From Muricoccus harenae (lineage in GTDB: Bacteria; Pseudomonadota; Alphaproteobacteria; Acetobacterales; Acetobacteraceae), in assembly GCF_009848505.1 (NCBI RefSeq), contig NZ_WWDL01000011.1, positions 62,001 to 126,000 on the forward strand: 64,000 nt of DNA. Reading direction: 5' to 3'. The position numbers and the translations under genes are program-made. The notes under the pieces were generated by a model that saw only the letters and a program-made list of their open reading frames with translations, had not been told where the DNA came from and searched no databases. Shown piece by piece: positions 1 through 64,000 of the stretch (within the stretch, counting starts at the first letter, position 1; each line of letters begins with the position of its first letter).

Positions 1-8
1 CGACTACC

Positions 9-467
9 GTGCCACTCAACGTCAACGGACGCGCAACCACTGTCGAGGTCGATGATCCCGACATGCCGCTGCTCTATGCCCTCCGGGAGAACCTCGGGCT
101 GCATGGCCCCCGCTTCGGCTGCGGCCTCGGCCAGTGCGGCACCTGCACCGTCCACATCAATGGCGAGGCGGCACGCTCCTGCATCACGCCACTCTCCTCC
201 CTCAGCCCCGACCAGCGCGTCGTCACGCTCGAGGGGCTCGGCTCGCCCGAGAACCCGCACCGTGTCCAGCAGGCCTTCATCGACGAGCAGGCCGTCCAGT
301 GCGGCTACTGCATCAACGGCATGATCATGCAGGCAGCCGCCCTGCTGGCCCGGACGCCCAAGCCCAGCGAGGCGGAGATCCGCGACGCGCTGGCCAGCAA
401 CATCTGCCGCTGCGGCACCCATGCCCGCATCCTGCGCGCCGTGAAGCGCGCGTCCGGTACGGCATGA
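9..467 (+). CDS. (2Fe-2S)-binding small subunit of a molybdenum hydroxylase (isoquinoline 1-oxidoreductase alpha type)
   Basis: Electron-transfer subunit of a xanthine-dehydrogenase-family enzyme that hydroxylates N-heterocycles or aldehydes and passes electrons from the molybdopterin subunit encoded just downstream. The N-terminal plant-type 2Fe-2S domain has Cys38, Cys43, Cys46 and Cys58; the C-terminal four-helix 2Fe-2S domain has Cys98, Cys101, Cys133 and Cys135. The 152-residue length is normal for IorA-like proteins. The GTG at position 9 is the first start codon available, but the frame stays open to the window edge, so the true N-terminus may lie a few residues upstream. The gene for the large subunit begins 16 bases after the stop. 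The physiological substrate cannot be told from sequence. Confidence 0.93.
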   Translation: MPLNVNGRATTVEVDDPDMPLLYALRENLGLHGPRFGCGLGQCGTCTVHINGEAARSCITPLSSLSPDQRVVTLEGLGSPENPHRVQQAFIDEQAVQCGYCINGMIMQAAALLARTPKPSEAEIRDALASNICRCGTHARILRAVKRASGTA

Positions 468-483
468 GCGGGGAGACGAGATC

Positions 484-2730
484 ATGATCACCGCCACGGC
501 CACGCGCCGCTCCTTCCTCGGGACGGGCGGCTCGCTCGTCATCGGCTTCGCCCTCAGCGGGCGAGCCCTCGCCCAGCAGGGCGCCGCCCCCGCCGGCCCC
601 TCCCGTCCGGCCGGTGGCCCGGCCGTCACCAAGAGCGTCGCGCTCGATGACGTGGACGGCTTCCTCGCCATCGGCGCGGACGGCAAGGTCACGCTCTTCT
701 CCGGCAAGGTCGATCTCGGCACCGGCGTGCGGACCGCCCTGACCCAGATGGCGGCGGAGGAGCTGGACGTCCCGGTGGAGCGCATCACCTTCGTCCAGGG
801 CGACACCGCCCTGACGCCGGATCAGGGCCCCACCTATGGCAGCCTTTCGATCCAGGTCGGCGGCATCCAGATCCGCCAGGCCGCCGCCACCGCCCGCAAG
901 CAGCTGCTCGAAACGGCCGCGCAGCGACTCGGCGTGCCGGCTGCGGAGCTCGTCGTGGAGGACGGCACCGTGCGCCGCCGCTCCGGCGGCCCGGGCCTCG
1001 GCTATGGCGAGCTGATTGGCGACCGCAACTTCTCCCTGAAGGTCGACAAGGACGTCACCACCAAGGATCCCGCCAGCTTCCGGGTTGTCGGACAGTCCGT
1101 CCCGCGGCTGGACATCCCAGAGAAGACAACGGGCCGCTTCACCTACATGCACGACTTCAGGGTCGATGGCATGCTGCACGGCCGGGTGGTGCGCCCGCCC
1201 GCGCTACAGGCCCAGCTCCGGGAGGTGGACGAATCCTCCGTCCGCAACATCCCCGGCTTCGTGAAGCTGGTGCGCGAGGGCAACTTCCTCGGCGTGATCG
1301 CGCGCACCGAATGGGGCGCGATCCGTGCGGCGCAGGAGCTGAAGGCCACTTGGTCCGACTGGCAGGGTCTGCCGGAGCAAAGCAAGCTCTGGGAGCATGT
1401 CCGCGCGACGAAGGTGACGAAGGACGACGTCACCAGCAATGTGGGCAACACGAAGGATGCAATGGGCGGCGGCGCCAAGCGCCTTTCCGCCACCTATGAC
1501 TTTGCCATCCACACCCATGGCTCGCTCGGCCCCTCCTGCGCCGTGGCCGAGATCCGCGACGGCAAGCTGACCTGCTGGAGCGCGTCCCAGATGACGCACA
1601 ATCTGCGCAAGCAGATCGCGGCCATGATGCGCATGCCCGAGGAGCAGGTGCGCTGCATCTATCTGGAGGGTTCCGGCTGCTATGGCCGCAACGGGCATGA
1701 GGATGCGGCCGGCGACGCCGCGCTGCTCACCCGCGCGATGGATGGCCGCCCGGTGCGCGTGCAGTGGGCGCGCCAGGACGAGCATGGCTGGGACCCCAAG
1801 GGCCCGCCGACGCTGATCGACCTGCGCGCCGCCCTCGACGCGCAGGGCAACATCATCGCCTGGGAATCCGAGTTCTTCATCCCCCAGGGTGCCGCCGGCA
1901 ATGTCGCGCTGGTTCCGGCGGAGCTGGCCGGGCTGCCGCATGAGGAGTCCATGGCGCCGGGCAACATCATCCAGAACTCCGCCCTGCCCTATGCCGTGCC
2001 CAACATCAACACGGTCTGCCACCGGCTCGAGAACACGCTGTTCAAGCCCAGCTGGATCCGCACGCCGGGGCGAATGCAGAACACCTATGCCAACGAGTCC
2101 TTCCTGGACGAACTGGCCGCCGCCGCCGGCGTCGACCCGCTCGATTTCCGCCTGCGCCACCTGAAGGACGAGCGCGGGGTGGAGCTGCTGCGCAGGCTCG
2201 CAGTGCTGTCCCGCTGGGAGAGCCGCCCCTCCCCGCAACGCAACACCACCGGCAATGTCGCGAAGGGCCGCGGCGTCAGCTACGTGAAGTACGAGCTGAA
2301 CCGTACCTATGTCGGCGCCGTCGCCGAGGTGGAGGTGAACCGCGACAGCGGCGAAATCCGCGTGACGCGCTTCTCCGTCGTCCATGACTGCGGCCAGGTC
2401 ATCAACCCCGACGGCGTGCGCAACCAGGTGGAGGGCAATGTCCTGCACACCATCAGCCGCACGCTGAAGGAGGAGCTGACCTGGGACCGCTCCATGGTGA
2501 CGAGCCTGGACTGGGGCACCTATCCCGTCATCACCTTCCCCGAAGTACCGGTGATTGACATCGACCTGCTCGACCGGCCGGGGGAGAAGCCCTGGGGCGC
2601 GGGCGAGCCCTCCGCGGCGGTGATTCCCTCGGCCATCTCGAATGCGGTCTTCGATGCGACGGGCGTGCGCCTGCGCTCCGTGCCCTTCACCCCGCCCAGG
2701 GTGAAGGCCGCCATGCAGCAGGCGACCTGA
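484..2730 (+). CDS. Molybdopterin-binding large subunit of a molybdenum hydroxylase (isoquinoline 1-oxidoreductase beta type)
   Basis: Catalytic subunit of the two-subunit hydroxylase that begins upstream. Residues 8-13 (RRSFLG) followed by a hydrophobic stretch and an ALAQ cleavage region form a twin-arginine signal, so the folded cofactor-loaded enzyme is probably exported. The 748-residue length and duplicated aldehyde-dehydrogenase-type molybdopterin domains match IorB-like proteins. The conserved GAGEP motif near the C-terminus carries Glu708, the expected catalytic glutamate. The start has a purine-rich GGGGAGACGAG stretch just upstream. No cytochrome c or cofactor-sulfuration gene follows, so the electron acceptor may be encoded elsewhere. 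Family is certain; substrate is unknown. Confidence 0.94.
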   Translation: MITATATRRSFLGTGGSLVIGFALSGRALAQQGAAPAGPSRPAGGPAVTKSVALDDVDGFLAIGADGKVTLFSGKVDLGTGVRTALTQMAAEELDVPVERITFVQGDTALTPDQGPTYGSLSIQVGGIQIRQAAATARKQLLETAAQRLGVPAAELVVEDGTVRRRSGGPGLGYGELIGDRNFSLKVDKDVTTKDPASFRVVGQSVPRLDIPEKTTGRFTYMHDFRVDGMLHGRVVRPPALQAQLREVDESSVRNIPGFVKLVREGNFLGVIARTEWGAIRAAQELKATWSDWQGLPEQSKLWEHVRATKVTKDDVTSNVGNTKDAMGGGAKRLSATYDFAIHTHGSLGPSCAVAEIRDGKLTCWSASQMTHNLRKQIAAMMRMPEEQVRCIYLEGSGCYGRNGHEDAAGDAALLTRAMDGRPVRVQWARQDEHGWDPKGPPTLIDLRAALDAQGNIIAWESEFFIPQGAAGNVALVPAELAGLPHEESMAPGNIIQNSALPYAVPNINTVCHRLENTLFKPSWIRTPGRMQNTYANESFLDELAAAAGVDPLDFRLRHLKDERGVELLRRLAVLSRWESRPSPQRNTTGNVAKGRGVSYVKYELNRTYVGAVAEVEVNRDSGEIRVTRFSVVHDCGQVINPDGVRNQVEGNVLHTISRTLKEELTWDRSMVTSLDWGTYPVITFPEVPVIDIDLLDRPGEKPWGAGEPSAAVIPSAISNAVFDATGVRLRSVPFTPPRVKAAMQQAT

Positions 2731-2740
2731 GGCCAAGGAA

Positions 2741-2768
2741 ATGGCGGCACCCGGAAGGGTGCCGCCAT
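2741..2768 (+). terminator. Perfect 12-bp stem-loop between convergent genes
   Basis: ATGGCGGCACCC (2741-2752) and its exact reverse complement (2757-2768) flank a GGAA tetraloop. The hairpin begins 10 bases after the stop of the molybdenum hydroxylase gene and lies between it and a convergent gene, so it can serve both strands. There is no T-tract, so it may act with Rho or as an RNA-stabilising 3' end. Confidence 0.7.
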
Positions 2769-2818
2769 GACGTGCCAGCTTCACGCTTCCGGGCTATCCC
2801 GCCCTACGGCGATCCGCT

Positions 2819-3487
2819 CTACCGGATGGTGGCCGGCGCGACGGCAGGGCCCTGCCCGGGTGCCGGCGTCATTGCCGCCGTATCAGGATCCCGCAGATCC
2901 CCCTGCGGCGGGCCGAGGCGCAGTTCCCGAGCATCCTCCGGCACCTGCCCGGACTGGATCCCGCGCATCCCCTCCGTCATCGCCTCGCGCGCCTGGGTCA
3001 CGGTCTTCTGGCCGCGGATGATGTCATGGGCCAGATTCAGCGCCAGGATATTGGTCGCCTCGCGATCGCAATGCGCGACCAGCTCCCCCCGCGTCCGATC
3101 CGGCACCACGCTGCCGTTGAAGGTCGCCAGCGCCTCGAAGAAGTTGAGCGGCACCCGGTAGGGAACCGCCTGCTCCAGCACGTCCAGGTGCTTCGCGGGG
3201 AAGTCATGCTCGACACCCGTCTTGTAGACCACCGTGCGGGTCCAGGGGCGGTTGGCCTGCCAAGTGAGCTGCGTGGCCGTGGCCTCCTGGGGAGGGCCGT
3301 ATTTGCCCAGCATCTCCTCGGCGGCCGCCTTGGCCTCCCGCGGCCAGTCCTTGATCAGCGCCGAGACGGCCGCCCGGTCAGGCTGGGCCTGGGCTCCGGC
3401 GCCGCTCAGCACCCCTGCCCCGGCCATCGCTCCGGCCTGAAGCAGCATCCGGCGGCCGATGCCCCGGCTGGGGCGGCGGTTGCCCAT
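2819..3487 (-). CDS. Exported protein of unknown function
   Basis: I do not recognise the family. The predicted 222-residue product starts MGNRRPSRGIGRRMLLQAG, a basic region with twin arginines followed by a hydrophobic Ala/Gly-rich stretch ending in AQAQ, so it is probably secreted to the periplasm. The mature part is soluble and mostly helical, with conserved-looking tryptophans and a His-Asp-Arg-Glu stretch but no metal or nucleotide motif. The frame is open further upstream to 3706, but the ATG at 3487 has a GGAGG eight bases before it and directly precedes the signal peptide, so I take this start. It is convergent with the molybdenum hydroxylase and seems to be transcribed alone. Confidence 0.75.
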   Translation of the reverse strand: MGNRRPSRGIGRRMLLQAGAMAGAGVLSGAGAQAQPDRAAVSALIKDWPREAKAAAEEMLGKYGPPQEATATQLTWQANRPWTRTVVYKTGVEHDFPAKHLDVLEQAVPYRVPLNFFEALATFNGSVVPDRTRGELVAHCDREATNILALNLAHDIIRGQKTVTQAREAMTEGMRGIQSGQVPEDARELRLGPPQGDLRDPDTAAMTPAPGQGPAVAPATIR

Positions 3488-3835
3488 GCGCAGCCTCCAT
3501 GTTTCGTCGTGTTCCGTTGAACGGCAGCCGCCGAAGTGGGTTGCACCGCCCCTTCTCAGTTCCACGGGCGCCGGCGCCCGCCCGAGGCGCATCCCAGCCG
3601 CGGCGTTCCGGCACCGCTGGGATGTCTCGCTCCAGCCGAAACCGGTGCTCACGCATGCAGTTTTCGTAGGCCGCCCCGCAGTTGAGTCGCTGGCGAAAGA
3701 GCGCAATCAGGAGTAGCAGATGCATGAGTTACTCCGACGACCCTTCTTGCGGGAAGACGCCCCCAGGCCATTCGGCCGCCGGGCCGGTAGCGTCCCGGCG
3801 CAGCAGCAGGCGGAGCTCCGTCGAATCAGTGGGCC
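3488..3835. other. 348-bp intergenic stretch without a gene
   Basis: Divergent promoter region between the exported protein gene (minus) and the broken wspA-type gene (plus). I see no ORF with coding character, no RNA gene and no strong palindrome. A 7-bp inverted repeat (TCCCAGC/GCTGGGA) near 3592-3622 is too weak to call. Confidence 0.5.
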
Positions 3836-4683
3836 ATGCAGATTAGCACGATGAAGCAGACCTCCATCCGCCGGTTGATCATCGGCAGCTTTGCTGTGGT
3901 CCTCGCCACCATGCTCGCCATGGGCATCATCGCCTACCTGCGGATCGGGGAGATCAAGCAGCAAGCCCGTCTGGTGGAGACCGACACGACGGCCAACCTG
4001 CATTCCGCCGCGGAACTGGCCATCGCATGGGGCCAGCGATATTCGCTGCTGCAGTCCCATATCCTGCTGGAAGGCCAGGATTCCTTGCGGTCGGTCGAGG
4101 AGCGCCTCCAGGCCGGCCAGGCCACGATCCAGCGCCTCTCGAAGCTGCAGGAGGCGGGACATCAAGACGTGACGGACGGGGCCACCTTGCCGAGTTGAAG
4201 GCCCTGGACGAGCCCTACCGGAACGCCGAGGCCGAGGTGCTGCGGCTGAGCCGGGCCGACAGGGATGCCGAGGCGCGCGCCATCCTCCAGACCCGGCTGA
4301 TCCCCGCCTATGAACATCTCCAGGCCGGGCTGCTTGGATGGGTGGAGTACAACAGGACCCAGGCCAATGAGGCGACGCACCTCATCACGGAATTGGGCAG
4401 CTCGGCACAGATCGGCATGGCGGTGAGCCTGGCCGTGGCGGTGCTGCTCGCCATCGGTTGCGGCACCTTCCTGCTACGCGCCATCACCGTCCCGCTCGGC
4501 CGGCTCCTCGCCGCGGCGAACCAGATGCGGGAAGGCGACTTCAGCCAGCGGGTTACGGTGGACCGACAGGACGAGTTCGGCGTCCTCGCCTCGGCCTTCA
4601 ACCGCATGACCGAGGACCTGACGGCGCTGATCGGGCAGGTCCAGCGCTCCAGCATCCAGGTCAGCACCTCCATCACCGAAACC
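3836..4683 (+). pseudogene. Broken methyl-accepting chemotaxis receptor, WspA type (frameshift and loss of the signalling domain)
   Basis: The N-terminus has a transmembrane helix at residues 13-33 and a four-helix-bundle sensor segment. That frame ends at a TGA at 4196-4198. The next receptor segment (AELKALDEPYRNAEAEV and onward) continues in a different frame from about 4180, so roughly one base has been lost near 4160-4185. The second frame carries the second membrane helix (about 4410-4475) and a HAMP domain, then stops matching a receptor at about 4680. The whole cytoplasmic methylation and kinase-control domain is missing. In an intact Wsp system this receptor senses surface contact and drives WspE. 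As written it cannot signal to a kinase. Confidence 0.85.
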
Positions 4684-4805
4684 CAGCCACGGTTGCCCGG
4701 GCGGCGGGCGGCTATACGCGCGAGGTGCTGCCCTGGCAGGGACGCATGGTTGGCTGCCTGGAGCCCGACCTCCTGCTCGACAGCCTGAACCGCAACGTCG
4801 CATGA
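4684..4805 (+). pseudogene. C-terminal tail of a CheW-like adaptor (WspD type)
   Basis: Read from about 4684, in a different frame from the preceding receptor, the sequence encodes VARAAGGYTREVLPWQGR and then a cysteine-leucine-aspartate-rich tail ending at TGA 4803-4805. This resembles the last 35-40 residues of WspD/CheW adaptors, which lie directly upstream of the CheA-type kinase in Wsp operons. The rest of the adaptor is absent. The direct receptor-to-adaptor junction at about 4680 implies one deletion that removed the receptor signalling domain, any wspB and wspC (CheR) genes and most of wspD. Identification rests on short similarity plus gene position. Confidence 0.7.
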
Positions 4806-4815
4806 GCAAGGCTGC

Positions 4816-7167
4816 ATGAGCACCGGCGAGGATTACAGCCAGTTCTCGCTGCTCGACCTGTTCCGGCTCGAGGCGGAGACGCATACCCAGGCGCTGACCG
4901 CCAGCCTGCTAGCGCTGGAACGCGACCCCACCGCCGAGCAGAGCCTGGAAGCTTCCATGCGGGCAGCCCATTCGCTCAAGGGCGCGGCCCGGCTCATCGA
5001 GCTGATGCCCGCGGTCGACATCGCCCATGCGATGGAGGAGATCTTCGTCGCCGCGCAACGCGGACGGCTGATTCTGCGCCGCGAACAGATCGACCTGCTG
5101 CTCCGCGGCGTCGACATGCTGGCCGCGATCGCCCGCGACAGCTCGGAGCCGCAGGCGGCGGGAGATGCCGACCGGGCGGAGGCGGATGCCCTTCTCGCCG
5201 CCCTCGGCCAGGCGACCGCCGCGCCACAGGTGGCGATTCCCGCGCCCATCCCACCGCCACCGATCCCACCCGCGCAGGAAGCGGCAGCGCCCGAGTTTTC
5301 AGCACCCGAGCCAACGGCACCTGACCCGCCGCCCTCCCCGCCGAGAGCGGCACCTGCGCACGATCCTGCTCCGCAGCCTGCCCGTCCCCCTCGCCAATCC
5401 GCGCAAGAAGGCAGCGAGGCCGCCGACCGCGTGCTGCGCATCACCGCCGACAGCCTCAGCCGCCTGCTTGGCCTGACTGGTGAGTCGCTGATGGAGGCGC
5501 GCCGCCTGCGGCCCTTCGGCGACAGGCTGATGCGTCTGCGCCGCCTCCATTTCGACGCCATCCGCGCCTTCGACGGGTTGCGGGACGCGCTGCCGCCCGA
5601 GGCCGGCGGCGAGGCGCTGCAATTCGCCCTGGGCGAAGCGCGCCAGCGGCTCGCGGATTGCCAGCACTACTTGGCCGAGCAACTGGCCGAATTCGAGACC
5701 TATGACCGCCGGGCCGTGCAGCTCGCGCACCGCCTCTATGACGAGGCCCTGGCCAGCCGGATGCGCCCCTTCGAGGATGGCGTCCGCCGCTACGCCCGCC
5801 GCGTCCGCGACCTGGGGCGTGAACTGGGGAAGCAGGTCCGGCTGGAGATCCTGGGCGGCGCCACCCCCGTGGACCGCGACATCCTGGAACAGCTCGATGC
5901 GCCGATCGGGCATCTCCTGCGAAACGCCATCGACCATGGCATCGAGCCGCCGGTGGAGCGCGTGGCGGCGGGCAAGCCCGCGGAGGGTGTGATCCGGCTG
6001 GAGGCCCGCCACCATGCCGGGCTGTTGCAGATCATCGTCGCCGATGACGGCCATGGCATCGACCTGGAGCGGCTCCGCGCCGCCATCCTCGCGCGTGGCC
6101 TCGCCAGCGCGGAGACGGTCAGCCAGCTGAGCGAGGCGGAACTGCTGGAATTTCTGTTTCTGCCTGGCTTCAGCCTCAAGCTCTCCGTCACGGCCATCTC
6201 GGGCCGCGGCGTCGGGCTGGACGCGGTGCAGGCCTCGGCGAGGCAGGTGCGCGGCATCGTCCGCGCCGCCACCGAGGCGGGGCAGGGCGCACGCTTTCAG
6301 TTCGAACTGCCGCTGAGTCTTTCCGTCGTCCGCGCCCTGCTCGTGGAAATCAGCGGCGAGCCCTATGCCTTGCCGCTAGCTAGCATCCAGCGTGCCCTGA
6401 AGCTGCCCCGGTCCGCCATCGAGATGCTTGAGGGGCAGCAGCATTTCAGCCTCGAGGACCGCCAGATCGGCCTTGTCGGGGCGCATCACCTCCTCGGCAG
6501 CGCGGAGGCCGCCATCGCCAGGGAGGAGCTTTCCGTTGTCATCATCGGGGATCAGCGGAACAGCTACGGCCTGGCCGTGGACCTCCTTCTGGCGCAGCGG
6601 GACCTCGTGGTGCGGCCGCTCGACCCCCGCCTCGGGAAGGTCCCGGGGATCAGCGCGGCCGCGCTGATGGAGGACGGATCGCCCGTGCTGATCCTGGACG
6701 TGGATGACCTGCTCCGCGGCGTGGAGAAGCTCACCGCCACCGGCCGGCTCGGCAAGGTCGGTGCGGCCGCGCCGGATGCAGGCAAGCGGCGGCGTCGCGT
6801 GCTGGTCGTGGACGACTCCCTCACGATCCGGGAGCTGGAGCGCAAGCTGCTCAGCCAGCACGGCTACGAAGTCGAAGTCGCGACCGATGGCATGGATGGC
6901 TGGAACGCCGCGCGCGCCGGCCATTTCGACCTGATTGTCACCGACGTGGACATGCCCCGGATGGACGGGATCGAGCTGGTCACCCTCATCCGCAAGGATC
7001 CACATCTGCGCGCGGTGCCGGTGATGATCGTCTCCTACAAGGACCGCGAGGAGGACCGCCGCCGCGGGCTGGAGGCAGGTGCCGACTACTATCTCACCAA
7101 GGGCAGCTTCCATGACGAGGCCCTGGTCCATGCCGTCGTCGATCTCATCGGCGAAGCGGAAGCATAG
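4816..7167 (+). CDS. wspE: Hybrid chemotaxis histidine kinase with receiver domain, WspE type
   Basis: CheA-family kinase that phosphorylates response regulators in the Wsp surface-sensing pathway. Domain order: N-terminal HPt domain with phospho-acceptor His52 in AHSLKGAA; a long Pro/Ala linker (about 135-205); the dimerisation and ATPase region with N-box HLLRNAIDHG, G-box DDGHG and a second box GRGVGLDAV; a CheW-like domain (about 505-640); and a C-terminal receiver domain with phospho-acceptor Asp710 in TDVDMPRMDG. All catalytic motifs are intact and the 783-residue length is normal. The ATG follows the adaptor fragment by 10 bases. The receptor, adaptor and methyltransferase genes that should control it are ruined or absent, so how it is switched is unclear. 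Confidence 0.92.
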   Translation: MSTGEDYSQFSLLDLFRLEAETHTQALTASLLALERDPTAEQSLEASMRAAHSLKGAARLIELMPAVDIAHAMEEIFVAAQRGRLILRREQIDLLLRGVDMLAAIARDSSEPQAAGDADRAEADALLAALGQATAAPQVAIPAPIPPPPIPPAQEAAAPEFSAPEPTAPDPPPSPPRAAPAHDPAPQPARPPRQSAQEGSEAADRVLRITADSLSRLLGLTGESLMEARRLRPFGDRLMRLRRLHFDAIRAFDGLRDALPPEAGGEALQFALGEARQRLADCQHYLAEQLAEFETYDRRAVQLAHRLYDEALASRMRPFEDGVRRYARRVRDLGRELGKQVRLEILGGATPVDRDILEQLDAPIGHLLRNAIDHGIEPPVERVAAGKPAEGVIRLEARHHAGLLQIIVADDGHGIDLERLRAAILARGLASAETVSQLSEAELLEFLFLPGFSLKLSVTAISGRGVGLDAVQASARQVRGIVRAATEAGQGARFQFELPLSLSVVRALLVEISGEPYALPLASIQRALKLPRSAIEMLEGQQHFSLEDRQIGLVGAHHLLGSAEAAIAREELSVVIIGDQRNSYGLAVDLLLAQRDLVVRPLDPRLGKVPGISAAALMEDGSPVLILDVDDLLRGVEKLTATGRLGKVGAAAPDAGKRRRRVLVVDDSLTIRELERKLLSQHGYEVEVATDGMDGWNAARAGHFDLIVTDVDMPRMDGIELVTLIRKDPHLRAVPVMIVSYKDREEDRRRGLEAGADYYLTKGSFHDEALVHAVVDLIGEAEA

Positions 7168-7198
7168 CGGGCGGCGAAGGGGGAGCGGGGATGGCAGG

Positions 7199-7540
7199 AT
7201 GCGGATAGGGATCGTCCACGACATGCCGACAGCGACGGAGATCCTGCGCCAGGTCGTGTCGATGACGCCGGAGCACCGGGTGGCCTGGACGGCCAGCACG
7301 GGCGCCGAAGCCATTGCGCTGTGCCGCAGCGACCTGCCCGACCTGGTGCTGATGGACCTCATGATGCCCGGCATGGACGGCGTCGAGGCCACGCGCCGGA
7401 TCATGGCCGAAACCTCCTGCCCCATCCTGCTGGTCACCGGCAGCGTGGATGCGAACGCGTCCCGCGTCTTCGACGCGATGGGACACGGCGCGCTGGATGC
7501 AGTCGACCTGCCCAATTTCGGCGGCGGGGACGCGCGCTAA
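7199..7540 (+). CDS. Receiver-domain half of a split CheB-type methylesterase (WspF)
   Basis: The 113-residue product is a CheY-like receiver with Asp8, phospho-acceptor Asp53 in VLMDLMMPGMDG and the expected C-terminal helix. It ends at TAA 7538-7540. The downstream methylesterase domain is in exactly the same frame, so a single in-frame stop splits what should be one protein of about 335 residues. In the Wsp system WspF receives phosphate from WspE on this domain to activate the linked esterase. Separated from its effector, the domain could only act as a phosphate sink. The upstream ATG at 7199 is chosen because the protein then begins with the canonical first beta strand (MRIGIVHD). Confidence 0.8.
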   Translation: MRIGIVHDMPTATEILRQVVSMTPEHRVAWTASTGAEAIALCRSDLPDLVLMDLMMPGMDGVEATRRIMAETSCPILLVTGSVDANASRVFDAMGHGALDAVDLPNFGGGDAR

Positions 7541-7546
7541 GGCGCC

Positions 7547-8209
7547 ATGCCGCTGCTTCGCAAGATCACCGCTATCGGGCGGCTGATCGGGGACCGTGGC
7601 CCGGCGCCCCAGGCTGCTCTGCCCGCCAGCCGCTCGCTGCCGGCCCGCCATCCGCTCGTGGCGATCGGCGCCTCGACCGGGGGCCCGGCCGCCCTGGCCA
7701 CCTTGCTGCAAGGCCTGCCGCGGGACTTCCCGGCCGCCATCGTGATCATCCAGCATGTCGATGATCGCTTCGCTGCCGGCATGGCGGACTGGCTACGCGG
7801 ATATGCCACCATGCCCGTCCAGCTGGCCCGGGAGGATGACACCCCGTCCCCCGGCACCGTGCTTCTGGCGGCCAGCGACAACCATCTGACGCTGAAATCC
7901 GCCTCCCTGCTCGGCTATACCCGGGAGCCGCGTGACTATGCTTACCGGCCTTCGGTGGATGTGTTCTTCCACAGCGTCGCCCGGCTCTGGAAAGGCGATG
8001 CGGTCGGGGTGCTCCTGACCGGCATGGGCCGAGACGGCGCCCAGGGGCTGCAGGCCTTGCGCGCGAAGGGCTGCCACACCATTGCCCAGGACCGCGCGAC
8101 CAGCGCCGTCTACGGCATGCCAAAGGCTGCAGCCGAAATCGGCGCGGCCGTCGACATCCTGCCACTGCCCGGCATCGCGGCACGGCTCATCGGCGCCGTT
8201 GCCCGTTAA
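7547..8209 (+). CDS. Methylesterase-domain half of a split CheB-type protein (WspF)
   Basis: CheB catalytic domain that removes methyl groups from receptor glutamates. The catalytic triad is intact: Ser43 in GASTGGP, His70 in IIQHVD and Asp163 in GMGRDGA. The ATG at 7547 lies six bases after the stop of the receiver half, in the same frame, with only a weak AAGG ahead of it, so translation would depend on re-initiation or stop-codon read-through. In Pseudomonas, loss of WspF function leaves Wsp signalling constitutively on. Here the receptor substrate is itself destroyed, so the domain may have no remaining target. I judge the pair a recent pseudogene or sequencing artefact. Confidence 0.82.
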   Translation: MPLLRKITAIGRLIGDRGPAPQAALPASRSLPARHPLVAIGASTGGPAALATLLQGLPRDFPAAIVIIQHVDDRFAAGMADWLRGYATMPVQLAREDDTPSPGTVLLAASDNHLTLKSASLLGYTREPRDYAYRPSVDVFFHSVARLWKGDAVGVLLTGMGRDGAQGLQALRAKGCHTIAQDRATSAVYGMPKAAAEIGAAVDILPLPGIAARLIGAVAR

Positions 8210-8230
8210 GGCCCGGAAGGAAACCGCCCC

Positions 8231-9256
8231 ATGAACTCTGGAAGCCTGCGCAGGCCACCGGGTGCACCACCGTCGGACGATTACGCCATCATGGTGCTGC
8301 TGGTAGACGACCAGCTGATGATCGGCGAGGCGCTGCGCCGAATCCTGACCAGCGACCCCAATATCGACTTCCACTACTGCTCGGATCCCACGAAGGCGCT
8401 CGCCATCGCGAAAGAGGTCCGGCCGACGGTCATCCTGCAGGATCTCGTCATGCCCGGCGTCAACGGATTGGACCTGGTGCGCGACTACCGGAAGGATCCG
8501 CTCACCCGTGACATCCCGGTGATCGTGCTGTCCACCAAGGAGGAGCCGACGATCAAGAGCGAGGCCTTCAGCCTCGGCGCCAACGACTATCTGGTGAAGC
8601 TTCCCGACCGGCTCGAGCTGATCGCCTGCATCCGCTACCACTCCCGTGCCTATCTGAACCAGCTGCAGCGCGACGAGGCCTATTCGGCGCTTCGCGAGAG
8701 CCAGCAGAACCTGGTTGAGGCGAATCTCGAGCTGCAGCGGCTGACCAAGGTGGACGGCCTCACCGGCCTCGGCAACCGCCGCTATTTCGACGAGTACCTG
8801 CAGGTCGAATGGAGCCGGTCGATGCGCTCGCAGCAGGCGCTCTCTGTGCTGATGATCGATGTGGATGAGTTCAAGCGCTACAACGACCGCTACGGCCATC
8901 TCGCCGGCGACGAGGTGCTGAAATCCGTCGCGGCCACCATCCAGCGCCATTGCCGGCGCTCGTCCGACCTCCCGGCGCGCTTCGGGGGCGAGGAGTTCGT
9001 CGTGGTGCTGCCGGACGCCTCGCTGGAGCAGGTCATGCATCTGACCGAGCGCCTTTGCCGCAGCATCGAGGCACTCTCCCTGCCGCATCTCGCCTCCACG
9101 GTCAGCACCCATGTGACCGTCAGCATCGGCGCCGCCCTGACCATTCCGATACAGGGCAGATCGCCACTGCAACTCGTCGATATCGCGAACAAGGCCCTGT
9201 ACCAGGCCAAGGCCGCGGGACGGAACCGTGCGGTGGTGCAGGGGGGCGTTGACTAG
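8231..9256 (+). CDS. wspR: Diguanylate cyclase response regulator, WspR type (REC-GGDEF)
   Basis: Makes cyclic di-GMP from two GTP when its receiver domain is phosphorylated, favouring biofilm formation. Residues 20-140 form a receiver with Asp26, Asp27 and phospho-acceptor Asp71. A helical stalk (about 142-172) leads to the GGDEF domain. The active-site signature is GGEEF at 252-256, a functional variant, and the inhibitory-site motif RSSD at 243-246 sits the standard distance upstream. The length of 341 matches WspR. The start is preceded by GGAAGGA. It ends the Wsp-like gene order kinase-esterase-cyclase and is fully intact despite decay upstream, so c-di-GMP output may be retained under different control. 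Confidence 0.93.
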   Translation: MNSGSLRRPPGAPPSDDYAIMVLLVDDQLMIGEALRRILTSDPNIDFHYCSDPTKALAIAKEVRPTVILQDLVMPGVNGLDLVRDYRKDPLTRDIPVIVLSTKEEPTIKSEAFSLGANDYLVKLPDRLELIACIRYHSRAYLNQLQRDEAYSALRESQQNLVEANLELQRLTKVDGLTGLGNRRYFDEYLQVEWSRSMRSQQALSVLMIDVDEFKRYNDRYGHLAGDEVLKSVAATIQRHCRRSSDLPARFGGEEFVVVLPDASLEQVMHLTERLCRSIEALSLPHLASTVSTHVTVSIGAALTIPIQGRSPLQLVDIANKALYQAKAAGRNRAVVQGGVD

Positions 9257-9328
9257 GGTCCATCCGGCCCGCCTCCCGCCCCAGCACCCACGCCGACACG
9301 CCCATGGCTGATGGGCCCTTGCGCGAAG

Positions 9329-9348
9329 ATCGTTGGATATCCTACGAT
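9329..9348. promoter_or_regulatory. 20-bp near-perfect palindrome, probable MarR operator
   Basis: ATCGTTGGATATCCTACGAT pairs with itself at 9 of 10 positions, with a single T-T mismatch. It is AT-rich compared with its surroundings and lies 54 bases upstream of the MarR-type gene start chosen here. MarR dimers bind palindromes of this size and commonly autoregulate, so it is a good candidate for the operator of the MarR-decarboxylase-dehydrogenase operon. Confidence 0.6.
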
Positions 9349-9401
9349 CCATACAAGGAAGGCGCCCAGCCCATGACGCGCCGGCAGGAGGAAGCCGTCA
9401 C

Positions 9402-9947
9402 TTGGCCCAGCCATCGCGGGCAAATCCGCCGCGCGCCACTAACCAGACGAAAGCCCGCAGCAGCCAGGCTCCGGCGCTCCGCGTGCTGTCCGGCGGGCAG
9501 GGCCGGATCCGGCTCGGTCTGCTGAACGACACGCTCGGCTTCCACCTGCGCCTCGCGCAGGAAGCCTCCTTCGTGGCATTCGCGCGGCGCAGCGGCACTT
9601 CGGGACTGAAGCCGGGACATTTCGCCACGCTGGTGGTGATCCACGAAAATCCCGGCCTGTCCCAGACTGCCCTCGGCGCCGCGGTGGGGCGCGACAAGTC
9701 CACCCTCACCCCCAGGCTGACCGAGCTGGAGCAGCGCGGCCTGATCCGCCGCGACCGCGCGGCGACGGACCGGCGCAGCTATGCCCTCACCCTCACCCCT
9801 GCCGGGGAGGGGGCGCTGGCGGCGCTGGCGGCCCATGCCGCGGCCCATGATGCGGACCTGGACCGGCTGGTGGGCGCGGAGAACCGCGCCGCCTTTCTCG
9901 ACACGCTGCGCCGCCTGATCGCGGGGCTGGAATCGGACGACAGATAA
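9402..9947 (+). CDS. MarR-family transcriptional regulator
   Basis: A 181-residue winged-helix regulator. The core runs from about residue 35: helix-turn-helix GLSQTALGAAVGRDKSTLTPRL is visible in pieces, followed by the wing RRDRAATDRRSYALTLT. It is the first gene of an operon with benzoylformate decarboxylase (the stop overlaps that start) and an aldehyde dehydrogenase, so it probably senses an aromatic acid or aldehyde from that pathway. The frame is open further upstream, but earlier starts fall inside the palindrome at 9329-9348. The TTG at 9402 has a strong AGGAGGAAG 8-10 bases before it, so I prefer it; an alternative is the GTG at 9483. Confidence 0.8.
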   Translation: MAQPSRANPPRATNQTKARSSQAPALRVLSGGQGRIRLGLLNDTLGFHLRLAQEASFVAFARRSGTSGLKPGHFATLVVIHENPGLSQTALGAAVGRDKSTLTPRLTELEQRGLIRRDRAATDRRSYALTLTPAGEGALAALAAHAAAHDADLDRLVGAENRAAFLDTLRRLIAGLESDDR

Positions 9948-11560
9948 TGGATGCCACCACGACCACCCGGACCACGGTGCGCGAGGCGACGCTCGACCTT
10001 CTTCGCGAGCTCGGCATGACGACGGTCTTCGGCAATCCGGGCTCGACCGAACTGCCTTTCCTCGATCGTTGGCCATCCGACTTCCATTATGTGCTCGGCC
10101 TGCAGGAAGCGAGCGTGCTGGGCATGGCCGATGGCTATGCCCGTGCCACCAGACGCTGCGCCTTCGTGAACCTGCATTCGGCCGCGGGGGTGGGGCACGC
10201 GCTCGGCAATCTCTTCACCGCCTACCGCAACGCCGCGCCGCTGGTCGTCACCGCGGGGCAGCAGACGCGCTCGCTCCTGCCCAACCTGCCCTTCCTCGGC
10301 GCCAGCGACGCCGCGCAATTCCCCAAGCCCTACGTCAAGTTCAGCATCGAGCCCGCGCGGGCCGAGGACGTGCCGGCGGCCATCGCTCAGGCGCATCGCA
10401 TCGCCATGCAACGCCCCTATGGCCCCACCTTCGTCTCCATCCCCTCGGATGACTGGTCGGCGCCCTGCCAGCCCGTGGTGCCGCGCGCCTGGTTCCCCGA
10501 CGCATCGCCCGATCCCGCCGCCCTGTCCGAGGCCGTGCGCGCCATCACCGCTGCCCGCCGCCCCGTGCTGGTGGTCGGGCCGGAGGTTGATGCGGAAGGC
10601 GCCGGCCCTGCGCTCGTTGCCCTCGCCGAGCGCATTGGCGCGCCGGTGCTGACCAGTCCCTTCTCCTCCCGCCTCTCCTTCCCCGAGGACCATCCGCTCT
10701 TTGCCGGCCACCTCCCGGCCTCGCCGCAATCCGTTTCCGATGCGCTGATCGCGCATGACCTGGTGCTGGTGATCGGCGCGCCCGTCTTCACCTTTCATGT
10801 GCCGGGCGACTGCGCCCTCTTCCGTTCCGGCATCCCCATCATCCAGATGACGACGGATGCGGAAGCCGCCTCCTCCGCCCCGGCTGGCACGGCGATCCTG
10901 GGCAGCCTGCACCTCGGCCTCCCGGCGCTGGCGGCCCTGCTGCCACCCGCGTCGCGCGCCCTGCCCGCGCCGCGCCCACGCCCGTCACCGCCAGCCGCGA
11001 GCACGCCCGTTACCGCGCCCTATGCGCTGCACCGGCTGCACGCCGCCATGCCGCAGGACGCCATCCTGGTGGAGGAGGCGCCCTCCCACCGCCCCGCCAT
11101 GCACGCTCAGATGCCGATCCGGGAATGGGGAGGCTTCTTCACCATGGCGAGCGGCGGCCTCGGCTACGCGTTGCCCGCCGCTGTCGGTGTGGCGCTGGCC
11201 AACCCCGGACGCCGCGTGGCCTGCCTGATCGGCGACGGCTCCTTCATGTACTCGCCCCAGGCGCTCTGGACGGCAGTGCAGGAGAAGCTGCCGCTGGCCG
11301 TGATCGTGATGAACAATTCCGGCTATGGTGCCATGCGCTCCTTCTCCCGCGTGCTGCAGGTGCGCGATGCGCCGGGCATCGAGTTGCCGGGCATCGACTT
11401 CGTCTCGATCGCGCGCGGCATGGGCTGCGCCGCCCGCACTGCCGCCACGCCCGCGGAGCTGGACGCCGCCCTCACCGAGGCCATGGCGGCAAAGGGTCCG
11501 ATGCTGGTGGAGGTGTCGCTCGACAACGGCGCCGTCGCCTCGCTCTACGACAAGCACTGA
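9947..11560 (+). CDS. mdlC: Thiamine diphosphate-dependent decarboxylase, benzoylformate decarboxylase type
   Basis: Converts benzoylformate (phenylglyoxylate) to benzaldehyde and CO2 in the mandelate pathway. The 537-residue protein has the three-domain fold of ThDP enzymes. Ser33 in GNPGSTELPF, Glu54 in LQEAS and His77 in NLHSAAG match the active-site Ser26, Glu47 and His70 of the Pseudomonas enzyme, and a histidine in FTFHVPGD sits where its second catalytic histidine lies. The cofactor motif GDGSF...VIVMNN is complete. The ATG overlaps the MarR stop, and an aldehyde dehydrogenase follows after 10 bases, fitting a benzoylformate-benzaldehyde-benzoate route. No mandelate racemase or dehydrogenase is in the window, so the upstream source of the keto acid is unknown. 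Confidence 0.88.
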   Translation: MDATTTTRTTVREATLDLLRELGMTTVFGNPGSTELPFLDRWPSDFHYVLGLQEASVLGMADGYARATRRCAFVNLHSAAGVGHALGNLFTAYRNAAPLVVTAGQQTRSLLPNLPFLGASDAAQFPKPYVKFSIEPARAEDVPAAIAQAHRIAMQRPYGPTFVSIPSDDWSAPCQPVVPRAWFPDASPDPAALSEAVRAITAARRPVLVVGPEVDAEGAGPALVALAERIGAPVLTSPFSSRLSFPEDHPLFAGHLPASPQSVSDALIAHDLVLVIGAPVFTFHVPGDCALFRSGIPIIQMTTDAEAASSAPAGTAILGSLHLGLPALAALLPPASRALPAPRPRPSPPAASTPVTAPYALHRLHAAMPQDAILVEEAPSHRPAMHAQMPIREWGGFFTMASGGLGYALPAAVGVALANPGRRVACLIGDGSFMYSPQALWTAVQEKLPLAVIVMNNSGYGAMRSFSRVLQVRDAPGIELPGIDFVSIARGMGCAARTAATPAELDAALTEAMAAKGPMLVEVSLDNGAVASLYDKH

Positions 11561-11570
11561 GGAGAACCGC

Positions 11571-13067
11571 ATGCTCGACGTGCCCCTGATCATCGGCGAG
11601 GGCGAGCGCCCCGCCACCGGCTCGGCCACCTTCGAACGCCGCAACCCCATCAGCGGCGAGGTCGCCACCCGCGCCGCCGCCGCCACGGTGGCCGATGCGC
11701 AGGCCGCCTGCGATGCCGCTGCCGCCGCCTTCCCCGCCTGGTCGGCCCTCGGCCCCAATGCCCGCCGCGCCATCCTGCTGAAGGCCGCCGACGCGCTCGC
11801 CGCCAAGGCGCCCGACTTCATTCGCCTGATGGCGGAGGAGATCGGCGCGACCTCCGGCTGGGCCGGCTTCAACGTGCATCTCGCCGCCGGGATGCTGCGC
11901 GAAGCCGCCGCCATGACCACCCAGACCACGGGTGAGGTCATCCCCTCGGACAAGCCGGGCTGCCTTGCGATGTCCATCCGCGCGCCGGTGGGCGTGGTGT
12001 TGGGCATGGCACCATGGAATGCGCCGGTTATCCTGGGCGTGCGCGCCCTGGCCCTTCCGCTGGCCTGCGGCAACACCGTGGTGCTCAAGGCCAGCGAGAC
12101 CTGCCCGGGCACACACAGCCTGATCGCACGGGCCCTGCGCGACGGCGGCGTACCGCCGGGCGTGGTGAATGTCGTGACCCATTCCGCCGGGGACGCGCCC
12201 GCGGTGGTGGAGGCGATGATCGCCCATAAGGCCGTGCGCCGCGTGAACTTCACCGGCTCGACCAAGGTGGGGCGGATCGTGGCCATGCATGCCGCGAAGC
12301 ACCTGAAGCCCGTGCTGCTGGAGCTCGGCGGCAAGGCCCCCATGATCGTGCTGGCGGATGCCGACCTGGAGGAAGCCGTGAAGGCTGCTGCCTTCGGTGC
12401 CTTCATGAACCAGGGCCAGATCTGCATGTCCACCGAGCGGCTGGTGGTGGTGGAGAGCGTGGCCGATGCCTTCGTGAAGAAGCTCGCGGATTTCGTGGCC
12501 ACCCTGCCGGTGGGGGATCCGCGCACCGGCACCGTCTTCCTCGGTTCCGTGGTGGACGAAGCCTCCGCCGCCAAGGTGGAGACACTGATCGCCGATGCCA
12601 CCTCCAAGGGAGCGAAGCTCTTCGGCGGCGGCGAGCGCAAGGGCACGATCATGCCCGCCGCCATCGTCGACCGCGTGACACCCGAGATGGCACTGTATTC
12701 GGAAGAGTCTTTCGGCCCCGTCGTCGCCATGATCCGCGTGAAGGATGCGGAGGAGGCGCTGCGCGTCGCCAATGATTCCGAGTACGGGCTTTCCGCCGCG
12801 ATTTTCACGAAGGATGTCGCGCGCGGCATCGCCCTCGCCCAGCGCATCGAGAGCGGCATCTGTCATGTCAACGGCCCCACCGTGCATGACGAGGCACAGA
12901 TGCCTTTTGGCGGCGTGAAGTCCAGCGGCTACGGCCGCTTCGGCGGCCGTGCGGGCATCGCGGAATTTACGGAGCTTCGCTGGATCACGGTGGAAACGCA
13001 GCCCGGGCAGTACCCCTTCCCGCCGGCGGCGAAGTCACCACCACCCGCGACGCCCGGCGCGCATTAG
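11571..13067 (+). CDS. NAD(P)-dependent aldehyde dehydrogenase (benzaldehyde/salicylaldehyde dehydrogenase type)
   Basis: Oxidises the aldehyde made by the adjacent decarboxylase to its acid, most likely benzaldehyde to benzoate. The 498-residue length is standard. The proton-abstracting Glu251 lies in LELGGKAP and the nucleophile Cys285 in NQGQICMSTER; the nucleotide-binding FTGSTKVG is present. The ATG at 11571 has GGAG eight bases upstream and follows the decarboxylase stop closely; the long open frame upstream of it is not coding. The C-terminal 15 residues are proline-rich and unlike the core family. Substrate assignment rests on operon context. Confidence 0.92.
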   Translation: MLDVPLIIGEGERPATGSATFERRNPISGEVATRAAAATVADAQAACDAAAAAFPAWSALGPNARRAILLKAADALAAKAPDFIRLMAEEIGATSGWAGFNVHLAAGMLREAAAMTTQTTGEVIPSDKPGCLAMSIRAPVGVVLGMAPWNAPVILGVRALALPLACGNTVVLKASETCPGTHSLIARALRDGGVPPGVVNVVTHSAGDAPAVVEAMIAHKAVRRVNFTGSTKVGRIVAMHAAKHLKPVLLELGGKAPMIVLADADLEEAVKAAAFGAFMNQGQICMSTERLVVVESVADAFVKKLADFVATLPVGDPRTGTVFLGSVVDEASAAKVETLIADATSKGAKLFGGGERKGTIMPAAIVDRVTPEMALYSEESFGPVVAMIRVKDAEEALRVANDSEYGLSAAIFTKDVARGIALAQRIESGICHVNGPTVHDEAQMPFGGVKSSGYGRFGGRAGIAEFTELRWITVETQPGQYPFPPAAKSPPPATPGAH

Positions 13068-13288
13068 CAGCCACGACCGCTCGGGGGAGGAAACACAAAA
13101 AATGAACATCACCATCACCCGCCGGGCGGCGCCTGCTATCCATGCCTAGGTCGCGCCATCCGCGGTGCGCATCGGTCACGCCACTTTCAGGACCGGCCCC
13201 AATGCTGGCGGCGGCGCCATCACCACCTCCCCAATTACGAGACATGGGTAAGGGAGGTGAAGGCCGCTTGCGGGTTGCGCCTGCCATC

Positions 13289-13441
13289 GGCCGCGCGCCC
13301 ATGGCTGGGGAACTGTTCCGCACGCTGACGCGCATCCACGCAAGCGGCACCGGCATCCTGCTGGTGAAGCAGAACGCTCGCCGCAGCCTCGTCATCGCTG
13401 ATCGCGAAATCCTGTTGGAAGGCAGGCACATCGTCGGCGGC
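13289..13441 (+). pseudogene. Remnant of livF (branched-chain amino acid ABC transporter ATPase)
   Basis: The translated segment GELFRTLTRIHASGTGIL followed by LVKQNARRSLVIADREILLEG matches the C-terminal part of LivF ATPases after the Walker B region, where the usual text is close to LLVEQNARxxLxIADR. Walker A, signature and Walker B motifs are all absent, and upstream codons are not related. It is a deletion scar of a LivFGHMK-type transporter lying between the aldehyde dehydrogenase and a TctC receptor. Confidence 0.7.
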
Positions 13442-13476
13442 AGATGCCGCATGAACATCAAGGGAGAGCCGACGCC

Positions 13477-14463
13477 ATGAAGCACTGCATCCAACGCCGC
13501 ACCCTACTGGGCGCCAGCCTGGCCCTCGCCGCTCCCGCTGCGGCACACGCCCAGGGCAACGCCCCTTGGCCGACCAAGCCAGTACGCATCATCGTTCCCT
13601 TCCCGCCGGGTGGCCTCGTCGACACGCTGGCGCGCTCCGTCTCGCAATCCCTCGCGACCCGCCTTGGCCAGCCCTGCGTGGTGGACAACCGCGCCGGCGC
13701 GGGCGGCAATATCGGCGCCGACCTTGTCGCCAAAGCAGCGCCCGACGGCTACACGCTGCTCGCCTCCTCCATGGGGCCGCTGGCGGTGAACCAGTTCATC
13801 TATGCCGCCATGCCCTATGACACCAACGCAGCCTTCGCGCCGATTACCCTGCTGGCTGCCACGCCAAAGGTGGTCTGCGTCGCCAATGCGCGTCCCTGGC
13901 AGAATCTCGGCGCGCTGGTGGCGGCTGCGAAGGAACAGCCGGGGCAGCTCACCGCGGGCTCGGCTGGCTCCGGCAGCAGCCTCCACCTGGCGCTGGAACT
14001 GTTCAAGGACGCGACCGGCACCGAGATCCAGCACGTCCCCTATCGTGGCGCGGCGCCGGCGATCACGGACCTCATCGCCGGCAATATCGACATGATCATC
14101 GACAATGTGCCGAACATTCTCGGCCATATCCGCGGCAACGCTGTGCGTCCGCTGGCCGTGGCCACCGAGCAGCGGCTTCCGCAGCTGCCGGATGTTCCCA
14201 CCACCGCCGAGGCCGGGGTGTCCGGCTTCATCTTCGGCACCTCCTTCGGCATGGCCGCCCCGGCCGGCACGCCGCCCGCCATCATTGCCGCCGTGGCCGA
14301 TGCCGTGGCCGCGGCCCTGCGCGATCCGGCCATCGGCGGGAGGCTCGTGGAACAGGGCACGATCCTCGGCGGCCAGGGCCCGCATGCTTTCGCCGCGCTG
14401 ATCGAGAACGAGAAGAAGACGTTGGAGCCGGTGATCAAGCGCGCCGGCATTCGGGCGGAGTGA
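13477..14463 (+). CDS. TctC/Bug-type tripartite tricarboxylate transporter substrate-binding protein
   Basis: Periplasmic receptor of 328 residues, with a twin-arginine-like signal (QRRTLLGASLAL...AHAQ) and the family pattern WPTKPVRIIVPFPPGG, DNRAGAGG, PDGYTLL and HVPYRGAAPA. Such proteins bind carboxylates or small amides and deliver them to TctA/TctB membrane proteins, none of which is encoded nearby. The ATG at 13477 has AGGGAGAG upstream. It sits after a livF scar and before the convergent dimethylformamidase operon, so it is probably its own transcription unit. Ligand unknown. Confidence 0.93.
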   Translation: MKHCIQRRTLLGASLALAAPAAAHAQGNAPWPTKPVRIIVPFPPGGLVDTLARSVSQSLATRLGQPCVVDNRAGAGGNIGADLVAKAAPDGYTLLASSMGPLAVNQFIYAAMPYDTNAAFAPITLLAATPKVVCVANARPWQNLGALVAAAKEQPGQLTAGSAGSGSSLHLALELFKDATGTEIQHVPYRGAAPAITDLIAGNIDMIIDNVPNILGHIRGNAVRPLAVATEQRLPQLPDVPTTAEAGVSGFIFGTSFGMAAPAGTPPAIIAAVADAVAAALRDPAIGGRLVEQGTILGGQGPHAFAALIENEKKTLEPVIKRAGIRAE

Positions 14464-14472
14464 ATCGAAGGA

Positions 14473-14500
14473 AGGCCGGGGGAGGTATCCCCCCCGGACC
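14473..14500 (+). terminator. GC-rich terminator-like hairpin after the TctC gene
   Basis: CCGGGGGA and TCCCCCCCGG surround a short GGTA loop about ten bases after the TctC stop, followed by a pyrimidine-rich CCCCCTTCTATTTCT. It separates convergent genes and could act on either strand. Confidence 0.55.
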
Positions 14501-14549
14501 CCCTTCTATTTCTGTCTGGTAGGTTGGGGCACCAGGTGGGGAGGTTCGT

Positions 14550-16805
14550 TCAGGCGTCGAAGCCGTCGAAGGGCGCCGGGTCCAGGAAGCGGCGCAGCAC
14601 GTTGCCCGTCAGTCGGCTCACCGAGTTCTCGTAGGCAGCGCAGGAAAGCGCGCAGGCCCAGGCGATCGAGCCGGTGGAGAAGACGGCACCACCGCGAGAC
14701 GTGGGAAAGAAGGCAATATCCGCCCGCACCCGCGCATTCTGGTCGCCCATTGCGCCCCGATGCAGCGTCCTCAACTCCTCAAGCGTGGGCACGCCGCCGT
14801 AGCCGAGCTGATCGGCGGTGGCGAGCCAGAGCAGATGCGGCGGCGATCCGAGGGTCGGCTCCACCCGGTCCACCTCCAGCCCGGCCGCGCCGCCACCACG
14901 CAAGCCGAAATCCCCAAGCGGCGCATCGAGATCCAGCCCCTCCACGGCCCAGGCAACGCGCGGGTCCCGCGCCGCATCGAGCCAGCGATAGGGGTAGGAG
15001 CGCGTGAAGACCTGCGCGTCGAAGCCCACCCCCACCAGCCGCTGCGGCGGGCGCCCGTTGCTGCGCCACAACCCGGAAGGCTCGCCGGTGAAGGAGAGCG
15101 CGTTCTCCCCAGCCTCGCCTTCCCAGGTGCGCAGGCCGTTCATGCCACGGCGGATCTCTATCGTGTGCGGCTGCTCTGGATGCCAGCCGATCCGCCAGTA
15201 GAAGCCGTTGCCGCCAAGATAGATGTGCCGCCCGCCGCCGCGCTGATAGGCGTCGAAGGCCTCAATCATCTGCCGGCTGAAATACTCGGGATGCGAACCG
15301 GTGATGACGCATGCATAGGGTGCCAGCGCCTGGGCGCCATGCCGATGGATGTCGTGATCGGCGATGATGTCATAATCCTGGCCGGTCTGCTCCAGCCAAT
15401 CGATGATGTGGGTGTCATTGCCGTAGTTGAAGGTCGCACCGCGCGGCCGCATGTTGATGATCGGGCGCTTCGCGGAGGAATAGCACCAGCCGCTGCCATC
15501 ACTGTGCGTGTCATAGGTGGACAGGCCGAGTTCCCGGTGCTCCTGCAGATACACGTCGTCGCGCGAGAGCGCGATCACCCCTTCCAGCATCGCCTCCGCA
15601 TGCACCTGGTCCAGCCGCAGCGCGCTGTTGGCATAGGCGAGGAAGGTGGCGGTGCTGGCGACAAAGGCCAGCTTCGATCGCGGCTTGCCCAGCGGCGCCC
15701 GCACGAAGAAGGCGACGAAGCTCTCCACCGGATCATCGCTGCCCTCCCGCGCGCGCAGGCGCAGCGCGTAGAAGCCGCTGCGCCAGTCGGGCGGGACGGT
15801 GAAGCGCAGGTCGGGCGACCAGCCCGCGTCGTTCATGTCGTCGCTGTGGAAATGGATAGCACCGTAAAGCTCCGGCGCCTCCGTCCACTGCACCGTTCGC
15901 CCATCCCAGTTTGCGCCGGTGACGGCGCGCATCGGAAGTTGGCGCAACACGCCATCCAACCGGTTCGCGGAGACGTCCTGCACCCGGTCCGTCGAAATGC
16001 CCATGGAAAAGTCCCAGGCCGCGATCAGATCCGGCTGCGACGGCACCGGCGCCAGTGTCTCCACCGAGGCCCGCAGAGACGCCGCGTCCAGCGCCCCGGC
16101 GTGAAGCCGCGGGCGGTCGATCTTGCCGTCGAAATGCCCGGCGGTGCGGGGCGCCTCCCCGGCCTCCACCGCATGCGCCGCTATCACCAGCGCCGTCTCG
16201 CCTGGCCATCCGAATTCGCGCGGCCCCTCAGCGCTCGCGGCGCCGCTTGTGTCGCGCCCCGCTTGCGGGTCCAGGCTCGCCTGCACCACGGTCATCCACC
16301 CCGCCGCCGCATCCAGCATACCGCCGACGAAGATCCACTCACGCTCGATCACCGGCCGCGGCGCCGTGGCGCGCCAGTGCCGGCCTTGCCCGCGGAGCAC
16401 GAATTCCAGCCGCCCCTTGGCATCCAGCCCCAGGCGCCAGCCTTCGCCCGTGTCGTCGCGCCAGCGGGAGATGATGGTCTGCGGGCCGGCCAGCGGGGCC
16501 GTGGGTAAGATGTAGCAGGCCACGGAGAAGGAGCCACTCCGGTTCAGCGCCGGCGCATCCGGCACCACGGCGCAAGATCCCGGCCGGATCGGCTGATGGC
16601 GCAGCGTGACGGAGCCATCCAGCGGGCAGCCCGGCTGCTCGAAGCGCAGCCCGGGCCCGGATGGGTCCGGATCGGCGCAGCGCACGCGCAGCAGCGTCGC
16701 CTCGGCTCGCTCCAGTGTCGCGCTGGACAGGTGGAATACCACCTCCTCACCCGGCGAGACGACGAGGGGCCACGCATAGCCCAGGACGGCAGTGGTGTCG
16801 GTCAT
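14550..16805 (-). CDS. N,N-dimethylformamidase-type amidase, large subunit
   Basis: Catalytic subunit of an enzyme that hydrolyses N-substituted formamides, classically N,N-dimethylformamide to formate and dimethylamine. The 751-residue protein has a LamG-like beta-sandwich (about 95-240) and a C-terminal glutamine-amidotransferase-like region from about 370, including SLSTYDTHSDGSGWCYSS, FNYGNDTHIIDW, YACVITGSHPEY and GGRHIYLGGNGFYW, the pattern of known dimethylformamidase large subunits. The known enzymes use a mononuclear iron held by two Tyr and one Glu; I can see suitable Tyr-rich motifs but cannot number the ligands reliably. Its start overlaps the small-subunit stop by ATGA. The adjoining transporter suggests the substrate is imported. 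Confidence 0.88.
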   Translation of the reverse strand: MTDTTAVLGYAWPLVVSPGEEVVFHLSSATLERAEATLLRVRCADPDPSGPGLRFEQPGCPLDGSVTLRHQPIRPGSCAVVPDAPALNRSGSFSVACYILPTAPLAGPQTIISRWRDDTGEGWRLGLDAKGRLEFVLRGQGRHWRATAPRPVIEREWIFVGGMLDAAAGWMTVVQASLDPQAGRDTSGAASAEGPREFGWPGETALVIAAHAVEAGEAPRTAGHFDGKIDRPRLHAGALDAASLRASVETLAPVPSQPDLIAAWDFSMGISTDRVQDVSANRLDGVLRQLPMRAVTGANWDGRTVQWTEAPELYGAIHFHSDDMNDAGWSPDLRFTVPPDWRSGFYALRLRAREGSDDPVESFVAFFVRAPLGKPRSKLAFVASTATFLAYANSALRLDQVHAEAMLEGVIALSRDDVYLQEHRELGLSTYDTHSDGSGWCYSSAKRPIINMRPRGATFNYGNDTHIIDWLEQTGQDYDIIADHDIHRHGAQALAPYACVITGSHPEYFSRQMIEAFDAYQRGGGRHIYLGGNGFYWRIGWHPEQPHTIEIRRGMNGLRTWEGEAGENALSFTGEPSGLWRSNGRPPQRLVGVGFDAQVFTRSYPYRWLDAARDPRVAWAVEGLDLDAPLGDFGLRGGGAAGLEVDRVEPTLGSPPHLLWLATADQLGYGGVPTLEELRTLHRGAMGDQNARVRADIAFFPTSRGGAVFSTGSIAWACALSCAAYENSVSRLTGNVLRRFLDPAPFDGFDA

Positions 16806-17149
16806 TCGGGCTTGCTCTCGGCATCCTCAAGGCGCTGGCCCGTCAGCGCTTCCCAGCGCAGGGCGAAGACCGCCCACTCGGCCTCTGCCAAGTCGGTGAA
16901 GACGTGGTTGGGGAAGGTTTCGATCGGCAGGCCGCGCTTTCCGGGCATACGGCCCAGCATCCAGCGCCGGTTCGGCTCCAGCACGATCAGCACGTAGCGC
17001 CGCCCTACGCCAGACCAGCGCATGCGGTGCAGCAGCTTCTGCAACTCGTCACTATGCGGCCCGCGCGGCTTGGCGCGGAATTCCTTGACGAGATCGAGGC
17101 GACCAGGATCGACCGGCCAATGCGCCGCCTCGGGATCATTCACCAGCAT
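16802..17149 (-). CDS. N,N-dimethylformamidase-type amidase, small subunit
   Basis: Short 115-residue partner of the amidase large subunit, with which it overlaps by four bases (ATGA). The sequence is basic, with KEFRAKPRGPHSDELQKLLH and the YVLIVLEPNRRWMLGRMPG segment typical of dimethylformamidase small subunits, followed by an acidic FTDLAEAEWAVF helix. Known enzymes need both subunits for activity. It follows the transporter receptor gene by 70 bases in the same direction, so transporter and enzyme are probably one operon. Confidence 0.85.
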   Translation of the reverse strand: MLVNDPEAAHWPVDPGRLDLVKEFRAKPRGPHSDELQKLLHRMRWSGVGRRYVLIVLEPNRRWMLGRMPGKRGLPIETFPNHVFTDLAEAEWAVFALRWEALTGQRLEDAESKPE

Positions 17150-17219
17150 CTATCGGCATTCTCGGAAAATGGGGTCCGCGGAAGGCGGGCCGGGATCACT
17201 CCCGGCCCCGCCGATCGGC

Positions 17220-18281
17220 TCAGCGCGTCAGCCAGGTGACCCAGCGCTCGCGCATTGCGTTGCGGTTCGCCGCGATCCACTCGTAATCCGCGACGATCAG
17301 CTTCTCCCAATTCTCTGGCCAGGAGGCGCGGTAGCGACGCTCCTCCTGCGGCACGAGGTTCGGTGTCTCGCGGTTGTTCGAATCAAAAGATACCTTCCCG
17401 CTGAAGGCGAGATGCTCCTGCGGATTTTGCACGAAGAAGTCGAGGAAGCGCATCGCGTTCTGCGTGTTCGGCCCGCCCTTCAACACCGCCCAGTTGCCTA
17501 CGTCGCGGATCGCCTGGTTCCAGGTGAAGTCGAACTCGCCGCTCTTGGCGAGCGGTACGGATCGGCTGGAATACAGCATGGTCATCACGGCATCACCGCC
17601 ACGCAGGATCTGCATCGAGTTGTCACCGCTTTTCCACCAGGCGGCCACATGCGGCTTGATCGTGTCCAGCTTGCGATAGGCGCGGTCTAGGTCCATCGGG
17701 AACAGCTTGTCCCGCGCCACCCCATCGGCCATCAGGGCGGCCAGCGGCACCCACCACTCGCGGTCGCCGGTATCCGGCAGGGCACGCGGGCCGGGGAAGC
17801 GCTGCATGTCAAAGAAATCCGCCCAGGAGGCGGGGCCGCCATTGGGGAAGGCCTTCTTGCTCCAGCTCAGCGTCATCCCGCCGGCGGTGCGGATGATGCC
17901 GGTGGGGAAGCAGCCGTTCGGCAGGGCATTCGCCGTCATGGCGGGGGTGTTGCAGTCGATCGGCTGCAGGATGTCGGCGTGCTGGATCAGGTCCGGCGGC
18001 GTCGCCGTCACCACGTCGAAGGGGATGTTGCCGCTGCGCTGCCCGGCGCGGGCACGCGCCCATTGGTCCGGCAGCTCGATCGGCACGGAGCGGACGCGGA
18101 TGCCCACCTCCTGCTCGAAGCGCTTGTAGAAATGCTCCTGCAGGCTGCGTTCCATCAGCCCGCCCGTCGCCGCGACGATAACCTCACCCGATCCGCGCTG
18201 CGCCAGAGCGGGGCGCCCGATGGCCAGCGACCCCACGCCCAGCCCGGAGGCCGCGAGGAGGCTTCTCCTGTTCACGCCCAT
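17220..18281 (-). CDS. Periplasmic substrate-binding protein of a polyamine-type ABC transporter
   Basis: PotD/PotF-like family receptor of 353 residues. The ATG at 18281 gives a twin-arginine signal (NRRSLLAASGLGVG...PALAQ) and has GGGAGACAGGGA just before it. The mature protein has the bilobal pattern seen in spermidine/putrescine receptors, including VIVAATGG near the start, PDLIQHADILQPID, and a C-terminal FLDFFVQNPQEH helix. It lies between two permease genes and the amidase genes, all on the same strand. The ligand may be an amide or amine related to the amidase substrate rather than a polyamine; that is inference from the operon. Confidence 0.88.
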   Translation of the reverse strand: MGVNRRSLLAASGLGVGSLAIGRPALAQRGSGEVIVAATGGLMERSLQEHFYKRFEQEVGIRVRSVPIELPDQWARARAGQRSGNIPFDVVTATPPDLIQHADILQPIDCNTPAMTANALPNGCFPTGIIRTAGGMTLSWSKKAFPNGGPASWADFFDMQRFPGPRALPDTGDREWWVPLAALMADGVARDKLFPMDLDRAYRKLDTIKPHVAAWWKSGDNSMQILRGGDAVMTMLYSSRSVPLAKSGEFDFTWNQAIRDVGNWAVLKGGPNTQNAMRFLDFFVQNPQEHLAFSGKVSFDSNNRETPNLVPQEERRYRASWPENWEKLIVADYEWIAANRNAMRERWVTWLTR

Positions 18282-18312
18282 TCCCTGTCTCCCTGGATCG
18301 TCGTTGGATGCA

Positions 18313-19146
18313 TCACGGCTCAACACCCTGCCTGGCCGCCGCCCGCGCTCGCCGCTCCATGCCGCGCTTGAGCGCATAGCCCAGGAGCAGCGCCGCGATG
18401 GTCAACAGGGTCAGCATGGTGGCCACGGCGGCGAGGGTGGGCGAGATGTTGTAGTCGATGTCCTCAAACATCTTGCGCGGCAGTGTCTTGCGGTCGAGGT
18501 CGGAGATGAAGAAGGACACCACCGCCTCGTCGAAGGAAATCACGAAGGCGAAAAGCGCGGCGGAGACCAGGCCGGGGGCGATCAGCGGCAGCGTGACGTA
18601 GCGGAACACCCGGAAGCCCCCGGCCCCGCAGGATAGCGCCGCCCGCTCCAGCTCCGCATCGAAGCGGTAGAGCGCGGCAAGGACGGTGAACACCACGAAG
18701 GGCAGCGCCAGCACCGTATGAGCCATGGCGAAGCCCAGCAGCGTCCCGGTCAGTCGCAACTGCTCGAACACCAGGAACATGGCCACCGCCAGCGCGATAT
18801 GCGGCACGATTACTGGCCCAATCACCAGCAGCTCGACCAGCCCCTTTCCCGGCAGCCGCCCGCGCACCAGGGCAAGGGAGAGCATGGTGCCGATCACCGT
18901 GGCGCAGACGGCGGAGATCACCCCCGCCTCCGCACTGAACAGGGTGGCGCGCACCCATTCGGCATCCTGGAAGTACTCGGCATACCAGCGCATCGAGAAT
19001 CCCTTGGGTGGGAAGCTCAGCAGCCGCTCCGGCCCCACCGACATGGGCGCGATGATCAGCGTCGGCAGTAGCAGGAACACGGTCACGGCATAGGCGGCGG
19101 CATTCACCGCCATCCGCCCGGCGCGGTTGCCCCGCGCCGCGCTCAT
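18313..19146 (-). CDS. ABC transporter permease, PotC type
   Basis: Inner-membrane permease of 277 residues with six predicted membrane helices and the ATPase-contacting loop ELERAALSCGAGGFRVFRYVTLPLIAPG. The start overlaps the stop of the preceding permease by ATGA, so both should be made in equal amounts. It partners the PotB-like permease, the PotA-like ATPase upstream and the receptor downstream to form a complete importer. Confidence 0.92.
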   Translation of the reverse strand: MSAARGNRAGRMAVNAAAYAVTVFLLLPTLIIAPMSVGPERLLSFPPKGFSMRWYAEYFQDAEWVRATLFSAEAGVISAVCATVIGTMLSLALVRGRLPGKGLVELLVIGPVIVPHIALAVAMFLVFEQLRLTGTLLGFAMAHTVLALPFVVFTVLAALYRFDAELERAALSCGAGGFRVFRYVTLPLIAPGLVSAALFAFVISFDEAVVSFFISDLDRKTLPRKMFEDIDYNISPTLAAVATMLTLLTIAALLLGYALKRGMERRARAAARQGVEP

Positions 19147-20012
19147 GCGGACCCCACGAAGCGGTCCAGTCGCACGGCGCGCTTGAAGACCAGCGTCAGC
19201 GCCAGGACGAAGATCAGCAGGATGCCTACCAGGGCCCCGGCGAAGGGCCAGTCCAGCATCTCTCGCACCTGTTGGGAAACCAGCGTCGCGATCATCATCT
19301 GCTGCGGCCCGCCGATCAGCGCCGGCGTCACGAAGAAGCCCAGCGCCAGCAGGAAGACCATCAGGCAGCCCGAGGTGACGCCCGGCAAGGCCAGGGGCCA
19401 GATCACCTCGCGGAAGCTGCCCCAGGCGGAGGCGCCGAGCATCTGCGCGGCCCGCACGTAATCCTCGGGGATGCCCTTCAGCGCCGAGTAGATCGGCAGC
19501 ACCATGAAGGGCAGCAGCACATGCGCCATGGCGAGCACCACCGCACCCTCGGTGTAGAGCAGGCGCATCGGCGCATCGATCACCCCCGCCTCCTGCAGCA
19601 GCTGGTTCAACACGCCATTGCGCTGCAGCAGCACCATCCAGGCATAGGTGCGCACCAGCACCGAGGTCCAAAGAGGAAGCAGCACCGCCGCCGCCAGCAG
19701 GGCGAGCCCTAACCCGCGGCTGCGCGACATCACCCAGGCCAGCGGCCAGGCGAGGATCAGCGCTGCCACGGTGACAAGGACCGCCACCCTCAGCGTGCGC
19801 AGCATCACCCGCAGATAGACCGGCTCGCCAAAGGCGCGGGCGTAATGCTCCACCGTGGGTGCCGGCACGAACAGGCTTTCATGCAGCAACGTGGCCAGCG
19901 GCAGCAGGAACACGACCGCGATCAGCAGCAGGAAGGGCGCGGCCAGCAACAGGCTCGCCGCCGGGCTGTAGTTCCGGCCACCCAACAGGAAGCGCGGGGG
20001 ACGCCGGCTCAT
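19143..20012 (-). CDS. ABC transporter permease, PotB type
   Basis: Inner-membrane permease of 289 residues. It has an N-terminal basic segment, six hydrophobic helices and the conserved cytoplasmic loop RAAQMLGASAWGSFREVIW. Its start overlaps the stop of the ATPase gene by four bases and its stop overlaps the start of the next permease, so three transporter genes are translationally coupled. The family handles polyamines and related small cations or organic compounds. Confidence 0.92.
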   Translation of the reverse strand: MSRRPPRFLLGGRNYSPAASLLLAAPFLLLIAVVFLLPLATLLHESLFVPAPTVEHYARAFGEPVYLRVMLRTLRVAVLVTVAALILAWPLAWVMSRSRGLGLALLAAAVLLPLWTSVLVRTYAWMVLLQRNGVLNQLLQEAGVIDAPMRLLYTEGAVVLAMAHVLLPFMVLPIYSALKGIPEDYVRAAQMLGASAWGSFREVIWPLALPGVTSGCLMVFLLALGFFVTPALIGGPQQMMIATLVSQQVREMLDWPFAGALVGILLIFVLALTLVFKRAVRLDRFVGSA

Positions 20013-21106
20013 GATGCGGCCACGAAGGCACGGGCATCGGCCGGCTGCCAGCTGAGGCGGACCGGCTCGCCTTCGCGCGGCTCATGCAGGCCGGCGCCCG
20101 CAGGAATCCGCGCGCGCAGCGACTGCCCGCCCTCGCCCTCCAGCAGCAGCGTGGTCGCGTTTCCGGCATAGATCGCCTCGCTCACCCGGGCCGCCATCCC
20201 CTCGGCGCCGACAGGCCCGACGCGAAGCCGCTCCGGCCGCAGTGCCACCCGGATCCGCCCGCCGGCGGGCAGGGCCTGGGCCGCGACCGCCTGCATCCGC
20301 CCGCCGCCATCCAGCGCGACGGAAACCGCCTCGCCGGGCATGGCCGCAGCGTGCAGCGTGCCTTCGCAGAAATTCGTCTCGCCGATGAAGCCGGCGACGA
20401 AGCCAGTCTCCGGCGCTTCATAGAGCGCCCGCGGGGCCCCAAGCTGCTGCAGCCGCCCCTGGTCCAGCACCGCCACCCGGTCCGCCATGGTTAGCGCCTC
20501 GGTCTGGTCATGGGTGACGAAGATGACGGTGATGCCGATCTCACGCTGCAGATGCTTGATCTCGATCTGCATCTCCTCGCGCAGGTTCTTGTCCAGCGCG
20601 GAGAGGGGCTCGTCCATCAGCAGCACGCGCGGCTGATAGACAATGGCGCGCGCGATCGCCACGCGCTGCTGCTGCCCACCTGAAAGCTGCGCCGGCCGCC
20701 GCTCCCCCATCTGTCCCAGCCGCACTGTGTGCAGGGCCGCACGCGCACGCTCCTCCCGCTCCGCGCGGCCGACGCCACGCATCTTCAGCGGAAAGGCGAT
20801 GTTCTCGAGCACGCTCATGTGCGGGAAGAGCGTATATTTCTGGAAGACCATCCCCAGATTCCGCTTGTTCGGCGGCGACCAGGTCACGTCTTCCCCGCCG
20901 ATCAGGACCTGTCCTTCATCCGGGTATTCGAATCCGGCGATGGACATCAGGATGGTGGTCTTGCCGGATCCCGAGGGGCCGAGCAACGCCAGGAACTCGC
21001 CGGAGCTGACCTCCAGCGACACATGGTCCACGGCGTACAAGGGGCCATACCGCTTCACCAGCCCCCGCAACTCAACACGGCCCTGCACCCCGTCCTGCAA
21101 TCCCAT
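20009..21106 (-). CDS. ABC transporter ATP-binding protein, PotA type
   Basis: Energises the importer. Walker A is GPSGSGKTT, the signature is LSGGQQQR, Walker B is VLLMDEPLSALD and the switch histidine is in FVTHDQTEA. A C-terminal TOBE domain (about 265-365) is present. The 365-residue length fits PotA. The frame opens at 21133, but the ATG at 21106 has GAGGGAG just ahead and starts a normal N-terminus. It is the first gene of the transporter-amidase operon and is divergent from a shikimate dehydrogenase-like gene. Confidence 0.93.
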   Translation of the reverse strand: MGLQDGVQGRVELRGLVKRYGPLYAVDHVSLEVSSGEFLALLGPSGSGKTTILMSIAGFEYPDEGQVLIGGEDVTWSPPNKRNLGMVFQKYTLFPHMSVLENIAFPLKMRGVGRAEREERARAALHTVRLGQMGERRPAQLSGGQQQRVAIARAIVYQPRVLLMDEPLSALDKNLREEMQIEIKHLQREIGITVIFVTHDQTEALTMADRVAVLDQGRLQQLGAPRALYEAPETGFVAGFIGETNFCEGTLHAAAMPGEAVSVALDGGGRMQAVAAQALPAGGRIRVALRPERLRVGPVGAEGMAARVSEAIYAGNATTLLLEGEGGQSLRARIPAGAGLHEPREGEPVRLSWQPADARAFVAAS

Positions 21107-21140
21107 CCGGCTCCCTCGGCACCACCCGCACATAGCCTAT

Positions 21141-21152
21141 TTGATATATCGA
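21141..21152. promoter_or_regulatory. AT-rich imperfect 12-bp palindrome in a divergent promoter region
   Basis: TTGATATATCGA (one mismatched pair) lies within the only AT-rich stretch between the ABC transporter operon (minus) and the shikimate dehydrogenase-like gene (plus). It is placed where a shared operator or promoter element would be expected. No regulator gene is adjacent, so the assignment is weak. Confidence 0.3.
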
Positions 21153-21248
21153 CTTCATCGCAAGCCGGTTCCAAATTCGCGGCCGGCGGGAGGGCGCGGC
21201 GGACCTCTCCCGGTGAGACGCCGTTACCCAGCCCTGAAGGAACCACCC

Positions 21249-22058
21249 ATGGCCACCGACCCCATCCTGAAGCGCGTGACAGGCCGGACCAAGGTTATGT
21301 TCATCCTCGGTGATCCGGTGGCGCATATCATCGGCACCGCCATCCTCAACGAGGACTTCTTCCGGCACGGCGTGGACGCCACCGTTTCACCACTGCATGT
21401 CGCGCCGGCGGATCTCGGCACAGTGCTCGGGGCCATCCGCGCCATGCGCAACGTTGCCGGCTTCGGCGTGACCATCCCCCACAAGATCGAGGTGATCCGG
21501 CACCTGGACGGCACCACGCCGCGCGCCACCGGGATCGGCGCCGTCAACTTCGTGCGTCGCAACCCGGACGGTACTCTGCTCGGTGACAATGTGGACGGCA
21601 TCGGCTTCGTCGCCGGCCTTTCCCGCAACGAAGTGGAGGTGGCGGGGCGGCGCGTGCTCCAGATCGGCGCTGGCGGCGCGGGGCGCGCCATCGCCTTCGC
21701 CCTGGCGGAGGCCGGTGCATCCCACATCGCCTTCGCCAACCGCACGGCCGGAAAGGCCCGCGCCCTGGCAGAGGCCGTCACCGCGGCTTATCCGGGATGC
21801 GGCACATCCCTTTCCGCTCCTGACACCGCGGGCTTCGACTTGGTGGTCAACACCACCTCCGTCGGCATGCAGGAAGGCGACGCCCTGCCCGCCGACCTGT
21901 CCCGCCTCGGCGCCAGCGCCGTGGTGGCCGATGTCATCATGGCGCCCGAGACGACGCCGCTTCTCGCCGAGGCAGCGCGCCGCGGCTGCCACATCATCCG
22001 CGGCAAGGAGATGCTGCTGGACCAGCCGCGCCTGGTGCGGGAGTTCCTGTCGCTCTGA
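21249..22058 (+). CDS. Shikimate dehydrogenase-family NADP oxidoreductase, probably not acting on shikimate
   Basis: The 269-residue protein has the AroE fold: an N-terminal substrate domain and a C-terminal Rossmann domain with GAGGAGRA, NRT and a VNTTSVGM segment. The catalytic Lys in VTIPHK and Asp in GDNVDG are present. The shikimate-carboxylate motif HSxSP of true AroE is replaced by HIIGT, so both binding serines are missing and the substrate is likely a different hydroxy acid or polyol. The ATG at 21249 is preceded by GAAGGAACC; the longer open frame upstream runs antisense to the ATPase gene. A second member with the same loss lies at 40431-41261. Confidence 0.85.
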   Translation: MATDPILKRVTGRTKVMFILGDPVAHIIGTAILNEDFFRHGVDATVSPLHVAPADLGTVLGAIRAMRNVAGFGVTIPHKIEVIRHLDGTTPRATGIGAVNFVRRNPDGTLLGDNVDGIGFVAGLSRNEVEVAGRRVLQIGAGGAGRAIAFALAEAGASHIAFANRTAGKARALAEAVTAAYPGCGTSLSAPDTAGFDLVVNTTSVGMQEGDALPADLSRLGASAVVADVIMAPETTPLLAEAARRGCHIIRGKEMLLDQPRLVREFLSL

Positions 22059-22103
22059 TGCGAGGCGAGCCTGTCAGCTTTGCAAGGCAGCCGGCGCGCA
22101 TCC

Positions 22104-22133
22104 CGCCCGCGCCGGTCATCCCGGCGGCGGGCG
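22104..22133. terminator. Hairpin between convergent genes
   Basis: CGCCCGC-GCCGG and CCGGC-GGCGGGCG form a strong stem with a one-base bulge around a TCATC loop. It lies between the convergent shikimate dehydrogenase-like and TctC genes. There is no T-tract. Confidence 0.5.
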
Positions 22134-22156
22134 AGTGCAAACGCCTGTAGGCGGCC

Positions 22157-23146
22157 CTATTGCGGATTGGACCGGTAGCCTGAGCGCTGCAGCAGCCCCT
22201 CCCAACGCTCGATCTCGGCGCTGACGAAGCGCTCGCATTCCTCCGGCGTCATTTGCGGAATGCGGTCCGTGCCGAGTTCGGTGAAACGCGCGCGCAGGCC
22301 AGGATCCGCGAGGGCGCGGGTGACCGATTGGTACACGGCCTGCCGCAGCGCGGGTGGCGTGGCGGAGGGAATCATCATCCCCATCCAAATGCTCATATCG
22401 GCGTCCACCCCGGCCTCGCGCAGAGTCGGCAGTTCCGGCGCCGAGGGGCTGCGCTGCGCCGTCGTCACGGCCAGCGCCCGCGCCTGGCCGCCACGCGTGG
22501 TGCTGAGCGAGGTGGAGCTGGCATCGAACAGCATGGCGATGCGCCCGGCCGCAAGGTCGAGCGTCGCCGGCGCGCCACCGCGATAGGGGATTTCGTTCAT
22601 CTTCAGGCCTGAGGCATGAAGGAACATCAGTGCGGTCAGGCCGTTTGTGCCGCCGGTGCCGGTGCTCCCGTAATCGTAGCGACCAGGATTCGCCCGCACG
22701 AGTGAGACGAATTCCTGCAGGCTCTTCGCCGGGAAGTTGTTCGCCGCCATCATGATCATCGGCGCCTCGGACACGATGGCGACCGGCGACAGCGCCTGCC
22801 GGATATCCAGCGAGGGGTTCGGCGCGATCAGGCGCAGCACGGAATGGCCGGTATTGGTGAACAGGATGGTGTGGCCATCCGGCGCGGAGCGGGCCACGGC
22901 CTCCGCGCCCACCATGCCGCCCGCTCCAGCCCGGTTCTCCACCAGGACGGTCTGCGGCATCTGTGCCGTCATGGTCGCGGCGAGCACCCGCGCGACCACA
23001 TCCGTCCCGCCGCCAGGCGCGTAGGGCACGATGATGCGGACGGGGCGTTCCGGGAAGGATTGCGCCGCCGCCGGCCCGGCCAGCGCCCCGGTCAGCGCCA
23101 CGGCCAATGCCGCGCCGAACGGGCGCCGCCTGATTGCCTTTGCCAT
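22157..23146 (-). CDS. TctC/Bug-type substrate-binding protein
   Basis: Periplasmic receptor of 329 residues with a Sec-type signal (MAKAIRRRPFGAALAVALTG...AAAQ), then FPERPVRIIVPYAPGGG, VENRAGAGG, PDGHTILFT and IPYRGGAPAT. The ATG at 23146 has GGGAGGAAAAG upstream. It is the last gene of the minus-strand unit that begins at 27148 with a Gfo/Idh/MocA dehydrogenase, so its ligand is probably the substrate of the split transketolase and the dehydrogenases. No TctA/TctB membrane partner is encoded nearby. Confidence 0.92.
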   Translation of the reverse strand: MAKAIRRRPFGAALAVALTGALAGPAAAQSFPERPVRIIVPYAPGGGTDVVARVLAATMTAQMPQTVLVENRAGAGGMVGAEAVARSAPDGHTILFTNTGHSVLRLIAPNPSLDIRQALSPVAIVSEAPMIMMAANNFPAKSLQEFVSLVRANPGRYDYGSTGTGGTNGLTALMFLHASGLKMNEIPYRGGAPATLDLAAGRIAMLFDASSTSLSTTRGGQARALAVTTAQRSPSAPELPTLREAGVDADMSIWMGMMIPSATPPALRQAVYQSVTRALADPGLRARFTELGTDRIPQMTPEECERFVSAEIERWEGLLQRSGYRSNPQ

Positions 23147-23181
23147 CTTTCTTTTCCTCCCTCGCACGCTTGGCCTGTCGC

Positions 23182-24183
23182 TCAGGGCACCGGAGACATC
23201 CCCCGGTTCCTGGCGGACAGGGTGGCGAAGCGTCCTGCGATGGCGCCCGCCGAAAGCCCGTATTTGTCGAAGAGGAAGGGCGCTCCAGCACCTTCCGCGA
23301 AGACGTCCTCCACGCCCAGCCGCCCGAAGGGGAGCGCGTGGCCCGATTCCGCGATCACCTCCGCGACGGCCGAGCCGAGGCCGCCGACCACGGAGTGGTT
23401 CTCGGCGACCAGCATCGGCTTGCCCTCGCCGGCAAGCTCCGCCACCAGCGCAACGTCCAGTGGCTTGATGGTGGGTAGGTTGACCAGCCCGGCCTCGATG
23501 CCCTGCTCTGCCAGCATCTCCATCGCCTCCAGCGCCAGCGTCACCATCACCCCGCTCGCCAGAATCCAGCCATCCCGGCCGCGCCGCACCACCTGGCCCT
23601 TGCCGATGGGCGGGCATGTCTCCGCGGTGAACAGCAGCGGCAGGTCGCCGCGCTTGATCCGCATGTAGGCTGGCCCGTCATGCGCCACGAGGGCTGCCAG
23701 CATCGGCGCGACATGCGTGGCGCAGGCCGGCTCCATCACCACCATGCCCGGCAGCGCGCGCATCATCGCCACGTCGTCCGTTGCCTGATGCGTCGGCCCG
23801 CCGGGCGAGGTAAGGCCGGGCATGAAGCCCACCAGCTTCACATTGGCACGCGGATAGGCGATCTGCAGCGTCACCTGGTCGAAGGACCGGCGGGAGGCAA
23901 AGACGCCGAAGGTGTTGACGAAGGGAATGTCCCCCGTGCGCGCCATGCCAGAGGCGACGCACATCAGGTTGGCCTCCGCCACACCCAGGTTAAAGAAGCG
24001 ATCCGGCAGGCGGTCCCGGAACAGGTCGGTCTCGGTGGGTCCGGTCAGGTCGGCGCCGAGGCAGACGATGCGCGGATCGGCCTCCGCCAGCGCCAGCAGC
24101 GCGCGGCCATAGGCCTTGCTCGCTATGGGCGTGCTCTCGCGCCAGACGGCACCGGATTTCGCGATGGTGACGGGTGCGCGCAT
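23182..24183 (-). CDS. Split transketolase, C-terminal subunit
   Basis: Pyrimidine-binding and C-terminal domains of a two-gene transketolase. Glu70 in NLGVAEANL is the glutamate that activates thiamine diphosphate. The segment GLTSPGGPTHQATDDVAMMRALPG is typical of the family (shown in full only to mark the His-containing loop). The 333-residue length is normal for such half-proteins. The start lies three bases after the stop of the N-terminal half, so the two are co-translated. Split transketolases usually act in catabolic routes for unusual sugars rather than in the pentose phosphate cycle; the neighbouring dehydrogenases fit that. Confidence 0.9.
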   Translation of the reverse strand: MRAPVTIAKSGAVWRESTPIASKAYGRALLALAEADPRIVCLGADLTGPTETDLFRDRLPDRFFNLGVAEANLMCVASGMARTGDIPFVNTFGVFASRRSFDQVTLQIAYPRANVKLVGFMPGLTSPGGPTHQATDDVAMMRALPGMVVMEPACATHVAPMLAALVAHDGPAYMRIKRGDLPLLFTAETCPPIGKGQVVRRGRDGWILASGVMVTLALEAMEMLAEQGIEAGLVNLPTIKPLDVALVAELAGEGKPMLVAENHSVVGGLGSAVAEVIAESGHALPFGRLGVEDVFAEGAGAPFLFDKYGLSAGAIAGRFATLSARNRGMSPVP

Positions 24184-24186
24184 GAC

Positions 24187-25026
24187 TCAGCCCTCCAGCT
24201 CGGCCAGGGCCTGCGCGGCCAGTTCGGGCGGCAGCTTGGCGAAATGACTCTTGCGCCCTTCCAGCGCCGAGACGCCGCGCCCCGGCCGCGTATCGGCCAC
24301 CAGCACGGTGGGACCTGCGCCATGGGCCCGGGCGGATACGAAAGCCGCGAGCAGGGCATCCAGGTCATGTCCATCCAGCGCGATGGTGTTCCAGCCGAAG
24401 GCGCGCCACTTGGCTGCGATGTCGCCCATGTTCATTACGCTGGTTGTCGCGCCATCCACCTGCATGTCGTTGACATCGACGATGGCGCAGAGATTGGACA
24501 GGCCGAAGTTCACCGCCGACATCGCGGCCTCCCAGGTGGAACCCTCCTGCATCTCGCCATCGCCAATCAGCACATAGACGCGGCTGGCGCTGCCGTGCCT
24601 GCGAAGCGAAAGCCCCATTCCGACGCCCACCGATAGCCCCATGCCGAGCGAGCCGCAGGTCGCCTCCACCCCCGGCAGGCGCTCGGAGGCGATGATCTCC
24701 ATCGGGCTGCCGTCGGTGCCGTATTGCGCCAGCTCCTGCACCGGCATCACGCCGCGCTCAGCCAGTGCGGCGAAGAGGCCGACGCCGTAATGTGCCGGGG
24801 AGAGGATGAAGCGGTCGCGTCCCTCCCAGCCCGGATCATCCGGGTCATAGGCCATCTCATGGAAGTACAGTGCGGCAAGGATGTCGGCCGCGCCGAGGCC
24901 CTGGCCCGCATAGCCCTCCCCGATGGGCGCGACCATGCGCACGACATGGCGGCGCAGGCGGCGCGCCTTTTCGGCCAGGGCGGTGGCGTCGAGCGCAAGG
25001 CGGTGCGGGCTGGGAGCGCGGCTCAT
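24187..25026 (-). CDS. Split transketolase, N-terminal (thiamine diphosphate-binding) subunit
   Basis: Diphosphate-binding half of the transketolase pair, 279 residues. The cofactor motif GDGEMQEG at 155-162 with Asn186 about 25 residues on is intact, as are SPAHYGVGL and the GSLGMGLSVGVGMG loop. Its start overlaps the stop of the GldA-like gene by ATGA, and the C-terminal half follows immediately. Together they should transfer two-carbon ketol units between a ketose and an aldose or aldehyde acceptor. Donor and acceptor are unknown. Confidence 0.9.
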   Translation of the reverse strand: MSRAPSPHRLALDATALAEKARRLRRHVVRMVAPIGEGYAGQGLGAADILAALYFHEMAYDPDDPGWEGRDRFILSPAHYGVGLFAALAERGVMPVQELAQYGTDGSPMEIIASERLPGVEATCGSLGMGLSVGVGMGLSLRRHGSASRVYVLIGDGEMQEGSTWEAAMSAVNFGLSNLCAIVDVNDMQVDGATTSVMNMGDIAAKWRAFGWNTIALDGHDLDALLAAFVSARAHGAGPTVLVADTRPGRGVSALEGRKSHFAKLPPELAAQALAELEG

Positions 25027-26150
25027 GCGGGTTCCTGGATGATGGTCGTGGCACCGGCGCGTGCTGCGCGGTCATCCACCGCGATCATGGCGTCGCGGAT
25101 GGCGGCCGCCGTGAGCGGCGGCCCGGCGAGATGGGTGATATGCGGCGCGGTCAGGGTCGCCTCCGCAACGCGATTGAGCGTCGCGTCGTCCTCGGGCGAG
25201 AGACCGATCCCGGCCAGGCGCCGTGGCAGGCCGATGCGCGCATAGAAGGGCAGCAGCGCATCCAGCTGCGCCGCACCACCCGGCGTCAGCTGCAGCTGCA
25301 CGAGCAGCCCAAAGGCTACCTGCTCCCCATGCGGGCAATGCGCGGATGCGGCCACGCGGGTGAAGCCGCGCGTCAGCGAATGCGCCAGCGACAGCCCGCC
25401 ATTCTCGAAGCCGAGGCCACTCATCAGCACTACCGCCTCCACCGTGGCCTCGAAGGCATCGGTCAGGCGCCCGGCGGCAGCATCCTCCATCGCCTGCGGC
25501 GCGTGGCGGAACAGCGTTTCGAAGGCATAGCGGGCGATGACACCGCCAGTGCGGAGCGGCGGCGTGCCAAAGGGCGTCAGCCCATCCACCGCCGCGCAGC
25601 CTTCCGCCTCGAAGCGCTTGGTCAGCCCGTCTCCGATCCCGGCGCGGAGCAGGGCTGGGGGGGCGCGCAGCAGGATCTCCGTATCCACCAGCACGGCATC
25701 GGGATTGCGCGGCAGGCGCTCCACCCGATCCAGCGCACCATCCTCGCGATACATCACGAAGATCCGGCTTGTGGGCGAATCATTCGAGGCTGCGGTGGGC
25801 ACCGTCACCACGGGCAGGCCGCGGCGCAAAGCCACCGCCTTGGCCGCATCGATCGACCGCCCGCCGCCAAGCCCGATGACGCATCCTGCCGTGGGCGGCA
25901 GGGCATCGTCGAGGCGCGCGACCGCCGCATCCGACACCTCGCCACGCAGCGCGGCGGACTCCATGCAAACACCTGCGCCGCGCAACGCCGATTCCACCGC
26001 CGGCCCGTGCAGCGGAAGCATGTCCGCATCGGCCACCAGCGCCGCATCCGCCGTGATGGCGCCAACGATGCCGCCGATCTCGCGCAGCGCGCCCGGCCCT
26101 TGCAGGTAGAAGCGCGGCCCGCCGAAGGCCCTGATGCGTTGTGTGCTCAT
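25023..26150 (-). CDS. GldA-like iron/zinc-dependent alcohol dehydrogenase
   Basis: Glycerol dehydrogenase-type enzyme of 375 residues. The NAD-binding GLGGGRSIDAAK is at 93-104 and the metal ligands are Asp174 (GIGDGLTK), His257 (LAHSL) and His274 (CPHGEQ), in the same spacing as GldA. It starts at ATG 26150, overlapping the stop of the Gfo/Idh/MocA gene by four bases, and its own stop overlaps the start of the transketolase N-half. The likely role is oxidation of a polyol or hydroxyketone, or reduction of dihydroxyacetone-like ketones, feeding or draining the transketolase. Confidence 0.9.
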   Translation of the reverse strand: MSTQRIRAFGGPRFYLQGPGALREIGGIVGAITADAALVADADMLPLHGPAVESALRGAGVCMESAALRGEVSDAAVARLDDALPPTAGCVIGLGGGRSIDAAKAVALRRGLPVVTVPTAASNDSPTSRIFVMYREDGALDRVERLPRNPDAVLVDTEILLRAPPALLRAGIGDGLTKRFEAEGCAAVDGLTPFGTPPLRTGGVIARYAFETLFRHAPQAMEDAAAGRLTDAFEATVEAVVLMSGLGFENGGLSLAHSLTRGFTRVAASAHCPHGEQVAFGLLVQLQLTPGGAAQLDALLPFYARIGLPRRLAGIGLSPEDDATLNRVAEATLTAPHITHLAGPPLTAAAIRDAMIAVDDRAARAGATTIIQEPA

Positions 26151-27148
26151 GCCGGCACCACTTCCGCCGGCAGAGGGCGGCCGGCGAGCGCATAGGCTGC
26201 CTCGGTCAGTCGCATCACCGGCACCATGTCGTCGAGCCCGGTCAGTGGTGCCGTGCCGCGCCGCGCACGCTCCAGCACATCCCGCACGAAGACCGGATAC
26301 TGGCCGACATTGGCGGTGTGCATGCGCAGGCTGCGGCGGGTGCCGTCGCGCGCGATCACCTCCACCGTCTCGGTATCGGGAACCACCATGTAGTGGCGCG
26401 GCGTCCGCAGCGCGAAGTGCAGGTCGAAATTGCTTGTCGGCGCGGGATAGAGATAGCCAGTTTCCACCATTGCCAGCGCGCCGCCAGGACCGGCAAAGGC
26501 GATGGCGCCGTAATCCTCCACCGCATGGCCCCAGGCGGCGTTGGAAAGGCTGGCCGCCGCCGGCCGCGCCGCCTCGCCCCAGAGCGCGTGGCAGATATCC
26601 ACGAAGTGGACGCCGAGATTCAGCACGCAGCCGCCCCCGGCAAGCGACCGGTCGAGCATCCAATCGCAGCCCGCCTGCTGGTAGCGCGCCGCGAAGCCCG
26701 CGATGAAGCGGAAGGCCATGTGCTGCACGCCGCCATCCTCGGCCGCCATCTCGCCGATCAACCGGAAGAAGTCGCCATTGCGCAGGACCAGCGGCACGGC
26801 GGCGAAGGCGCCGCGCGCGGCCGCCAGGGCTGCGATGCGCTCCACCTCCCCCGTGTTCAGGCCGCAGGGCTTTTCGAGCGCGAAGGGAATGTCCTCGGCG
26901 ATCAGGAACTCCGCCTGCGCGGCCATGTCGGCATGGCGGCCGAGTGCGAATACGAAATCCGGACGCTCGCGTCGGCACAGGGCACGGAAGTCGTGGTCGA
27001 AGGCGCAGCCGTAGCGCTCGCCCAGTGTCCGCGCCTTGCCAGGATCGGGGTCGCTCATCCCGGCGAGGACGAGACCAGGCAGCTGCAAGGCCGGCTCGAG
27101 ATAGAGCGGAAGGTGCCAGTGCGACGCGCCGATGAACGCGATCCTCAT
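26147..27148 (-). CDS. Gfo/Idh/MocA-family NAD(P)-dependent oxidoreductase
   Basis: Sugar or inositol dehydrogenase-type protein, 333 residues. The N-terminal Rossmann motif is an altered IAFIGASHWH, followed by the hallmark LEKPCG with Lys93 and a C-terminal half containing LNLGVHFVDICHALWG, where the family's catalytic His/Asp pair usually sits. It is the first gene of the minus-strand unit. The predicted operator AAGTGTCGACA lies at 27215-27225, 67 bases upstream. The ATG at 27148 is preceded at 12 bases by GGGAGG. Substrate unknown. Confidence 0.88.
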   Translation of the reverse strand: MRIAFIGASHWHLPLYLEPALQLPGLVLAGMSDPDPGKARTLGERYGCAFDHDFRALCRRERPDFVFALGRHADMAAQAEFLIAEDIPFALEKPCGLNTGEVERIAALAAARGAFAAVPLVLRNGDFFRLIGEMAAEDGGVQHMAFRFIAGFAARYQQAGCDWMLDRSLAGGGCVLNLGVHFVDICHALWGEAARPAAASLSNAAWGHAVEDYGAIAFAGPGGALAMVETGYLYPAPTSNFDLHFALRTPRHYMVVPDTETVEVIARDGTRRSLRMHTANVGQYPVFVRDVLERARRGTAPLTGLDDMVPVMRLTEAAYALAGRPLPAEVVPA

Positions 27149-27214
27149 GCCTTTGCTTGCCTCCCTGGGGCGACGAAGCGCGGCGCCCCACCGCGTTATC
27201 CCATGAAGGTTACA

Positions 27215-27225
27215 AAGTGTCGACA
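27215..27225 (+). promoter_or_regulatory. Shared operator copy 1: AAGTGTCGACA
   Basis: The core TGTCGACA is a perfect 8-bp palindrome. It lies 67 bases upstream of the minus-strand dehydrogenase-transketolase unit. The same 11-mer recurs at 37971-37981 and, on the other strand, at 37807-37817, with a one-base variant at 27278-27288. The GntR regulator at 34542-35348 belongs to one of the four units carrying the element and is the likeliest binder. Confidence 0.6.
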
Positions 27226-27277
27226 TGAAAGGTTGCGAATGCCGCATCTCGGTGCTCATATTGCGGAAGTCGCCGCC

Positions 27278-27288
27278 AAGTGTGGACA
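27278..27288 (+). promoter_or_regulatory. Shared operator copy 2: AAGTGTGGACA
   Basis: Variant of the shared element with G for C in the centre. With the next two bases it reads AGTGTGGACACT, whose arms AGTGT/ACACT are perfectly inverted. It lies 68 bases upstream of the ATG of the plus-strand hydratase/CoA-transferase unit at 27356, mirroring the 67-base distance of copy 1 from the minus-strand start. Confidence 0.55.
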
Positions 27289-27355
27289 CTATAAAGGCGC
27301 CCGGGGACCCTGGTGAGGGGCCAGCACCGCGGGGCCGAAAGGAGGAAGCCGGCCA

Positions 27356-27877
27356 ATGGACCTCATCACAGATGCGGCGCGCGCCTTGATCGGCACACGC
27401 TCCGACTGGGTGGAGGCCTGCCATCCCGTGGAGCCGAGCGAGTTGCGTCGCTTCTTCCAGGCCACCATGGACCCCAGCCCGCGCTACCGCAGCACGGCGG
27501 TGGACGGACGCTATGGCGGCCCAGTCGCGCCGCCGGGATTTCCCGTGCACGCCTTCCGCCGCCCGCCTTCGGATACGAAGGATCCGCTGGAGGGCATGGG
27601 CGACCCCGAATTCGACGGCGAGTCCCGCGTCTTCCGCCAGGGACTGCCGCGCATGCCCATTCCGCTGCAGGGCGTGCTGAACGGCGGATACGAATACGAG
27701 TTCCTCAGCTACGCACGGCCGGGCGAGGCGATCTATTGTCGCAGCGTCTATCGCGATCTCCGCCAGCGGCAGGGCCGTTCCGGCCCGATGGTGCTGGTGG
27801 TGATCGATGATGAATACGCGGCGGGTGCGGAGAAGCGGCCTCTGCTGCGCTCCACCAGCACGACCATCATCCGGTGA
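27356..27877 (+). CDS. MaoC/FAS1-like hot-dog dehydratase subunit (first copy)
   Basis: A 173-residue hot-dog fold protein of the FAS1-like dehydratase N-terminal type, recognisable from the YGGPVAPPGFPVHAFRR segment, LNGGYEYEFLSYARPGE and the RSTSTTIIR end. Such subunits pair with a MaoC-type partner to hydrate or dehydrate enoyl-CoA thioesters. A AAAGGAGGAAG ribosome site precedes the ATG, the strongest in this operon, as expected of a first gene. The stop overlaps the GTG of the following CoA-transferase. A close paralogue is encoded at 31259-31798. The acyl-CoA substrate is not known. Confidence 0.85.
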   Translation: MDLITDAARALIGTRSDWVEACHPVEPSELRRFFQATMDPSPRYRSTAVDGRYGGPVAPPGFPVHAFRRPPSDTKDPLEGMGDPEFDGESRVFRQGLPRMPIPLQGVLNGGYEYEFLSYARPGEAIYCRSVYRDLRQRQGRSGPMVLVVIDDEYAAGAEKRPLLRSTSTTIIR

Positions 27878-30279
27878 GCGGCGCGGCCGGCGGCGGCAAT
27901 GGGCTACGTCCCCTGGCCGGGCTGCGCGCGCTGGAGCTCGGCAGCGGCGTCTCCCTCGCCTTCGCGGCGCGGCTGCTCGCGGATCTCGGCGCCGAGGTGC
28001 TGCGCCCGGCGCCCGCGGGCGAGGCACTCCGCCGTGCCGCTCCCCTCATCAAGGACCCTAACGGCACGCGGGACAGCGCGCTCTTCGTCTATCTGAATCA
28101 CGGCAAGCGTCATCTGGAGCTCGACGCCGACACGCCGGAAGGCGCCCTGCGCCTCGCGGCCCTGGCGCGCGAGGCCGATCTCGTCCTCTGGTCACCGGAT
28201 GAGGGCGGCACGGCCCTGGGCTCCTTGCTGCCCGCCCGCGACGACCCGACGCGCCGCCCCACGGTTGTGCTGACTGCCCATGGCCTCACGGGCCCTCGCG
28301 CCGGCGCGCCGGGCAATGCCTTCACCGCGCAGCATGGCGGCGGCCTGGCCTATCACCAGGCCTGCCCGGTGACCGATCCCGAGGCAGCCCCGCCGCTGGG
28401 CTGCGCGGACCGGGAGGCGGCGATGCTGGTCGGGCTGATCGCCGCCAATGCCGCGCTCTGCGCCGCGCTGGAGCCGCCGGGCGATGGCCCGGCCCCGTAT
28501 CTCGACCTCTCCGCCGAGGATGCCTCCGCCTGGATGCTGGTGGACGCCCTGGCGGAGTTGCATGACGGCGTGCTGCCGCCTGGCCGGCGCCGGGTGAAGG
28601 GGCGGGAGATCACCATCGCCGGTGGCCTGGTCTGGCTGCTGCCCTGCGCGGACGGCACCATCCTCGTCTCCCCGCGCGAGGACCATCAATGGGCCCGCTG
28701 GGTGGCGCTGATGGGTGATCCGGACTGGGCAAAGGATCCGGCGCTCTGCGCGAGCCGCGCCGTCCGCACCGCCCATGCGCCGGAGCTGGGCCGACGCATG
28801 GCCGAATGGTCCATCCACGAACCGGCTCGATCCGTGTTCGAACGCGCGCAGGCGGCGCGCGTGGCCTGCTTCCCCGTCAGCACGGCGACGGACCTCGTCG
28901 CCAACCGGCAGCTCGCCAGCCGGCGCTTCTTCCGGCCGCTGGCGCGCGGGGATGGCGATGCCGTGCCCCTGCCCGGCCTGCCCTTCGCCATGCGCGACAG
29001 CGCCGGCGCGGCGCTGCCGCGCGGCGAGCCTGTGGCGATGCCAGCGGTGGAGCCGACCGGCAATGGCTTCTCCCCACGCCGCCTTGCCGCGCCCGCCCTG
29101 CGCGGTGCCTGCAGACACCTGCCGCTGGCCGGGCTGCGCGTGGTGGATTTCAGCTGGGTCGTCGCCGGACCAATGGCGACGAAGATGCTCGGCGCGCTGG
29201 GCGCCGAAATCATCAAGATCGAATCCACGCGCCGCCCTGAATTCGCGCATCGCAGCGGCTGGTTCGCCGTGGTGAACAACAACAAGCGCAGCTGCACGGT
29301 GGATATCACGACCACCGAGGGTCAGGGGCTGATCCGCGATCTCGTCGCCACCAGCGATGTGGTGGTGGAGAATTTCTCCTCCCGCGTGCTGCGCGGCAAC
29401 AACCTCGGCTACGAAGACCTCGCCGCGGTGCGGCCAGAGCTGATTTATGTCTCGGCTTCCGGCCTGGGGCGGGAGGGACCGGAGCGGGACCTGCTCGCCT
29501 ATGGCTCGCTGCTGCAGGCCTATAGCGGCCGCGTGGGTCTCATCGGCCGCGCGAACCCGGCGCTGGAAGCCATGGGCATTATGCCGGCCTGGACCGATCC
29601 GGTGACATCGCTTTGGGAATCCGTCGCCATCCTCGCGGCGCTGCGCCACCGCGCGGAGACGGGACGCGGGGCCTATATCGACCTCTCGATGCTGGAATCG
29701 ACGGTGGCGCTGCTGCCGGATGCGCTGCTGCATGCCGGCCTCGGCCGCCCCGTCCCGCGCAACGGCAGCGCCGAGGATCTGGGGGGCGCACCCTCCGGCC
29801 TGTTCCGCTGTGCCGGAGATGACGATTGGCTGGCTCTTTCCGTTCCGGACGATGCCAGCTGGACCGGCCTCTGCCGTGCGATGGAACGCGGCGACTGGGC
29901 GGCGCTGCCCGCCCTCGCCCACGCCGAGGGCCGGATGGAGGCCCGCGACACGCTACACGCGGGCATCGCCGCCTGGTGCCGCACCCGCGGCGGCGAGGAG
30001 GCGGAAGCCGCGCTGCGTGGCCGTGGCGTGCCCGCCGCGCGGTCCCGCGGCATCCATGAGCTGGTGAAGGACCCGCATCTCGCCGCGCGCGGCCTCTTCC
30101 GTCAACTGCCGACAGGACAATGGAGCATCGCCTTGCCCTGGATGGGCGCCGATGGCTGGCGCGGCACGCTGGAGCCGCTGCCGGGGCTGGGTGCGGACAA
30201 TGACTACGTCTTCGGAGATTTGCTGGGTCTTGCCGCCGCACGGCGCGAGGCGCTGGTCGAAGCAGGGGCAATCCGGTGA
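27874..30279 (+). CDS. Double-length CaiB/BaiF-family CoA-transferase (tandem fusion)
   Basis: The 801-residue protein holds two complete CaiB-like halves, about 10-400 and 415-801, instead of the usual single unit of about 400 residues. Each half has the family's catalytic aspartate position: Asp179 in GCADREAAMLVG and Asp575 in AWTDPVTSLWES. The second half is closer to the family consensus (LRVVDFSWVVAGPMATKMLG, NKRSCTVDI, VVENFSS). Family III transferases move CoA between organic acids, often succinyl-CoA to a catabolic acid. The GTG start overlaps the preceding stop. A single-length member is encoded at 32316-33491, so two different activation steps are likely. Confidence 0.88.
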   Translation: MSGAAGGGNGLRPLAGLRALELGSGVSLAFAARLLADLGAEVLRPAPAGEALRRAAPLIKDPNGTRDSALFVYLNHGKRHLELDADTPEGALRLAALAREADLVLWSPDEGGTALGSLLPARDDPTRRPTVVLTAHGLTGPRAGAPGNAFTAQHGGGLAYHQACPVTDPEAAPPLGCADREAAMLVGLIAANAALCAALEPPGDGPAPYLDLSAEDASAWMLVDALAELHDGVLPPGRRRVKGREITIAGGLVWLLPCADGTILVSPREDHQWARWVALMGDPDWAKDPALCASRAVRTAHAPELGRRMAEWSIHEPARSVFERAQAARVACFPVSTATDLVANRQLASRRFFRPLARGDGDAVPLPGLPFAMRDSAGAALPRGEPVAMPAVEPTGNGFSPRRLAAPALRGACRHLPLAGLRVVDFSWVVAGPMATKMLGALGAEIIKIESTRRPEFAHRSGWFAVVNNNKRSCTVDITTTEGQGLIRDLVATSDVVVENFSSRVLRGNNLGYEDLAAVRPELIYVSASGLGREGPERDLLAYGSLLQAYSGRVGLIGRANPALEAMGIMPAWTDPVTSLWESVAILAALRHRAETGRGAYIDLSMLESTVALLPDALLHAGLGRPVPRNGSAEDLGGAPSGLFRCAGDDDWLALSVPDDASWTGLCRAMERGDWAALPALAHAEGRMEARDTLHAGIAAWCRTRGGEEAEAALRGRGVPAARSRGIHELVKDPHLAARGLFRQLPTGQWSIALPWMGADGWRGTLEPLPGLGADNDYVFGDLLGLAAARREALVEAGAIR

Positions 30280-30298
30280 GCTGGAGGGAAAACGGAAC

Positions 30299-30760
30299 AT
30301 GCTGAAGGTCGAGACGCGCGAGCCGGAGGAACGGTTCTTCGAGGACTTCTCGGAAGGGCAGGAGCTTCCCACCGTCACCAAGGGCCCGATGATGGTCGGC
30401 GACCAGGTGCGCTGGGCCGGTGCCTGCGACAACTACGAATCCGAGTTCCACCACGACGAGTACGTGGCCAAGGCGCAGGGCCTTCCGGGCATCATCCTCT
30501 CCGGCCCGCTGATGGCCTCCCTCCTGATGACCACCGTGATGCAATGGATGGGCCGCGGCGCCCGGCTGGTGCGCTTCTTCGACCAGAATCGCGGCTCCAC
30601 CATGCCGCGCGACCTTGCGCATCTGCAGGGCCGCATCCGCCGCACCTATGAGGAGGCCGGCAAGGCTTTCGTGGAGCTGGAATGCTGGATCACCAACCAG
30701 CGCGGCGAGATCACGACACCCGGCTCGGCGCTCGTCGAGCTGCCGCGCCGCGGCCGCTGA
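30299..30760 (+). CDS. MaoC-like hot-dog hydratase (first copy)
   Basis: A 153-residue MaoC-type protein (FFEDFSEGQELPTVTKGPMM, ESEFHHDEYVAKAQGLPG). These form enoyl-CoA hydratases, often as heterodimers with FAS1-like partners such as the one encoded at 27356. The ATG at 30299 has CTGGAGGGAA upstream. It follows the double CoA-transferase by 19 bases. Confidence 0.85.
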   Translation: MLKVETREPEERFFEDFSEGQELPTVTKGPMMVGDQVRWAGACDNYESEFHHDEYVAKAQGLPGIILSGPLMASLLMTTVMQWMGRGARLVRFFDQNRGSTMPRDLAHLQGRIRRTYEEAGKAFVELECWITNQRGEITTPGSALVELPRRGR

Positions 30761-30773
30761 GGAGGGAAACGCC

Positions 30774-31262
30774 ATGTCCGCCGTACAGACCGCCGATCCG
30801 CCCGCCGAGATCTCCGACGCCGAGGCCGAGCGCTACCTCCAGACCCTGATCGGCCCGATCGGCGAGGAGGTGACGACACTGGTGGAGCTGGGCGCCGTCC
30901 GCCGCATGGCGCTGGCCCTTGGGGACCTCGACCCGATCCATTTCGACGAGGCAGCCGCGAAGGCGCGCGGCTATCGCGGAATCGTCGCGCCCTGGCCGTT
31001 GCTCTGGCTCTATTTTTTCACCTGCACCGTCTACGAGCACGACTTCCCCTTCGGGAAGGCGACCGTCCACGGCCAGGACGACTACGAGTTCCACGAACCG
31101 GTCGTGGTGGGCGACCAACTCACCATCCGTACGGCTATGGTAGACGCAAAGCTGAAGCACGGCAAAACCGGGCGCCTGGGCCAGGTGGTTTCGGAGCGCC
31201 GCTTCACCAACCAGCGCGGCGAGCTCTGCGCCGTGCTCCGCACCACGCTGTTCCGCCGGTGA
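30774..31262 (+). CDS. MaoC-family hot-dog dehydratase subunit
   Basis: A 162-residue hot-dog protein with VRRMALALGDLDPIHFDEAAA, the segment that in MaoC-type hydratases holds the catalytic Asp and His, followed by GIVAPWPLLW and a C-terminal RFTNQRGELCAVLRTTLFRR. The ATG at 30774 follows GGAGGGAAAC. Its stop overlaps the GTG of the next FAS1-like gene, suggesting these two form a complex. Confidence 0.85.
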   Translation: MSAVQTADPPAEISDAEAERYLQTLIGPIGEEVTTLVELGAVRRMALALGDLDPIHFDEAAAKARGYRGIVAPWPLLWLYFFTCTVYEHDFPFGKATVHGQDDYEFHEPVVVGDQLTIRTAMVDAKLKHGKTGRLGQVVSERRFTNQRGELCAVLRTTLFRR

Positions 31263-31798
31263 GCGCCGCGACCGGAACCCCGCCGGACTACATCACGCCG
31301 GCGGTGCGCGCGATCATCGGCGCGGAGGCCCCGCCGCTGGAGGCGCATCACCCCGTGGAGGCGAGCGAGGCGCGGCGCTTCCATCAGGCGCTGATGGATG
31401 ACGCGCCGCGCTACTGGGACCCGGCCGCCGCCTCGCGCTATGGCGGCCCTGTGGCCCCAATCGGCTTCCCCGTGCACGCCATGCGCCGCGCGGAGGACGA
31501 GGCCGATCCGCTCGATGCCATGCAGCAGGGCGAGTATGATGGCGTGGATCGCCGCCTGCGCCCCGGCCTGCCGGAAGTGCAGGTGCCGCTGAAGCGCCTG
31601 ATGAACGGCGGCTACGAATACGAGCTGTTCCGCTATGCCCGCCCGGGCGAGAGGATCCGCGTCCGCAGCCGCTACGCGGATATTTACCAGCGCAATGGCC
31701 GCACCGGCCCGATCGTCTTCGTGGTGATCGAGGATGATTACGAAACCGAGCATGGCGAGCGGCTGCTGCGCTCCACCAACACGATCATCCTGCGATGA
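31259..31798 (+). CDS. MaoC/FAS1-like hot-dog dehydratase subunit (second copy)
   Basis: A 179-residue paralogue of the protein encoded at 27356, sharing HPVEASEARRFHQALMD-like spacing, YGGPVAPIGFPVHAMRR, MNGGYEYELFRYARPGE and a RSTNTIILR end. The GTG start overlaps the previous stop by three bases. Duplication of this subunit, each beside its own MaoC-type partner, suggests two successive hydration steps or two substrates. Confidence 0.85.
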   Translation: MSAATGTPPDYITPAVRAIIGAEAPPLEAHHPVEASEARRFHQALMDDAPRYWDPAAASRYGGPVAPIGFPVHAMRRAEDEADPLDAMQQGEYDGVDRRLRPGLPEVQVPLKRLMNGGYEYELFRYARPGERIRVRSRYADIYQRNGRTGPIVFVVIEDDYETEHGERLLRSTNTIILR

Positions 31799-31809
31799 GG
31801 CCGGAACCG

Positions 31810-32319
31810 ATGAGCACGAGCACGATGGCCAGAGTGGGCGAAGGCGCCGTTTTCGACGATGTCGAGGTCGGGCAGGAAATCCCCACTCTGGTGAAGGGGC
31901 CGATGACCACGGCGCATATCATGCGCTGGTCGGCGGCCATGGAGAACTGGCACCGCATCCATTACGATTGGAAATACGCCACCGAGCATGACGGCCTGCC
32001 GGATGTGATGGTGAATGGCAGCTGGAAGCAGCATGTCATGATCCAGTTGCTGACGGATTGGGCCGGCGACACGGGCTGGCCCTGGAAGGTTGGCTTCCAG
32101 TTCCGCGGCATGAACGTGCCGGGTGACACGCTCACCGCCTGGGGCCGCGTCACTGCCAAGGAGGAGCGCGGACCCTACGGCGTGGTGGATCTCGAGATCG
32201 GGCTGCGCAGCCAGAAGGGGGAGGAGAGCACGCCCGGTACCGCGCGCGTCGTGCTGCCCCGCCGGGGCGGCCCACCCGTGCCCTATCCCTTCGATCCCGC
32301 CGTGCTGGGGACGGCATGA
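31810..32319 (+). CDS. MaoC-like hot-dog hydratase (second copy)
   Basis: A 169-residue MaoC-type protein resembling the one encoded at 30299 (FDDVEVGQEIPTLVKGPMTT; WHRIHYDWKYATEHDGLPD). An in-frame ATG at 31795 overlaps the preceding stop by ATGA. The ATG at 31810 is favoured by a GAGGCCGGA stretch ahead of it; both are plausible. The stop overlaps the start of the following CoA-transferase by four bases. Confidence 0.83.
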   Translation: MSTSTMARVGEGAVFDDVEVGQEIPTLVKGPMTTAHIMRWSAAMENWHRIHYDWKYATEHDGLPDVMVNGSWKQHVMIQLLTDWAGDTGWPWKVGFQFRGMNVPGDTLTAWGRVTAKEERGPYGVVDLEIGLRSQKGEESTPGTARVVLPRRGGPPVPYPFDPAVLGTA

Positions 32320-33491
32320 ACGGCCACTCCCCCCTCTCACGCTTCACGGTGCTGGACCTCAGCCGCGTCCGCGCCGGACCGAATGCCGTCAAGCAGCTTT
32401 CCGACTGGGGCGCCGCCGTCATCAAGGTCGAGGGCCCCGGCGAGGATGACATGACCGGCGCTCGGGACGGTTCGGACTTCCAGAACCTCCACCGGAACAA
32501 GCGCTCCATCGTGCTCGACCTGAAGGCGCCGGAGGGGGTAGCGGTGGTGAAGCGTCTCGCCGCCCACGCCGATGTGGTGGTGGAGAATTTCCGGCCCGAT
32601 GTGAAGCACCGCCTGGGTATCGGCTATGACGAGCTGCGCGCGGTGAATCCCCGCCTTGTCTACGCCTCCATCTCCGGCTTCGGACAGGATGGCCCCTATG
32701 CCGGCCGACCGGGCTTCGATCAGATCGCCCAGGCCATGGGCGGGCTGATGTCGGTGAACGGCGTACCCGGCCAGGGGCCGCTGCGCGCCGGCATTCCGGT
32801 GGCCGATCTCTGCTCCGGCCTCTTTGCCGCCATCGGCATCCTCATCGCGCTGCTGGACCGCGAGACGACCGGTGAGGGGCAATGGGTGCAGACCTCCCTG
32901 CTCCAGGCCCAGGTGGCGATGCTGGACTTCCAGGCGGTGAGCTGGCTGGTGGATGGCCGCATCTCCGGACAAACCGGCAATGACCATCCCTATATGACGC
33001 CGATGGGCGTCTACCCCGCGTCCGATGGCGGCATCGTCATCGGCGCCTCGGGCCAGGGGCAGTACCGCAAGTTTTGCGAGGCACTCAACGCCCCCACGCT
33101 CCTCGCCGATCCGCGCTTCGCCTCGGCGCCGGCACGGGTGGAGAACCGCACGGCCTTCAACGAGGCTGTCTCGGACATCACCCTCACGGCGCCCGCCGCG
33201 CATTGGGTCGCGGTGCTGAACGCCGCCGGCATCGCCTGCGGCCCGATCAACCGCATGGACCAGGTTTTCGCCGATCCACAGGTGCGGGCCTCGGGCGTCG
33301 TGCAACCCGTGGAGCATCCGCGACTGGGCCGGCTGGAACTGCTCGGCGCGCCGTTGACGCTGTCCGCCAGCGCCGCGCGCATCGAAACCCCGGCACCGGA
33401 AAAGGGCGAGCACACCGACATACTGCTGCGGGACGCCGGCTATTCGGATGCGGAGATCGCAGGATTGCGAGCGGAGGGCGTGGTCGCCTGA
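32316..33491 (+). CDS. CaiB/BaiF-family CoA-transferase
   Basis: Single-length family III CoA-transferase, 391 residues, with LSRVRAGPNAVKQLSDWGA near the N-terminus, NKRSIVLDL, ENFRPDV and the catalytic aspartate, Asp164, in IPVADLCSGLFAA, which aligns with Asp169 of formyl-CoA transferase. It should activate an organic acid as its CoA thioester for the hydratases encoded beside it. The start overlaps the preceding stop (ATGA). Donor and acceptor acids are unknown. Confidence 0.9.
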   Translation: MNGHSPLSRFTVLDLSRVRAGPNAVKQLSDWGAAVIKVEGPGEDDMTGARDGSDFQNLHRNKRSIVLDLKAPEGVAVVKRLAAHADVVVENFRPDVKHRLGIGYDELRAVNPRLVYASISGFGQDGPYAGRPGFDQIAQAMGGLMSVNGVPGQGPLRAGIPVADLCSGLFAAIGILIALLDRETTGEGQWVQTSLLQAQVAMLDFQAVSWLVDGRISGQTGNDHPYMTPMGVYPASDGGIVIGASGQGQYRKFCEALNAPTLLADPRFASAPARVENRTAFNEAVSDITLTAPAAHWVAVLNAAGIACGPINRMDQVFADPQVRASGVVQPVEHPRLGRLELLGAPLTLSASAARIETPAPEKGEHTDILLRDAGYSDAEIAGLRAEGVVA

Positions 33492-33523
33492 ACCGCTGGA
33501 CAGGAAACGGGAGGAACAACGAC

Positions 33524-34501
33524 ATGAACAGCATCGGACGCCGCGGAGCCCTTGGCTTCGCCCTCGCCACGCCTTTCGTCAGCCGGGCGGCGCGGGCGCA
33601 GGCCGACTGGCCCTCGCGCCCCCTCCGCTTCGTCGTGCCCTTCACGGCCGGTGGCGGTGGGGACACCTCGGCACGCGCCCTTGCGGCTCGTACCAGTGAA
33701 ATCCTCGGCCAGAACATCGTCATCGAGAACCGCACCGGCGGCAATGCGGTGGTGGCCGCCAACTCCGTGCTGCAATCCCCGCGCGACGGCTATTCCTATC
33801 TGGTGGATGCCGCCAACCAGATAACCAACCCCTTCCTCGTCCGCGACCTGCCCTTTGACTACAGGACCGCCTTCGTTCCGGTGACCATGACGGCGCGGTT
33901 CCCGCAGGTGGTCGCGGTGCGGCACGATTTTCCGGCGCGCAGCATCGGGGAGTTCATCGATTACGTCCGCGCGCGCCCCGGCACCGTCTCCTGCGGAACG
34001 CCGCCTGCGGCCGGTGCCGGCCATCTGGCGCTGGAGCTGCTGCAGCAGCGGGCCGGCATCCGCCTCCTGCACGCCCCCTATCGCGGCGGCGCCGATGCGG
34101 CGCGCGACATCACCGGCGGGCAGATCGATTCCGTCATCCTCACCAGCTCCACCATCCGCGGGCCCGTCCAGGCCGGGAAGGCACGGGTTCTGGCGATGAC
34201 GAGCGCCGAGCGCAGCCCCGCCTATCCGGACACGCCGACACTGGACGAGAGCGGCTATCCCGGCTTCGAGATGGATGACTGGAACGGCCTCTTCGCCGCC
34301 GAGGGCGCGCCCACCGGCATGCTGCCGAAGCTATTGGCCGCCATGAGCCAGGCCGCGCGGGACCCGAATGTGCAGGCCCGCATGGCGCCGCTGGGCACGG
34401 TGCTGGTCATCAATGACACACGGGATTTCAACCGCTGGCTCATCCGCCAGCGCCAGGTGGTGGAGGAGGTCATCAAGACCGCCAACATAACCCTCGGCTG
34501 A
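33524..34501 (+). CDS. TctC/Bug-type substrate-binding protein
   Basis: Periplasmic receptor of 325 residues with a twin-arginine signal (MNSIGRRGALGFALATPF...AQA), WPSRPLRFVVPFTAGGGG, ENRTGGNAV and LHAPYRGGAD. The ATG at 33524 has GGGAGGAAC upstream, and the gene follows the CoA-transferase by 32 bases on the same strand, so it probably ends the hydratase/CoA-transferase operon and binds the acid that this operon degrades. Confidence 0.92.
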   Translation: MNSIGRRGALGFALATPFVSRAARAQADWPSRPLRFVVPFTAGGGGDTSARALAARTSEILGQNIVIENRTGGNAVVAANSVLQSPRDGYSYLVDAANQITNPFLVRDLPFDYRTAFVPVTMTARFPQVVAVRHDFPARSIGEFIDYVRARPGTVSCGTPPAAGAGHLALELLQQRAGIRLLHAPYRGGADAARDITGGQIDSVILTSSTIRGPVQAGKARVLAMTSAERSPAYPDTPTLDESGYPGFEMDDWNGLFAAEGAPTGMLPKLLAAMSQAARDPNVQARMAPLGTVLVINDTRDFNRWLIRQRQVVEEVIKTANITLG

Positions 34502-34511
34502 CGCTTTCCCG

Positions 34512-34540
34512 GGCCCGCTTCCGCGGATGGGGAGCGGGCC
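34512..34540. terminator. Hairpin between convergent TctC and GntR genes
   Basis: GGCCCGCT (34512-34519) and AGCGGGCC (34533-34540) are perfectly inverted around a 13-base loop, just after the TctC stop and directly abutting the GntR stop on the other strand. Confidence 0.5.
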
Positions 34541-34541
34541 G

Positions 34542-35348
34542 TTAATCCGGCCGTCCGTTCCGGCGCCGGCCGGCGGGCGGCTCCGCTGCGGGGCCACCGT
34601 GGTCATCGTCCAGCATCCGCTCCAGCTCCCGCAGTGCGCCTAGCACATTCGCGGTCACCAGCGCAGCGGCCAGCTGCGTGTCCCGGTCCTCCAACGCACG
34701 CACCAGCATCGTGTGGTCGGCGATGGAACGCCGCACCCGGCCCGGATTGGCCAGTGTCATGCGGCGGAAGCGGAGGCTGCGCAGCACGAGGGAATCCAGC
34801 GCCCGCTGCAGCGTGCGATTGCGTGAAATCTCGCTGAAGCGCTCGTGGAAGCGGACATTGCCCCAGTAGTAGCCGTCCCGGTCTCCCGTTTCCGCCGCCA
34901 CCTGCATGCGGCCGGCGATGTCGCGAAGCTCCTCGATCTCGGCTGCCGTCGCATGCTCGCCCGCCTCCTTCGCAGCCAGCGCCAGCATCGCCGCGCGCAC
35001 GCGGTAGATTTCGCGGATCTCGGTGCGGTCATACTCCGCCACGCGCGGCCGGCGCCGGGGCGGGATTTCCACCAGCCCTTCCTTCTCCAGGATGGCCAAT
35101 GCCTCGCGCGTCGGCGTGCGGCTGGTCCGGAAGCGCCGCGCAAGTTCCACGGAGTTGAGGTCGTCGCCCGGCGCATGGACGCCGTCCAGGATCTCCGCGC
35201 CAAGGGTGCAGGCGATCTCCGTCACCAGGGAGGGACGCTCGTCGCTCTGGGGCAGCACCCGGCGGATGATAGCCTGGAAGCGCTCGAAATTTCCGGGGGG
35301 CGAGGCCGCCCCGTCGCCCCGCGGCGCGGCCTCAGGTTCAGCTTCCAT
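34542..35348 (-). CDS. GntR-family (FCD/FadR-type) transcriptional regulator
   Basis: A 268-residue regulator with a winged helix at about 40-110 (ELARRFRTSRTPTREALAIL, then EKEGLVEIPPRRRPRV) and a C-terminal all-helical FCD ligand domain (EIREIYRVRAAMLALAA onward) with Asp/His positions typical of acid-binding members. It is the last gene of the minus-strand unit starting at 37709, whose promoter carries the AAGTGTCGACA element. That makes it the natural candidate for controlling the four units that share the element and for autoregulation. The ATG at 35348 lacks a clear ribosome site and the frame is open to 35435, so the N-terminus is uncertain. Confidence 0.85.
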   Translation of the reverse strand: MEAEPEAAPRGDGAASPPGNFERFQAIIRRVLPQSDERPSLVTEIACTLGAEILDGVHAPGDDLNSVELARRFRTSRTPTREALAILEKEGLVEIPPRRRPRVAEYDRTEIREIYRVRAAMLALAAKEAGEHATAAEIEELRDIAGRMQVAAETGDRDGYYWGNVRFHERFSEISRNRTLQRALDSLVLRSLRFRRMTLANPGRVRRSIADHTMLVRALEDRDTQLAAALVTANVLGALRELERMLDDDHGGPAAEPPAGRRRNGRPD

Positions 35349-35557
35349 TGCCGCCCAGCGCCGCGGCGTCCGGCCTCGCTGCCCCGCGGATCGGAGGCAT
35401 GGCCGGGAAATGGTTTGCCGGCTCCACCATGCCACCGGCGGCAGGCCGATCGGCCGCCTGCCCGAACCGGGTCGTTCTCATGCCAGCTCCTCGCCGTCTC
35501 AGGCGCCTCCTGTAGCGAAAAACGGGAAGGCGAGCCAAGCGGCGCCAGAAGGGCGTG

Positions 35558-36145
35558 TCAGAAGGGCGTGTAGGTGTTGACGAGGTCCAGCGCGTCGGCC
35601 GCTGCGCCCAGAGAAGACAGTTCGAACGGCTCCGGCAGCGGCACCCTCGCCTCCACGACGGCCAGTACATCGGCACCCTCCGCGCCGGAAGAGTCGACGA
35701 GGATACGGAGTTGCCGCACCTCCGGCCGTCCCTCGAAGATACCGCGCAGGCTGGTGGTCAGCGCCTCCACCGCGCTTCCGTCCAGCCCGCGGAAGCGCAG
35801 TACAGAGACCCGCGCGGCGCGGCCGGTGACCCGGTCTCCCGGATAGGTCTGCTCGCCCGCGTGGCGCTGCACCCGCGCCCGCGCCGTCACGCGCTTGGTC
35901 CAGGGACTGGAATTATCGTGCGCCACGCGGAGATAGGCGGGTGAATCCATCACCTCTGGCGCCTCAAGGTCGTAGATCGCGAGGAAGCGCGGCGCGGGGC
36001 CGGTGCTCACATAGCGCAGCCCGGTCAGGAAGCCCGGAACGGAAAGCCGCTCCGGCACATGCTCAAGGTCGTACCAAGCGTTGAACTCCTCCTCGAAGGC
36101 CGGGGGCGGGTTCATCAGGACCAGCAGGAAACCCTTCTTCGCCAT
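35558..36145 (-). CDS. EthD/ferredoxin-like fold protein of unknown function
   Basis: A 195-residue soluble protein. The N-terminal half (LLVLMNPPPAFEEEFNAWYD, EHVPERLSVPGF) has the pattern of dimeric alpha/beta-barrel proteins of the EthD/Dabb type, and a second weaker repeat may follow from about residue 110. I cannot assign a reaction. It sits between an alpha/beta hydrolase gene and the GntR gene on the minus strand and is probably co-transcribed with them. Confidence 0.7.
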   Translation of the reverse strand: MAKKGFLLVLMNPPPAFEEEFNAWYDLEHVPERLSVPGFLTGLRYVSTGPAPRFLAIYDLEAPEVMDSPAYLRVAHDNSSPWTKRVTARARVQRHAGEQTYPGDRVTGRAARVSVLRFRGLDGSAVEALTTSLRGIFEGRPEVRQLRILVDSSGAEGADVLAVVEARVPLPEPFELSSLGAAADALDLVNTYTPF

Positions 36146-36157
36146 TATTTCTTCCTC

Positions 36158-36934
36158 TCACGCCTGCAGCACCGGCCCCAGGAAGGCCAGCACCCGCTCC
36201 GCGAAGCGCGTCGGCTGCTGGTAGGGCAGGAAATGCGCGCCATCCTCGTCGATCTCGAGCCGGGCGCCGGGCGGTAGCAGCGTGCGCACCGCCTCGGCCT
36301 GGGCGACCGGCAGCAACAGGTCGTGGCGCCCGGCCACCAACAGCACCGGGCAGCGCACATGTGGCAGGTCGGCGGTTGCGTCAGCTTCAGCGAAGCCCAG
36401 CACGGCCTCGGCATAGGCTTCCGCATCCTGGTCCGCGAAGGCATCCAGATAGCGTTGGTAGCGTGCGTCGCGCGGCTGCGCCTCGAAAGCGCGCTTGACG
36501 GCGGCGGGGAGGATCGCGGCCATCCCGCCGGTGCGCACGGCCTCGGCGCGCGCCTTCAGCATCGCCCGCGCCGCTTCGGCACTGCGCGGCGTCGGGTTGG
36601 ACAGCACCAGCGCCGGCATACGGTCCGGATGGCGCGCCGCATAGGCCGCCGCGATCATCGTGCCGACGGCGCAGCCCACGGGGATGACGGCTTCGATTCC
36701 CAATGCCGCCCGCAACGCCTCCAGATCCGCCACATGCCGGTCAAGTCCCGGCGCGACGCCCCGCGGCGAGGCTCCGGCCGAGCGCAGATCCATGGCAAGG
36801 CAGGTGAAATGCGGGCGCCATGCGGGCAGGCAGTCATCCCAGAAATCCAGCGCGGCGCCGAGTGGATGGATCAGCAGCAGTGCCGGCGCCCTGGCCGCAG
36901 CGCCCAGCAGCCGGTGATGCAGCAATTCAGCCAC
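36158..36934 (-). CDS. Alpha/beta hydrolase-fold protein lacking the nucleophilic serine
   Basis: A 258-residue protein resembling 3-oxoadipate enol-lactonase (LLLIHPLGAALDFWDD, DLRSAGASPRG, LVAGRHDLLLPV). The nucleophile elbow, normally G-x-S-x-G, reads GCAVG: the serine position is Ala89. The acid (in GRHDLL) and histidine (in DGAHFLP) are present. It may be a non-hydrolytic member, such as a binding or decarboxylase-like enzyme. The GTG at 36934 follows GGAGG by six bases and overlaps the stop of the intact hydrolase gene by eight bases. Confidence 0.82.
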   Translation of the reverse strand: MAELLHHRLLGAAARAPALLLIHPLGAALDFWDDCLPAWRPHFTCLAMDLRSAGASPRGVAPGLDRHVADLEALRAALGIEAVIPVGCAVGTMIAAAYAARHPDRMPALVLSNPTPRSAEAARAMLKARAEAVRTGGMAAILPAAVKRAFEAQPRDARYQRYLDAFADQDAEAYAEAVLGFAEADATADLPHVRCPVLLVAGRHDLLLPVAQAEAVRTLLPPGARLEIDEDGAHFLPYQQPTRFAERVLAFLGPVLQA

Positions 36935-37709
36935 CTGCACCCTCCGCGCCGAGCAGGAAGCCGGCGACCGCCGCCGCATAGGCCGCGGCGCATTCCACCT
37001 GCATCATGTGCGGGGCGCCGGGCAGCACGAGGAAACGCGCACCGGGGATGGGTTGGGCCACCGTTGCTTCGGAAACGGCAGCGGGTGTCGCGACATCCCG
37101 CTCCCCCGCGATGACCAGGGTCGGGACAGCCAAGCGTGCGAGATGCGGCGTCGCATCCAATCCCGCAATCGCATGCCACCCGGCCGACCAGCCCGCCACA
37201 TCCTGCTCCAGCAGATGCCGGCGGACCTGCTCAACGGCGGGATTGTCGCGGAAGTCCTCGTTGAACCAACGATCCAGAGTCGGGGCCACCACCTCTGCCA
37301 TGCCGCCGCGCTCCGCCATCAGGCCGCGCTCGCGCAGCATGGGCCGCGCCTCCGCCGCGAAGGTGCCGCCGCAGCCGCAGGGGATAAGGGCGGAGACGAG
37401 ATCCGGATGCCGCAACGCCAGCACCTGCGCCACCATCCCGCCGAAGGACAGCCCCACCACGGCCGCCGGCCCACCGCCGGCATGGCGGATGGCGGCGGCG
37501 ACATCATCTGCATAATCCTCGATCGGCCGCGGCCGCGTGGCGGCGGGGGACCGGCCATGCCCTGCCAAGTCCAGCGCCAGCACGCGGCGCTGCCCGGACA
37601 AGGCGGATGGGAGCGGGCCCCAGAAGCGATGATCGAGACCAACGGGATGCAGCAGGACGACGAGCGGACCATTTCCCTCCGCCGCGCCATGCAGTGAGAT
37701 CGCGCTCAC
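36927..37709 (-). CDS. Alpha/beta hydrolase, 3-oxoadipate enol-lactonase type
   Basis: A 260-residue hydrolase with an intact triad: Ser88 in VGLSFGGM, an aspartate in GERDVAT and a histidine in GAPHMMQ. The lid and LDLAGHGRSP segments match PcaD-like enol-lactonases and related esterases. It is the first gene of the minus-strand unit and its promoter region carries AAGTGTCGACA at 37807-37817, 98 bases upstream. It probably cleaves a lactone or ester intermediate of the shared pathway. Confidence 0.87.
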   Translation of the reverse strand: MSAISLHGAAEGNGPLVVLLHPVGLDHRFWGPLPSALSGQRRVLALDLAGHGRSPAATRPRPIEDYADDVAAAIRHAGGGPAAVVGLSFGGMVAQVLALRHPDLVSALIPCGCGGTFAAEARPMLRERGLMAERGGMAEVVAPTLDRWFNEDFRDNPAVEQVRRHLLEQDVAGWSAGWHAIAGLDATPHLARLAVPTLVIAGERDVATPAAVSEATVAQPIPGARFLVLPGAPHMMQVECAAAYAAAVAGFLLGAEGAGG

Positions 37710-37806
37710 TGCCGCAGTTTCCGGAAGCGCCTGGCGTTACACCTGCCAGGGACCGCGATGGCAAGCATGGCCCTTGCGTCGATCTCCACCCGCATGACGC
37801 CCCCTT

Positions 37807-37817
37807 TGTCGACACTT
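37807..37817 (-). promoter_or_regulatory. Shared operator copy 3: AAGTGTCGACA (minus strand)
   Basis: The plus strand reads TGTCGACACTT, the exact reverse complement of copies 1 and 4. It lies 98 bases upstream of the minus-strand hydrolase-GntR unit. The 37710-38121 intergenic region (412 bases) holds no gene; copies 3 and 4 and a modestly AT-rich stretch around 37980-38000 are its only notable features. Confidence 0.6.
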
Positions 37818-37970
37818 CCGAGAATAATTACGGACCTCGCCGGTTTCCGGACTTAGGAATGGTCATGCCCCCGGTGTCAAGCTTGACCTCATTCTCAGGC
37901 GATACTCGACTGCAACCGGGGATGTGATTTTGATCGCCGCAGTGACGAATCTGCTCGCCCCATGGCACAG

Positions 37971-37981
37971 AAGTGTCGACA
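37971..37981 (+). promoter_or_regulatory. Shared operator copy 4: AAGTGTCGACA (plus strand)
   Basis: Identical to copy 1 at 27215. It lies upstream of the amidohydrolase unit on the plus strand and is followed by AT-rich GTATAGCAAAAATCCCATAAG, a plausible promoter region. Copies 3 and 4 are inverted with respect to each other, one facing each divergent unit. Confidence 0.6.
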
Positions 37982-38121
37982 GTATAGCAAAAATCCCATA
38001 AGCTCTTCGCCAAAGCGACGTCCAGATCCGGGAGGCCCGTTCCCTGCTTTCCAGCACACGCCCGGCCACGGCCGTTCAACACCCGACGATCCGTCCCGAA
38101 TGGCTCGCACGTCACCAGGAA

Positions 38122-39093
38122 GTGGCGCTTGAACCTGATCTGCCGATCATCGACGCGCATCACCACCTCTGGGATCGTCCCCGCACTCCCTACCTCCTCG
38201 AGGACTTCCTGGCCGATGCGGCCGGTGGCCATGACATCCGCGCCAGCGTCTTCATCGAATGCGAGACGTCCTACCGCAGCGGGGGCGACGCGCTGCTCCG
38301 CCCGCTGGGAGAAACCGAATTCGTGGTCGAGGCCGCCGCCTGTGCCGCGGCCCGCCCGGCCGGGCCGCGTGTCGCCCATGGTATCGTCGGCTTCGCTGAA
38401 TTGCGTGCCGGCGCTGCCATCCGCCCGGTGCTGGAAGCGCAGATCGCGGCAGGCGCCGGGCGCTTCCGCGGCGTCCGCCATATCGCCGCCTGGCATGCGG
38501 ACCCGATGGCGCGCGGCTCCGTCGCCACGCCGCCGCCGATGCTGCTGCTGGATCCCGCCTTTCGCGAAGGCTTTGCCCAGCTCGCCCCGCTTGGCCTCAG
38601 CTTCGACGCCTGGATGTATCACACCCAGCTCGCCGAGCTGCGCGACCTGGCCGATGCCTTTCCCGAGACACGGATCGTGCTGAACCATGTCGGCGGCCCC
38701 ATCGGCATCGGCCCCTATGCCACGCGACGCCGGCACGTCTTCGCCGCATGGTCGGATGCCATCCGCGGCCTGTCCCATTGCCCGAACCTGCACATCAAGC
38801 TTGGCGGCTTCGGCATGCGGCTCTTCGGCTTTGGCTTCCACGAGGGCGCGGACCCGCCCGAATCCGCGCGCCTCGCCGAGGCGTGGCGCCCCTGGATCGA
38901 GACCTGCGTGGAAGCCTTCGGCCCCGCACGCTGCATGTTCGAGAGCAACTTCCCGGTGGACAAGGCGAGCTGCGGCTACACCGAGTTGTGGAACGCCTTC
39001 AAGCGGATAACCGCCAACTGGCCGCCGCATGAACGCGCCGCGCTGTTCCATGACACTGCCGCCCGCTTCTATCGGCTTGGCAGCGACACCTAG
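38122..39093 (+). CDS. Amidohydrolase-family (PF04909-type) hydrolase or decarboxylase
   Basis: A TIM-barrel metal-dependent hydrolase of the type that opens lactones (such as 2-pyrone-4,6-dicarboxylate) or decarboxylates aromatic acids. The metal motif D-x-H-H-H appears as IIDAHHHLWD with His13 and His15; further ligands are the His in LNHVGGP and the Asp near the C-terminus in SNFPVDK. The GTG at 38122 is the only start codon in this frame, giving 323 residues. Upstream codons from about 38080 still read as coding (IRPEWLARHQE), a usual family N-terminus, but contain no ATG, GTG or TTG. The start is therefore doubtful. Confidence 0.85.
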   Translation: MALEPDLPIIDAHHHLWDRPRTPYLLEDFLADAAGGHDIRASVFIECETSYRSGGDALLRPLGETEFVVEAAACAAARPAGPRVAHGIVGFAELRAGAAIRPVLEAQIAAGAGRFRGVRHIAAWHADPMARGSVATPPPMLLLDPAFREGFAQLAPLGLSFDAWMYHTQLAELRDLADAFPETRIVLNHVGGPIGIGPYATRRRHVFAAWSDAIRGLSHCPNLHIKLGGFGMRLFGFGFHEGADPPESARLAEAWRPWIETCVEAFGPARCMFESNFPVDKASCGYTELWNAFKRITANWPPHERAALFHDTAARFYRLGSDT

Positions 39094-39115
39094 CCCAGGC
39101 GAAAAGGAGACTCCG

Positions 39116-39664
39116 TTGGCGAGGCTTCCCTATCTGCAGCGCGGCGATCTGCCGCCGGAGCACCAGGACCTGCTGAAGCGGGACATCGCGATCAACCAGG
39201 TGCTCGCGCATAGCCCCGGCGCGGCGCGTGCCTTCAGCGACCTGGGCATGTTCATCCGCCACCGCAGCCGCCTCGATCCACGCCTGCGGCAGCTGGCGAT
39301 CATGCAGGTCGGGTGGTCGGCGCGCAGCCCCTATGAATGGTCGCACCACGTGCAGATCGGCCGCGACTTCGGCGTCTCCGATGCCGATATCGCAGCCCTG
39401 GCAGAGGAGACCGAAGGGCGCGGGAGCGGGCTTGAGCCGCTCGCCCGGCTTGTGCTGCGCGGCGCGCGGGAGATGTGGGTCGGTCCCGGCATGTCCGCCG
39501 ACACATTCGAGGCATTGCGTCCTCATCTGGACAATGAGTGCCTGACCGACCTGATTGTGACGATCGCCTATTACTGCGGCGTGGTCCGCATCCTCGCGAC
39601 GCTGGAGGTGGATGTGGAGCCCGAGTGGAAGCCATTCCTGCACGAATTCCCGCTGCCCGGATGA
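39116..39664 (+). CDS. Carboxymuconolactone decarboxylase-family protein
   Basis: A 182-residue all-helical protein of the AhpD/CMD type. The core QLAIMQVGWSARSPYEWSHH contains the family's Glu and paired His; the redox CxxC of peroxidase-type members is absent, favouring a decarboxylase or isomerase role. The TTG at 39116 has AAGGAGA seven bases before it and follows the amidohydrolase by 22 bases. The stop overlaps the ATG of the SDR gene. With a lactonase-like hydrolase nearby this suggests chemistry similar to the protocatechuate pathway. Confidence 0.85.
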   Translation: MARLPYLQRGDLPPEHQDLLKRDIAINQVLAHSPGAARAFSDLGMFIRHRSRLDPRLRQLAIMQVGWSARSPYEWSHHVQIGRDFGVSDADIAALAEETEGRGSGLEPLARLVLRGAREMWVGPGMSADTFEALRPHLDNECLTDLIVTIAYYCGVVRILATLEVDVEPEWKPFLHEFPLPG

Positions 39665-40434
39665 GCACCGCGATTCAGGAGGAGGTCACGCCTTCGCCGC
39701 TGCCGCCGCCCGGCACGCGCCTTCTCGTCACTGGCGGCGCGCAGGGCATCGGCCGCGCCGTCGCGAATGCTTTCCACGCCCGCGGCGCGCGCGTCTGCGT
39801 GCTCGATCTCAGCCCGGTGCCGGATGCGCCGGAGGGGTGGATCTGCGCCCGCGGGAGCGTCGCCGTGGCCTCCGAGGTAGAAGCGGCCTTCGCGCGCATG
39901 GACGAAGCCTGGGGCGGCGTGGATGTCGTCCATGCCAATGCCGGCTTCTCCATGAACAAGCCGACGCTGGAGCTGACAGAGGAGGAATGGCGCCGCACGG
40001 TAGAGGTCAACTTCACCGGCGCCTTTCTCACTGCCCAGGCCGCCGGGCGGCGGATGGTGCGGCAGGGATCGGGCCTCGTCCTCTTCACCGCCAGCCTCTA
40101 CCACGCGGTCGGCGGGGCGGAGCGTGCGGCCTATTGCGGCACCAAGGGTGGCGTCGCCAACCTCGCCCGTGCCCTGGCCTGCGAATGGGCGGAGCATGGT
40201 GTGCGCGTGAACGCCCTCGCCCCCGGTTATGTCGAGACGGCGCTCGTCTCCGATCTGCTGGCGCGCGGCAGGCTGGACGGGGCGGCGATCGCTCATCGCT
40301 CACCACAACGGCGCCTGGTGCAGCCGCGCGAGGTGGCTGCGATGGCGCTGTTCCTCGCTTCCCCCGCCGCCTCCAGCGTCAATGGCGCGGTGCTTTCCGT
40401 GGATGGCGGCTGGACCGCCAATGGCGCGCCGTGA
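39661..40434 (+). CDS. Short-chain dehydrogenase/reductase
   Basis: Classical SDR of 257 residues. The cofactor motif TGGAQGIG is at 24-31, NAG at 93-95, and the catalytic Ser145, Tyr158 and Lys162 are all present. The Asp49 after the second beta strand suggests NAD(H). It is translationally coupled to both neighbours: its ATG overlaps the previous stop and its stop overlaps the next GTG. It probably oxidises a secondary alcohol of the shared pathway. Confidence 0.92.
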   Translation: MSTAIQEEVTPSPLPPPGTRLLVTGGAQGIGRAVANAFHARGARVCVLDLSPVPDAPEGWICARGSVAVASEVEAAFARMDEAWGGVDVVHANAGFSMNKPTLELTEEEWRRTVEVNFTGAFLTAQAAGRRMVRQGSGLVLFTASLYHAVGGAERAAYCGTKGGVANLARALACEWAEHGVRVNALAPGYVETALVSDLLARGRLDGAAIAHRSPQRRLVQPREVAAMALFLASPAASSVNGAVLSVDGGWTANGAP

Positions 40435-41261
40435 CGGCGGCGACGGTGCCCTTGCGGGAACGGGCCTCCATCAGCGGCCGCACGCGCGTCCTCGTCATCC
40501 TCGCTGATCCCATCGGCCATGTGCGTACGCCCCAGGCGCTGAACGCCCATTTCGCCGCGCTGGGCCACGACGCCGTGCTGATCCCGGTGCATGTGGGCGC
40601 GGAGGACCTAGCCCCCATGGTGGAGGGGTTGCGGCGCATGCGGAACCTGGACGGAATCATCGTCACCGTCCCACATAAGGAAGCCATCGCGCGGCTCTGT
40701 GACAGGCTGACGGAGGGCGCGCGGCTGGTCGGCGCAGTGAATGCGATCCGGCGGGAGCCGGATGGGAGCCTGACCGGAGGGCAGTTCGATGGCGAAGGCT
40801 TCGTCGCCGGGCTGCGCGCCGCCGGCCATGCGCTGGATGGAAAGAGGGTTCTGATGGCCGGAGCCGGCGGCGCGGCGGCGGGGATCGGCTTCGCCCTGCT
40901 GCGCCATGGCGCCGCATCCCTGACGCTGCACAACCGCTCCGCCGCCCGCGCCGAGGGCCTCGCGGAGCGTCTCCGGGCTGCCTTCCCGGATGCGGCCGTG
41001 GCGATCGGCGGTCCCAATCCCGTCGGCCATGACATCGTCGTCAACGCCACCTCCCTGGGGCTGAAGCCGGGCGACGCCCTGCCCGTCGACGCCGCGGGGC
41101 TTGCGCCGCCGATGCTCGCGGCCGAGGTGGTCATGGAGCCCGAGGTGACGCCCTTCCTGGCCGAAGCGGCGCGGCGCGGCTGCGCCACCCATGGCGGCCG
41201 GCCGATGCTGACGGAGCAGATCGCCATCCTCGCCCGCTTCGTGCAGGGTGAGGGCGACTGA
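40431..41261 (+). CDS. Shikimate dehydrogenase-family oxidoreductase, second copy, shikimate-binding serines absent
   Basis: A 276-residue AroE-fold protein. The catalytic Lys in VTVPHK and Asp in GGQFDGEGF are kept, and the cofactor loop is GAGGAAAG. The substrate motif HSxSP is changed to HVRTP, so, as in the homologue at 21249, the two serines that bind the shikimate carboxylate are lost. The GTG start overlaps the SDR stop. As the last gene of unit (iv) of the putative regulon, it probably reduces or oxidises a pathway intermediate rather than serving aromatic amino acid synthesis. Confidence 0.86.
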   Translation: MTAATVPLRERASISGRTRVLVILADPIGHVRTPQALNAHFAALGHDAVLIPVHVGAEDLAPMVEGLRRMRNLDGIIVTVPHKEAIARLCDRLTEGARLVGAVNAIRREPDGSLTGGQFDGEGFVAGLRAAGHALDGKRVLMAGAGGAAAGIGFALLRHGAASLTLHNRSAARAEGLAERLRAAFPDAAVAIGGPNPVGHDIVVNATSLGLKPGDALPVDAAGLAPPMLAAEVVMEPEVTPFLAEAARRGCATHGGRPMLTEQIAILARFVQGEGD

Positions 41262-41289
41262 ACGCGGAACTCCTCCCGCTGACCGTCGC

Positions 41290-42495
41290 TTAGCCCGCCT
41301 GCCGCACCCGGCTGCCACGCAGCAGCGCGATTCCCACCACGAGCGCTGGAAGTGCGCAAAGCATGAAGCCGATGCCGTGCTGGCCAGTGGAGCCGAGAAG
41401 AAGCGCGTAGATTATCGGCATGGCCAGGGCCCCGACCTGTCCGATGGACAGTACGCCGCCCGTGGCGGCGCCGCGCATCCCTTCGGGCGCCAGCCGCGCC
41501 GTCTCGGCCAGCAGCACGCCATGCCAGGACATGGCCGTCGCGCTCAGCCCGAGCGCAGCCAAGCCGATCAGCAGCACAGGCCAGCCGGGCCCGTAGAGCC
41601 CGACCGCGATGGCGCTCACCGCCATGCCAAGCGCCAGCCCCCCCAGCAGCGTGTGCGGCGGGATGCGGCCGCTACCGAGCCAGCCCCAGAGGATGCGACC
41701 CGGCACTGCGATCAGCATCGCCATGGAAAACACGAAGCCGGCGGTCGCCAGCCCATGCCCGAGGCTCGTCAGATAGACCACGAAATAGGCGGTGAACACG
41801 GTCTGCACACCATTGAAGGCGAAGCAGGCAAGGGAGAGGTTGCGAAGATCGCGTCGGCCGGTGACGACGGTGAGCGTCGTCCAGAAGTCCGAGAACTGGA
41901 ACGCACGCGTCGGCACGCGGTCGGAGTCGAATTCGTTGCGCAGCGGCTGCAGCATCAGGGCAAAGGCGAGGCAGGCCGCGCCGGCGGCCACCAGCGTGCT
42001 GCGCCAGCCCGACCACTCCGTTAGCAGCGGCCCCAGCAGCCCCGCCAGCAGCAGCCCTGCCGGCACCGCCGTCTGCTTGATGGAGAAGACCAGCGGAGCC
42101 GAGCGCGGCGGCGAGTAGCGGCCGAGCAGATGTGAGCTTGCCGGGGTGGAGATGGCCGCGCCGCCGCCGCCGATGATGGCGGAGAGCGCGAAGAATGCCA
42201 GCGGCCCCACCGCTGCGGCCGCTAGGCCGAAGGCCAGCATCACCAGCGCCACCTGGCTCATCCGCAGCGCGCCGTAGCGCACGATGAAGCTGCCGCAGCC
42301 GAGCTGGAAGGTGAGCGAAGCCAGCGAGGCCATGCCGACATAGACGCCGAGCCAGGCCGCTTCCAGCTGCAGCTCTGCAATGATCGGCGGCGCGATGATG
42401 GGCGGCAGGCTCTTGCCCAGGGCCGCGAAGGTCTGCTGCATGAACATCGCGCCGAGGGCGAGAAGGAGAAGGCTCATCCGGCTGTCGCCGCGCAT
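41290..42495 (-). CDS. Major facilitator superfamily transporter
   Basis: Inner-membrane protein of 401 residues with about 12 predicted helices and an MFS loop (GRYSPPRSAPLVFS between helices 4 and 5, RDLRNLS in the middle loop). It is convergent with the amidohydrolase unit and has no partner gene downstream. Substrate unknown; an organic acid symporter or exporter are both possible. The ATG at 42495 gives a short basic N-terminus; the second methionine (residue 7) is an alternative start. Confidence 0.88.
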   Translation of the reverse strand: MRGDSRMSLLLLALGAMFMQQTFAALGKSLPPIIAPPIIAELQLEAAWLGVYVGMASLASLTFQLGCGSFIVRYGALRMSQVALVMLAFGLAAAAVGPLAFFALSAIIGGGGAAISTPASSHLLGRYSPPRSAPLVFSIKQTAVPAGLLLAGLLGPLLTEWSGWRSTLVAAGAACLAFALMLQPLRNEFDSDRVPTRAFQFSDFWTTLTVVTGRRDLRNLSLACFAFNGVQTVFTAYFVVYLTSLGHGLATAGFVFSMAMLIAVPGRILWGWLGSGRIPPHTLLGGLALGMAVSAIAVGLYGPGWPVLLIGLAALGLSATAMSWHGVLLAETARLAPEGMRGAATGGVLSIGQVGALAMPIIYALLLGSTGQHGIGFMLCALPALVVGIALLRGSRVRQAG

Positions 42496-42896
42496 CAGGC
42501 CCGACCTGAGCTGCGCGATGGAACGGCCTGCGCGGCTGCCATGCTCAGGCCCCTCGCCTGCGGATCCTGGCCGGCGCTGTGGCCGGCAGACTGCAGATGG
42601 AGCCAGTCATGCGGTTGTTTCCCTGATCGCCGCTCAGCCAGGGCCCCGTTCGGGTGACCACGCGGTGCTGTCATTCTTCGTTCGAGGAAGGCTGCGGCCC
42701 GTATCCCTGCCTGTCAACGCAGCGCGGGCAGTGAAAGTGCCGCGGCACCGCCTCGCACACGCGGGCGATTCTGCTCCACCGCGTCGAAATTTCGCGCCAG
42801 CGGAGTCTTCGCAGTAAGGACCGCAGTGGCGAGCGGCGTTCGCGCCGCTCAACGTGAACACGGCCCGGCGCCGCCGCGACCAGCCAGGATCCCGCC
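42496..42896. other. 401-bp intergenic stretch without a gene
   Basis: Divergent region between the MFS gene (minus) and the D-aminopeptidase gene (plus). No ORF with coding character is seen. The only clear structure is the UUCG-loop hairpin at 42831-42850. Confidence 0.5.
42831..42850 (+). promoter_or_regulatory. Perfect 8-bp stem with TTCG tetraloop in the 5' region of the D-aminopeptidase gene
   Basis: GAGCGGCG and CGCCGCTC flank TTCG, giving an exceptionally stable RNA hairpin ending 46 bases before the ATG at 42897. As DNA it is a 20-bp palindrome. It could be an operator, a leader hairpin or the remains of a terminator; no T-tract follows. Confidence 0.45.
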
Positions 42897-44414
42897 ATGA
42901 CCCATGCCGACCTTTCCCGTGGTGCCGCCACCGCCGCCGCCATCGCCGATGCCTGGTCCGGGGAAGGCGGCCCAGGCGGCGCGATCGTCCTTTTCGACGG
43001 CACCGGCCCGCGCGGCGCGGCTGCGGGTGGCTTTGCCAGCCTGGAGCACGGCATTCCCTTCACCCCCGCAACGCCGAGCCGATGGGCCTCCATCAGCAAG
43101 CAGTTCTGCGCCGCCACGACCCTGCTGGCTGGCTTCGACCTGGCCTCGCCGCTCGGCAGCCTGGTGCCGGACCTGCCCGGCACGCTGGCGGCGGTGCCGC
43201 TTGAACACGCGCTGGACATGACCGGGGCCATTCCGGATGTCATGGAGACACTGTGGCTGCTCGGCCTTCCCTTCACCGCTAGCCTGTCCGAGGCCGAGTT
43301 GCTGGCCCTCTGCCGCCGCCTGCCCGGCACGGGCGGCCCGGCCGGGGTGGAGATGGCCTATTCCAACACAGGCTGGCGGCTCGTCGCCGCGGCCTTCGCC
43401 GCCGGGCGGACGGAGAGTTACGAACAGGCACTGCGCCGCCTGGTGCTGGGGCCGCTGGGCCTGGAAGAGGTCGGCTTCCCTGAGGACGAGGCCACTCCCG
43501 TGCCCGGCATGGCCACGCCCTATTGGCGGGATGGCGCCGGCTGGCGGCGCGGGCGCTACGGGCTGCACTACTCCCCCTCCGGCGGGCTGGCCGGTAGCGC
43601 AGAGACGCTGGCGCGCTGGGGCTCGGCCCTGCTGGCAGGGCGGGGGCCGCTGGCGGGCATGCTCGACCGCCTCTCAGCTCCGCGCCGCTTCCCGGACGGC
43701 GCGGAGAGCTTCTACCGCCTCGGCCTCTCCACCCTGGAGCTGGACGGGCTGGCGCTGGTGGGGCATGGCGGCTCGCTGCCCGGGGTGAAGACGCATATCC
43801 TGATGGCACCCGCCCTCGGCTGCGGTCTTGCCCTCATCTCCAACCGCGAGGACACGGACCCGCTCTGGCTCGCCCTGCGCGTGATGGCGGCAATGACCGG
43901 CCGTGCCCTGCCGCAACCCACCGCACTTCCCCCCGGCCGCTACGCCGAGGCCACGGGCGAGGCCTGGGCCGAGGTTGAAGGCGAGACGATCACCTTCATG
44001 GGCGTGGCCGACCGGCTCTTCGCCTCCGGCGATGGGGGCGCACGGACCCTGCCGGCCTATCTGGAAGCGCGGCTTCGCGCCGCGCCGGATGGCGCGATCG
44101 AGGGCCGGATCGGCGGTGTCCTCCGCCGGCTCCTCCCCGTACCGGAGAGCACGGCGCTGGATCCCGCGCTGCACGGAATGTGGCGCAACGATGCCTTCGG
44201 CGCCTCGCTGGAGGTGCGGGCGGACGGAACCGCGCTGCTGCCCGGCATCCATCCGCGCGAGGCCTGCGCGCTGCGGCCCTTGCCCGGTGGCCGCGCCATC
44301 ACAGACCGGCGCCACAGCCCCTGGCGCGCACAGCCACTGCTGTGGCTGCAACCGGACAAATCGCTGCGCCTGGTGGCGCACCGCTCGCGCGTCCTGAACT
44401 TCCGGCGCGGCTGA
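42897..44414 (+). CDS. dap: D-aminopeptidase, penicillin-binding-protein-like serine hydrolase
   Basis: Cleaves N-terminal D-residues from short peptides and amides. The 505-residue protein has an N-terminal beta-lactamase-like domain with Ser65-x-x-Lys68 (SISK), Tyr155-x-Asn157 (YSN) and His290 in GHGG, which coincide in number and spacing with the Ser62, Lys65, Tyr153 and His287 of the Ochrobactrum anthropi enzyme. The extra 170 C-terminal residues correspond to its two beta-barrel domains. No signal peptide is visible, so it is cytoplasmic. The gene is followed by a peptide-type binding protein, which may deliver its substrate. Confidence 0.88.
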   Translation: MTHADLSRGAATAAAIADAWSGEGGPGGAIVLFDGTGPRGAAAGGFASLEHGIPFTPATPSRWASISKQFCAATTLLAGFDLASPLGSLVPDLPGTLAAVPLEHALDMTGAIPDVMETLWLLGLPFTASLSEAELLALCRRLPGTGGPAGVEMAYSNTGWRLVAAAFAAGRTESYEQALRRLVLGPLGLEEVGFPEDEATPVPGMATPYWRDGAGWRRGRYGLHYSPSGGLAGSAETLARWGSALLAGRGPLAGMLDRLSAPRRFPDGAESFYRLGLSTLELDGLALVGHGGSLPGVKTHILMAPALGCGLALISNREDTDPLWLALRVMAAMTGRALPQPTALPPGRYAEATGEAWAEVEGETITFMGVADRLFASGDGGARTLPAYLEARLRAAPDGAIEGRIGGVLRRLLPVPESTALDPALHGMWRNDAFGASLEVRADGTALLPGIHPREACALRPLPGGRAITDRRHSPWRAQPLLWLQPDKSLRLVAHRSRVLNFRRG

Positions 44415-44476
44415 GGCGATTGGCGGGCGGCGCGGGGCGTGCTGCACTGGCGCCATCCATGCGAGGGACATCGCCC

Positions 44477-46057
44477 ATGACTCCGCGCCGCCTGCTGCTC
44501 GCTTGCACCGGCCTTGCCGCCTTCCTTGCCGGACAGGCAGCGGCGCAGCCGGCGCCGAACCGGGTGCTGCGCGTCGCGCCGCATGCGGATCTGCGCACCC
44601 TTGATCCCGTGGTCGCCTCCATCGTCATCACCCGCATGCACGGGCTGATGATCTACGAGACGCTTTTCGCCTGGGATTCGAAGCTCAACCCGCATCCGCA
44701 GATGGCCGGGCGGCACGAGATCTCGGCCGACGGCCTCACCCACACCATCGGGCTGCGCGATGGGCTGCGCTTCCATGACGGACAGCCGGTCACGGCGCGC
44801 GACGTGGTCGCTTCGCTCGAGCGCTGGATGGCGCGCGACACGGTGGGCGGCAAGCTGAAGGAATATGTCGCCGGGTTGGAGGTGGTGGATGACCGCACCA
44901 TTGCCCTGCGCCTGAACCGGCCCGTGGGCGTCGTGCCCTTCGCGCTTGGCTCCGCCGTCGGCATGATCCCGGCGATCATGCGCGAGAGCGACGCGCGCAC
45001 CGATCCCCACCGCCCGGTGACGGAGACCATCGGCTCCGGCCCCTTCCGCTTCAACCGCGGCGAATGGCGCGCCGGCGCGCGCGTGGTCTATGACCGCAAC
45101 GCAGATTACGTGCCGCGCCGCGAAGCGGCGGACGGGCTGGCCGGTGGGCGCGTGGTGAAGGTGGATCGCGTCGAGTGGCAGATCATGCCCGATGCCGCGA
45201 CGGCGGCCGCCGCCCTGCAGACCGGCGAGATCGACATCTGGGAGCAGCCGGCGCAGGACCTGGTCTCCACCATCTCCCGCTCCCGCGACATCCGGGTGGA
45301 GCGCTACACCAGCCTGTCCAACCAGGTGATGCTGCGGCCCAACCACCTTCACCCGCCCTTCAACGACTCCCGCGCGCGCCTCGCCCTCGCCTATGCGACC
45401 GACCAGGCCGACTTCCTGGCTGCCGGCTATGGCGACGAGCGCTGGTGGCGGCGCTGCGGCTCCTATTTCATCTGCGGCAGCCCGAACGGCACCGAGGCGG
45501 GCAGCGAGCCCTATGCGCGGCCCAATCTCGATACCGCCCGGCGCCTGCTGGCCGAGAGCGGCTATCGTGGCGAGAAGGTCGTTCTCACCACCTCCTTCGA
45601 CATCGCGCCCATCGGCCGCATGGCCGAGGTGGCGGCGGCAAGGTTGAAGGAGGCGGGCTTCAACATCGACATGCAGGTGTCGGACTGGGGCACGGTCACC
45701 ACGCGGCAGCAGAATCGCGGCACCATGGCGGAGGGCGGATGGAACCTCTTCGTCACCACTGCCTCGGGCGCCACCATGCAGTCGCCCATCACGAATATCG
45801 GCACGAATATGAGCTGTGACCGTGGCTGGGCAGGTTGGCCCTGCGACGAACAGGCGGAGCGGCTGCGCGCGGCCGTGGTGGATGCGCCGGACGATGCCGC
45901 GCGCCGGGCCGCGACCGAGGCGCTGCATCGCCGGCTGGCCGAGATGCAGCCCTATCGCGTGCTCGGGCAGTTCGATCAGCCCTATGCCCGGCGCAGCAAC
46001 ATCTCCGGCGTGCTGGATGCGCCGGTGATGCTGTTCTGGAACGTCGAGAAGAACTGA
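44477..46057 (+). CDS. ABC transporter substrate-binding protein, peptide/nickel family 5
   Basis: Periplasmic binding protein of 526 residues. The ATG at 44477 has AGGGA eight bases upstream and gives a signal peptide (MTPRRLLLACTGLAAFLAG...AAAQ). The mature chain has LRVAPHADLRTLDPV, RDGLRFHDGQPVTARDV and GSGPFRF, all standard in the DppA/OppA family. The pair of cysteines near WWRRCGSYFICG could form a disulfide. No DppBCDF-type permease or ATPase genes follow, so it must work with a transporter encoded elsewhere. D-peptide or amide ligands are suggested only by the neighbouring D-aminopeptidase. Confidence 0.9.
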   Translation: MTPRRLLLACTGLAAFLAGQAAAQPAPNRVLRVAPHADLRTLDPVVASIVITRMHGLMIYETLFAWDSKLNPHPQMAGRHEISADGLTHTIGLRDGLRFHDGQPVTARDVVASLERWMARDTVGGKLKEYVAGLEVVDDRTIALRLNRPVGVVPFALGSAVGMIPAIMRESDARTDPHRPVTETIGSGPFRFNRGEWRAGARVVYDRNADYVPRREAADGLAGGRVVKVDRVEWQIMPDAATAAAALQTGEIDIWEQPAQDLVSTISRSRDIRVERYTSLSNQVMLRPNHLHPPFNDSRARLALAYATDQADFLAAGYGDERWWRRCGSYFICGSPNGTEAGSEPYARPNLDTARRLLAESGYRGEKVVLTTSFDIAPIGRMAEVAAARLKEAGFNIDMQVSDWGTVTTRQQNRGTMAEGGWNLFVTTASGATMQSPITNIGTNMSCDRGWAGWPCDEQAERLRAAVVDAPDDAARRAATEALHRRLAEMQPYRVLGQFDQPYARRSNISGVLDAPVMLFWNVEKN

Positions 46058-46084
46058 CGGCCGGGCGGGGTCGCGGCGCTCCGC

Positions 46085-47317
46085 TCAGCCCGGTTCCGGC
46101 AGCGCCAGCCCTGCCGCGACCTCGGCCAGCACGGCCGCACCGGCCGCGACATGCTCGGGCTTGGCCCATTCATGCTCTGCGTGGCTGACGCCATCGCGGC
46201 AGGGGATAAAGATCATCGCGGCCGGGCAGAGCGGGGCCATGTGGCGCGCGTCATGCCCTGCCGCCGAGAGAATGGGCATGGCGGCATGGCCCAGCGCTTC
46301 GGCCGCCGCCGCAATGCGTGCGCGTAGCCCCGCATCGAAACTGTTGGAGGGCGCGTCCACCAGCCGCGTCACACGCACGGCGCAGGGTGCGGCATGGGCC
46401 TCGGCCAGTTCCTCCAGCCGCGCACCGAAGGCATCCAGCGCGGCGTTCTCCGGATGGCGCAGATCGATACGGAAGGTGACGCGCGCCGGCACGACGGAGG
46501 GCGCGTTCGGCTCCACTCGCGCCATGCCGATGGTGAACTTCACGATGGAATCCGCCGCCCCCACTTCACGGAACATCGCATCCGCCACGCGGGCAAAGGC
46601 AGCCAGAGCGTCGCGGCGGTCGGCCATGTCGAGCGTGCCGGCATGGCCCTCGGCGCCCTCCACCACCATTTCCCAGGTCTTCTTGCCCTGGATGCCGGTG
46701 ACAATGCCGATCGGTGCGCCACGCTGCTCCAGGATCGGGCCCTGCTCGATATGGGGTTCGAGATAGAAACCGATCGGAAAGCCGAGCGGGCGGTGCGGCA
46801 GCTGCGGAAAGGCGGCGTGCAGCGCGCCCAGTGCTTCCGCCACGCTGGTGCCCGCGGCATCCCGCGCGGCCAGGATCTCCGCCAGGGGGCGCACACCGGC
46901 AAAAGCTTCCGAGCCCATCATGCCCGGGGCGAAGCGGCTGCCTTCCTCGTTCATCCAGGCCACCACGGTCACGTCGCGCGCCGGGACGGTACGGAGGCTC
47001 TCGGCGGCCTCCAGCGCGGCCAGCACGCCGAAGGCGCCATCGAACTTCCCGCCAGTGGGCTGCGTGTCGATATGGCTGCCCATCACCAGCGGCGGCAGGC
47101 TGCGGTCCAGCCCCGGCAGGGTGAGGAACAGGTTTCCGGCCGGGTCGGTCGAGGCCTCCATCCCGGCGGCCTCCGCCCAGCCGATCACCAGGCGCCACAC
47201 CTCGATCTCGCCCGCCGAAAGGGCCTGGCGGTTCACGCCGCCGGCTGAGGTGGCGCCGATCTCGGCCAGCGCCATCAGCCGCCCCCAAAGGCGGTCCGGA
47301 TCGATGCGCGCCGCCAT
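46085..47317 (-). CDS. M20-family amidohydrolase, N-carbamoyl-L-amino acid hydrolase / allantoate amidohydrolase type
   Basis: Zinc-dependent amidase of 410 residues that hydrolyses ureido groups. Counting from a GTG one codon earlier, metal ligands are His83 in GSHIDTQ, Asp94 in GKFDGAFG and the Glu125-Glu126 pair in MNEEGSRF; the bridging and C-terminal ligands lie in LEPHIEQGP and near the C-terminal SHAEHEW. The ATG at 47317 overlaps the TGA of the hydrolase gene by one base, so the two are co-translated. Annotators split this family between hydantoin and allantoin breakdown; nothing here decides which. Confidence 0.88.
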   Translation of the reverse strand: MAARIDPDRLWGRLMALAEIGATSAGGVNRQALSAGEIEVWRLVIGWAEAAGMEASTDPAGNLFLTLPGLDRSLPPLVMGSHIDTQPTGGKFDGAFGVLAALEAAESLRTVPARDVTVVAWMNEEGSRFAPGMMGSEAFAGVRPLAEILAARDAAGTSVAEALGALHAAFPQLPHRPLGFPIGFYLEPHIEQGPILEQRGAPIGIVTGIQGKKTWEMVVEGAEGHAGTLDMADRRDALAAFARVADAMFREVGAADSIVKFTIGMARVEPNAPSVVPARVTFRIDLRHPENAALDAFGARLEELAEAHAAPCAVRVTRLVDAPSNSFDAGLRARIAAAAEALGHAAMPILSAAGHDARHMAPLCPAAMIFIPCRDGVSHAEHEWAKPEHVAAGAAVLAEVAAGLALPEPG

Positions 47318-48198
47318 CACTTGGTCTTCATCACCTGGCCGGACAGGGCGCGCGGATCGCGCACCTTCCAGGCATCCGCCTCCACCTGGGCGATGAATTC
47401 GGCGAGCAGGGCGTTGAAGGCGGCTGGCTCCTCAAGGTTCAGCGTGTGGCCGGTCTTCGGGAAGATCGAAAGACCGCAGGCGGGAATGGTTTTCTTCAGG
47501 AAGATGCCGGGCTGCAGGCAATGGTCGTCCTCATCGCCCACTACCACCAGCGTCGGCACCATCATTCGCTTTAGCTCATCCTCCAGGTCCCAGAAGGAGG
47601 GGCGGCGGGCCTGGACGCCGCGCATGGTCATCGCCGCGCCAATATCGGAATGCGTCGCCAGCCGGTCGACGAATTCCTGCCAGCCGCGCGGGTCCTTGTT
47701 CTGGAATTGCACGCGCGAGGCGCCCGAGCCGTAGATCGGGGCGAAGGCCTTGGCGCCCATGGTCTGGAACTGGTCCGCCACTTCGCGTGAGACGCCACGG
47801 AAGTATTCCTCATGCTCCTTCTCGCAACCATAGCCTGCGCCGGCGACGGTCAGCGACAGAGCGCGATCCGGGTGGCGAAGGCCGAAATGCACGGTGCAGA
47901 AGCCGCCCATGGAAAGGCCGACGATATGCGCCTTGGCAAGGCCCAGCCCGTCCAGCACCGCGATGGCATCGGCCACCGCGATGCCCTGGGAATAGCGCTC
48001 CATGTCGTCCGGCACATCGGAGGGCGGGTAGCCGCGCGCGGCATAGGTGATGCAGCGGTGCCGGCGCGCGAAGAAGCGCAGCTGCGGCTCCCAGCTCTCA
48101 TGATTGCCGCCGAACTCATGGATGAAGAGGATGGGCGTACCCTCCCCGACTTCCTCCACATGAAGCTGGACCTGATCTGTCGTTGTGATGCGGGGCAT
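47317..48198 (-). CDS. Alpha/beta hydrolase
   Basis: A 293-residue cytoplasmic hydrolase with nucleophile Ser in VGLSMGGF, acid in GDEDDHCL and His in KTGHTLNLE, all intact. The pattern IHEFGGNHESWEPQLRFF resembles ring-cleavage-product hydrolases and esterases. It is co-transcribed with the M20 amidohydrolase. The 269 bases between it and the GntR gene hold no convincing gene, only the inverted repeat at 48434-48460. Confidence 0.88.
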   Translation of the reverse strand: MPRITTTDQVQLHVEEVGEGTPILFIHEFGGNHESWEPQLRFFARRHRCITYAARGYPPSDVPDDMERYSQGIAVADAIAVLDGLGLAKAHIVGLSMGGFCTVHFGLRHPDRALSLTVAGAGYGCEKEHEEYFRGVSREVADQFQTMGAKAFAPIYGSGASRVQFQNKDPRGWQEFVDRLATHSDIGAAMTMRGVQARRPSFWDLEDELKRMMVPTLVVVGDEDDHCLQPGIFLKKTIPACGLSIFPKTGHTLNLEEPAAFNALLAEFIAQVEADAWKVRDPRALSGQVMKTK

Positions 48199-48433
48199 GG
48201 GGATGTGCCTCCTCAGAATTGTGGTGGCAGGTGGATGAGGGAGCGCACTTCGGCGGTGCCGGAGAGAGCGTCGCGGAAAGGCGCGGCTTGCTCTGCGTTG
48301 GCCTTAATGAGGCAGTCCCCGGCGCCCTGGCGCTTCATGATGCCGAGCCGAAGGAGGCCGATGGTTCCGGAGGCGCCGTGACGAGGCCAGGCTTGTCGGT
48401 CAGGTAGTGCTGCACGGGAGGCTCCAGGTCTTC

Positions 48434-48460
48434 GTATGCAAACTTCAGCAATTTGCATAC
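48434..48460. promoter_or_regulatory. Perfect 9-bp inverted repeat GTATGCAAA-N9-TTTGCATAC
   Basis: The arms 48434-48442 and 48452-48460 match exactly. The repeat is AT-rich against its surroundings, starts soon after the GntR stop and lies upstream of the hydrolase-amidohydrolase pair on the same strand. It is a strong operator candidate. The half-site GTATGCAAA also occurs at 49654-49662. Confidence 0.6.
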
Positions 48461-48467
48461 CAATCCT

Positions 48468-49178
48468 TCACTCGAAGGCCGCGATGAAGTCCAGCAGGTT
48501 GTCCCCCAGCAAGGTCAGATGCGCCCGCATCGATGCATGCGCGCGATCAGGGTCGCGCGCGATGATGGCCTCCATCACCTCGGCATGCTCACGGATGGTA
48601 TCGCCGATGCGGCTGGGCATGCGCGTCACGCGACGGCGATAGGCGGCCACGCGGTTGCGCAGCTTGCGCGTCTCCTCGGCCAGGAAGGCGTTGCAGGACG
48701 CCTCGTAGATCGCTTCGTGAAATTCCTGGTTCACGTCGTAGAAGGCGTCCGGCCCATCGGCGGCGGCGGCCTCCAGCCGCTGGTGGATTTCCCGCAACCG
48801 CTCAATCTGGCGTGGCGCGATGCGGCGGGCGGCAAGGCGGGCACAGAGCCCTTCCAGCTCCCCCATCACCTGGAACATCTCGATCAATGTGTGCACGCCG
48901 ATACTGCGCACCATGGCCCCCTGACGTCCGCGCAGCTCCACCAGCCGGTCTGCTGCGAGCAGCCGGAACGCCTCCCGCACCGGCGTACGGGAGACGCCGA
49001 AGCGCTGCGCGATCTCCTGCTCGTCCAGGCGGCTCCCGGGGTCGAGCACGCCATCGGCGATCTCCGCCTCCAGGCGGCGATGCAGCGCGGCCGCCAGCGT
49101 GTCACCCGGCGATACGGGAAGCGCGCCCGGCTCCACAACTGGTGCGGTCAGCACGGCCGGTTTGATCGGTTTAACCAT
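48468..49178 (-). CDS. GntR-family (FCD-type) transcriptional regulator
   Basis: A 236-residue regulator. The winged helix covers about 27-95 (LDEQEIAQRFGVSRTPVREA is the recognition region) and the FCD ligand domain follows (MGELEGLCARLAARRI, EFHEAIYEASCN). It is upstream of and on the same strand as the hydrolase-amidohydrolase pair, which it probably controls through the repeat at 48434-48460. The ATG at 49178 is chosen because the open frame further upstream crosses a palindrome and lacks coding character; there is no clear ribosome site. Confidence 0.86.
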   Translation of the reverse strand: MVKPIKPAVLTAPVVEPGALPVSPGDTLAAALHRRLEAEIADGVLDPGSRLDEQEIAQRFGVSRTPVREAFRLLAADRLVELRGRQGAMVRSIGVHTLIEMFQVMGELEGLCARLAARRIAPRQIERLREIHQRLEAAAADGPDAFYDVNQEFHEAIYEASCNAFLAEETRKLRNRVAAYRRRVTRMPSRIGDTIREHAEVMEAIIARDPDRAHASMRAHLTLLGDNLLDFIAAFE

Positions 49179-49181
49179 CTG

Positions 49182-49193
49182 CGGACATGTCCG
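49182..49193. promoter_or_regulatory. Perfect 12-bp palindrome CGGACATGTCCG just upstream of the GntR gene
   Basis: Four bases upstream of the GntR start at 49178. The position would allow autorepression by blocking transcription start or the ribosome site. The whole intergenic stretch 49179-49831 holds no gene; this palindrome and those at 49767 and 49803 are its notable features. Confidence 0.45.
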
Positions 49194-49766
49194 GACTTCC
49201 TGTGTTGAGCACCCCCGAGTAAGCGGTGGCTTTCCATGCACCGGGATAACAGCGGGCATCCCGCTCCACGCGGTGCGCCCTGAGCATCAAACGGCCCATG
49301 TGGCTGGCTGGTCCCCCTCCCAAGCAATGACCAAGGAGGCTACCCAATTCGCCACGACATCAGCCGCGGCGCCAAACACCCACTCTCCTGCCGCCCGGCG
49401 CGCTCGATCATCGGCCTTCATTATCCCTCACGTGCAGACCGGGGCATCGACCGGCATCCTCTCTACCTGCTCTACCCGCCGTGGACGGACAGCCGCTGCA
49501 GCATGCGTGCAAAGAACATGCCGATGTATACGTACTTCGTCCCGGCCCGCCAAAGCCTCACTCGACGAGAGAAGCCGCGGCGGCCTGAACTTCCTCATCG
49601 CCTGCTTGGATTCCCGGCCATCTTGCGGAGGAATGATCGGAATCCGGGCACAGCGTATGCAAACCTTGGCTCCAGAAGCACAAGGCTGGATTCTGGCTTG
49701 CCTCGATCCGGCTCACTCCAGGCCCACGCTCCAGCCTGAGAAGGATCCTGGAACTTTCTTCGGCTC

Positions 49767-49783
49767 GTCAAATCGGATTTGAC
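49767..49783. promoter_or_regulatory. Perfect 17-bp palindrome GTCAAATC-G-GATTTGAC
   Basis: Eight-base arms around a single G, AT-rich, 49 bases upstream of the GntR gene at 49832. A good operator candidate for that regulator. Confidence 0.6.
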
Positions 49784-49802
49784 AGCCAAGGATGTCTTTG
49801 CC

Positions 49803-49816
49803 ATGCAGGTCTGCAT
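49803..49816. promoter_or_regulatory. 14-bp palindrome ATGCAG-GT-CTGCAT before a GntR gene
   Basis: Six-base perfect arms separated by two bases, 16 bases upstream of the GntR start at 49832. With the 17-bp palindrome at 49767 it makes a double operator-like arrangement. Confidence 0.45.
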
Positions 49817-49831
49817 ACAGGTCTGGATGTT

Positions 49832-50560
49832 ATGCTCGATACAGAGACTGCCCCCCTCTACCAACTGGCCTATGAACGGATCCGCGACATGGTCGTGGAG
49901 GGGCGGCTGCGCCCTGGTGAGACCGTCTCGGAAGTGCAGCTTGCCGATAGGCTCGAGATCAGCCGGACACCGGTGCGGGAGGCGGTCAAGCGCCTCGTCG
50001 GGCAGGGGCTGCTCGAAATCACGCCCCGGGGGCTCAGGATCTTCCGCCCCACGGCAGAAGATGTCGCGGAGGTGTATTTCCTCCGCGCCGCCATCGAAGG
50101 CGCCATCGCCCGCACAGCCGCGATGCGGATCACGGCGGACGACCTCCGCGCCCTGGGCGAAATGCATGCGGAGGGCGAGCGGGCTGCGGAGCGCAGCGAC
50201 GTGCCTGCTCTCGTCGAGCTGAACGGACGGTTCCACCAGATCATCGCCGCAGCCTGCGGCAGCGGGCGCGCGAGCGCGGCACTGCACTCGCTCGACCCGC
50301 TGGTCGCCGCCTACCGGCGCCTCTCGCTCCTCTCCGCCGAGCACCAGAAGCGCTCCGTCGCGGAGCACGGGCTGCTGGTGGGCCTGCTCGCCCGGCGGGA
50401 CGGCGCGGGGGCGGAGGCGCTGATGCGCGACCACATCGCGCGGGCTGGCCGCCGCGTCGTCGAGGCCGTGCAGCAGATCGAGCCCGCAAACACCCCGGCG
50501 GGGGGCGGGCAGCTCCTCAACCTGGACATCCTCGTAGGTGTGACAGACCGCACCGGCTGA
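49832..50560 (+). CDS. GntR-family (FCD-type) transcriptional regulator
   Basis: A 242-residue regulator with winged helix at about 8-75 (VQLADRLEISRTPVREAVKR) and an FCD domain containing ELNGRFHQIIAAACGSG. It lies 30 bases upstream of an FAD-dependent oxidoreductase gene and a TctC gene on the same strand and probably controls that operon, responding to the acid the receptor imports. The palindromes at 49767 and 49803 precede it. Confidence 0.88.
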   Translation: MLDTETAPLYQLAYERIRDMVVEGRLRPGETVSEVQLADRLEISRTPVREAVKRLVGQGLLEITPRGLRIFRPTAEDVAEVYFLRAAIEGAIARTAAMRITADDLRALGEMHAEGERAAERSDVPALVELNGRFHQIIAAACGSGRASAALHSLDPLVAAYRRLSLLSAEHQKRSVAEHGLLVGLLARRDGAGAEALMRDHIARAGRRVVEAVQQIEPANTPAGGGQLLNLDILVGVTDRTG

Positions 50561-50590
50561 CGCGCCGACTGAACGAAATCGGGAGGAAGC

Positions 50591-51955
50591 ATGACGAACG
50601 ATCTGCATTATGACGTCGCCATCGTCGGCGGCGGCGTGACCGGCGTGGCGGCGGGCGTCGCCGCGGCGCGGGCCGGGGCTCGCACCGTCGTACTCGAGCC
50701 GCGCCCCTTCGTCGGCGGCAATGCCACCACCGGGCTCTGCCTGCACAGCTTTCTCACGCGGGACATGCGCCAGACCGTCTTCGGCATCGCGCAGGAGGTG
50801 GTGGACCGGCTGATCGCGGTGGGCGCAGCCGTGGGCCACATCCCCTATGGCGGCTTCGTCAGCGCCGTGACCCCTGTGGACGGCGACTGGTTCCGCATCG
50901 TCGCGGCGGAGATGCTCGCCGAGGCGGGCGCCCAGGTGATCTATGGCGCGAGCGTGGTGGAGGTCGAGCGCGATGGCGCCGCCATCACCGGCCTGGTCAC
51001 CGCGATGAAGGGCGGGCTGCGCATTGTCCGCGCCGGATCCTATGTGGACACCAGCGGCGACGCCGACATCGCCGCCTTCGCCGGCTGCCCGACCCGCAAG
51101 GGAGAGACCGGCACGGGCAAGATGCAGCCCGTCTCCATGCTGATGCACTTCCACAACGTGGACACGCAGCTGATCGCCTCCACCCTCGGCGAGGTGGCGC
51201 CCGCCATGGCCACCCGGCCGGACCATCCCGATCCCATCCCGGTCTACTTCAACGGCACCTTCAGCCGCTGGAACGACGTCATCGAGCGCGAGGGCATCTT
51301 CCCGAACCGCGACCACAAGGTGTTCTTCAACACGGTCTGGCCGACCCGCGTGAACGTCAACACCTCCGCCGTCTTCGGCGTGGATGGCACGGACCCGCTG
51401 GCCATGTCCCGTGCGATGCAGGAGCTGACGCGCCAATGCGTGCGTGCCGGCAACTTCCTGAAGCGCCACGTGCCGGGTTTTGAGGATTCCTACTTCACGC
51501 CGCAGGTCGTCGCCGGCGTGCGGGAATCCCGCAACATCATCGGGCAGTACGAGCTTTCCAAGGAGGACGTGCTCGAGGGGCGCAAGTTCGGCGACACGAT
51601 CGGTCAGATCTGCTTCCCCGTGGACATCCACCACCCGGATACCGGCCAGGCCTATTTCGTCGATATCGGCGATGACGGCGCCTTCGACGTTCCCTACCGC
51701 TCACTGCTGCCGCAGGGCGTGGAGAACCTCATCGTCGCCGGCCGTTGTCTTTCCGCGACGCATTTCGCGCATGGCGCCACACGCAACATGGCGCCCTGCC
51801 TGGTCACGGGGCAGGCCGCGGGCGTCGCGGCTGCCATGGCCGCCCAGCGGAACACGCCGCTGTCCCAGCTCGATGTCGGCGATCTGCAGGATCACCTGGC
51901 GAAGGACGGCGCCTATCTCGGCCGCGCCTTCGAGAGGAGCCACGCCATCGTGTGA
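50591..51955 (+). CDS. FAD-dependent oxidoreductase
   Basis: A 454-residue flavoprotein with the Rossmann motif VAIVGGGVTGVAAGVAAARAG at residues 9-29 (FAD-ADP site) and a C-terminal FAD segment VENLIVAGRCLSATHFAHG. It is of the FAD-dependent oxidoreductase family often annotated alongside fumarate-reductase-like proteins or FAD_oxidored; the substrate is unknown. No signal peptide is visible. The ATG follows GGGAGGAAGC. It is in one unit with the GntR regulator and a TctC receptor. Confidence 0.86.
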   Translation: MTNDLHYDVAIVGGGVTGVAAGVAAARAGARTVVLEPRPFVGGNATTGLCLHSFLTRDMRQTVFGIAQEVVDRLIAVGAAVGHIPYGGFVSAVTPVDGDWFRIVAAEMLAEAGAQVIYGASVVEVERDGAAITGLVTAMKGGLRIVRAGSYVDTSGDADIAAFAGCPTRKGETGTGKMQPVSMLMHFHNVDTQLIASTLGEVAPAMATRPDHPDPIPVYFNGTFSRWNDVIEREGIFPNRDHKVFFNTVWPTRVNVNTSAVFGVDGTDPLAMSRAMQELTRQCVRAGNFLKRHVPGFEDSYFTPQVVAGVRESRNIIGQYELSKEDVLEGRKFGDTIGQICFPVDIHHPDTGQAYFVDIGDDGAFDVPYRSLLPQGVENLIVAGRCLSATHFAHGATRNMAPCLVTGQAAGVAAAMAAQRNTPLSQLDVGDLQDHLAKDGAYLGRAFERSHAIV

Positions 51956-51986
51956 TTTCACGGTTCAACCGAGGAGGAAACACAAG

Positions 51987-52958
51987 ATGAAACGTCGCAC
52001 GGTTCTGGCCGCGGGGGCAGGAGCGTTCCTGCCCCTGCCCCTCGCTGCCAACGAAGGCGCCTGGCCATCCCGCCCAGTCCGGATGGTGGTTCCCTTTCCG
52101 CCGGGCAGCGCGTCGGACACCCTGGCCAGGGGCATCTCCGCGAAGATGACCGATGGGCTGGGCCAGCCCATCGCGGTTGAGAACCGTCCCGGCGCGGGCG
52201 GGACCATAGGAACGGATGTCGTCGCCAAGGCGCCCGCCGACGGCACCACCTTCCTGCTCGCCACGGCGGCACATACCATCACCGCCGCGACCTATCCGCG
52301 CCTCCCCTTCTCGGCGAAGGGCGACTTCGTCCCGATCACCCGCCTGATCTCGACGCCTCTCGTGCTCGTCGTGCATCCCTCCATGGAGGCCCGCAACCTG
52401 CAGGAGCTGGTAGCCCTTGCGAAGCGGTCACCCGGAAGCATCAGCTTCGCTTCCTCAGGCAACGGCACCTCGCACCAGATGGCGAGCGAGTTCCTGAAGT
52501 CGCTTGCGGGCATCGACATTCTGCACGTGCCTTATCGCGGCAGCGCGCCGGCGCAGATCGACCTCGTCGCGGGCCGCGCGCAGATGATGTTCGACAATAT
52601 CGTCGCGGTGATGGGCCATGTCCGGGCGGGCAGGCTGCGGGCCCTGGCTGTCTCCACCCCCGAGCGCTCGGCGATCCTTCCGGATGTGCCGACCGTCGCA
52701 GAGTCCGGCTTCCCCGGCTTCGAGGTCTCCGCCTGGTTTGGCCTCATGGCGCCGCAGGGCACACCGGACGCCATCGTCGAGCGGGTGGCCGAGCTGGCGG
52801 GAAAGGCGGTCCGCTCACCCGATCTCTCGGAGCGGCTGGTCGCGGAGGGTGCGATGGTGCTGGCAGAACGGCCGGCTGAGTTCCGGCGCTTCCTCGACGC
52901 CGATTTCCAGCGGTGGGAAGTCGTGGCGCGCGAAGGCAATCTCCGCATCGCCGAATGA
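51987..52958 (+). CDS. TctC/Bug-type substrate-binding protein
   Basis: Periplasmic receptor of 323 residues with a twin-arginine-type signal (MKRRTVLAAGAGAFLPLPLA), WPSRPVRMVVPFPPGSASD, ENRPGAGGTIG and HVPYRGSAPAQ. A GAGGAGGAAA site precedes the ATG at 51987. Third gene of the GntR-oxidoreductase unit, so it probably binds the oxidoreductase substrate. Confidence 0.93.
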   Translation: MKRRTVLAAGAGAFLPLPLAANEGAWPSRPVRMVVPFPPGSASDTLARGISAKMTDGLGQPIAVENRPGAGGTIGTDVVAKAPADGTTFLLATAAHTITAATYPRLPFSAKGDFVPITRLISTPLVLVVHPSMEARNLQELVALAKRSPGSISFASSGNGTSHQMASEFLKSLAGIDILHVPYRGSAPAQIDLVAGRAQMMFDNIVAVMGHVRAGRLRALAVSTPERSAILPDVPTVAESGFPGFEVSAWFGLMAPQGTPDAIVERVAELAGKAVRSPDLSERLVAEGAMVLAERPAEFRRFLDADFQRWEVVAREGNLRIAE

Positions 52959-53189
52959 CGGCGGAGGCGGCATTCTTTGCCGCCTCCCCAAGCACGGTCT
53001 CCAGTTGCACCGCATCCGGGGTGATCCGCAGGAGGGCGCCCCAGAGGAATTTTGGCGCCTTCCCACCCTCAACCCTGGCCCGCTCACATCGCGTCCCACG
53101 GTCGATGCGGGCCGAAGACTGACGGCACATCCCGCCAGCTTCGTGGCAAGAATCCAGATCGCCCGTTTGTACGGCGCAACGAGTTCGCG

Positions 53190-53614
53190 ATACCGTCGTG
53201 GAAGGCCACTCCACTTTCCGCAAGCCTGCTCGCACCCTGGATCTTGTGGACACGCCCTCCATCCTCGCACCGATGCATGAGGCGGGATCGGTGCGGATCA
53301 TCTTCGTCACCACCGAGGCGCGGGTGGCCCGCTTTCGCGATGTGCCGACCGCCAGGGAAGTCGGGCTCGGCGACTTCAAGGCACATTCCTGGTATGGGAT
53401 CTACGCCCCCGCCGGCACGGCCCGGCCGATCATCGACCGCTTCGCCCAGGCCATCGAAACGGCCCTTGCCGATCCCACCCTCGTCGCCCGCTTCGAGAGT
53501 TTGGGCACGCCCGTGATGCGCGGCTGGACGCCTGAGCGTTTTGACACCAATCTGCGGGAGGAGATCGCCTTCTGGGTGCCGCTCGTGCGCGCCTCCGGGG
53601 CGCGGGCGGACTGA
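53190..53614 (+). pseudogene. C-terminal fragment of a TctC/Bug receptor gene
   Basis: From about 53240 the frame encodes DTPSILAPMHEAGSVRIIFV, TTEARVARFRDVPTAREVG and onward to a normal TctC end (WVPLVRASGARAD). The signal peptide and the first about 190 residues, including the WPxRPVRxIVPF and PYRG segments, are missing. An ATG at 53198 exists but the product would lack half the ligand site and export signal. The intact TctC ends 240 bases upstream, so this may be a decayed tandem duplicate. Confidence 0.75.
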
Positions 53615-53624
53615 AGTCCCGCCA

Positions 53625-54425
53625 TCATAGCCCGCCCGCCTGCGGCGCAGGGCCGCCTGATATCCCGCCCAGCGCAGCAGTCCCTGCGGAGGCGCATCCA
53701 AGCAGCGCCGCCATGTGAGCACTGCCGGATTCCGTCGCCAGCGCGCTTTCCGAATCGATGATGCTCAGTGCGAAACGCATTGTGCCACTCCAGTCCCAGG
53801 CCGGTGCAGCGGCCGACACATAGCCGGTGCCGTCGTGGCGCCGGACCACCACGAAGCCCTCGCGCCGCATCTCTTCCCGTGCGGCCTCCACAAAGGCGGC
53901 CGCCGTCATCCCCGCAACGCGGGCAGCCGCTGCCTCGCGCTCGATCAGCGGCATGGTGACATGCTGTGGGAGGCAGGCCGCGAAGGCCTTTCCCGCCGCC
54001 GTCGACATGATCGGCAGCAATCCCGTGCGAAGCTCATAGGCGGCCCGCCGGTCGCCCTCCTGCTTGAACAGGCTCACCGGGCCGTCCTGCGTCCAAACCG
54101 TGACGGCCGCGCTGTGCCGAGTGATGTCCCGTAACGCCGTCACCTCGCGCCGCATGACCTCGAAGCCGTCCATCTGCTGGATGGCCCGCATGCCCAGGGC
54201 GACGGAGGCTGGCCCCAGCCGGTAATGGCCCGGCTTCTCATCCGCCGCGGCAAGCCCGGTGCGCACGAGGCTGACAAGATAGTTGTTCGCCGCGCTCGGC
54301 GTCATGCCCGCGCGGGAGGCCACCTCCTTCAGCGGCATCGGTCGCGGGCTTGCCTGCAGCGCCGTCAGGAGGCGGAAGGCCACCTCCACCGACTGGATCC
54401 CGCGGCGGGCCTCCGCTGCGCTCAC
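53625..54425 (-). CDS. IclR-family transcriptional regulator
   Basis: A 266-residue regulator: N-terminal winged helix (PLKEVASRAGMTPSAANNYL) and C-terminal GAF-like effector domain (GFVVVRRHDGTGYVSAAAP). The GTG at 54425 has GGAGGG with a six-base gap and is preferred over the earlier in-frame ATGs. It is divergent from the VOC-monooxygenase-hydrolase-TctC-aldo/keto reductase genes, and a perfect palindrome lies between, so it most likely controls them. Confidence 0.87.
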   Translation of the reverse strand: MSAAEARRGIQSVEVAFRLLTALQASPRPMPLKEVASRAGMTPSAANNYLVSLVRTGLAAADEKPGHYRLGPASVALGMRAIQQMDGFEVMRREVTALRDITRHSAAVTVWTQDGPVSLFKQEGDRRAAYELRTGLLPIMSTAAGKAFAACLPQHVTMPLIEREAAAARVAGMTAAAFVEAAREEMRREGFVVVRRHDGTGYVSAAAPAWDWSGTMRFALSIIDSESALATESGSAHMAALLGCASAGTAALGGISGGPAPQAGGL

Positions 54426-54514
54426 CGGAACCCTCCACACAAGGCGACGCCCACATGTTGCAGCATCGTTGACATCCTGCTGGTGAGCCATCACCATACA
54501 ACATACAGTAATTG

Positions 54515-54531
54515 ATTCAATAATATTGAAT
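54515..54531. promoter_or_regulatory. Perfect 17-bp AT-rich palindrome, probable IclR operator
   Basis: ATTCAATA-A-TATTGAAT has eight-base perfect arms and lies between the IclR gene and the divergent VOC-led operon, 90 bases from either start. Its AT content stands out sharply from the surroundings. IclR proteins bind palindromes of this length. Confidence 0.65.
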
Positions 54532-54620
54532 GCCTTTGAACGCTAGTGTCACCCGGCACTGGCTTCGGGGATGAAGAAGCCTCGCGGGAACGCGCGGAAC
54601 CAAGGAACGGAGGAAAGCGC

Positions 54621-54974
54621 GTGCCCAGGATGCAGAGCGTCTACACCGTCATCCGCGACATGGATGCTGCCGAGCGATTCTATGGCGCGGCCCTCGGCCT
54701 CTCCCCCAGCTTCCGTGACGGCGAGCGCTGGTGCCAGTTCCGCCTCGGCAACACGAACTTCGCCCTGAGTTCCATCGAAGAGGCCGCGCCCGGCGCGGCG
54801 GGCAGCGTCGCCGTCTTCGAGGCCGATGATGCCGCCGAAGCCGAGCGCCGCGTGCGCCAGGCCGGCGGCGGGATCGTGGCACGGCGCGACATGGGCTCGC
54901 ATGGCGCCGTCCTCACCTGCGCTGATCCCGAGGGCAATCTTTTCCAGATCTTCTCCAGGACCGCGGCCGGCTGA
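54621..54974 (+). CDS. VOC-family (glyoxalase/bleomycin resistance/dioxygenase fold) protein
   Basis: A 117-residue single-unit protein with the paired beta-alpha-beta-beta-beta pattern: MQSVYTVIRDMDAAERFYGA at the start and DPEGNLFQIFSR at the end, the latter containing the typical metal-site Glu position replaced by Gln. Function is unknown; such proteins may be small dioxygenases, isomerases or binding proteins. The GTG at 54621 is preceded by GGAGGAAAG. It leads the operon divergent from the IclR gene. Confidence 0.8.
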   Translation: MPRMQSVYTVIRDMDAAERFYGAALGLSPSFRDGERWCQFRLGNTNFALSSIEEAAPGAAGSVAVFEADDAAEAERRVRQAGGGIVARRDMGSHGAVLTCADPEGNLFQIFSRTAAG

Positions 54975-55005
54975 GCCGGTGCTCGCCCGCCCCAGGAGCC
55001 ATCCC

Positions 55006-56034
55006 ATGAAATTCGGCATCTTCGACCAGAACGACCGTGGCGGCCTGCCTCTGGCCGAGCAGTACGAGCAGCGGCTTCGCCTCGTGGAACTCTACGACCA
55101 GCTCGGCTTCCACTGCTACCATATGAGCGAGCACCACGCGACGCCGCTCAGCACGACGCCGTCGCAGAGCGTCTTCGTCTCAGCGATGATCCAGCGCACA
55201 TCGCGCCTGCGCTTCTGCCCTCTTGTCTATCTCCTGCCGATCCATCACCCGATGCGGCTGGCCGAGGAGATCTGCATGCTCGACCATCTCAGCCGCGGCC
55301 GCTTCGAGTTCGGCATCGGCCGCGGCGCCTCCCCGCATGAGTTGAAGGCCTTCGGCGTGGATGCGACGGTGGCCCCGCAGATGTATGCGGAGGCCTTTGA
55401 AATCATCCAGCGCTACTTCTCCTCCGACACGCTGAACTTCGAGGGCAAGTTCTGGCAGTTCGACGACGTACCGGTGGAGATGAAGCCCTTCCAGCAGCCG
55501 CATCCGCCGGTCTGGTATGCCCTCGCCTCCCCAGACTCGACGGTATGGCCGGCGCAGCATGGCGTGAACGTCGTCTGCGGCGGCCCCGTCGCGCGCATCG
55601 GTAATATCAGCGAGCGCTACCGCGCGGAATGGTCCAAGACCCATCCCGAGGGCGGCGAGGAGCCGCTGATCGGCGTTAACCGCTACATCCTGCTGGCCGA
55701 CACGGATCGCGAGGCGCTCGAGATCGGCCGCGCCGCTTGGCCGGTCTTCTACCGCAACTTCATGAAGCTCTGGAACAAGCACGGCACGCAGCCCGTCAAT
55801 GCGAAGCTGCCGCCGGAATTCGACCAGTTGCTGGAATCCGGCCATGGCGTGGCCGGCTCTCCGGACACCGTGCGGGAGACGCTGTCGCGCCAGATCACGG
55901 AAGGCGGGCTGAACTACCTGATCGGCAGCTTCAACTTCGGCAGCATGGCGCATGCCGATGCCGAGGCCTCGGTGCGGCTCTTCGCGGAACAGGTGATGCC
56001 GGCGCTGCGCGAGTTGAACACGGTGCCCGCATGA
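55006..56034 (+). CDS. Luciferase-like flavin-dependent monooxygenase
   Basis: LLM-class flavoprotein of 342 residues (bacterial luciferase / alkanal monooxygenase fold). It begins MKFGIFDQNDRGG, has HMSEHHATPLSTTPS near the flavin site, HHPMRLAEEICMLDHLSRGR and GIGRGASPHELKAFG, all typical. It needs reduced flavin from a separate reductase not seen here. It starts after AGGAGCC and its stop overlaps the ATG of the hydrolase. Likely an oxygenating step of a small organic compound, followed by hydrolysis. Confidence 0.9.
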   Translation: MKFGIFDQNDRGGLPLAEQYEQRLRLVELYDQLGFHCYHMSEHHATPLSTTPSQSVFVSAMIQRTSRLRFCPLVYLLPIHHPMRLAEEICMLDHLSRGRFEFGIGRGASPHELKAFGVDATVAPQMYAEAFEIIQRYFSSDTLNFEGKFWQFDDVPVEMKPFQQPHPPVWYALASPDSTVWPAQHGVNVVCGGPVARIGNISERYRAEWSKTHPEGGEEPLIGVNRYILLADTDREALEIGRAAWPVFYRNFMKLWNKHGTQPVNAKLPPEFDQLLESGHGVAGSPDTVRETLSRQITEGGLNYLIGSFNFGSMAHADAEASVRLFAEQVMPALRELNTVPA

Positions 56035-56915
56035 GCGACGCCGACACCCTCTCTGCCGCCGATGCCTCCCTGCTGTCGCAAGACCTGCCGGTGCTTCGGG
56101 AGGTGGCGCTGCCGGGTAGCTCCGGCGCGCTGATCGAATATCGCGAGGCCGGCCCGCAGGATGCGCCCGCAGTCGTGCTGCTGCACGGCATTGGCTCCAG
56201 CTCCGCCGGCTACCGCGCCCAGTTCGCGGGGCTTTCGGACCGCTTCCGCGTCATCGCCTGGAACGCGCCTGGCTTCGGCAACAGCACGCCCCTGCCCGAG
56301 GCCGATCCCGCGGCCCTCGACTATGCGGCGGCCCTGGCCGTCTTCCTGGACGCCCTGGGCTTGGCGCGTATCGCCGTACTCGTCGGCAGTTCCTGGGGCA
56401 GCGTCATCGCGGTGAACCTGGCCGTCACCGAGCCTGGCCGCGCCGGCGCCCTCCTCCTCTCCGCCCCCAATGCCGCGCGCGGCACCCTCACTGGCCCGCA
56501 ACGCGAAACCGAGCTGGCCGCGATGCGGCGGGCGGGACATCCGGAGGGCGGGGTAGATCGCAGTGCCGTCGCCGATCGCCTGCTCACGCCCGATACGCCC
56601 AGGCAGGTACGTGCCCTGGTGGAACGCCTGCGGGACGCAGTCACCTCCGCCGGCTGGGACGCAGCGGTGCACATGACCTTCACCACTGACACGCCGTCCC
56701 TGATCGGCCGCGTGGCGTGCCCGGTGGCGCTCGCCGTCGGCACGCGCGACAAGGTCGCCCCCTTCGAGCAGCACGCGGCGAAGCTCCTCGCAGCGAAGCC
56801 GGACGCCGTGCTGCACCGGATGGAAGGCTTCGGGCATATGTTGAAGCTTGAGGCACCCACCCGCTTCAACGGCATGGTACGCGATTTGGCGGTGGCCGGT
56901 TCACCGGTCCGGTAG
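56031..56915 (+). CDS. Alpha/beta hydrolase
   Basis: A 294-residue hydrolase: oxyanion region LLHGIGSSSAGYRAQF, nucleophile Ser in LVGSSWGSV, acid in GTRDKVAP and His in GFGHMLKLE. All triad residues are present. Its ATG overlaps the monooxygenase stop (ATGA), so the two are co-translated and may act in sequence, the hydrolase cleaving an ester or ring product of the oxygenase. Confidence 0.88.
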   Translation: MSDADTLSAADASLLSQDLPVLREVALPGSSGALIEYREAGPQDAPAVVLLHGIGSSSAGYRAQFAGLSDRFRVIAWNAPGFGNSTPLPEADPAALDYAAALAVFLDALGLARIAVLVGSSWGSVIAVNLAVTEPGRAGALLLSAPNAARGTLTGPQRETELAAMRRAGHPEGGVDRSAVADRLLTPDTPRQVRALVERLRDAVTSAGWDAAVHMTFTTDTPSLIGRVACPVALAVGTRDKVAPFEQHAAKLLAAKPDAVLHRMEGFGHMLKLEAPTRFNGMVRDLAVAGSPVR

Positions 56916-56959
56916 CGCCTGTGGCGTCGGGGCCGCCCGACGCGACTGAGGAGGAAACG

Positions 56960-57943
56960 ATGAAGAGAACAACCAGGCGGCTCGCGCTGTCCCTGCTCGC
57001 CGCGGCCTTCGCTGCCGTGCTCACCCCAGCCATGGCGCAGGGGCTGCAGCCCGGTGGCGGCCCCGTGCGGATCGTGCTGAACAGCCCGCCGGGCAGCGCT
57101 GCCGATGCGGTCGCCCGGGCGATGGTGGATCCGCTGGCCGAGATCCTCGGCCAGCCGGTGGTGGTGGAGAACGTGCCCGGCGGCGGCGGCATGATTGGTG
57201 CGGGCCGCGTCGTGCAGTCGCGCCGCGACGGCACCACCATTCTCTCCACAGTCTCCGGCGCACTGATCGGGCCGATGCTGGACCGGAGCCTGGCCTATGT
57301 GATCGGGCGGGACCTCGTGCCCGTCTCGCAGATCACCGCCGCCATGGCCGTCTTCGTCGTGCGCCCTTCGGTGGCCGCGACATCGCTGCAGGACTTCGTG
57401 GCGCAGGCGAGAGCAAGCCGTGAGCCGCTGCATTTTGGCAATTACGGCTACGGCTCATCCAGCCATCTTCAGGGCATGTTGCTCGCGAAGCAAACCGGGC
57501 TTGAGGCCGAGCCCGTGCCCTACACTGGCACCTCCGCCCTCATCACCGAGATGCTCGGCGGGCGCATCTGCTGCGCCTTCATCGATGCGGGCTCCGCGCG
57601 CGAGTTCATCCGCGCCGGCCAGCTTCGTCCCCTCGGCGTGACCGGGCCGCGCCGCATGCCGGACCTGCCGGACGTGCCCACGCTGACGGAGCTCGGCATC
57701 CCCAGCTTCGATCCGCAGATCTGGCAGGGCATGTTCCTGCCCTCCGGAACCCCGCCCGCCATCGTCGCCGCCGTTGGCAGCGCGCTCGCTGAGGCGGTTC
57801 GCCGCCCCGCCCCGTCCAAGCTCATCCGTGACATCGGATACGAGCCGGTGGGCAGTTCCCCCGAGGAGTTCGCAGCCATGATCGCGCATGACGCGCCGAT
57901 CTGGCGGCGGATCATCGAGGAAACCGGCGTCCGCATCAAATAA
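56960..57943 (+). CDS. TctC/Bug-type substrate-binding protein (first of three in tandem)
   Basis: Periplasmic receptor of 327 residues with signal MKRTTRRLALSLLAAAFAAV and cleavage after AMAQ. The usual IVPFxPGG is altered to IVLNSPPGSAADA and PYRG to PYTGTS, so it is a divergent member; the DLPDVPT segment is standard. The ATG at 56960 follows GAGGAGGAAACG. It is the first of three adjacent TctC genes downstream of the monooxygenase and hydrolase. Confidence 0.88.
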   Translation: MKRTTRRLALSLLAAAFAAVLTPAMAQGLQPGGGPVRIVLNSPPGSAADAVARAMVDPLAEILGQPVVVENVPGGGGMIGAGRVVQSRRDGTTILSTVSGALIGPMLDRSLAYVIGRDLVPVSQITAAMAVFVVRPSVAATSLQDFVAQARASREPLHFGNYGYGSSSHLQGMLLAKQTGLEAEPVPYTGTSALITEMLGGRICCAFIDAGSAREFIRAGQLRPLGVTGPRRMPDLPDVPTLTELGIPSFDPQIWQGMFLPSGTPPAIVAAVGSALAEAVRRPAPSKLIRDIGYEPVGSSPEEFAAMIAHDAPIWRRIIEETGVRIK

Positions 57944-57980
57944 GCTGGGCCGCCACAGCCACGAGCACGGAGCGAACGCC

Positions 57981-58970
57981 TTGAACCGCAGCATGACGCC
58001 GACACGCCGACAGATCCTCGCCGGCGCCGCGGCCTGCACGCTGATCGCCGCCGGCGCCTCGGCGCAGTCCGGCATGCTGGACCGGACGGCCCGTATCGTC
58101 GTCGGCTATCCAGGCGGCGGCGCGGCCGACATCTTCGCGCGGCTCTATGCGGAGCGGCTGGCTGGCTCCTATGCACCTGGCGTGATCGTGGACAACCGCC
58201 CCGGCGCCTCCGCGCGCCTCGCGGCGGAGACGGTGCGCGCGGCCGCGCCGGACGGCGCGACGATCCTCTGTACGCCGGAAAGCGTGCTGACCATCACGCC
58301 GCATATCTATCCGAGCACGACGCGCTATGACGGGCTGGCCGATTTCACTCCTGTTTCCGCAGTCGCCTCCGTGCCCTTCGCCTTCTGCATCGCCGCCTCC
58401 CACCCCGCCCGCTCGCTGGACGAGTTCCTGGCCTGGGCGGCGCGGCAGGCGGACATCCCGTATAGCAGCCCCGCCGCCGGCTCCACGCCGCATCTCCTGG
58501 CCGAGTTGATGGCGAAGCAGCGCAGCCTGAAGATGACCCATGTCTCCTATCGCGGCACCGGGGCCGCGCTGGTGGATCTCCAGGCCGGCCGCATCGCCGC
58601 CGTGATGGCCACGCTCGGGGATCTGGTCGAGCCGCACCGGGCGGGCACGCTCCGCATCCTGGCGGTCACCTCGCCGGAGCGCATGCCGCGGGTGCCGGAA
58701 GTGCCGAGCTTCGCTGAGCGCGGATTGCCCGACATCACTGGGGAGACCTGGAACATCCTGGTGCTGCCGGCGAAGGCGCCTGCCGCCATCGTGGCGGCGC
58801 TGCACGCCGCGGTTGTCCAGGCCGCAGGCGACGAGCCGCTGCGCGCCCGCCTTCAGCAGATGGAAGCGAAGCCCACCACCTGCACGCCCGCCGAACTGGC
58901 GGAGCGGCTCCGCGCCGAAACCGCCCGCTGGAAGGACATCGTGCGCGCCGTCGGCTTTACCGGGGAATAA
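57981..58970 (+). CDS. TctC/Bug-type substrate-binding protein (second of three in tandem)
   Basis: Periplasmic receptor of 329 residues with a twin-arginine-type signal (TPTRRQILAGAAACTLIAAG...SAQ), IVVGYPGGGAADIFARL, DNRPGASARLA and HVSYRGTGAAL. The TTG at 57981 has GGAGCGA at nine bases and is preferred; ATG 57993 is an alternative four codons in. The pocket sequence differs clearly from both neighbours, so the three probably bind different ligands. Confidence 0.87.
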   Translation: MNRSMTPTRRQILAGAAACTLIAAGASAQSGMLDRTARIVVGYPGGGAADIFARLYAERLAGSYAPGVIVDNRPGASARLAAETVRAAAPDGATILCTPESVLTITPHIYPSTTRYDGLADFTPVSAVASVPFAFCIAASHPARSLDEFLAWAARQADIPYSSPAAGSTPHLLAELMAKQRSLKMTHVSYRGTGAALVDLQAGRIAAVMATLGDLVEPHRAGTLRILAVTSPERMPRVPEVPSFAERGLPDITGETWNILVLPAKAPAAIVAALHAAVVQAAGDEPLRARLQQMEAKPTTCTPAELAERLRAETARWKDIVRAVGFTGE

Positions 58971-59050
58971 GGCTCATCCCGGCCGGCGCGTCGCGTCGGC
59001 CAAGGAACCCGCACCGCACGCCGGAACGGCGGCTAATGGAGGAAGGAAAC

Positions 59051-60055
59051 ATGCCAGGGAATGCGGAAGCGCTCGCGCGCAGGGGTCTTCTCGCGGTGGG
59101 AGCAGGGCTACCCGGCGCGGGCGGATCGTGCCGTGCCTTCGCCCAGGGCGCTGCGCCGGGCTTCCCCTCGCGGGCGGTGACGATCGTCGTTCCCTTCGCG
59201 CCCGGCGGCCTCGCCGATGTTCTCGCCCGGCTGATGGCGGAGAAGCTATCGCGCAGCCTCGGCAATTCCGTCGTGGTCGAAAACCGGCCCGGTGCTGGCG
59301 GCATCACGGGGGCTCGCGCCGTCGCCTCCGCGGCACCGGATGGCCATACGCTGCTGCTCGCCAACACCAACCTCGCCATCAACCCCAGCCTGTACCGCAG
59401 CCTGCCCTATGATACGGCCACAGCCTTCACCCCGATCACCCTCGCGGTCACCGTGCCAAATGTCATCGTGGTTCGCGCCTCCGTGCCGGCCCGCAGCCTC
59501 GCGGAGCTGATCGCGCTGGCGAAGGCGGAGCCGGGCCGCCTGAACTATGCCTCCGCCGGCAATGGCACCTTTCCTCACCTGGCCATGGCGCTGCTGCTGC
59601 AACAGGCAGGCATCTCCATGACGCATGTGCCCTACAACGGCGCTGCCCCGGCCATGACGGCGATCCTGGCCGGCCAGGTGGAGGCGCTGTCGAGCGATCC
59701 GGTCGGCGCGGCGCAGCAGATCGCGGCCGGCGCGCTGCGTCCGCTCGCCGTCACGTCCTCGGCACGACTTGCCACGCTGCCGGACGTTCCGACCGTGGCC
59801 GAGGCAGGGTTGCCCGGCTTCAAGGCGGCCGGCTGGCAGGGTTTTGTCGCACCCGCCGGCACGCCGGCCCCGGTCATCGCGACGCTGCACAAGGCCTTCT
59901 CCGCCGCGCTGGCGGCCCCGGATGTGCGGGAGCGCCTCGCCTCCCAGGGCGTCACCTTCGCCTCCGGCAGCCCAGCTGATTTCGGCGAGTTCCTGCGGCG
60001 TGACATGCAGCGCTGGAAAACGGCTGTCGCCGCCTCCGGCGCTGCGGTCGAGTGA
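59051..60055 (+). CDS. TctC/Bug-type substrate-binding protein (third of three in tandem)
   Basis: Periplasmic receptor of 334 residues with FPSRAVTIVVPFAPGGLAD, ENRPGAGGITGA, PDGHTLLLAN and HVPYNGAAPAM, the closest of the three to the family consensus. The ATG at 59051 follows GGAGGAAGGAAAC. The signal region is basic with ARRGLLAVGAG and ends in AFAQ. It precedes an aldo/keto reductase gene by 23 bases on the same strand. Confidence 0.91.
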   Translation: MPGNAEALARRGLLAVGAGLPGAGGSCRAFAQGAAPGFPSRAVTIVVPFAPGGLADVLARLMAEKLSRSLGNSVVVENRPGAGGITGARAVASAAPDGHTLLLANTNLAINPSLYRSLPYDTATAFTPITLAVTVPNVIVVRASVPARSLAELIALAKAEPGRLNYASAGNGTFPHLAMALLLQQAGISMTHVPYNGAAPAMTAILAGQVEALSSDPVGAAQQIAAGALRPLAVTSSARLATLPDVPTVAEAGLPGFKAAGWQGFVAPAGTPAPVIATLHKAFSAALAAPDVRERLASQGVTFASGSPADFGEFLRRDMQRWKTAVAASGAAVE

Positions 60056-60078
60056 GTGGCGGGAAGGAACGAACGAAT

Positions 60079-61044
60079 ATGGATCAGCGCAACCTCGGCC
60101 GATCCGGCCTGCGCGTCTCGGTCATTGGCCTTGGCTGCAACAACATCGGCGGACGCTGCGACTTCGCTGCCTCGCGCGCCGTGGTGCATGCGGCGCTTGA
60201 CCAGGGCGTGACCCTGTTCGACACGGCCAATGTCTATCCGCGCGGTGCCCGAGGTCGGTCCGAGGAATTTCTCGGGCAATTGCTCGGCGACCGCCGGAAG
60301 GACATCGTGCTCGCGACAAAATTCGGCATCCCGATGGATGAAGGCCGGTTCGGCGACACCTCGCGCCGGACGGTCATGGCCTCGATCGAGGAGAGCCTGC
60401 GGCGGCTCGGCACCGACTGGATCGATCTCTACCAGGTGCATCGCTTCGACCCGCTGACGCCGGTGGAGGAGACGCTGCGCGCGCTCGACGATCTCGTGCG
60501 CCAAGGGAAGGTCCGCTACATCGGCTGCTCGCGCTTCGCCGCCTGGCAGGTGGTGGACGCGCTCTGGACTTCACGGCTGCACGGGCTGAACGCCTTCATC
60601 TCCTGCCAGGACGAGTACAGTCTTCTGGCGCGCGAGCCCGACAACGGGCTGCTGGACGCGGTGCAGGCGCATGGGCTGGGGATGCTGCCCTATTTCCCGC
60701 TCGCCAGCGGGTTGCTGACGGGAAAGTACCGCCGGAACGAGCCGCTGCCGCAGGGCGCACGCCTCACCTACACGCCCGTACTCTCAGAGCACTTCGTCAC
60801 CGAGCACAACTGGTCGGTGCTGGAGCAGCTGGAACGCTTCTGCGCCACCCGGGGGCGCAGCATGCTGGAACTCGCCTTCTCCTGGCTGCTGGCGCGACCC
60901 ACGGTTTCCAGCGTGATCGCGGGTGCCACGAAGCCTGAGCAGATCGCCCAGAACATGGCCGCCGCCGGCTGGACCCTTGGCGCGGAGGATCACGCGGAGG
61001 TGGATCGCATCACGGCGCAACCCCGGCCGGCACCGGCGCCGTAA
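60079..61044 (+). CDS. Aldo/keto reductase
   Basis: NADPH-dependent TIM-barrel reductase of 321 residues. The catalytic tetrad is present: Asp48 and Tyr53 in FDTANVYP, Lys81 in LATKFG and His121 in YQVHRFD. The C-terminal AGATKPEQIAQNM binds the cofactor phosphate. It closes the operon that begins with the VOC gene and probably reduces an aldehyde or ketone made by the monooxygenase-hydrolase pair. The start follows GGGAAGGAACG. Confidence 0.92.
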   Translation: MDQRNLGRSGLRVSVIGLGCNNIGGRCDFAASRAVVHAALDQGVTLFDTANVYPRGARGRSEEFLGQLLGDRRKDIVLATKFGIPMDEGRFGDTSRRTVMASIEESLRRLGTDWIDLYQVHRFDPLTPVEETLRALDDLVRQGKVRYIGCSRFAAWQVVDALWTSRLHGLNAFISCQDEYSLLAREPDNGLLDAVQAHGLGMLPYFPLASGLLTGKYRRNEPLPQGARLTYTPVLSEHFVTEHNWSVLEQLERFCATRGRSMLELAFSWLLARPTVSSVIAGATKPEQIAQNMAAAGWTLGAEDHAEVDRITAQPRPAPAP

Positions 61045-61364
61045 CGGGCGGCGGCCCAGGGTTCCTCCATCCCTTCTCGAGCCGGGCCGCAGCCGTTCCG
61101 GGCGGCGGGCGCTTCCTGCACGCCCGTTCACCGGCCGCTTCAGTCGTTGACGACCGTGGCCGCATCCCCATCCCAGCGCCAGCAAGGCGATGCACGCGCG
61201 ATGCGGACGCCGCCCAGCCACCCGACCGGCGGCCGCAGCGACAACGAGTCGACCTCTCCCGCCAGGACGGCCCAGGGGCGTGATGGCCAGGCGCTCCCTG
61301 GGCTACGGAGGCCCAAAATCCGGGTGATGGATGCAGCCGGCAGCCGGATGCGGTCGTCGGGCGC

Positions 61365-61586
61365 GGCCCACAAGGCGGCGAGGGTCAGCCTGGTATTGAT
61401 CGAGCGACCGATCGCATAACCGGCTACGCGGCGCGACCAAGCATCGAGGATCACTGAGGCGTAGACGAAGCCATCGGCGACGAGGCAGGCCAGGCCGGCG
61501 ACCCAGGGCTGGTTGGGTCCGACCGGTACCGTGTTCTTCGCCAAGTCACGGCAGATGTGCCCGTCGTAGCCACGATCGATCATGGC
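61365..61586 (-). mobile_element. Remnant of an IS3-type transposase (integrase catalytic core)
   Basis: The minus-strand translation GPNQPWVAGLACLVADGFVY followed by ASVILDAWSRRVAGYAIGRS and INTRLTLAALWAA matches the DDE core of IS3-family OrfB. The first catalytic Asp, usually WVxDIT, is replaced (WVAGLA), the second Asp in ILDAWSRR is present, and the sequence loses similarity after about 61365. No OrfA or ends are recognisable. Inactive fragment. Confidence 0.7.
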
Positions 61587-61657
61587 TACGAACCGCCGGC
61601 GGCGCCTTGGCTGCGGGTCATGTTCATCATGTCCAGCGCCAGGGACCCACTCCAAGC

Positions 61658-62095
61658 AGCGTCCACACCAATGTGCAACTTTCGCCACGACCGGCGGGTC
61701 CTGGTCCCGTGCTTCCCGGTGAGCCATTCGCCCGCCCGCACAGCTTCAACCCATGCTGTCAACGATCAGGCGCATGGGGCGCGTTCCGGGCCGGGGCCAC
61801 GGCACCTCCAATACCTCGGTACGGCGACACAGGGTAGAATGGTCTGGCACGGCCAGATCGGGACCGAACAGGGCAATGATGGAGCAGATCAGTCCCTCGG
61901 TCTGGCGCAAGGCCAGCCGGAACACCGCCCGCAAGGTTAGTGCCGTGTTGATCGCTCGGGATGAATACCGCGGCTGTCCGCCTCGCGTGGTCCAGGGCTC
62001 GGCCGGTCAGGCCGCGATCGCCGCATCCGTGAACCACATGGCCAGACTGCCACGCCCGCGCCGGACCGCATTGTACTCTGCCCAGTTCGTCCTCC
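61658..62095 (-). mobile_element. Degenerate IS5-type transposase
   Basis: Minus-strand pieces in two frames rebuild the N-terminal half of an IS5-family transposase: MWFTDAAIAA, INTALTLRAVFRLALRQTEG, VPDHSTLCRR, then in another frame AGEWLTGKHGTRTRRSWRK and LHIGVDA. Lesions are an in-frame TGA at 62007-62009, a frameshift near 61745 and loss of the rest of the gene after about 61658. The IS3-type piece follows it closely, suggesting successive insertions and deletions at one site. Confidence 0.75.
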
Positions 62096-62436
62096 GGAAC
62101 GTGCTGGCGGCAGTCAGTGTTGACCTTGACCGGCAAGCTGCGCTCAGCCGGGGGACGACGGGCCGCCCCTTCGGAAACTAGCCCAGCCAGACCGCCAGCC
62201 GTTCCGTACAACACCCTGATATCACGCCCTGTTCAGGGAGACCCGACATCTGTGGCATTTTTGCATCGCTCCACCCCCTCGTGCTGCCTCCACACCATTC
62301 TACTTTAACGAAGCACACGGACAAGTTACCTTCATTTCAACCAGAGGCTGTATCTGATCCAAGTGCCCACCGGCGGGACTGCGGATCCGGGCATTCAGAC
62401 ACGTCCAGTCATGGTTCCCTGAGGAGAATTCAACCC

Positions 62437-62628
62437 ATGATGAACTACATGAAAATCTGGACGAAGCTGAAGGCTGACCGCCGCGGCGTGACCGCGATGG
62501 AGTACGGCATCATTGCCGGCCTGCTCGCGCTCGTGATTGTCGCCGGCCTCACGGTCGGTGGCCCGCAGCTTGGGAACATCTTCAACACCATTGGTACTAC
62601 GCTGACGAGTGCTGCTAACGCGAGCTGA
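62437..62628 (+). CDS. flp: Flp-type type IVb pilin
   Basis: Major pilin of the Tad adhesion pilus. The 63-residue prepilin has a basic leader, processing site Gly17-Val18 (RRGVTAMEYG) with Glu22 at mature position +5, and a single hydrophobic helix to about residue 43. The prepilin peptidase is encoded next. The ATG at 62437 follows GAGGAGAA at eight bases; a second ATG is the next codon. It is the first gene of the tad locus visible here. Confidence 0.93.
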   Translation: MMNYMKIWTKLKADRRGVTAMEYGIIAGLLALVIVAGLTVGGPQLGNIFNTIGTTLTSAANAS

Positions 62629-62679
62629 AATAGGCCTCAGGCTGCGTCTCGTCGAAATGCGACATGAGAGTTGGTTCAA

Positions 62680-62707
62680 TGGTGCGGCGGATGTAGCCGT
62701 CGCACCA
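62680..62707 (+). terminator. Stem-loop between flp and cpaA
   Basis: TGGTGCGGCGG and CCGTCGCACCA pair over 11 positions (one G-U) around a six-base loop, 52 bases after the pilin stop. Such intercistronic hairpins behind flp genes usually allow high pilin and low downstream expression, by partial termination or 3'-end protection. No T-tract follows, so protection or attenuation is likelier than full termination. Confidence 0.6.
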
Positions 62708-62751
62708 CAGGTTACCCGTTAAATCAAGCCACCTCGTGCACAGGAGAGGCA

Positions 62752-63258
62752 ATGCTCAGTATCTGGACATCGCCTCTCTCTTCCGCGGTTCTGATGATCT
62801 GTGTTCTTCTGCTCCTAGGCGGTGGCTTGCATGATCTCATCGCCCGGAGCATCCCGAATGCTATTCCGGTGGCGGTCACACTCCTTGGCGTTGCAACGCG
62901 CCTACTCAACGGCGAAGTTGTGGGCGCCGTAGTTGCCGGGTTCCTGGTATTCGTTTCGGCCGTGTTCTGCTGGCGTCGTGGCTGGCTCGGTGGCGGTGAT
63001 GTCAAGCTGCTCGCTGCGGCAGCCCTGGCCCTTCCGCCGGTCTCCGTGCTTCCTTTCATCGCCGCCGTGGCGATCGCAGGCGGCCTGCTTGCCTTGATAT
63101 ACCTCGCGGCGCAGCCACTCACCTCTTCCCACCTGGCGGCGCGCCCCGCAGGGCTGTTCGCCCGTGCGCTGCGCGTCGAACGGTGGCGGATCGGGCGAGG
63201 CGGGCCGCTTCCTTATGCCTGCGCGATTGCCGCGGGCTTCGTGTTCGCGATCCTCTGA
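62752..63258 (+). CDS. cpaA: Tad prepilin peptidase (CpaA/TadV type)
   Basis: Membrane aspartyl protease that removes the leader of Flp prepilin. The 168-residue protein is mostly hydrophobic, with the two catalytic aspartates at Asp28 (GGLHDLIARSIPN) and Asp83 in GGGDVK. The ATG at 62752 is preceded by AGGAGAGG. Gene order flp-cpaA-cpaB is that of alphaproteobacterial tad loci. Confidence 0.92.
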   Translation: MLSIWTSPLSSAVLMICVLLLLGGGLHDLIARSIPNAIPVAVTLLGVATRLLNGEVVGAVVAGFLVFVSAVFCWRRGWLGGGDVKLLAAAALALPPVSVLPFIAAVAIAGGLLALIYLAAQPLTSSHLAARPAGLFARALRVERWRIGRGGPLPYACAIAAGFVFAIL

Positions 63259-63280
63259 GCGGCAAAAGAGTTCCCCGGCA

Positions 63281-64000
63281 ATGATCCTTCGCCTTGCCTT
63301 CTTCGCGCTGATGTCGCTGGGGCTCCTGGGCTTCGGCACCGTCGCCTGGGTCGCGACGCGCCCTCCGCCCCCCGATCCGGCGATGGTCGCCGCGTCCGCC
63401 AAGGTCAATGTGCTGGTGACGACCCGAGCGATCCGCCCTGGCAATCTGCTGAAGCCGGAAGATCTGAAAGTCATGGAAACCACTCGCCGGCAGGTGGGCG
63501 AGGAGGCGACCATCGACACGCCGGATGCGCGCCGCGCGCTCGTGGGCGCGATGGTTCGCAGCACCCTCTCGGTGGGCGACGCCATTCGCACGAAGGACGT
63601 CATGCATCCAGGTGATCACGGATTTCTTGCGGCCGTCCTCGGCCCCGGAATGCGTGCGATCAGCGTCAGCGTCGACGTGGTAGCAGGAGCGGCGGGCCTG
63701 ATCTGGCCGGGCGACCGTGTGGACGTCATCCTGACGCAGCAGATCAGCGACCCGACGCTTCCGGTCGGGCGGCGCATCGCGGCCGAGACAATCCTGGCCG
63801 ACACGCGCGTGATTGCGATCGACCAGCAGATCGTCCAGGGCGTTGCCCCTGACGGGGCGCCGCGAAATGCCCGGACCGTCACCCTGGAGGTGCCGCCGAA
63901 TGATGCGGAGCGCATCTCGGTCGCGATGCGGGTCGGGCGCCTCTCCCTTTCGGTACGATCCGTCGATAGCGCGTCCAGGGGAGAGGGCGGAGTTTACAAG
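63281..64000 (+). CDS. cpaB: Tad pilus assembly protein CpaB (partial, runs off the window)
   Basis: Periplasmic assembly protein. The frame is open from ATG 63281 to the last base of the window without a stop (240 codons). It starts with a membrane anchor (MILRLAFFALMSLGLLGFG), then an SAF domain (VNVLVTTRAIRPGNLLKPED) and a RcpC-type C-terminal domain (GMRAISVSVDVVAGAAGLIW, PGDRVDVIL). The gene follows cpaA by 22 bases. The C-terminus is outside the window. Confidence 0.92.
   Translation, partial: MILRLAFFALMSLGLLGFGTVAWVATRPPPPDPAMVAASAKVNVLVTTRAIRPGNLLKPEDLKVMETTRRQVGEEATIDTPDARRALVGAMVRSTLSVGDAIRTKDVMHPGDHGFLAAVLGPGMRAISVSVDVVAGAAGLIWPGDRVDVILTQQISDPTLPVGRRIAAETILADTRVIAIDQQIVQGVAPDGAPRNARTVTLEVPPNDAERISVAMRVGRLSLSVRSVDSASRGEGGVYK

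Follow-up and report, generated by a model that had tools for sequence, protein, structure and literature searches.

Gene content of the block

The window, a stretch of 64,000 nucleotides from Muricoccus harenae, contains a block at 22.2-41.3 kb in which four gene sets, denoted units A to D, lead away from two divergent intergenic regions. An earlier note on this DNA had listed the enzymes encoded there from the letters alone, and Pfam and NCBIfam were found to bear out that set, including five hot-dog proteins, two CoA-transferases, two TctC proteins, a split transketolase and a GntR/FCD regulator.

Unit A lies on the reverse strand and begins with A1 (26147-27148), a GFO/IDH/MocA-type dehydrogenase according to Pfam, and A2 (25023-26150), an iron-type, glycerol-dehydrogenase-like alcohol dehydrogenase by profile match. 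These are followed by the N-terminal and C-terminal halves of a split transketolase, A3 (24187-25026) and A4 (23182-24183), and by the TctC substrate-binding protein A5 (22157-23146, with a chosen start). The best PDB sequence match of A3 is 6yak, a split-chain transketolase. Unit B, on the forward strand, opens with the FAS1-type hot-dog dehydratase B1 (27356-27877). Four further hot-dog proteins belong to it: the HadB/MaoC-like B3 (30299-30760, a weak match), the FAS1/HadA-like B4 (30774-31262), the FAS1-type B5 (31259-31798), which had no match among solved structures, and B6 (31795-32319), with a weak MaoC/FAS1 match. Unit B also encodes two class III CoA-transferases, B2 (27874-30279), which is 801 aa long with two matched stretches, and B7 (32316-33491), whose best sequence match among solved structures is a succinate-hydroxymethylglutarate CoA-transferase, and it ends with a TctC substrate-binding protein, B8 (33524-34501, start likewise chosen).

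Unit C, on the reverse strand, encodes two alpha/beta hydrolases, C1 (36927-37709) and C2 (36158-36979), which are enol-lactonase (PcaD)-like and score below the PcaD cut-off. The next gene, C3 (35558-36145), is without a Pfam match and is predicted to encode a tandem dimeric alpha-beta-barrel protein. Its model is a tandem alpha-beta barrel of good confidence (pLDDT 88), and a fold search gave only broad alpha-beta-barrel matches with at most 15% identity among the matches listed. Unit D, on the forward strand, consists of the Amidohydro_2 family hydrolase D1 (38044-39093), the carboxymuconolactone-decarboxylase-family (CMD) protein D2 (39029-39664), whose true start is probably further in, the short-chain dehydrogenase (SDR) D3 (39661-40434) and the AroE-like dehydrogenase D4 (40431-41261).

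The starts of two of these genes merit comment. By the ATG/GTG/TTG rule D1 would begin at 38122, and in the window its frame has no ATG, GTG or TTG ahead of that position. Homology reaches back beyond the rule-based start by 25-26 codons, to a CTG with a Shine-Dalgarno-like stretch, in seven of eight C/D loci, and the eighth, from Falsiroseomonas stagni (L044), has TTG in place of the CTG. D1 may start at this conserved CTG codon, probably 38044 in the window; against it, an in-frame GTG is found at -17 in five of the eight loci, and an ATG or GTG lies further upstream in some. Upstream of C1, a possible leader ORF of 29 codons (37706-37795, reverse strand) has a stop that overlaps the C1 start. 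A leader ORF with this overlap and a Shine-Dalgarno-like stretch was seen in five of six loci (all except G203), with no conservation of its sequence, and C1 may be coupled to it.

The last gene of unit C, C4 (34542-35348, reverse strand, 268 aa), is the GntR/FCD regulator that the earlier note had placed in one of the four units. It combines an N-terminal GntR-type winged helix-turn-helix (HTH; Pfam GntR, 45.4 bits, cut-off 27) with a C-terminal FCD domain (91.5 bits, cut-off 24.3), the domain composition of the FadR/FCD subfamily. C4 matched seven NCBIfam models and scored far below the curated cut-off of every one. The best was TIGR03338 (phnR_burk), the model of a phosphonate-utilisation GntR regulator (116.8 bits against a cut-off of 271.5), and no phosphonate genes were found among the Pfam and NCBIfam matches in the block.

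Palindromic sites in the window and the genome

Four copies of AAGTGT(C/G)GACA had been described, two in each divergent intergenic region, and all four are present letter for letter. Exact matches to AAGTGTSGACA in the window were found at 27215-27225 (putative operator A, forward strand), 27278-27288 (operator B, forward strand, G variant), 37807-37817 (operator C, reverse strand) and 37971-37981 (operator D, forward strand), and allowing one mismatch added none. The 8-base core is TGTCGACA in operators A (27218-27225), C (37807-37814) and D (37974-37981), and TGTGGACA in operator B (27281-27288). The one-base variant in operator B is conserved, with AAGTGTGGACA occupying the equivalent position in both Falsiroseomonas stagni and genome G414. 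The distances of 67 and 68 bases given earlier for operators A and B are coordinate differences; 66 bases lie between operator A and the A1 start codon and 67 between operator B and B1. The distances in the second region are shorter if D1 starts at CTG 38044 (62 bases after operator D) and the small ORF at 37795 leads C1 (11 bases after operator C).

None of 100 dinucleotide shuffles of the window contained four AAGTGTSGACA matches. We then searched the 5.3 Mb assembly of the same genome (5,303,199 bases in 126 contigs, 98.7% complete) and again found four matches, all of them inside the block, and no match for the reversed pattern. A motif frequent elsewhere in the genome would have spoken against the earlier note, and this was not what the scan gave. 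The bare core is more common, with 46 copies of TGTCGACA in the genome compared to 7 for its reversed control. By a crude frame-based call, 42 of the 46 fall in open frames and four are intergenic (37807, 37974 and two outside the block); the call wrongly placed the copy at 27218 in coding sequence, misled by an A1 frame that stays open upstream, and other copies may be misjudged likewise.

The palindromic nature of the core was confirmed, and the idea of a fixed 11-mer that includes AAG was ruled out. Of 23 collected sites, 12 have AAG and 16 have AG on one side or both. These sites were gathered by the cores TGTCGACA and TGTGGACA and are therefore uninformative on the constancy of the core; variant cores do occur, namely TGTGCACA in G163 and TGCCGACA and TGTCGGCA in G212 and G013. 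Judged from its sequence, the element is a palindromic, putative operator with core TGTCGACA, in which AAG is a one-sided, preferred flank that is not essential. The core reads T-GTC-GAC-A and conforms to the palindromic consensus GTM-N0-1-KAC given for FadR-subfamily operators in PMC4494728, and C4 is predicted to bind it.

Conservation of the sites and their linkage to C4

Orthologues of C4 are rare. Eight of 397 genomes of the family contain one, including the genome studied here, and the other seven are 49-76% identical (E-value 1e-50 or better); among 289 genomes drawn from the class, only the genome studied here has it. A search of genome contigs identified orthologues with 66-76% identity in Plastoroseomonas hellenica, Humitalea rosea, Caldovatus sediminis, Falsiroseomonas stagni and a Hyphomicrobiales MAG, of which Falsiroseomonas stagni (71%) and the Hyphomicrobiales MAG (66%) lie beyond the set of 397 family genomes. 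Falsiroseomonas and Humitalea are assigned to Roseomonadaceae in the NCBI taxonomy. Across 10 C4 orthologues, the HTH segment DLNSV(E/D)L(A/S)RR(F/Y).TSRTP(T/V)REA is nearly invariant.

We analyzed 11 upstream regions of relatives, picked by orthology to A1, B1, C1 or D1 with the window excluded, for shared 8-mers. TGTCGACA was present in 10 regions, AGTGTCGA in nine and AAGTGTCG in six. In 500 Markov shuffles of the 11 regions, the maximum was six regions for any 8-mer and one region for TGTCGACA. The eleventh region, the C/D region of G212, has the variant cores TGCCGACA and TGTCGGCA instead. A count of 12 of 13 regions includes two (G013_X and G255) that were chosen after their sites had been seen, and the count of 11 is used here. 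The 10 positive regions amount to 2,269 of 184,424 bases and hold 15 of the 20 copies of TGTCGACA found there. Within the family, at least one TGTCGACA is present in every region that was mapped and is linked to a C4 orthologue, and most of these regions contain two. The proposal that the motif should stand before orthologous genes in related genomes was thus borne out.

The sites also follow the regulator gene. A D1 match is present in 150 of the 397 genomes, and in the best-scoring 20 loci TGTCGACA was found in the flanks of all six beside a C4 orthologue and of none of the 14 others. Most of the 14 show 58-65% identity and are possibly paralogues; one comes from a genome with C4 elsewhere and one (G212) has the variant cores. 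Together with the A1/B1 region of G163, the operator was therefore found at the promoters of these six D1 loci and one further region where C4 is linked. The exception is the Hyphomicrobiales MAG (L045), outside the family, in which the orthologue lies at a contig end, the upstream intergenic DNA has no site and the sole TGTCGACA lies within a TctC gene. In G255, whose regulator is 49-52% identical, the two-site region persists with the bare core only and the genome has no RAGTGTSGACA match, and upstream of an orthologue on a Rhodococcus koreensis plasmid (44%) there is only the one-mismatch core AGTCGACA. No regulator was found in the G212 genome, which is 78% complete.

Searching eight relative genomes with RAGTGTSGACA uncovered 14 matches: eight in mapped regions, two new and four not assigned. 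The two new ones are A1/B1 divergons found by the motif alone (G414 C319 and G212 C134), so that 10 of the 14 matches lie in or beside divergons of the block and four elsewhere. AAGTGTSGACA is present in 122 of the 397 family genomes, mostly without C4. A lone copy therefore means little, and it is the clustering ahead of these genes that counts.

Predicted control by C4 and the putative pathway

The palindrome precedes four gene sets here and their counterparts in related genera, so that the block resembles a single unit that can be switched on and off for the breakdown of a compound. We consider it highly probable, on the evidence of sequence, that the four sites are operators of C4 and that the block is a local FCD regulon with autoregulation, which comprises four transcripts and is probably repressed. 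The pattern of sites is real and well conserved, and most likely it marks an FCD regulon of established type with uncharacterised genes. By its linkage to the sites, C4 is the predicted regulator common to these loci, and the palindrome is very probably its docking site. A C4 dimer would bind (A/G)AGTGTCGACA, with a TGTC half read by each subunit, and with one operator ahead of each outgoing transcript it could govern the whole block and also its own expression, since unit C ends with its gene. Control is probably by repression, which would be relieved when a pathway intermediate binds the FCD domain; the inducer is probably a carboxylate imported through the TctC receptors. The earlier suggestion that four divergent units form one regulon is in this way supported by the restriction of the motif, the orthologous promoters and the linkage to C4.

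FadR-subfamily regulons, such as those of UxuR, PrpR, MdcY, HypR and HpxS, resemble the block in the regulator's GntR HTH with FCD domain, in a palindromic GT-N2-AC operator, in two-site divergons and in a regulator gene within the regulon; PMC4494728 reports the 2-nt GT/AC spacing for GntR as well as for these five. The block appears to differ in its core, TGTCGACA, which is often flanked by (A/G)AG, and it has other gene content.

The position of the sites bears on the sign of control. Several operators end close to start codons (16 bases before B1 in G203, 16 before D1 in G013 and 18 before D1 in L044), and the distances from operator to leader ORF across loci are 11, 17, 18 and 18 bases. 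Such close operators, at 11-18 bases, would be close for an activator and argue for repression. In some relatives the operators are far from the starts (197 bases for D1 in G239, 133 for the leader in G414 and 84 for D1 in G203, with a range of 31-197 bases for the sites that are not close), and position alone is therefore no proof of repression. C4 might instead bind the sites as an activator or dual regulator of the four units, which we regard as unlikely. The 62-67 bases from site to start codon at A1, B1 and D1 permit an upstream activator position, and the 63 bases between the A1/B1 cores in three genera, equal to six helical turns, could serve cooperative action. Counted against this, several orthologous sites almost touch the ribosome-binding site, and many FadR-type regulators are repressors.

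The spacing of the paired A1/B1 cores is 63 bases in the window, L044 and G414, 62 in G163 and 106 in G203; no second A1/B1 site was found in G212. The helical phasing is suggestive only, with a Rayleigh p of 0.036 on four A1/B1 spacings that are not independent and of 0.068 when the C/D pairs and G255 are included. According to PMC4494728, cooperative pairs show a constant spacing and separate sites a growing one. Spacing and intergenic length showed r of about 0 for A/B (n=5) and a weak relation for C/D (r 0.74, n=5, G255 omitted), which are too few points to decide between cooperative and separate sites. No sigma-70-like promoters were found near the sites. By eye, TTGC follows operator A in six aligned A1/B1 divergons, and a fitting -10 box is clear in Caldovatus only, so no promoter is claimed.

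A further reading, in which the sites do serve a single regulon as operators and are bound by another regulator, either another FCD protein or an unlinked factor, appears improbable. There are 30 FCD domains in the genome and three in the window, and GT-N-AC cores are common to GntR/FCD regulators according to PMC4494728. One of the four unassigned matches, a copy of TGTGGACA in G414, coincides with or immediately precedes the start of another GntR-like gene (29% identical to C4), and similar sites may therefore serve related regulators. Against this, two FCD queries (E-value 1e-5) found the C4 orthologue as the sole such protein in the stretches of G018, G203, G163, L044, G414 and G255, and the motif tracks linked C4 at the D1-homologue loci; the stretches of G013 and G239 contain further GntR/FCD-like proteins besides the C4 orthologue. 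A chance or non-regulatory repeat, for which only the many genomic copies of the bare core could speak, is scarcely credible and is ruled out by the shuffles, the genome-wide uniqueness of the 11-mer and the footprint in other genera.

The enzyme modules vary among relatives, and the operator and regulator stay. In G013, another operator is followed downstream by genes for a decarboxylase-type ThDP enzyme, a CoA-transferase and TctC; unit B of Falsiroseomonas stagni includes an HMGL-like gene, and in Caldovatus an aconitase-type pair comes after A1. Among eight relatives searched, only G013 yielded the transketolase half A3 (E-value 1e-60); this set left out Falsiroseomonas stagni, whose stretch ends inside A2, and plasmids gave no match at 1e-60. 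The gene content suggests that the substrate is a branched or hydroxylated carboxylic acid. Tentatively, the regulon may control the breakdown of a branched or cyclic hydroxy-carboxylic acid by an undescribed route, in which a conserved C/D core (lactone opening and decarboxylation) feeds exchangeable modules. The modules would be the split transketolase (window and G013), the ThDP decarboxylase-type enzyme (G013), the aconitase-type pair (Caldovatus) and the HMG-CoA-lyase-like enzyme with a CoA-transferase/hydratase set (Falsiroseomonas). In the open-licence literature, a text search did not find the gene set described, which is a weak basis for the word undescribed. Regulator terms combined with the family gave only iron regulation in Gluconacetobacter, and for the operator letters none of the titles listed concerned a bacterial regulator.

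In this way, four operons whose enzymes are poorly defined become a single unit open to testing, for which a regulator and an operator can be named. Through the operator, further genes of the unit were located on separate contigs of two more genomes, so that it can help to define the parts of the pathway. If the regulator and operator are indeed the constant part, it would be possible to gather pathway parts across genomes by means of the operator. C4 could be used in vitro for inducer screening, and hence as a route to the substrate.

Two known systems share parts of this gene set. The side-chain-cleaving desmolase of Clostridium scindens is a two-chain transketolase, like A3/A4; unlike in that system, no steroid-type genes were recognised in the block. 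A plasmid cluster of Diaphorobacter (NZ_CP049906.1) differs from the block in having a TetR regulator, a ThDP enzyme, an HMG-CoA lyase and an acyl-CoA dehydrogenase; the 18 annotated genes shown include no transketolase, and the single TGTCGACA of that stretch lies inside a gene. It resembles the block in a hot-dog pair 37 and 53% identical to B5/B6, a CoA-transferase of about 846 aa (30% identical to B2) and TctC proteins.

Translation starts of C1 and D1

A possible leader ORF of 29 codons (37706-37795, reverse strand) is located directly downstream of predicted operator C, and its stop overlaps the start of C1, which encodes a PcaD-like hydrolase. An upstream ORF ending in this way was found in 5 out of 6 C1 loci, with lengths of 9-29 codons and unrelated sequences. 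The recurring overlap suggests that translation of the leader and C1 is coupled. For D1, the divergent gene encoding an Amidohydro_2 hydrolase, a CTG at 38044 may be the start rather than 38122, and GGGAGG stands upstream of this candidate. We compared eight loci across the intergenic region shared by C1 and D1 and found CTG at the corresponding position in seven and TTG in the remaining one, while five of the eight have an in-frame GTG 8 or 9 codons downstream of the CTG. A CTG start, if true and conserved, would be unusual.

C4 and other GntR-like regulators

The FCD domain of C4, the GntR/FCD regulator proposed to control the four units (34542-35348, reverse strand), has an Asn in GNVRFHER at what we take to be the place of the metal-binding Asp in the D-x3-H motif. 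As this Asn is kept across the aligned C4 orthologues, the pocket may be without the usual metal.

The window encodes two further FCD regulators, at about 48.5-50.4 kb. Copies of TGTGGACA at 51043 and 53245 accompany this pair, and they may mark another regulon whose core resembles that of the first. In a relative's genome, AAGTGTGGACA was located at or just upstream of the start of a GntR-like gene other than C4 (G414 C288:3514, locus L137), which adjoins a TctC gene. This placement raises the possibility that paralogous regulators use similar operators.

Genes outside the four units

Unit A and a second AroE-like gene (21249-22058, forward strand) are arranged tail to tail, and the window scan found no AAGTGTSGACA element near this gene. 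In another relative, G013, an additional predicted operator (L036:8972-9273) precedes genes for a ThDP decarboxylase-type enzyme, a CoA-transferase, and TctC proteins, so other modules may have been recruited into the regulon there.
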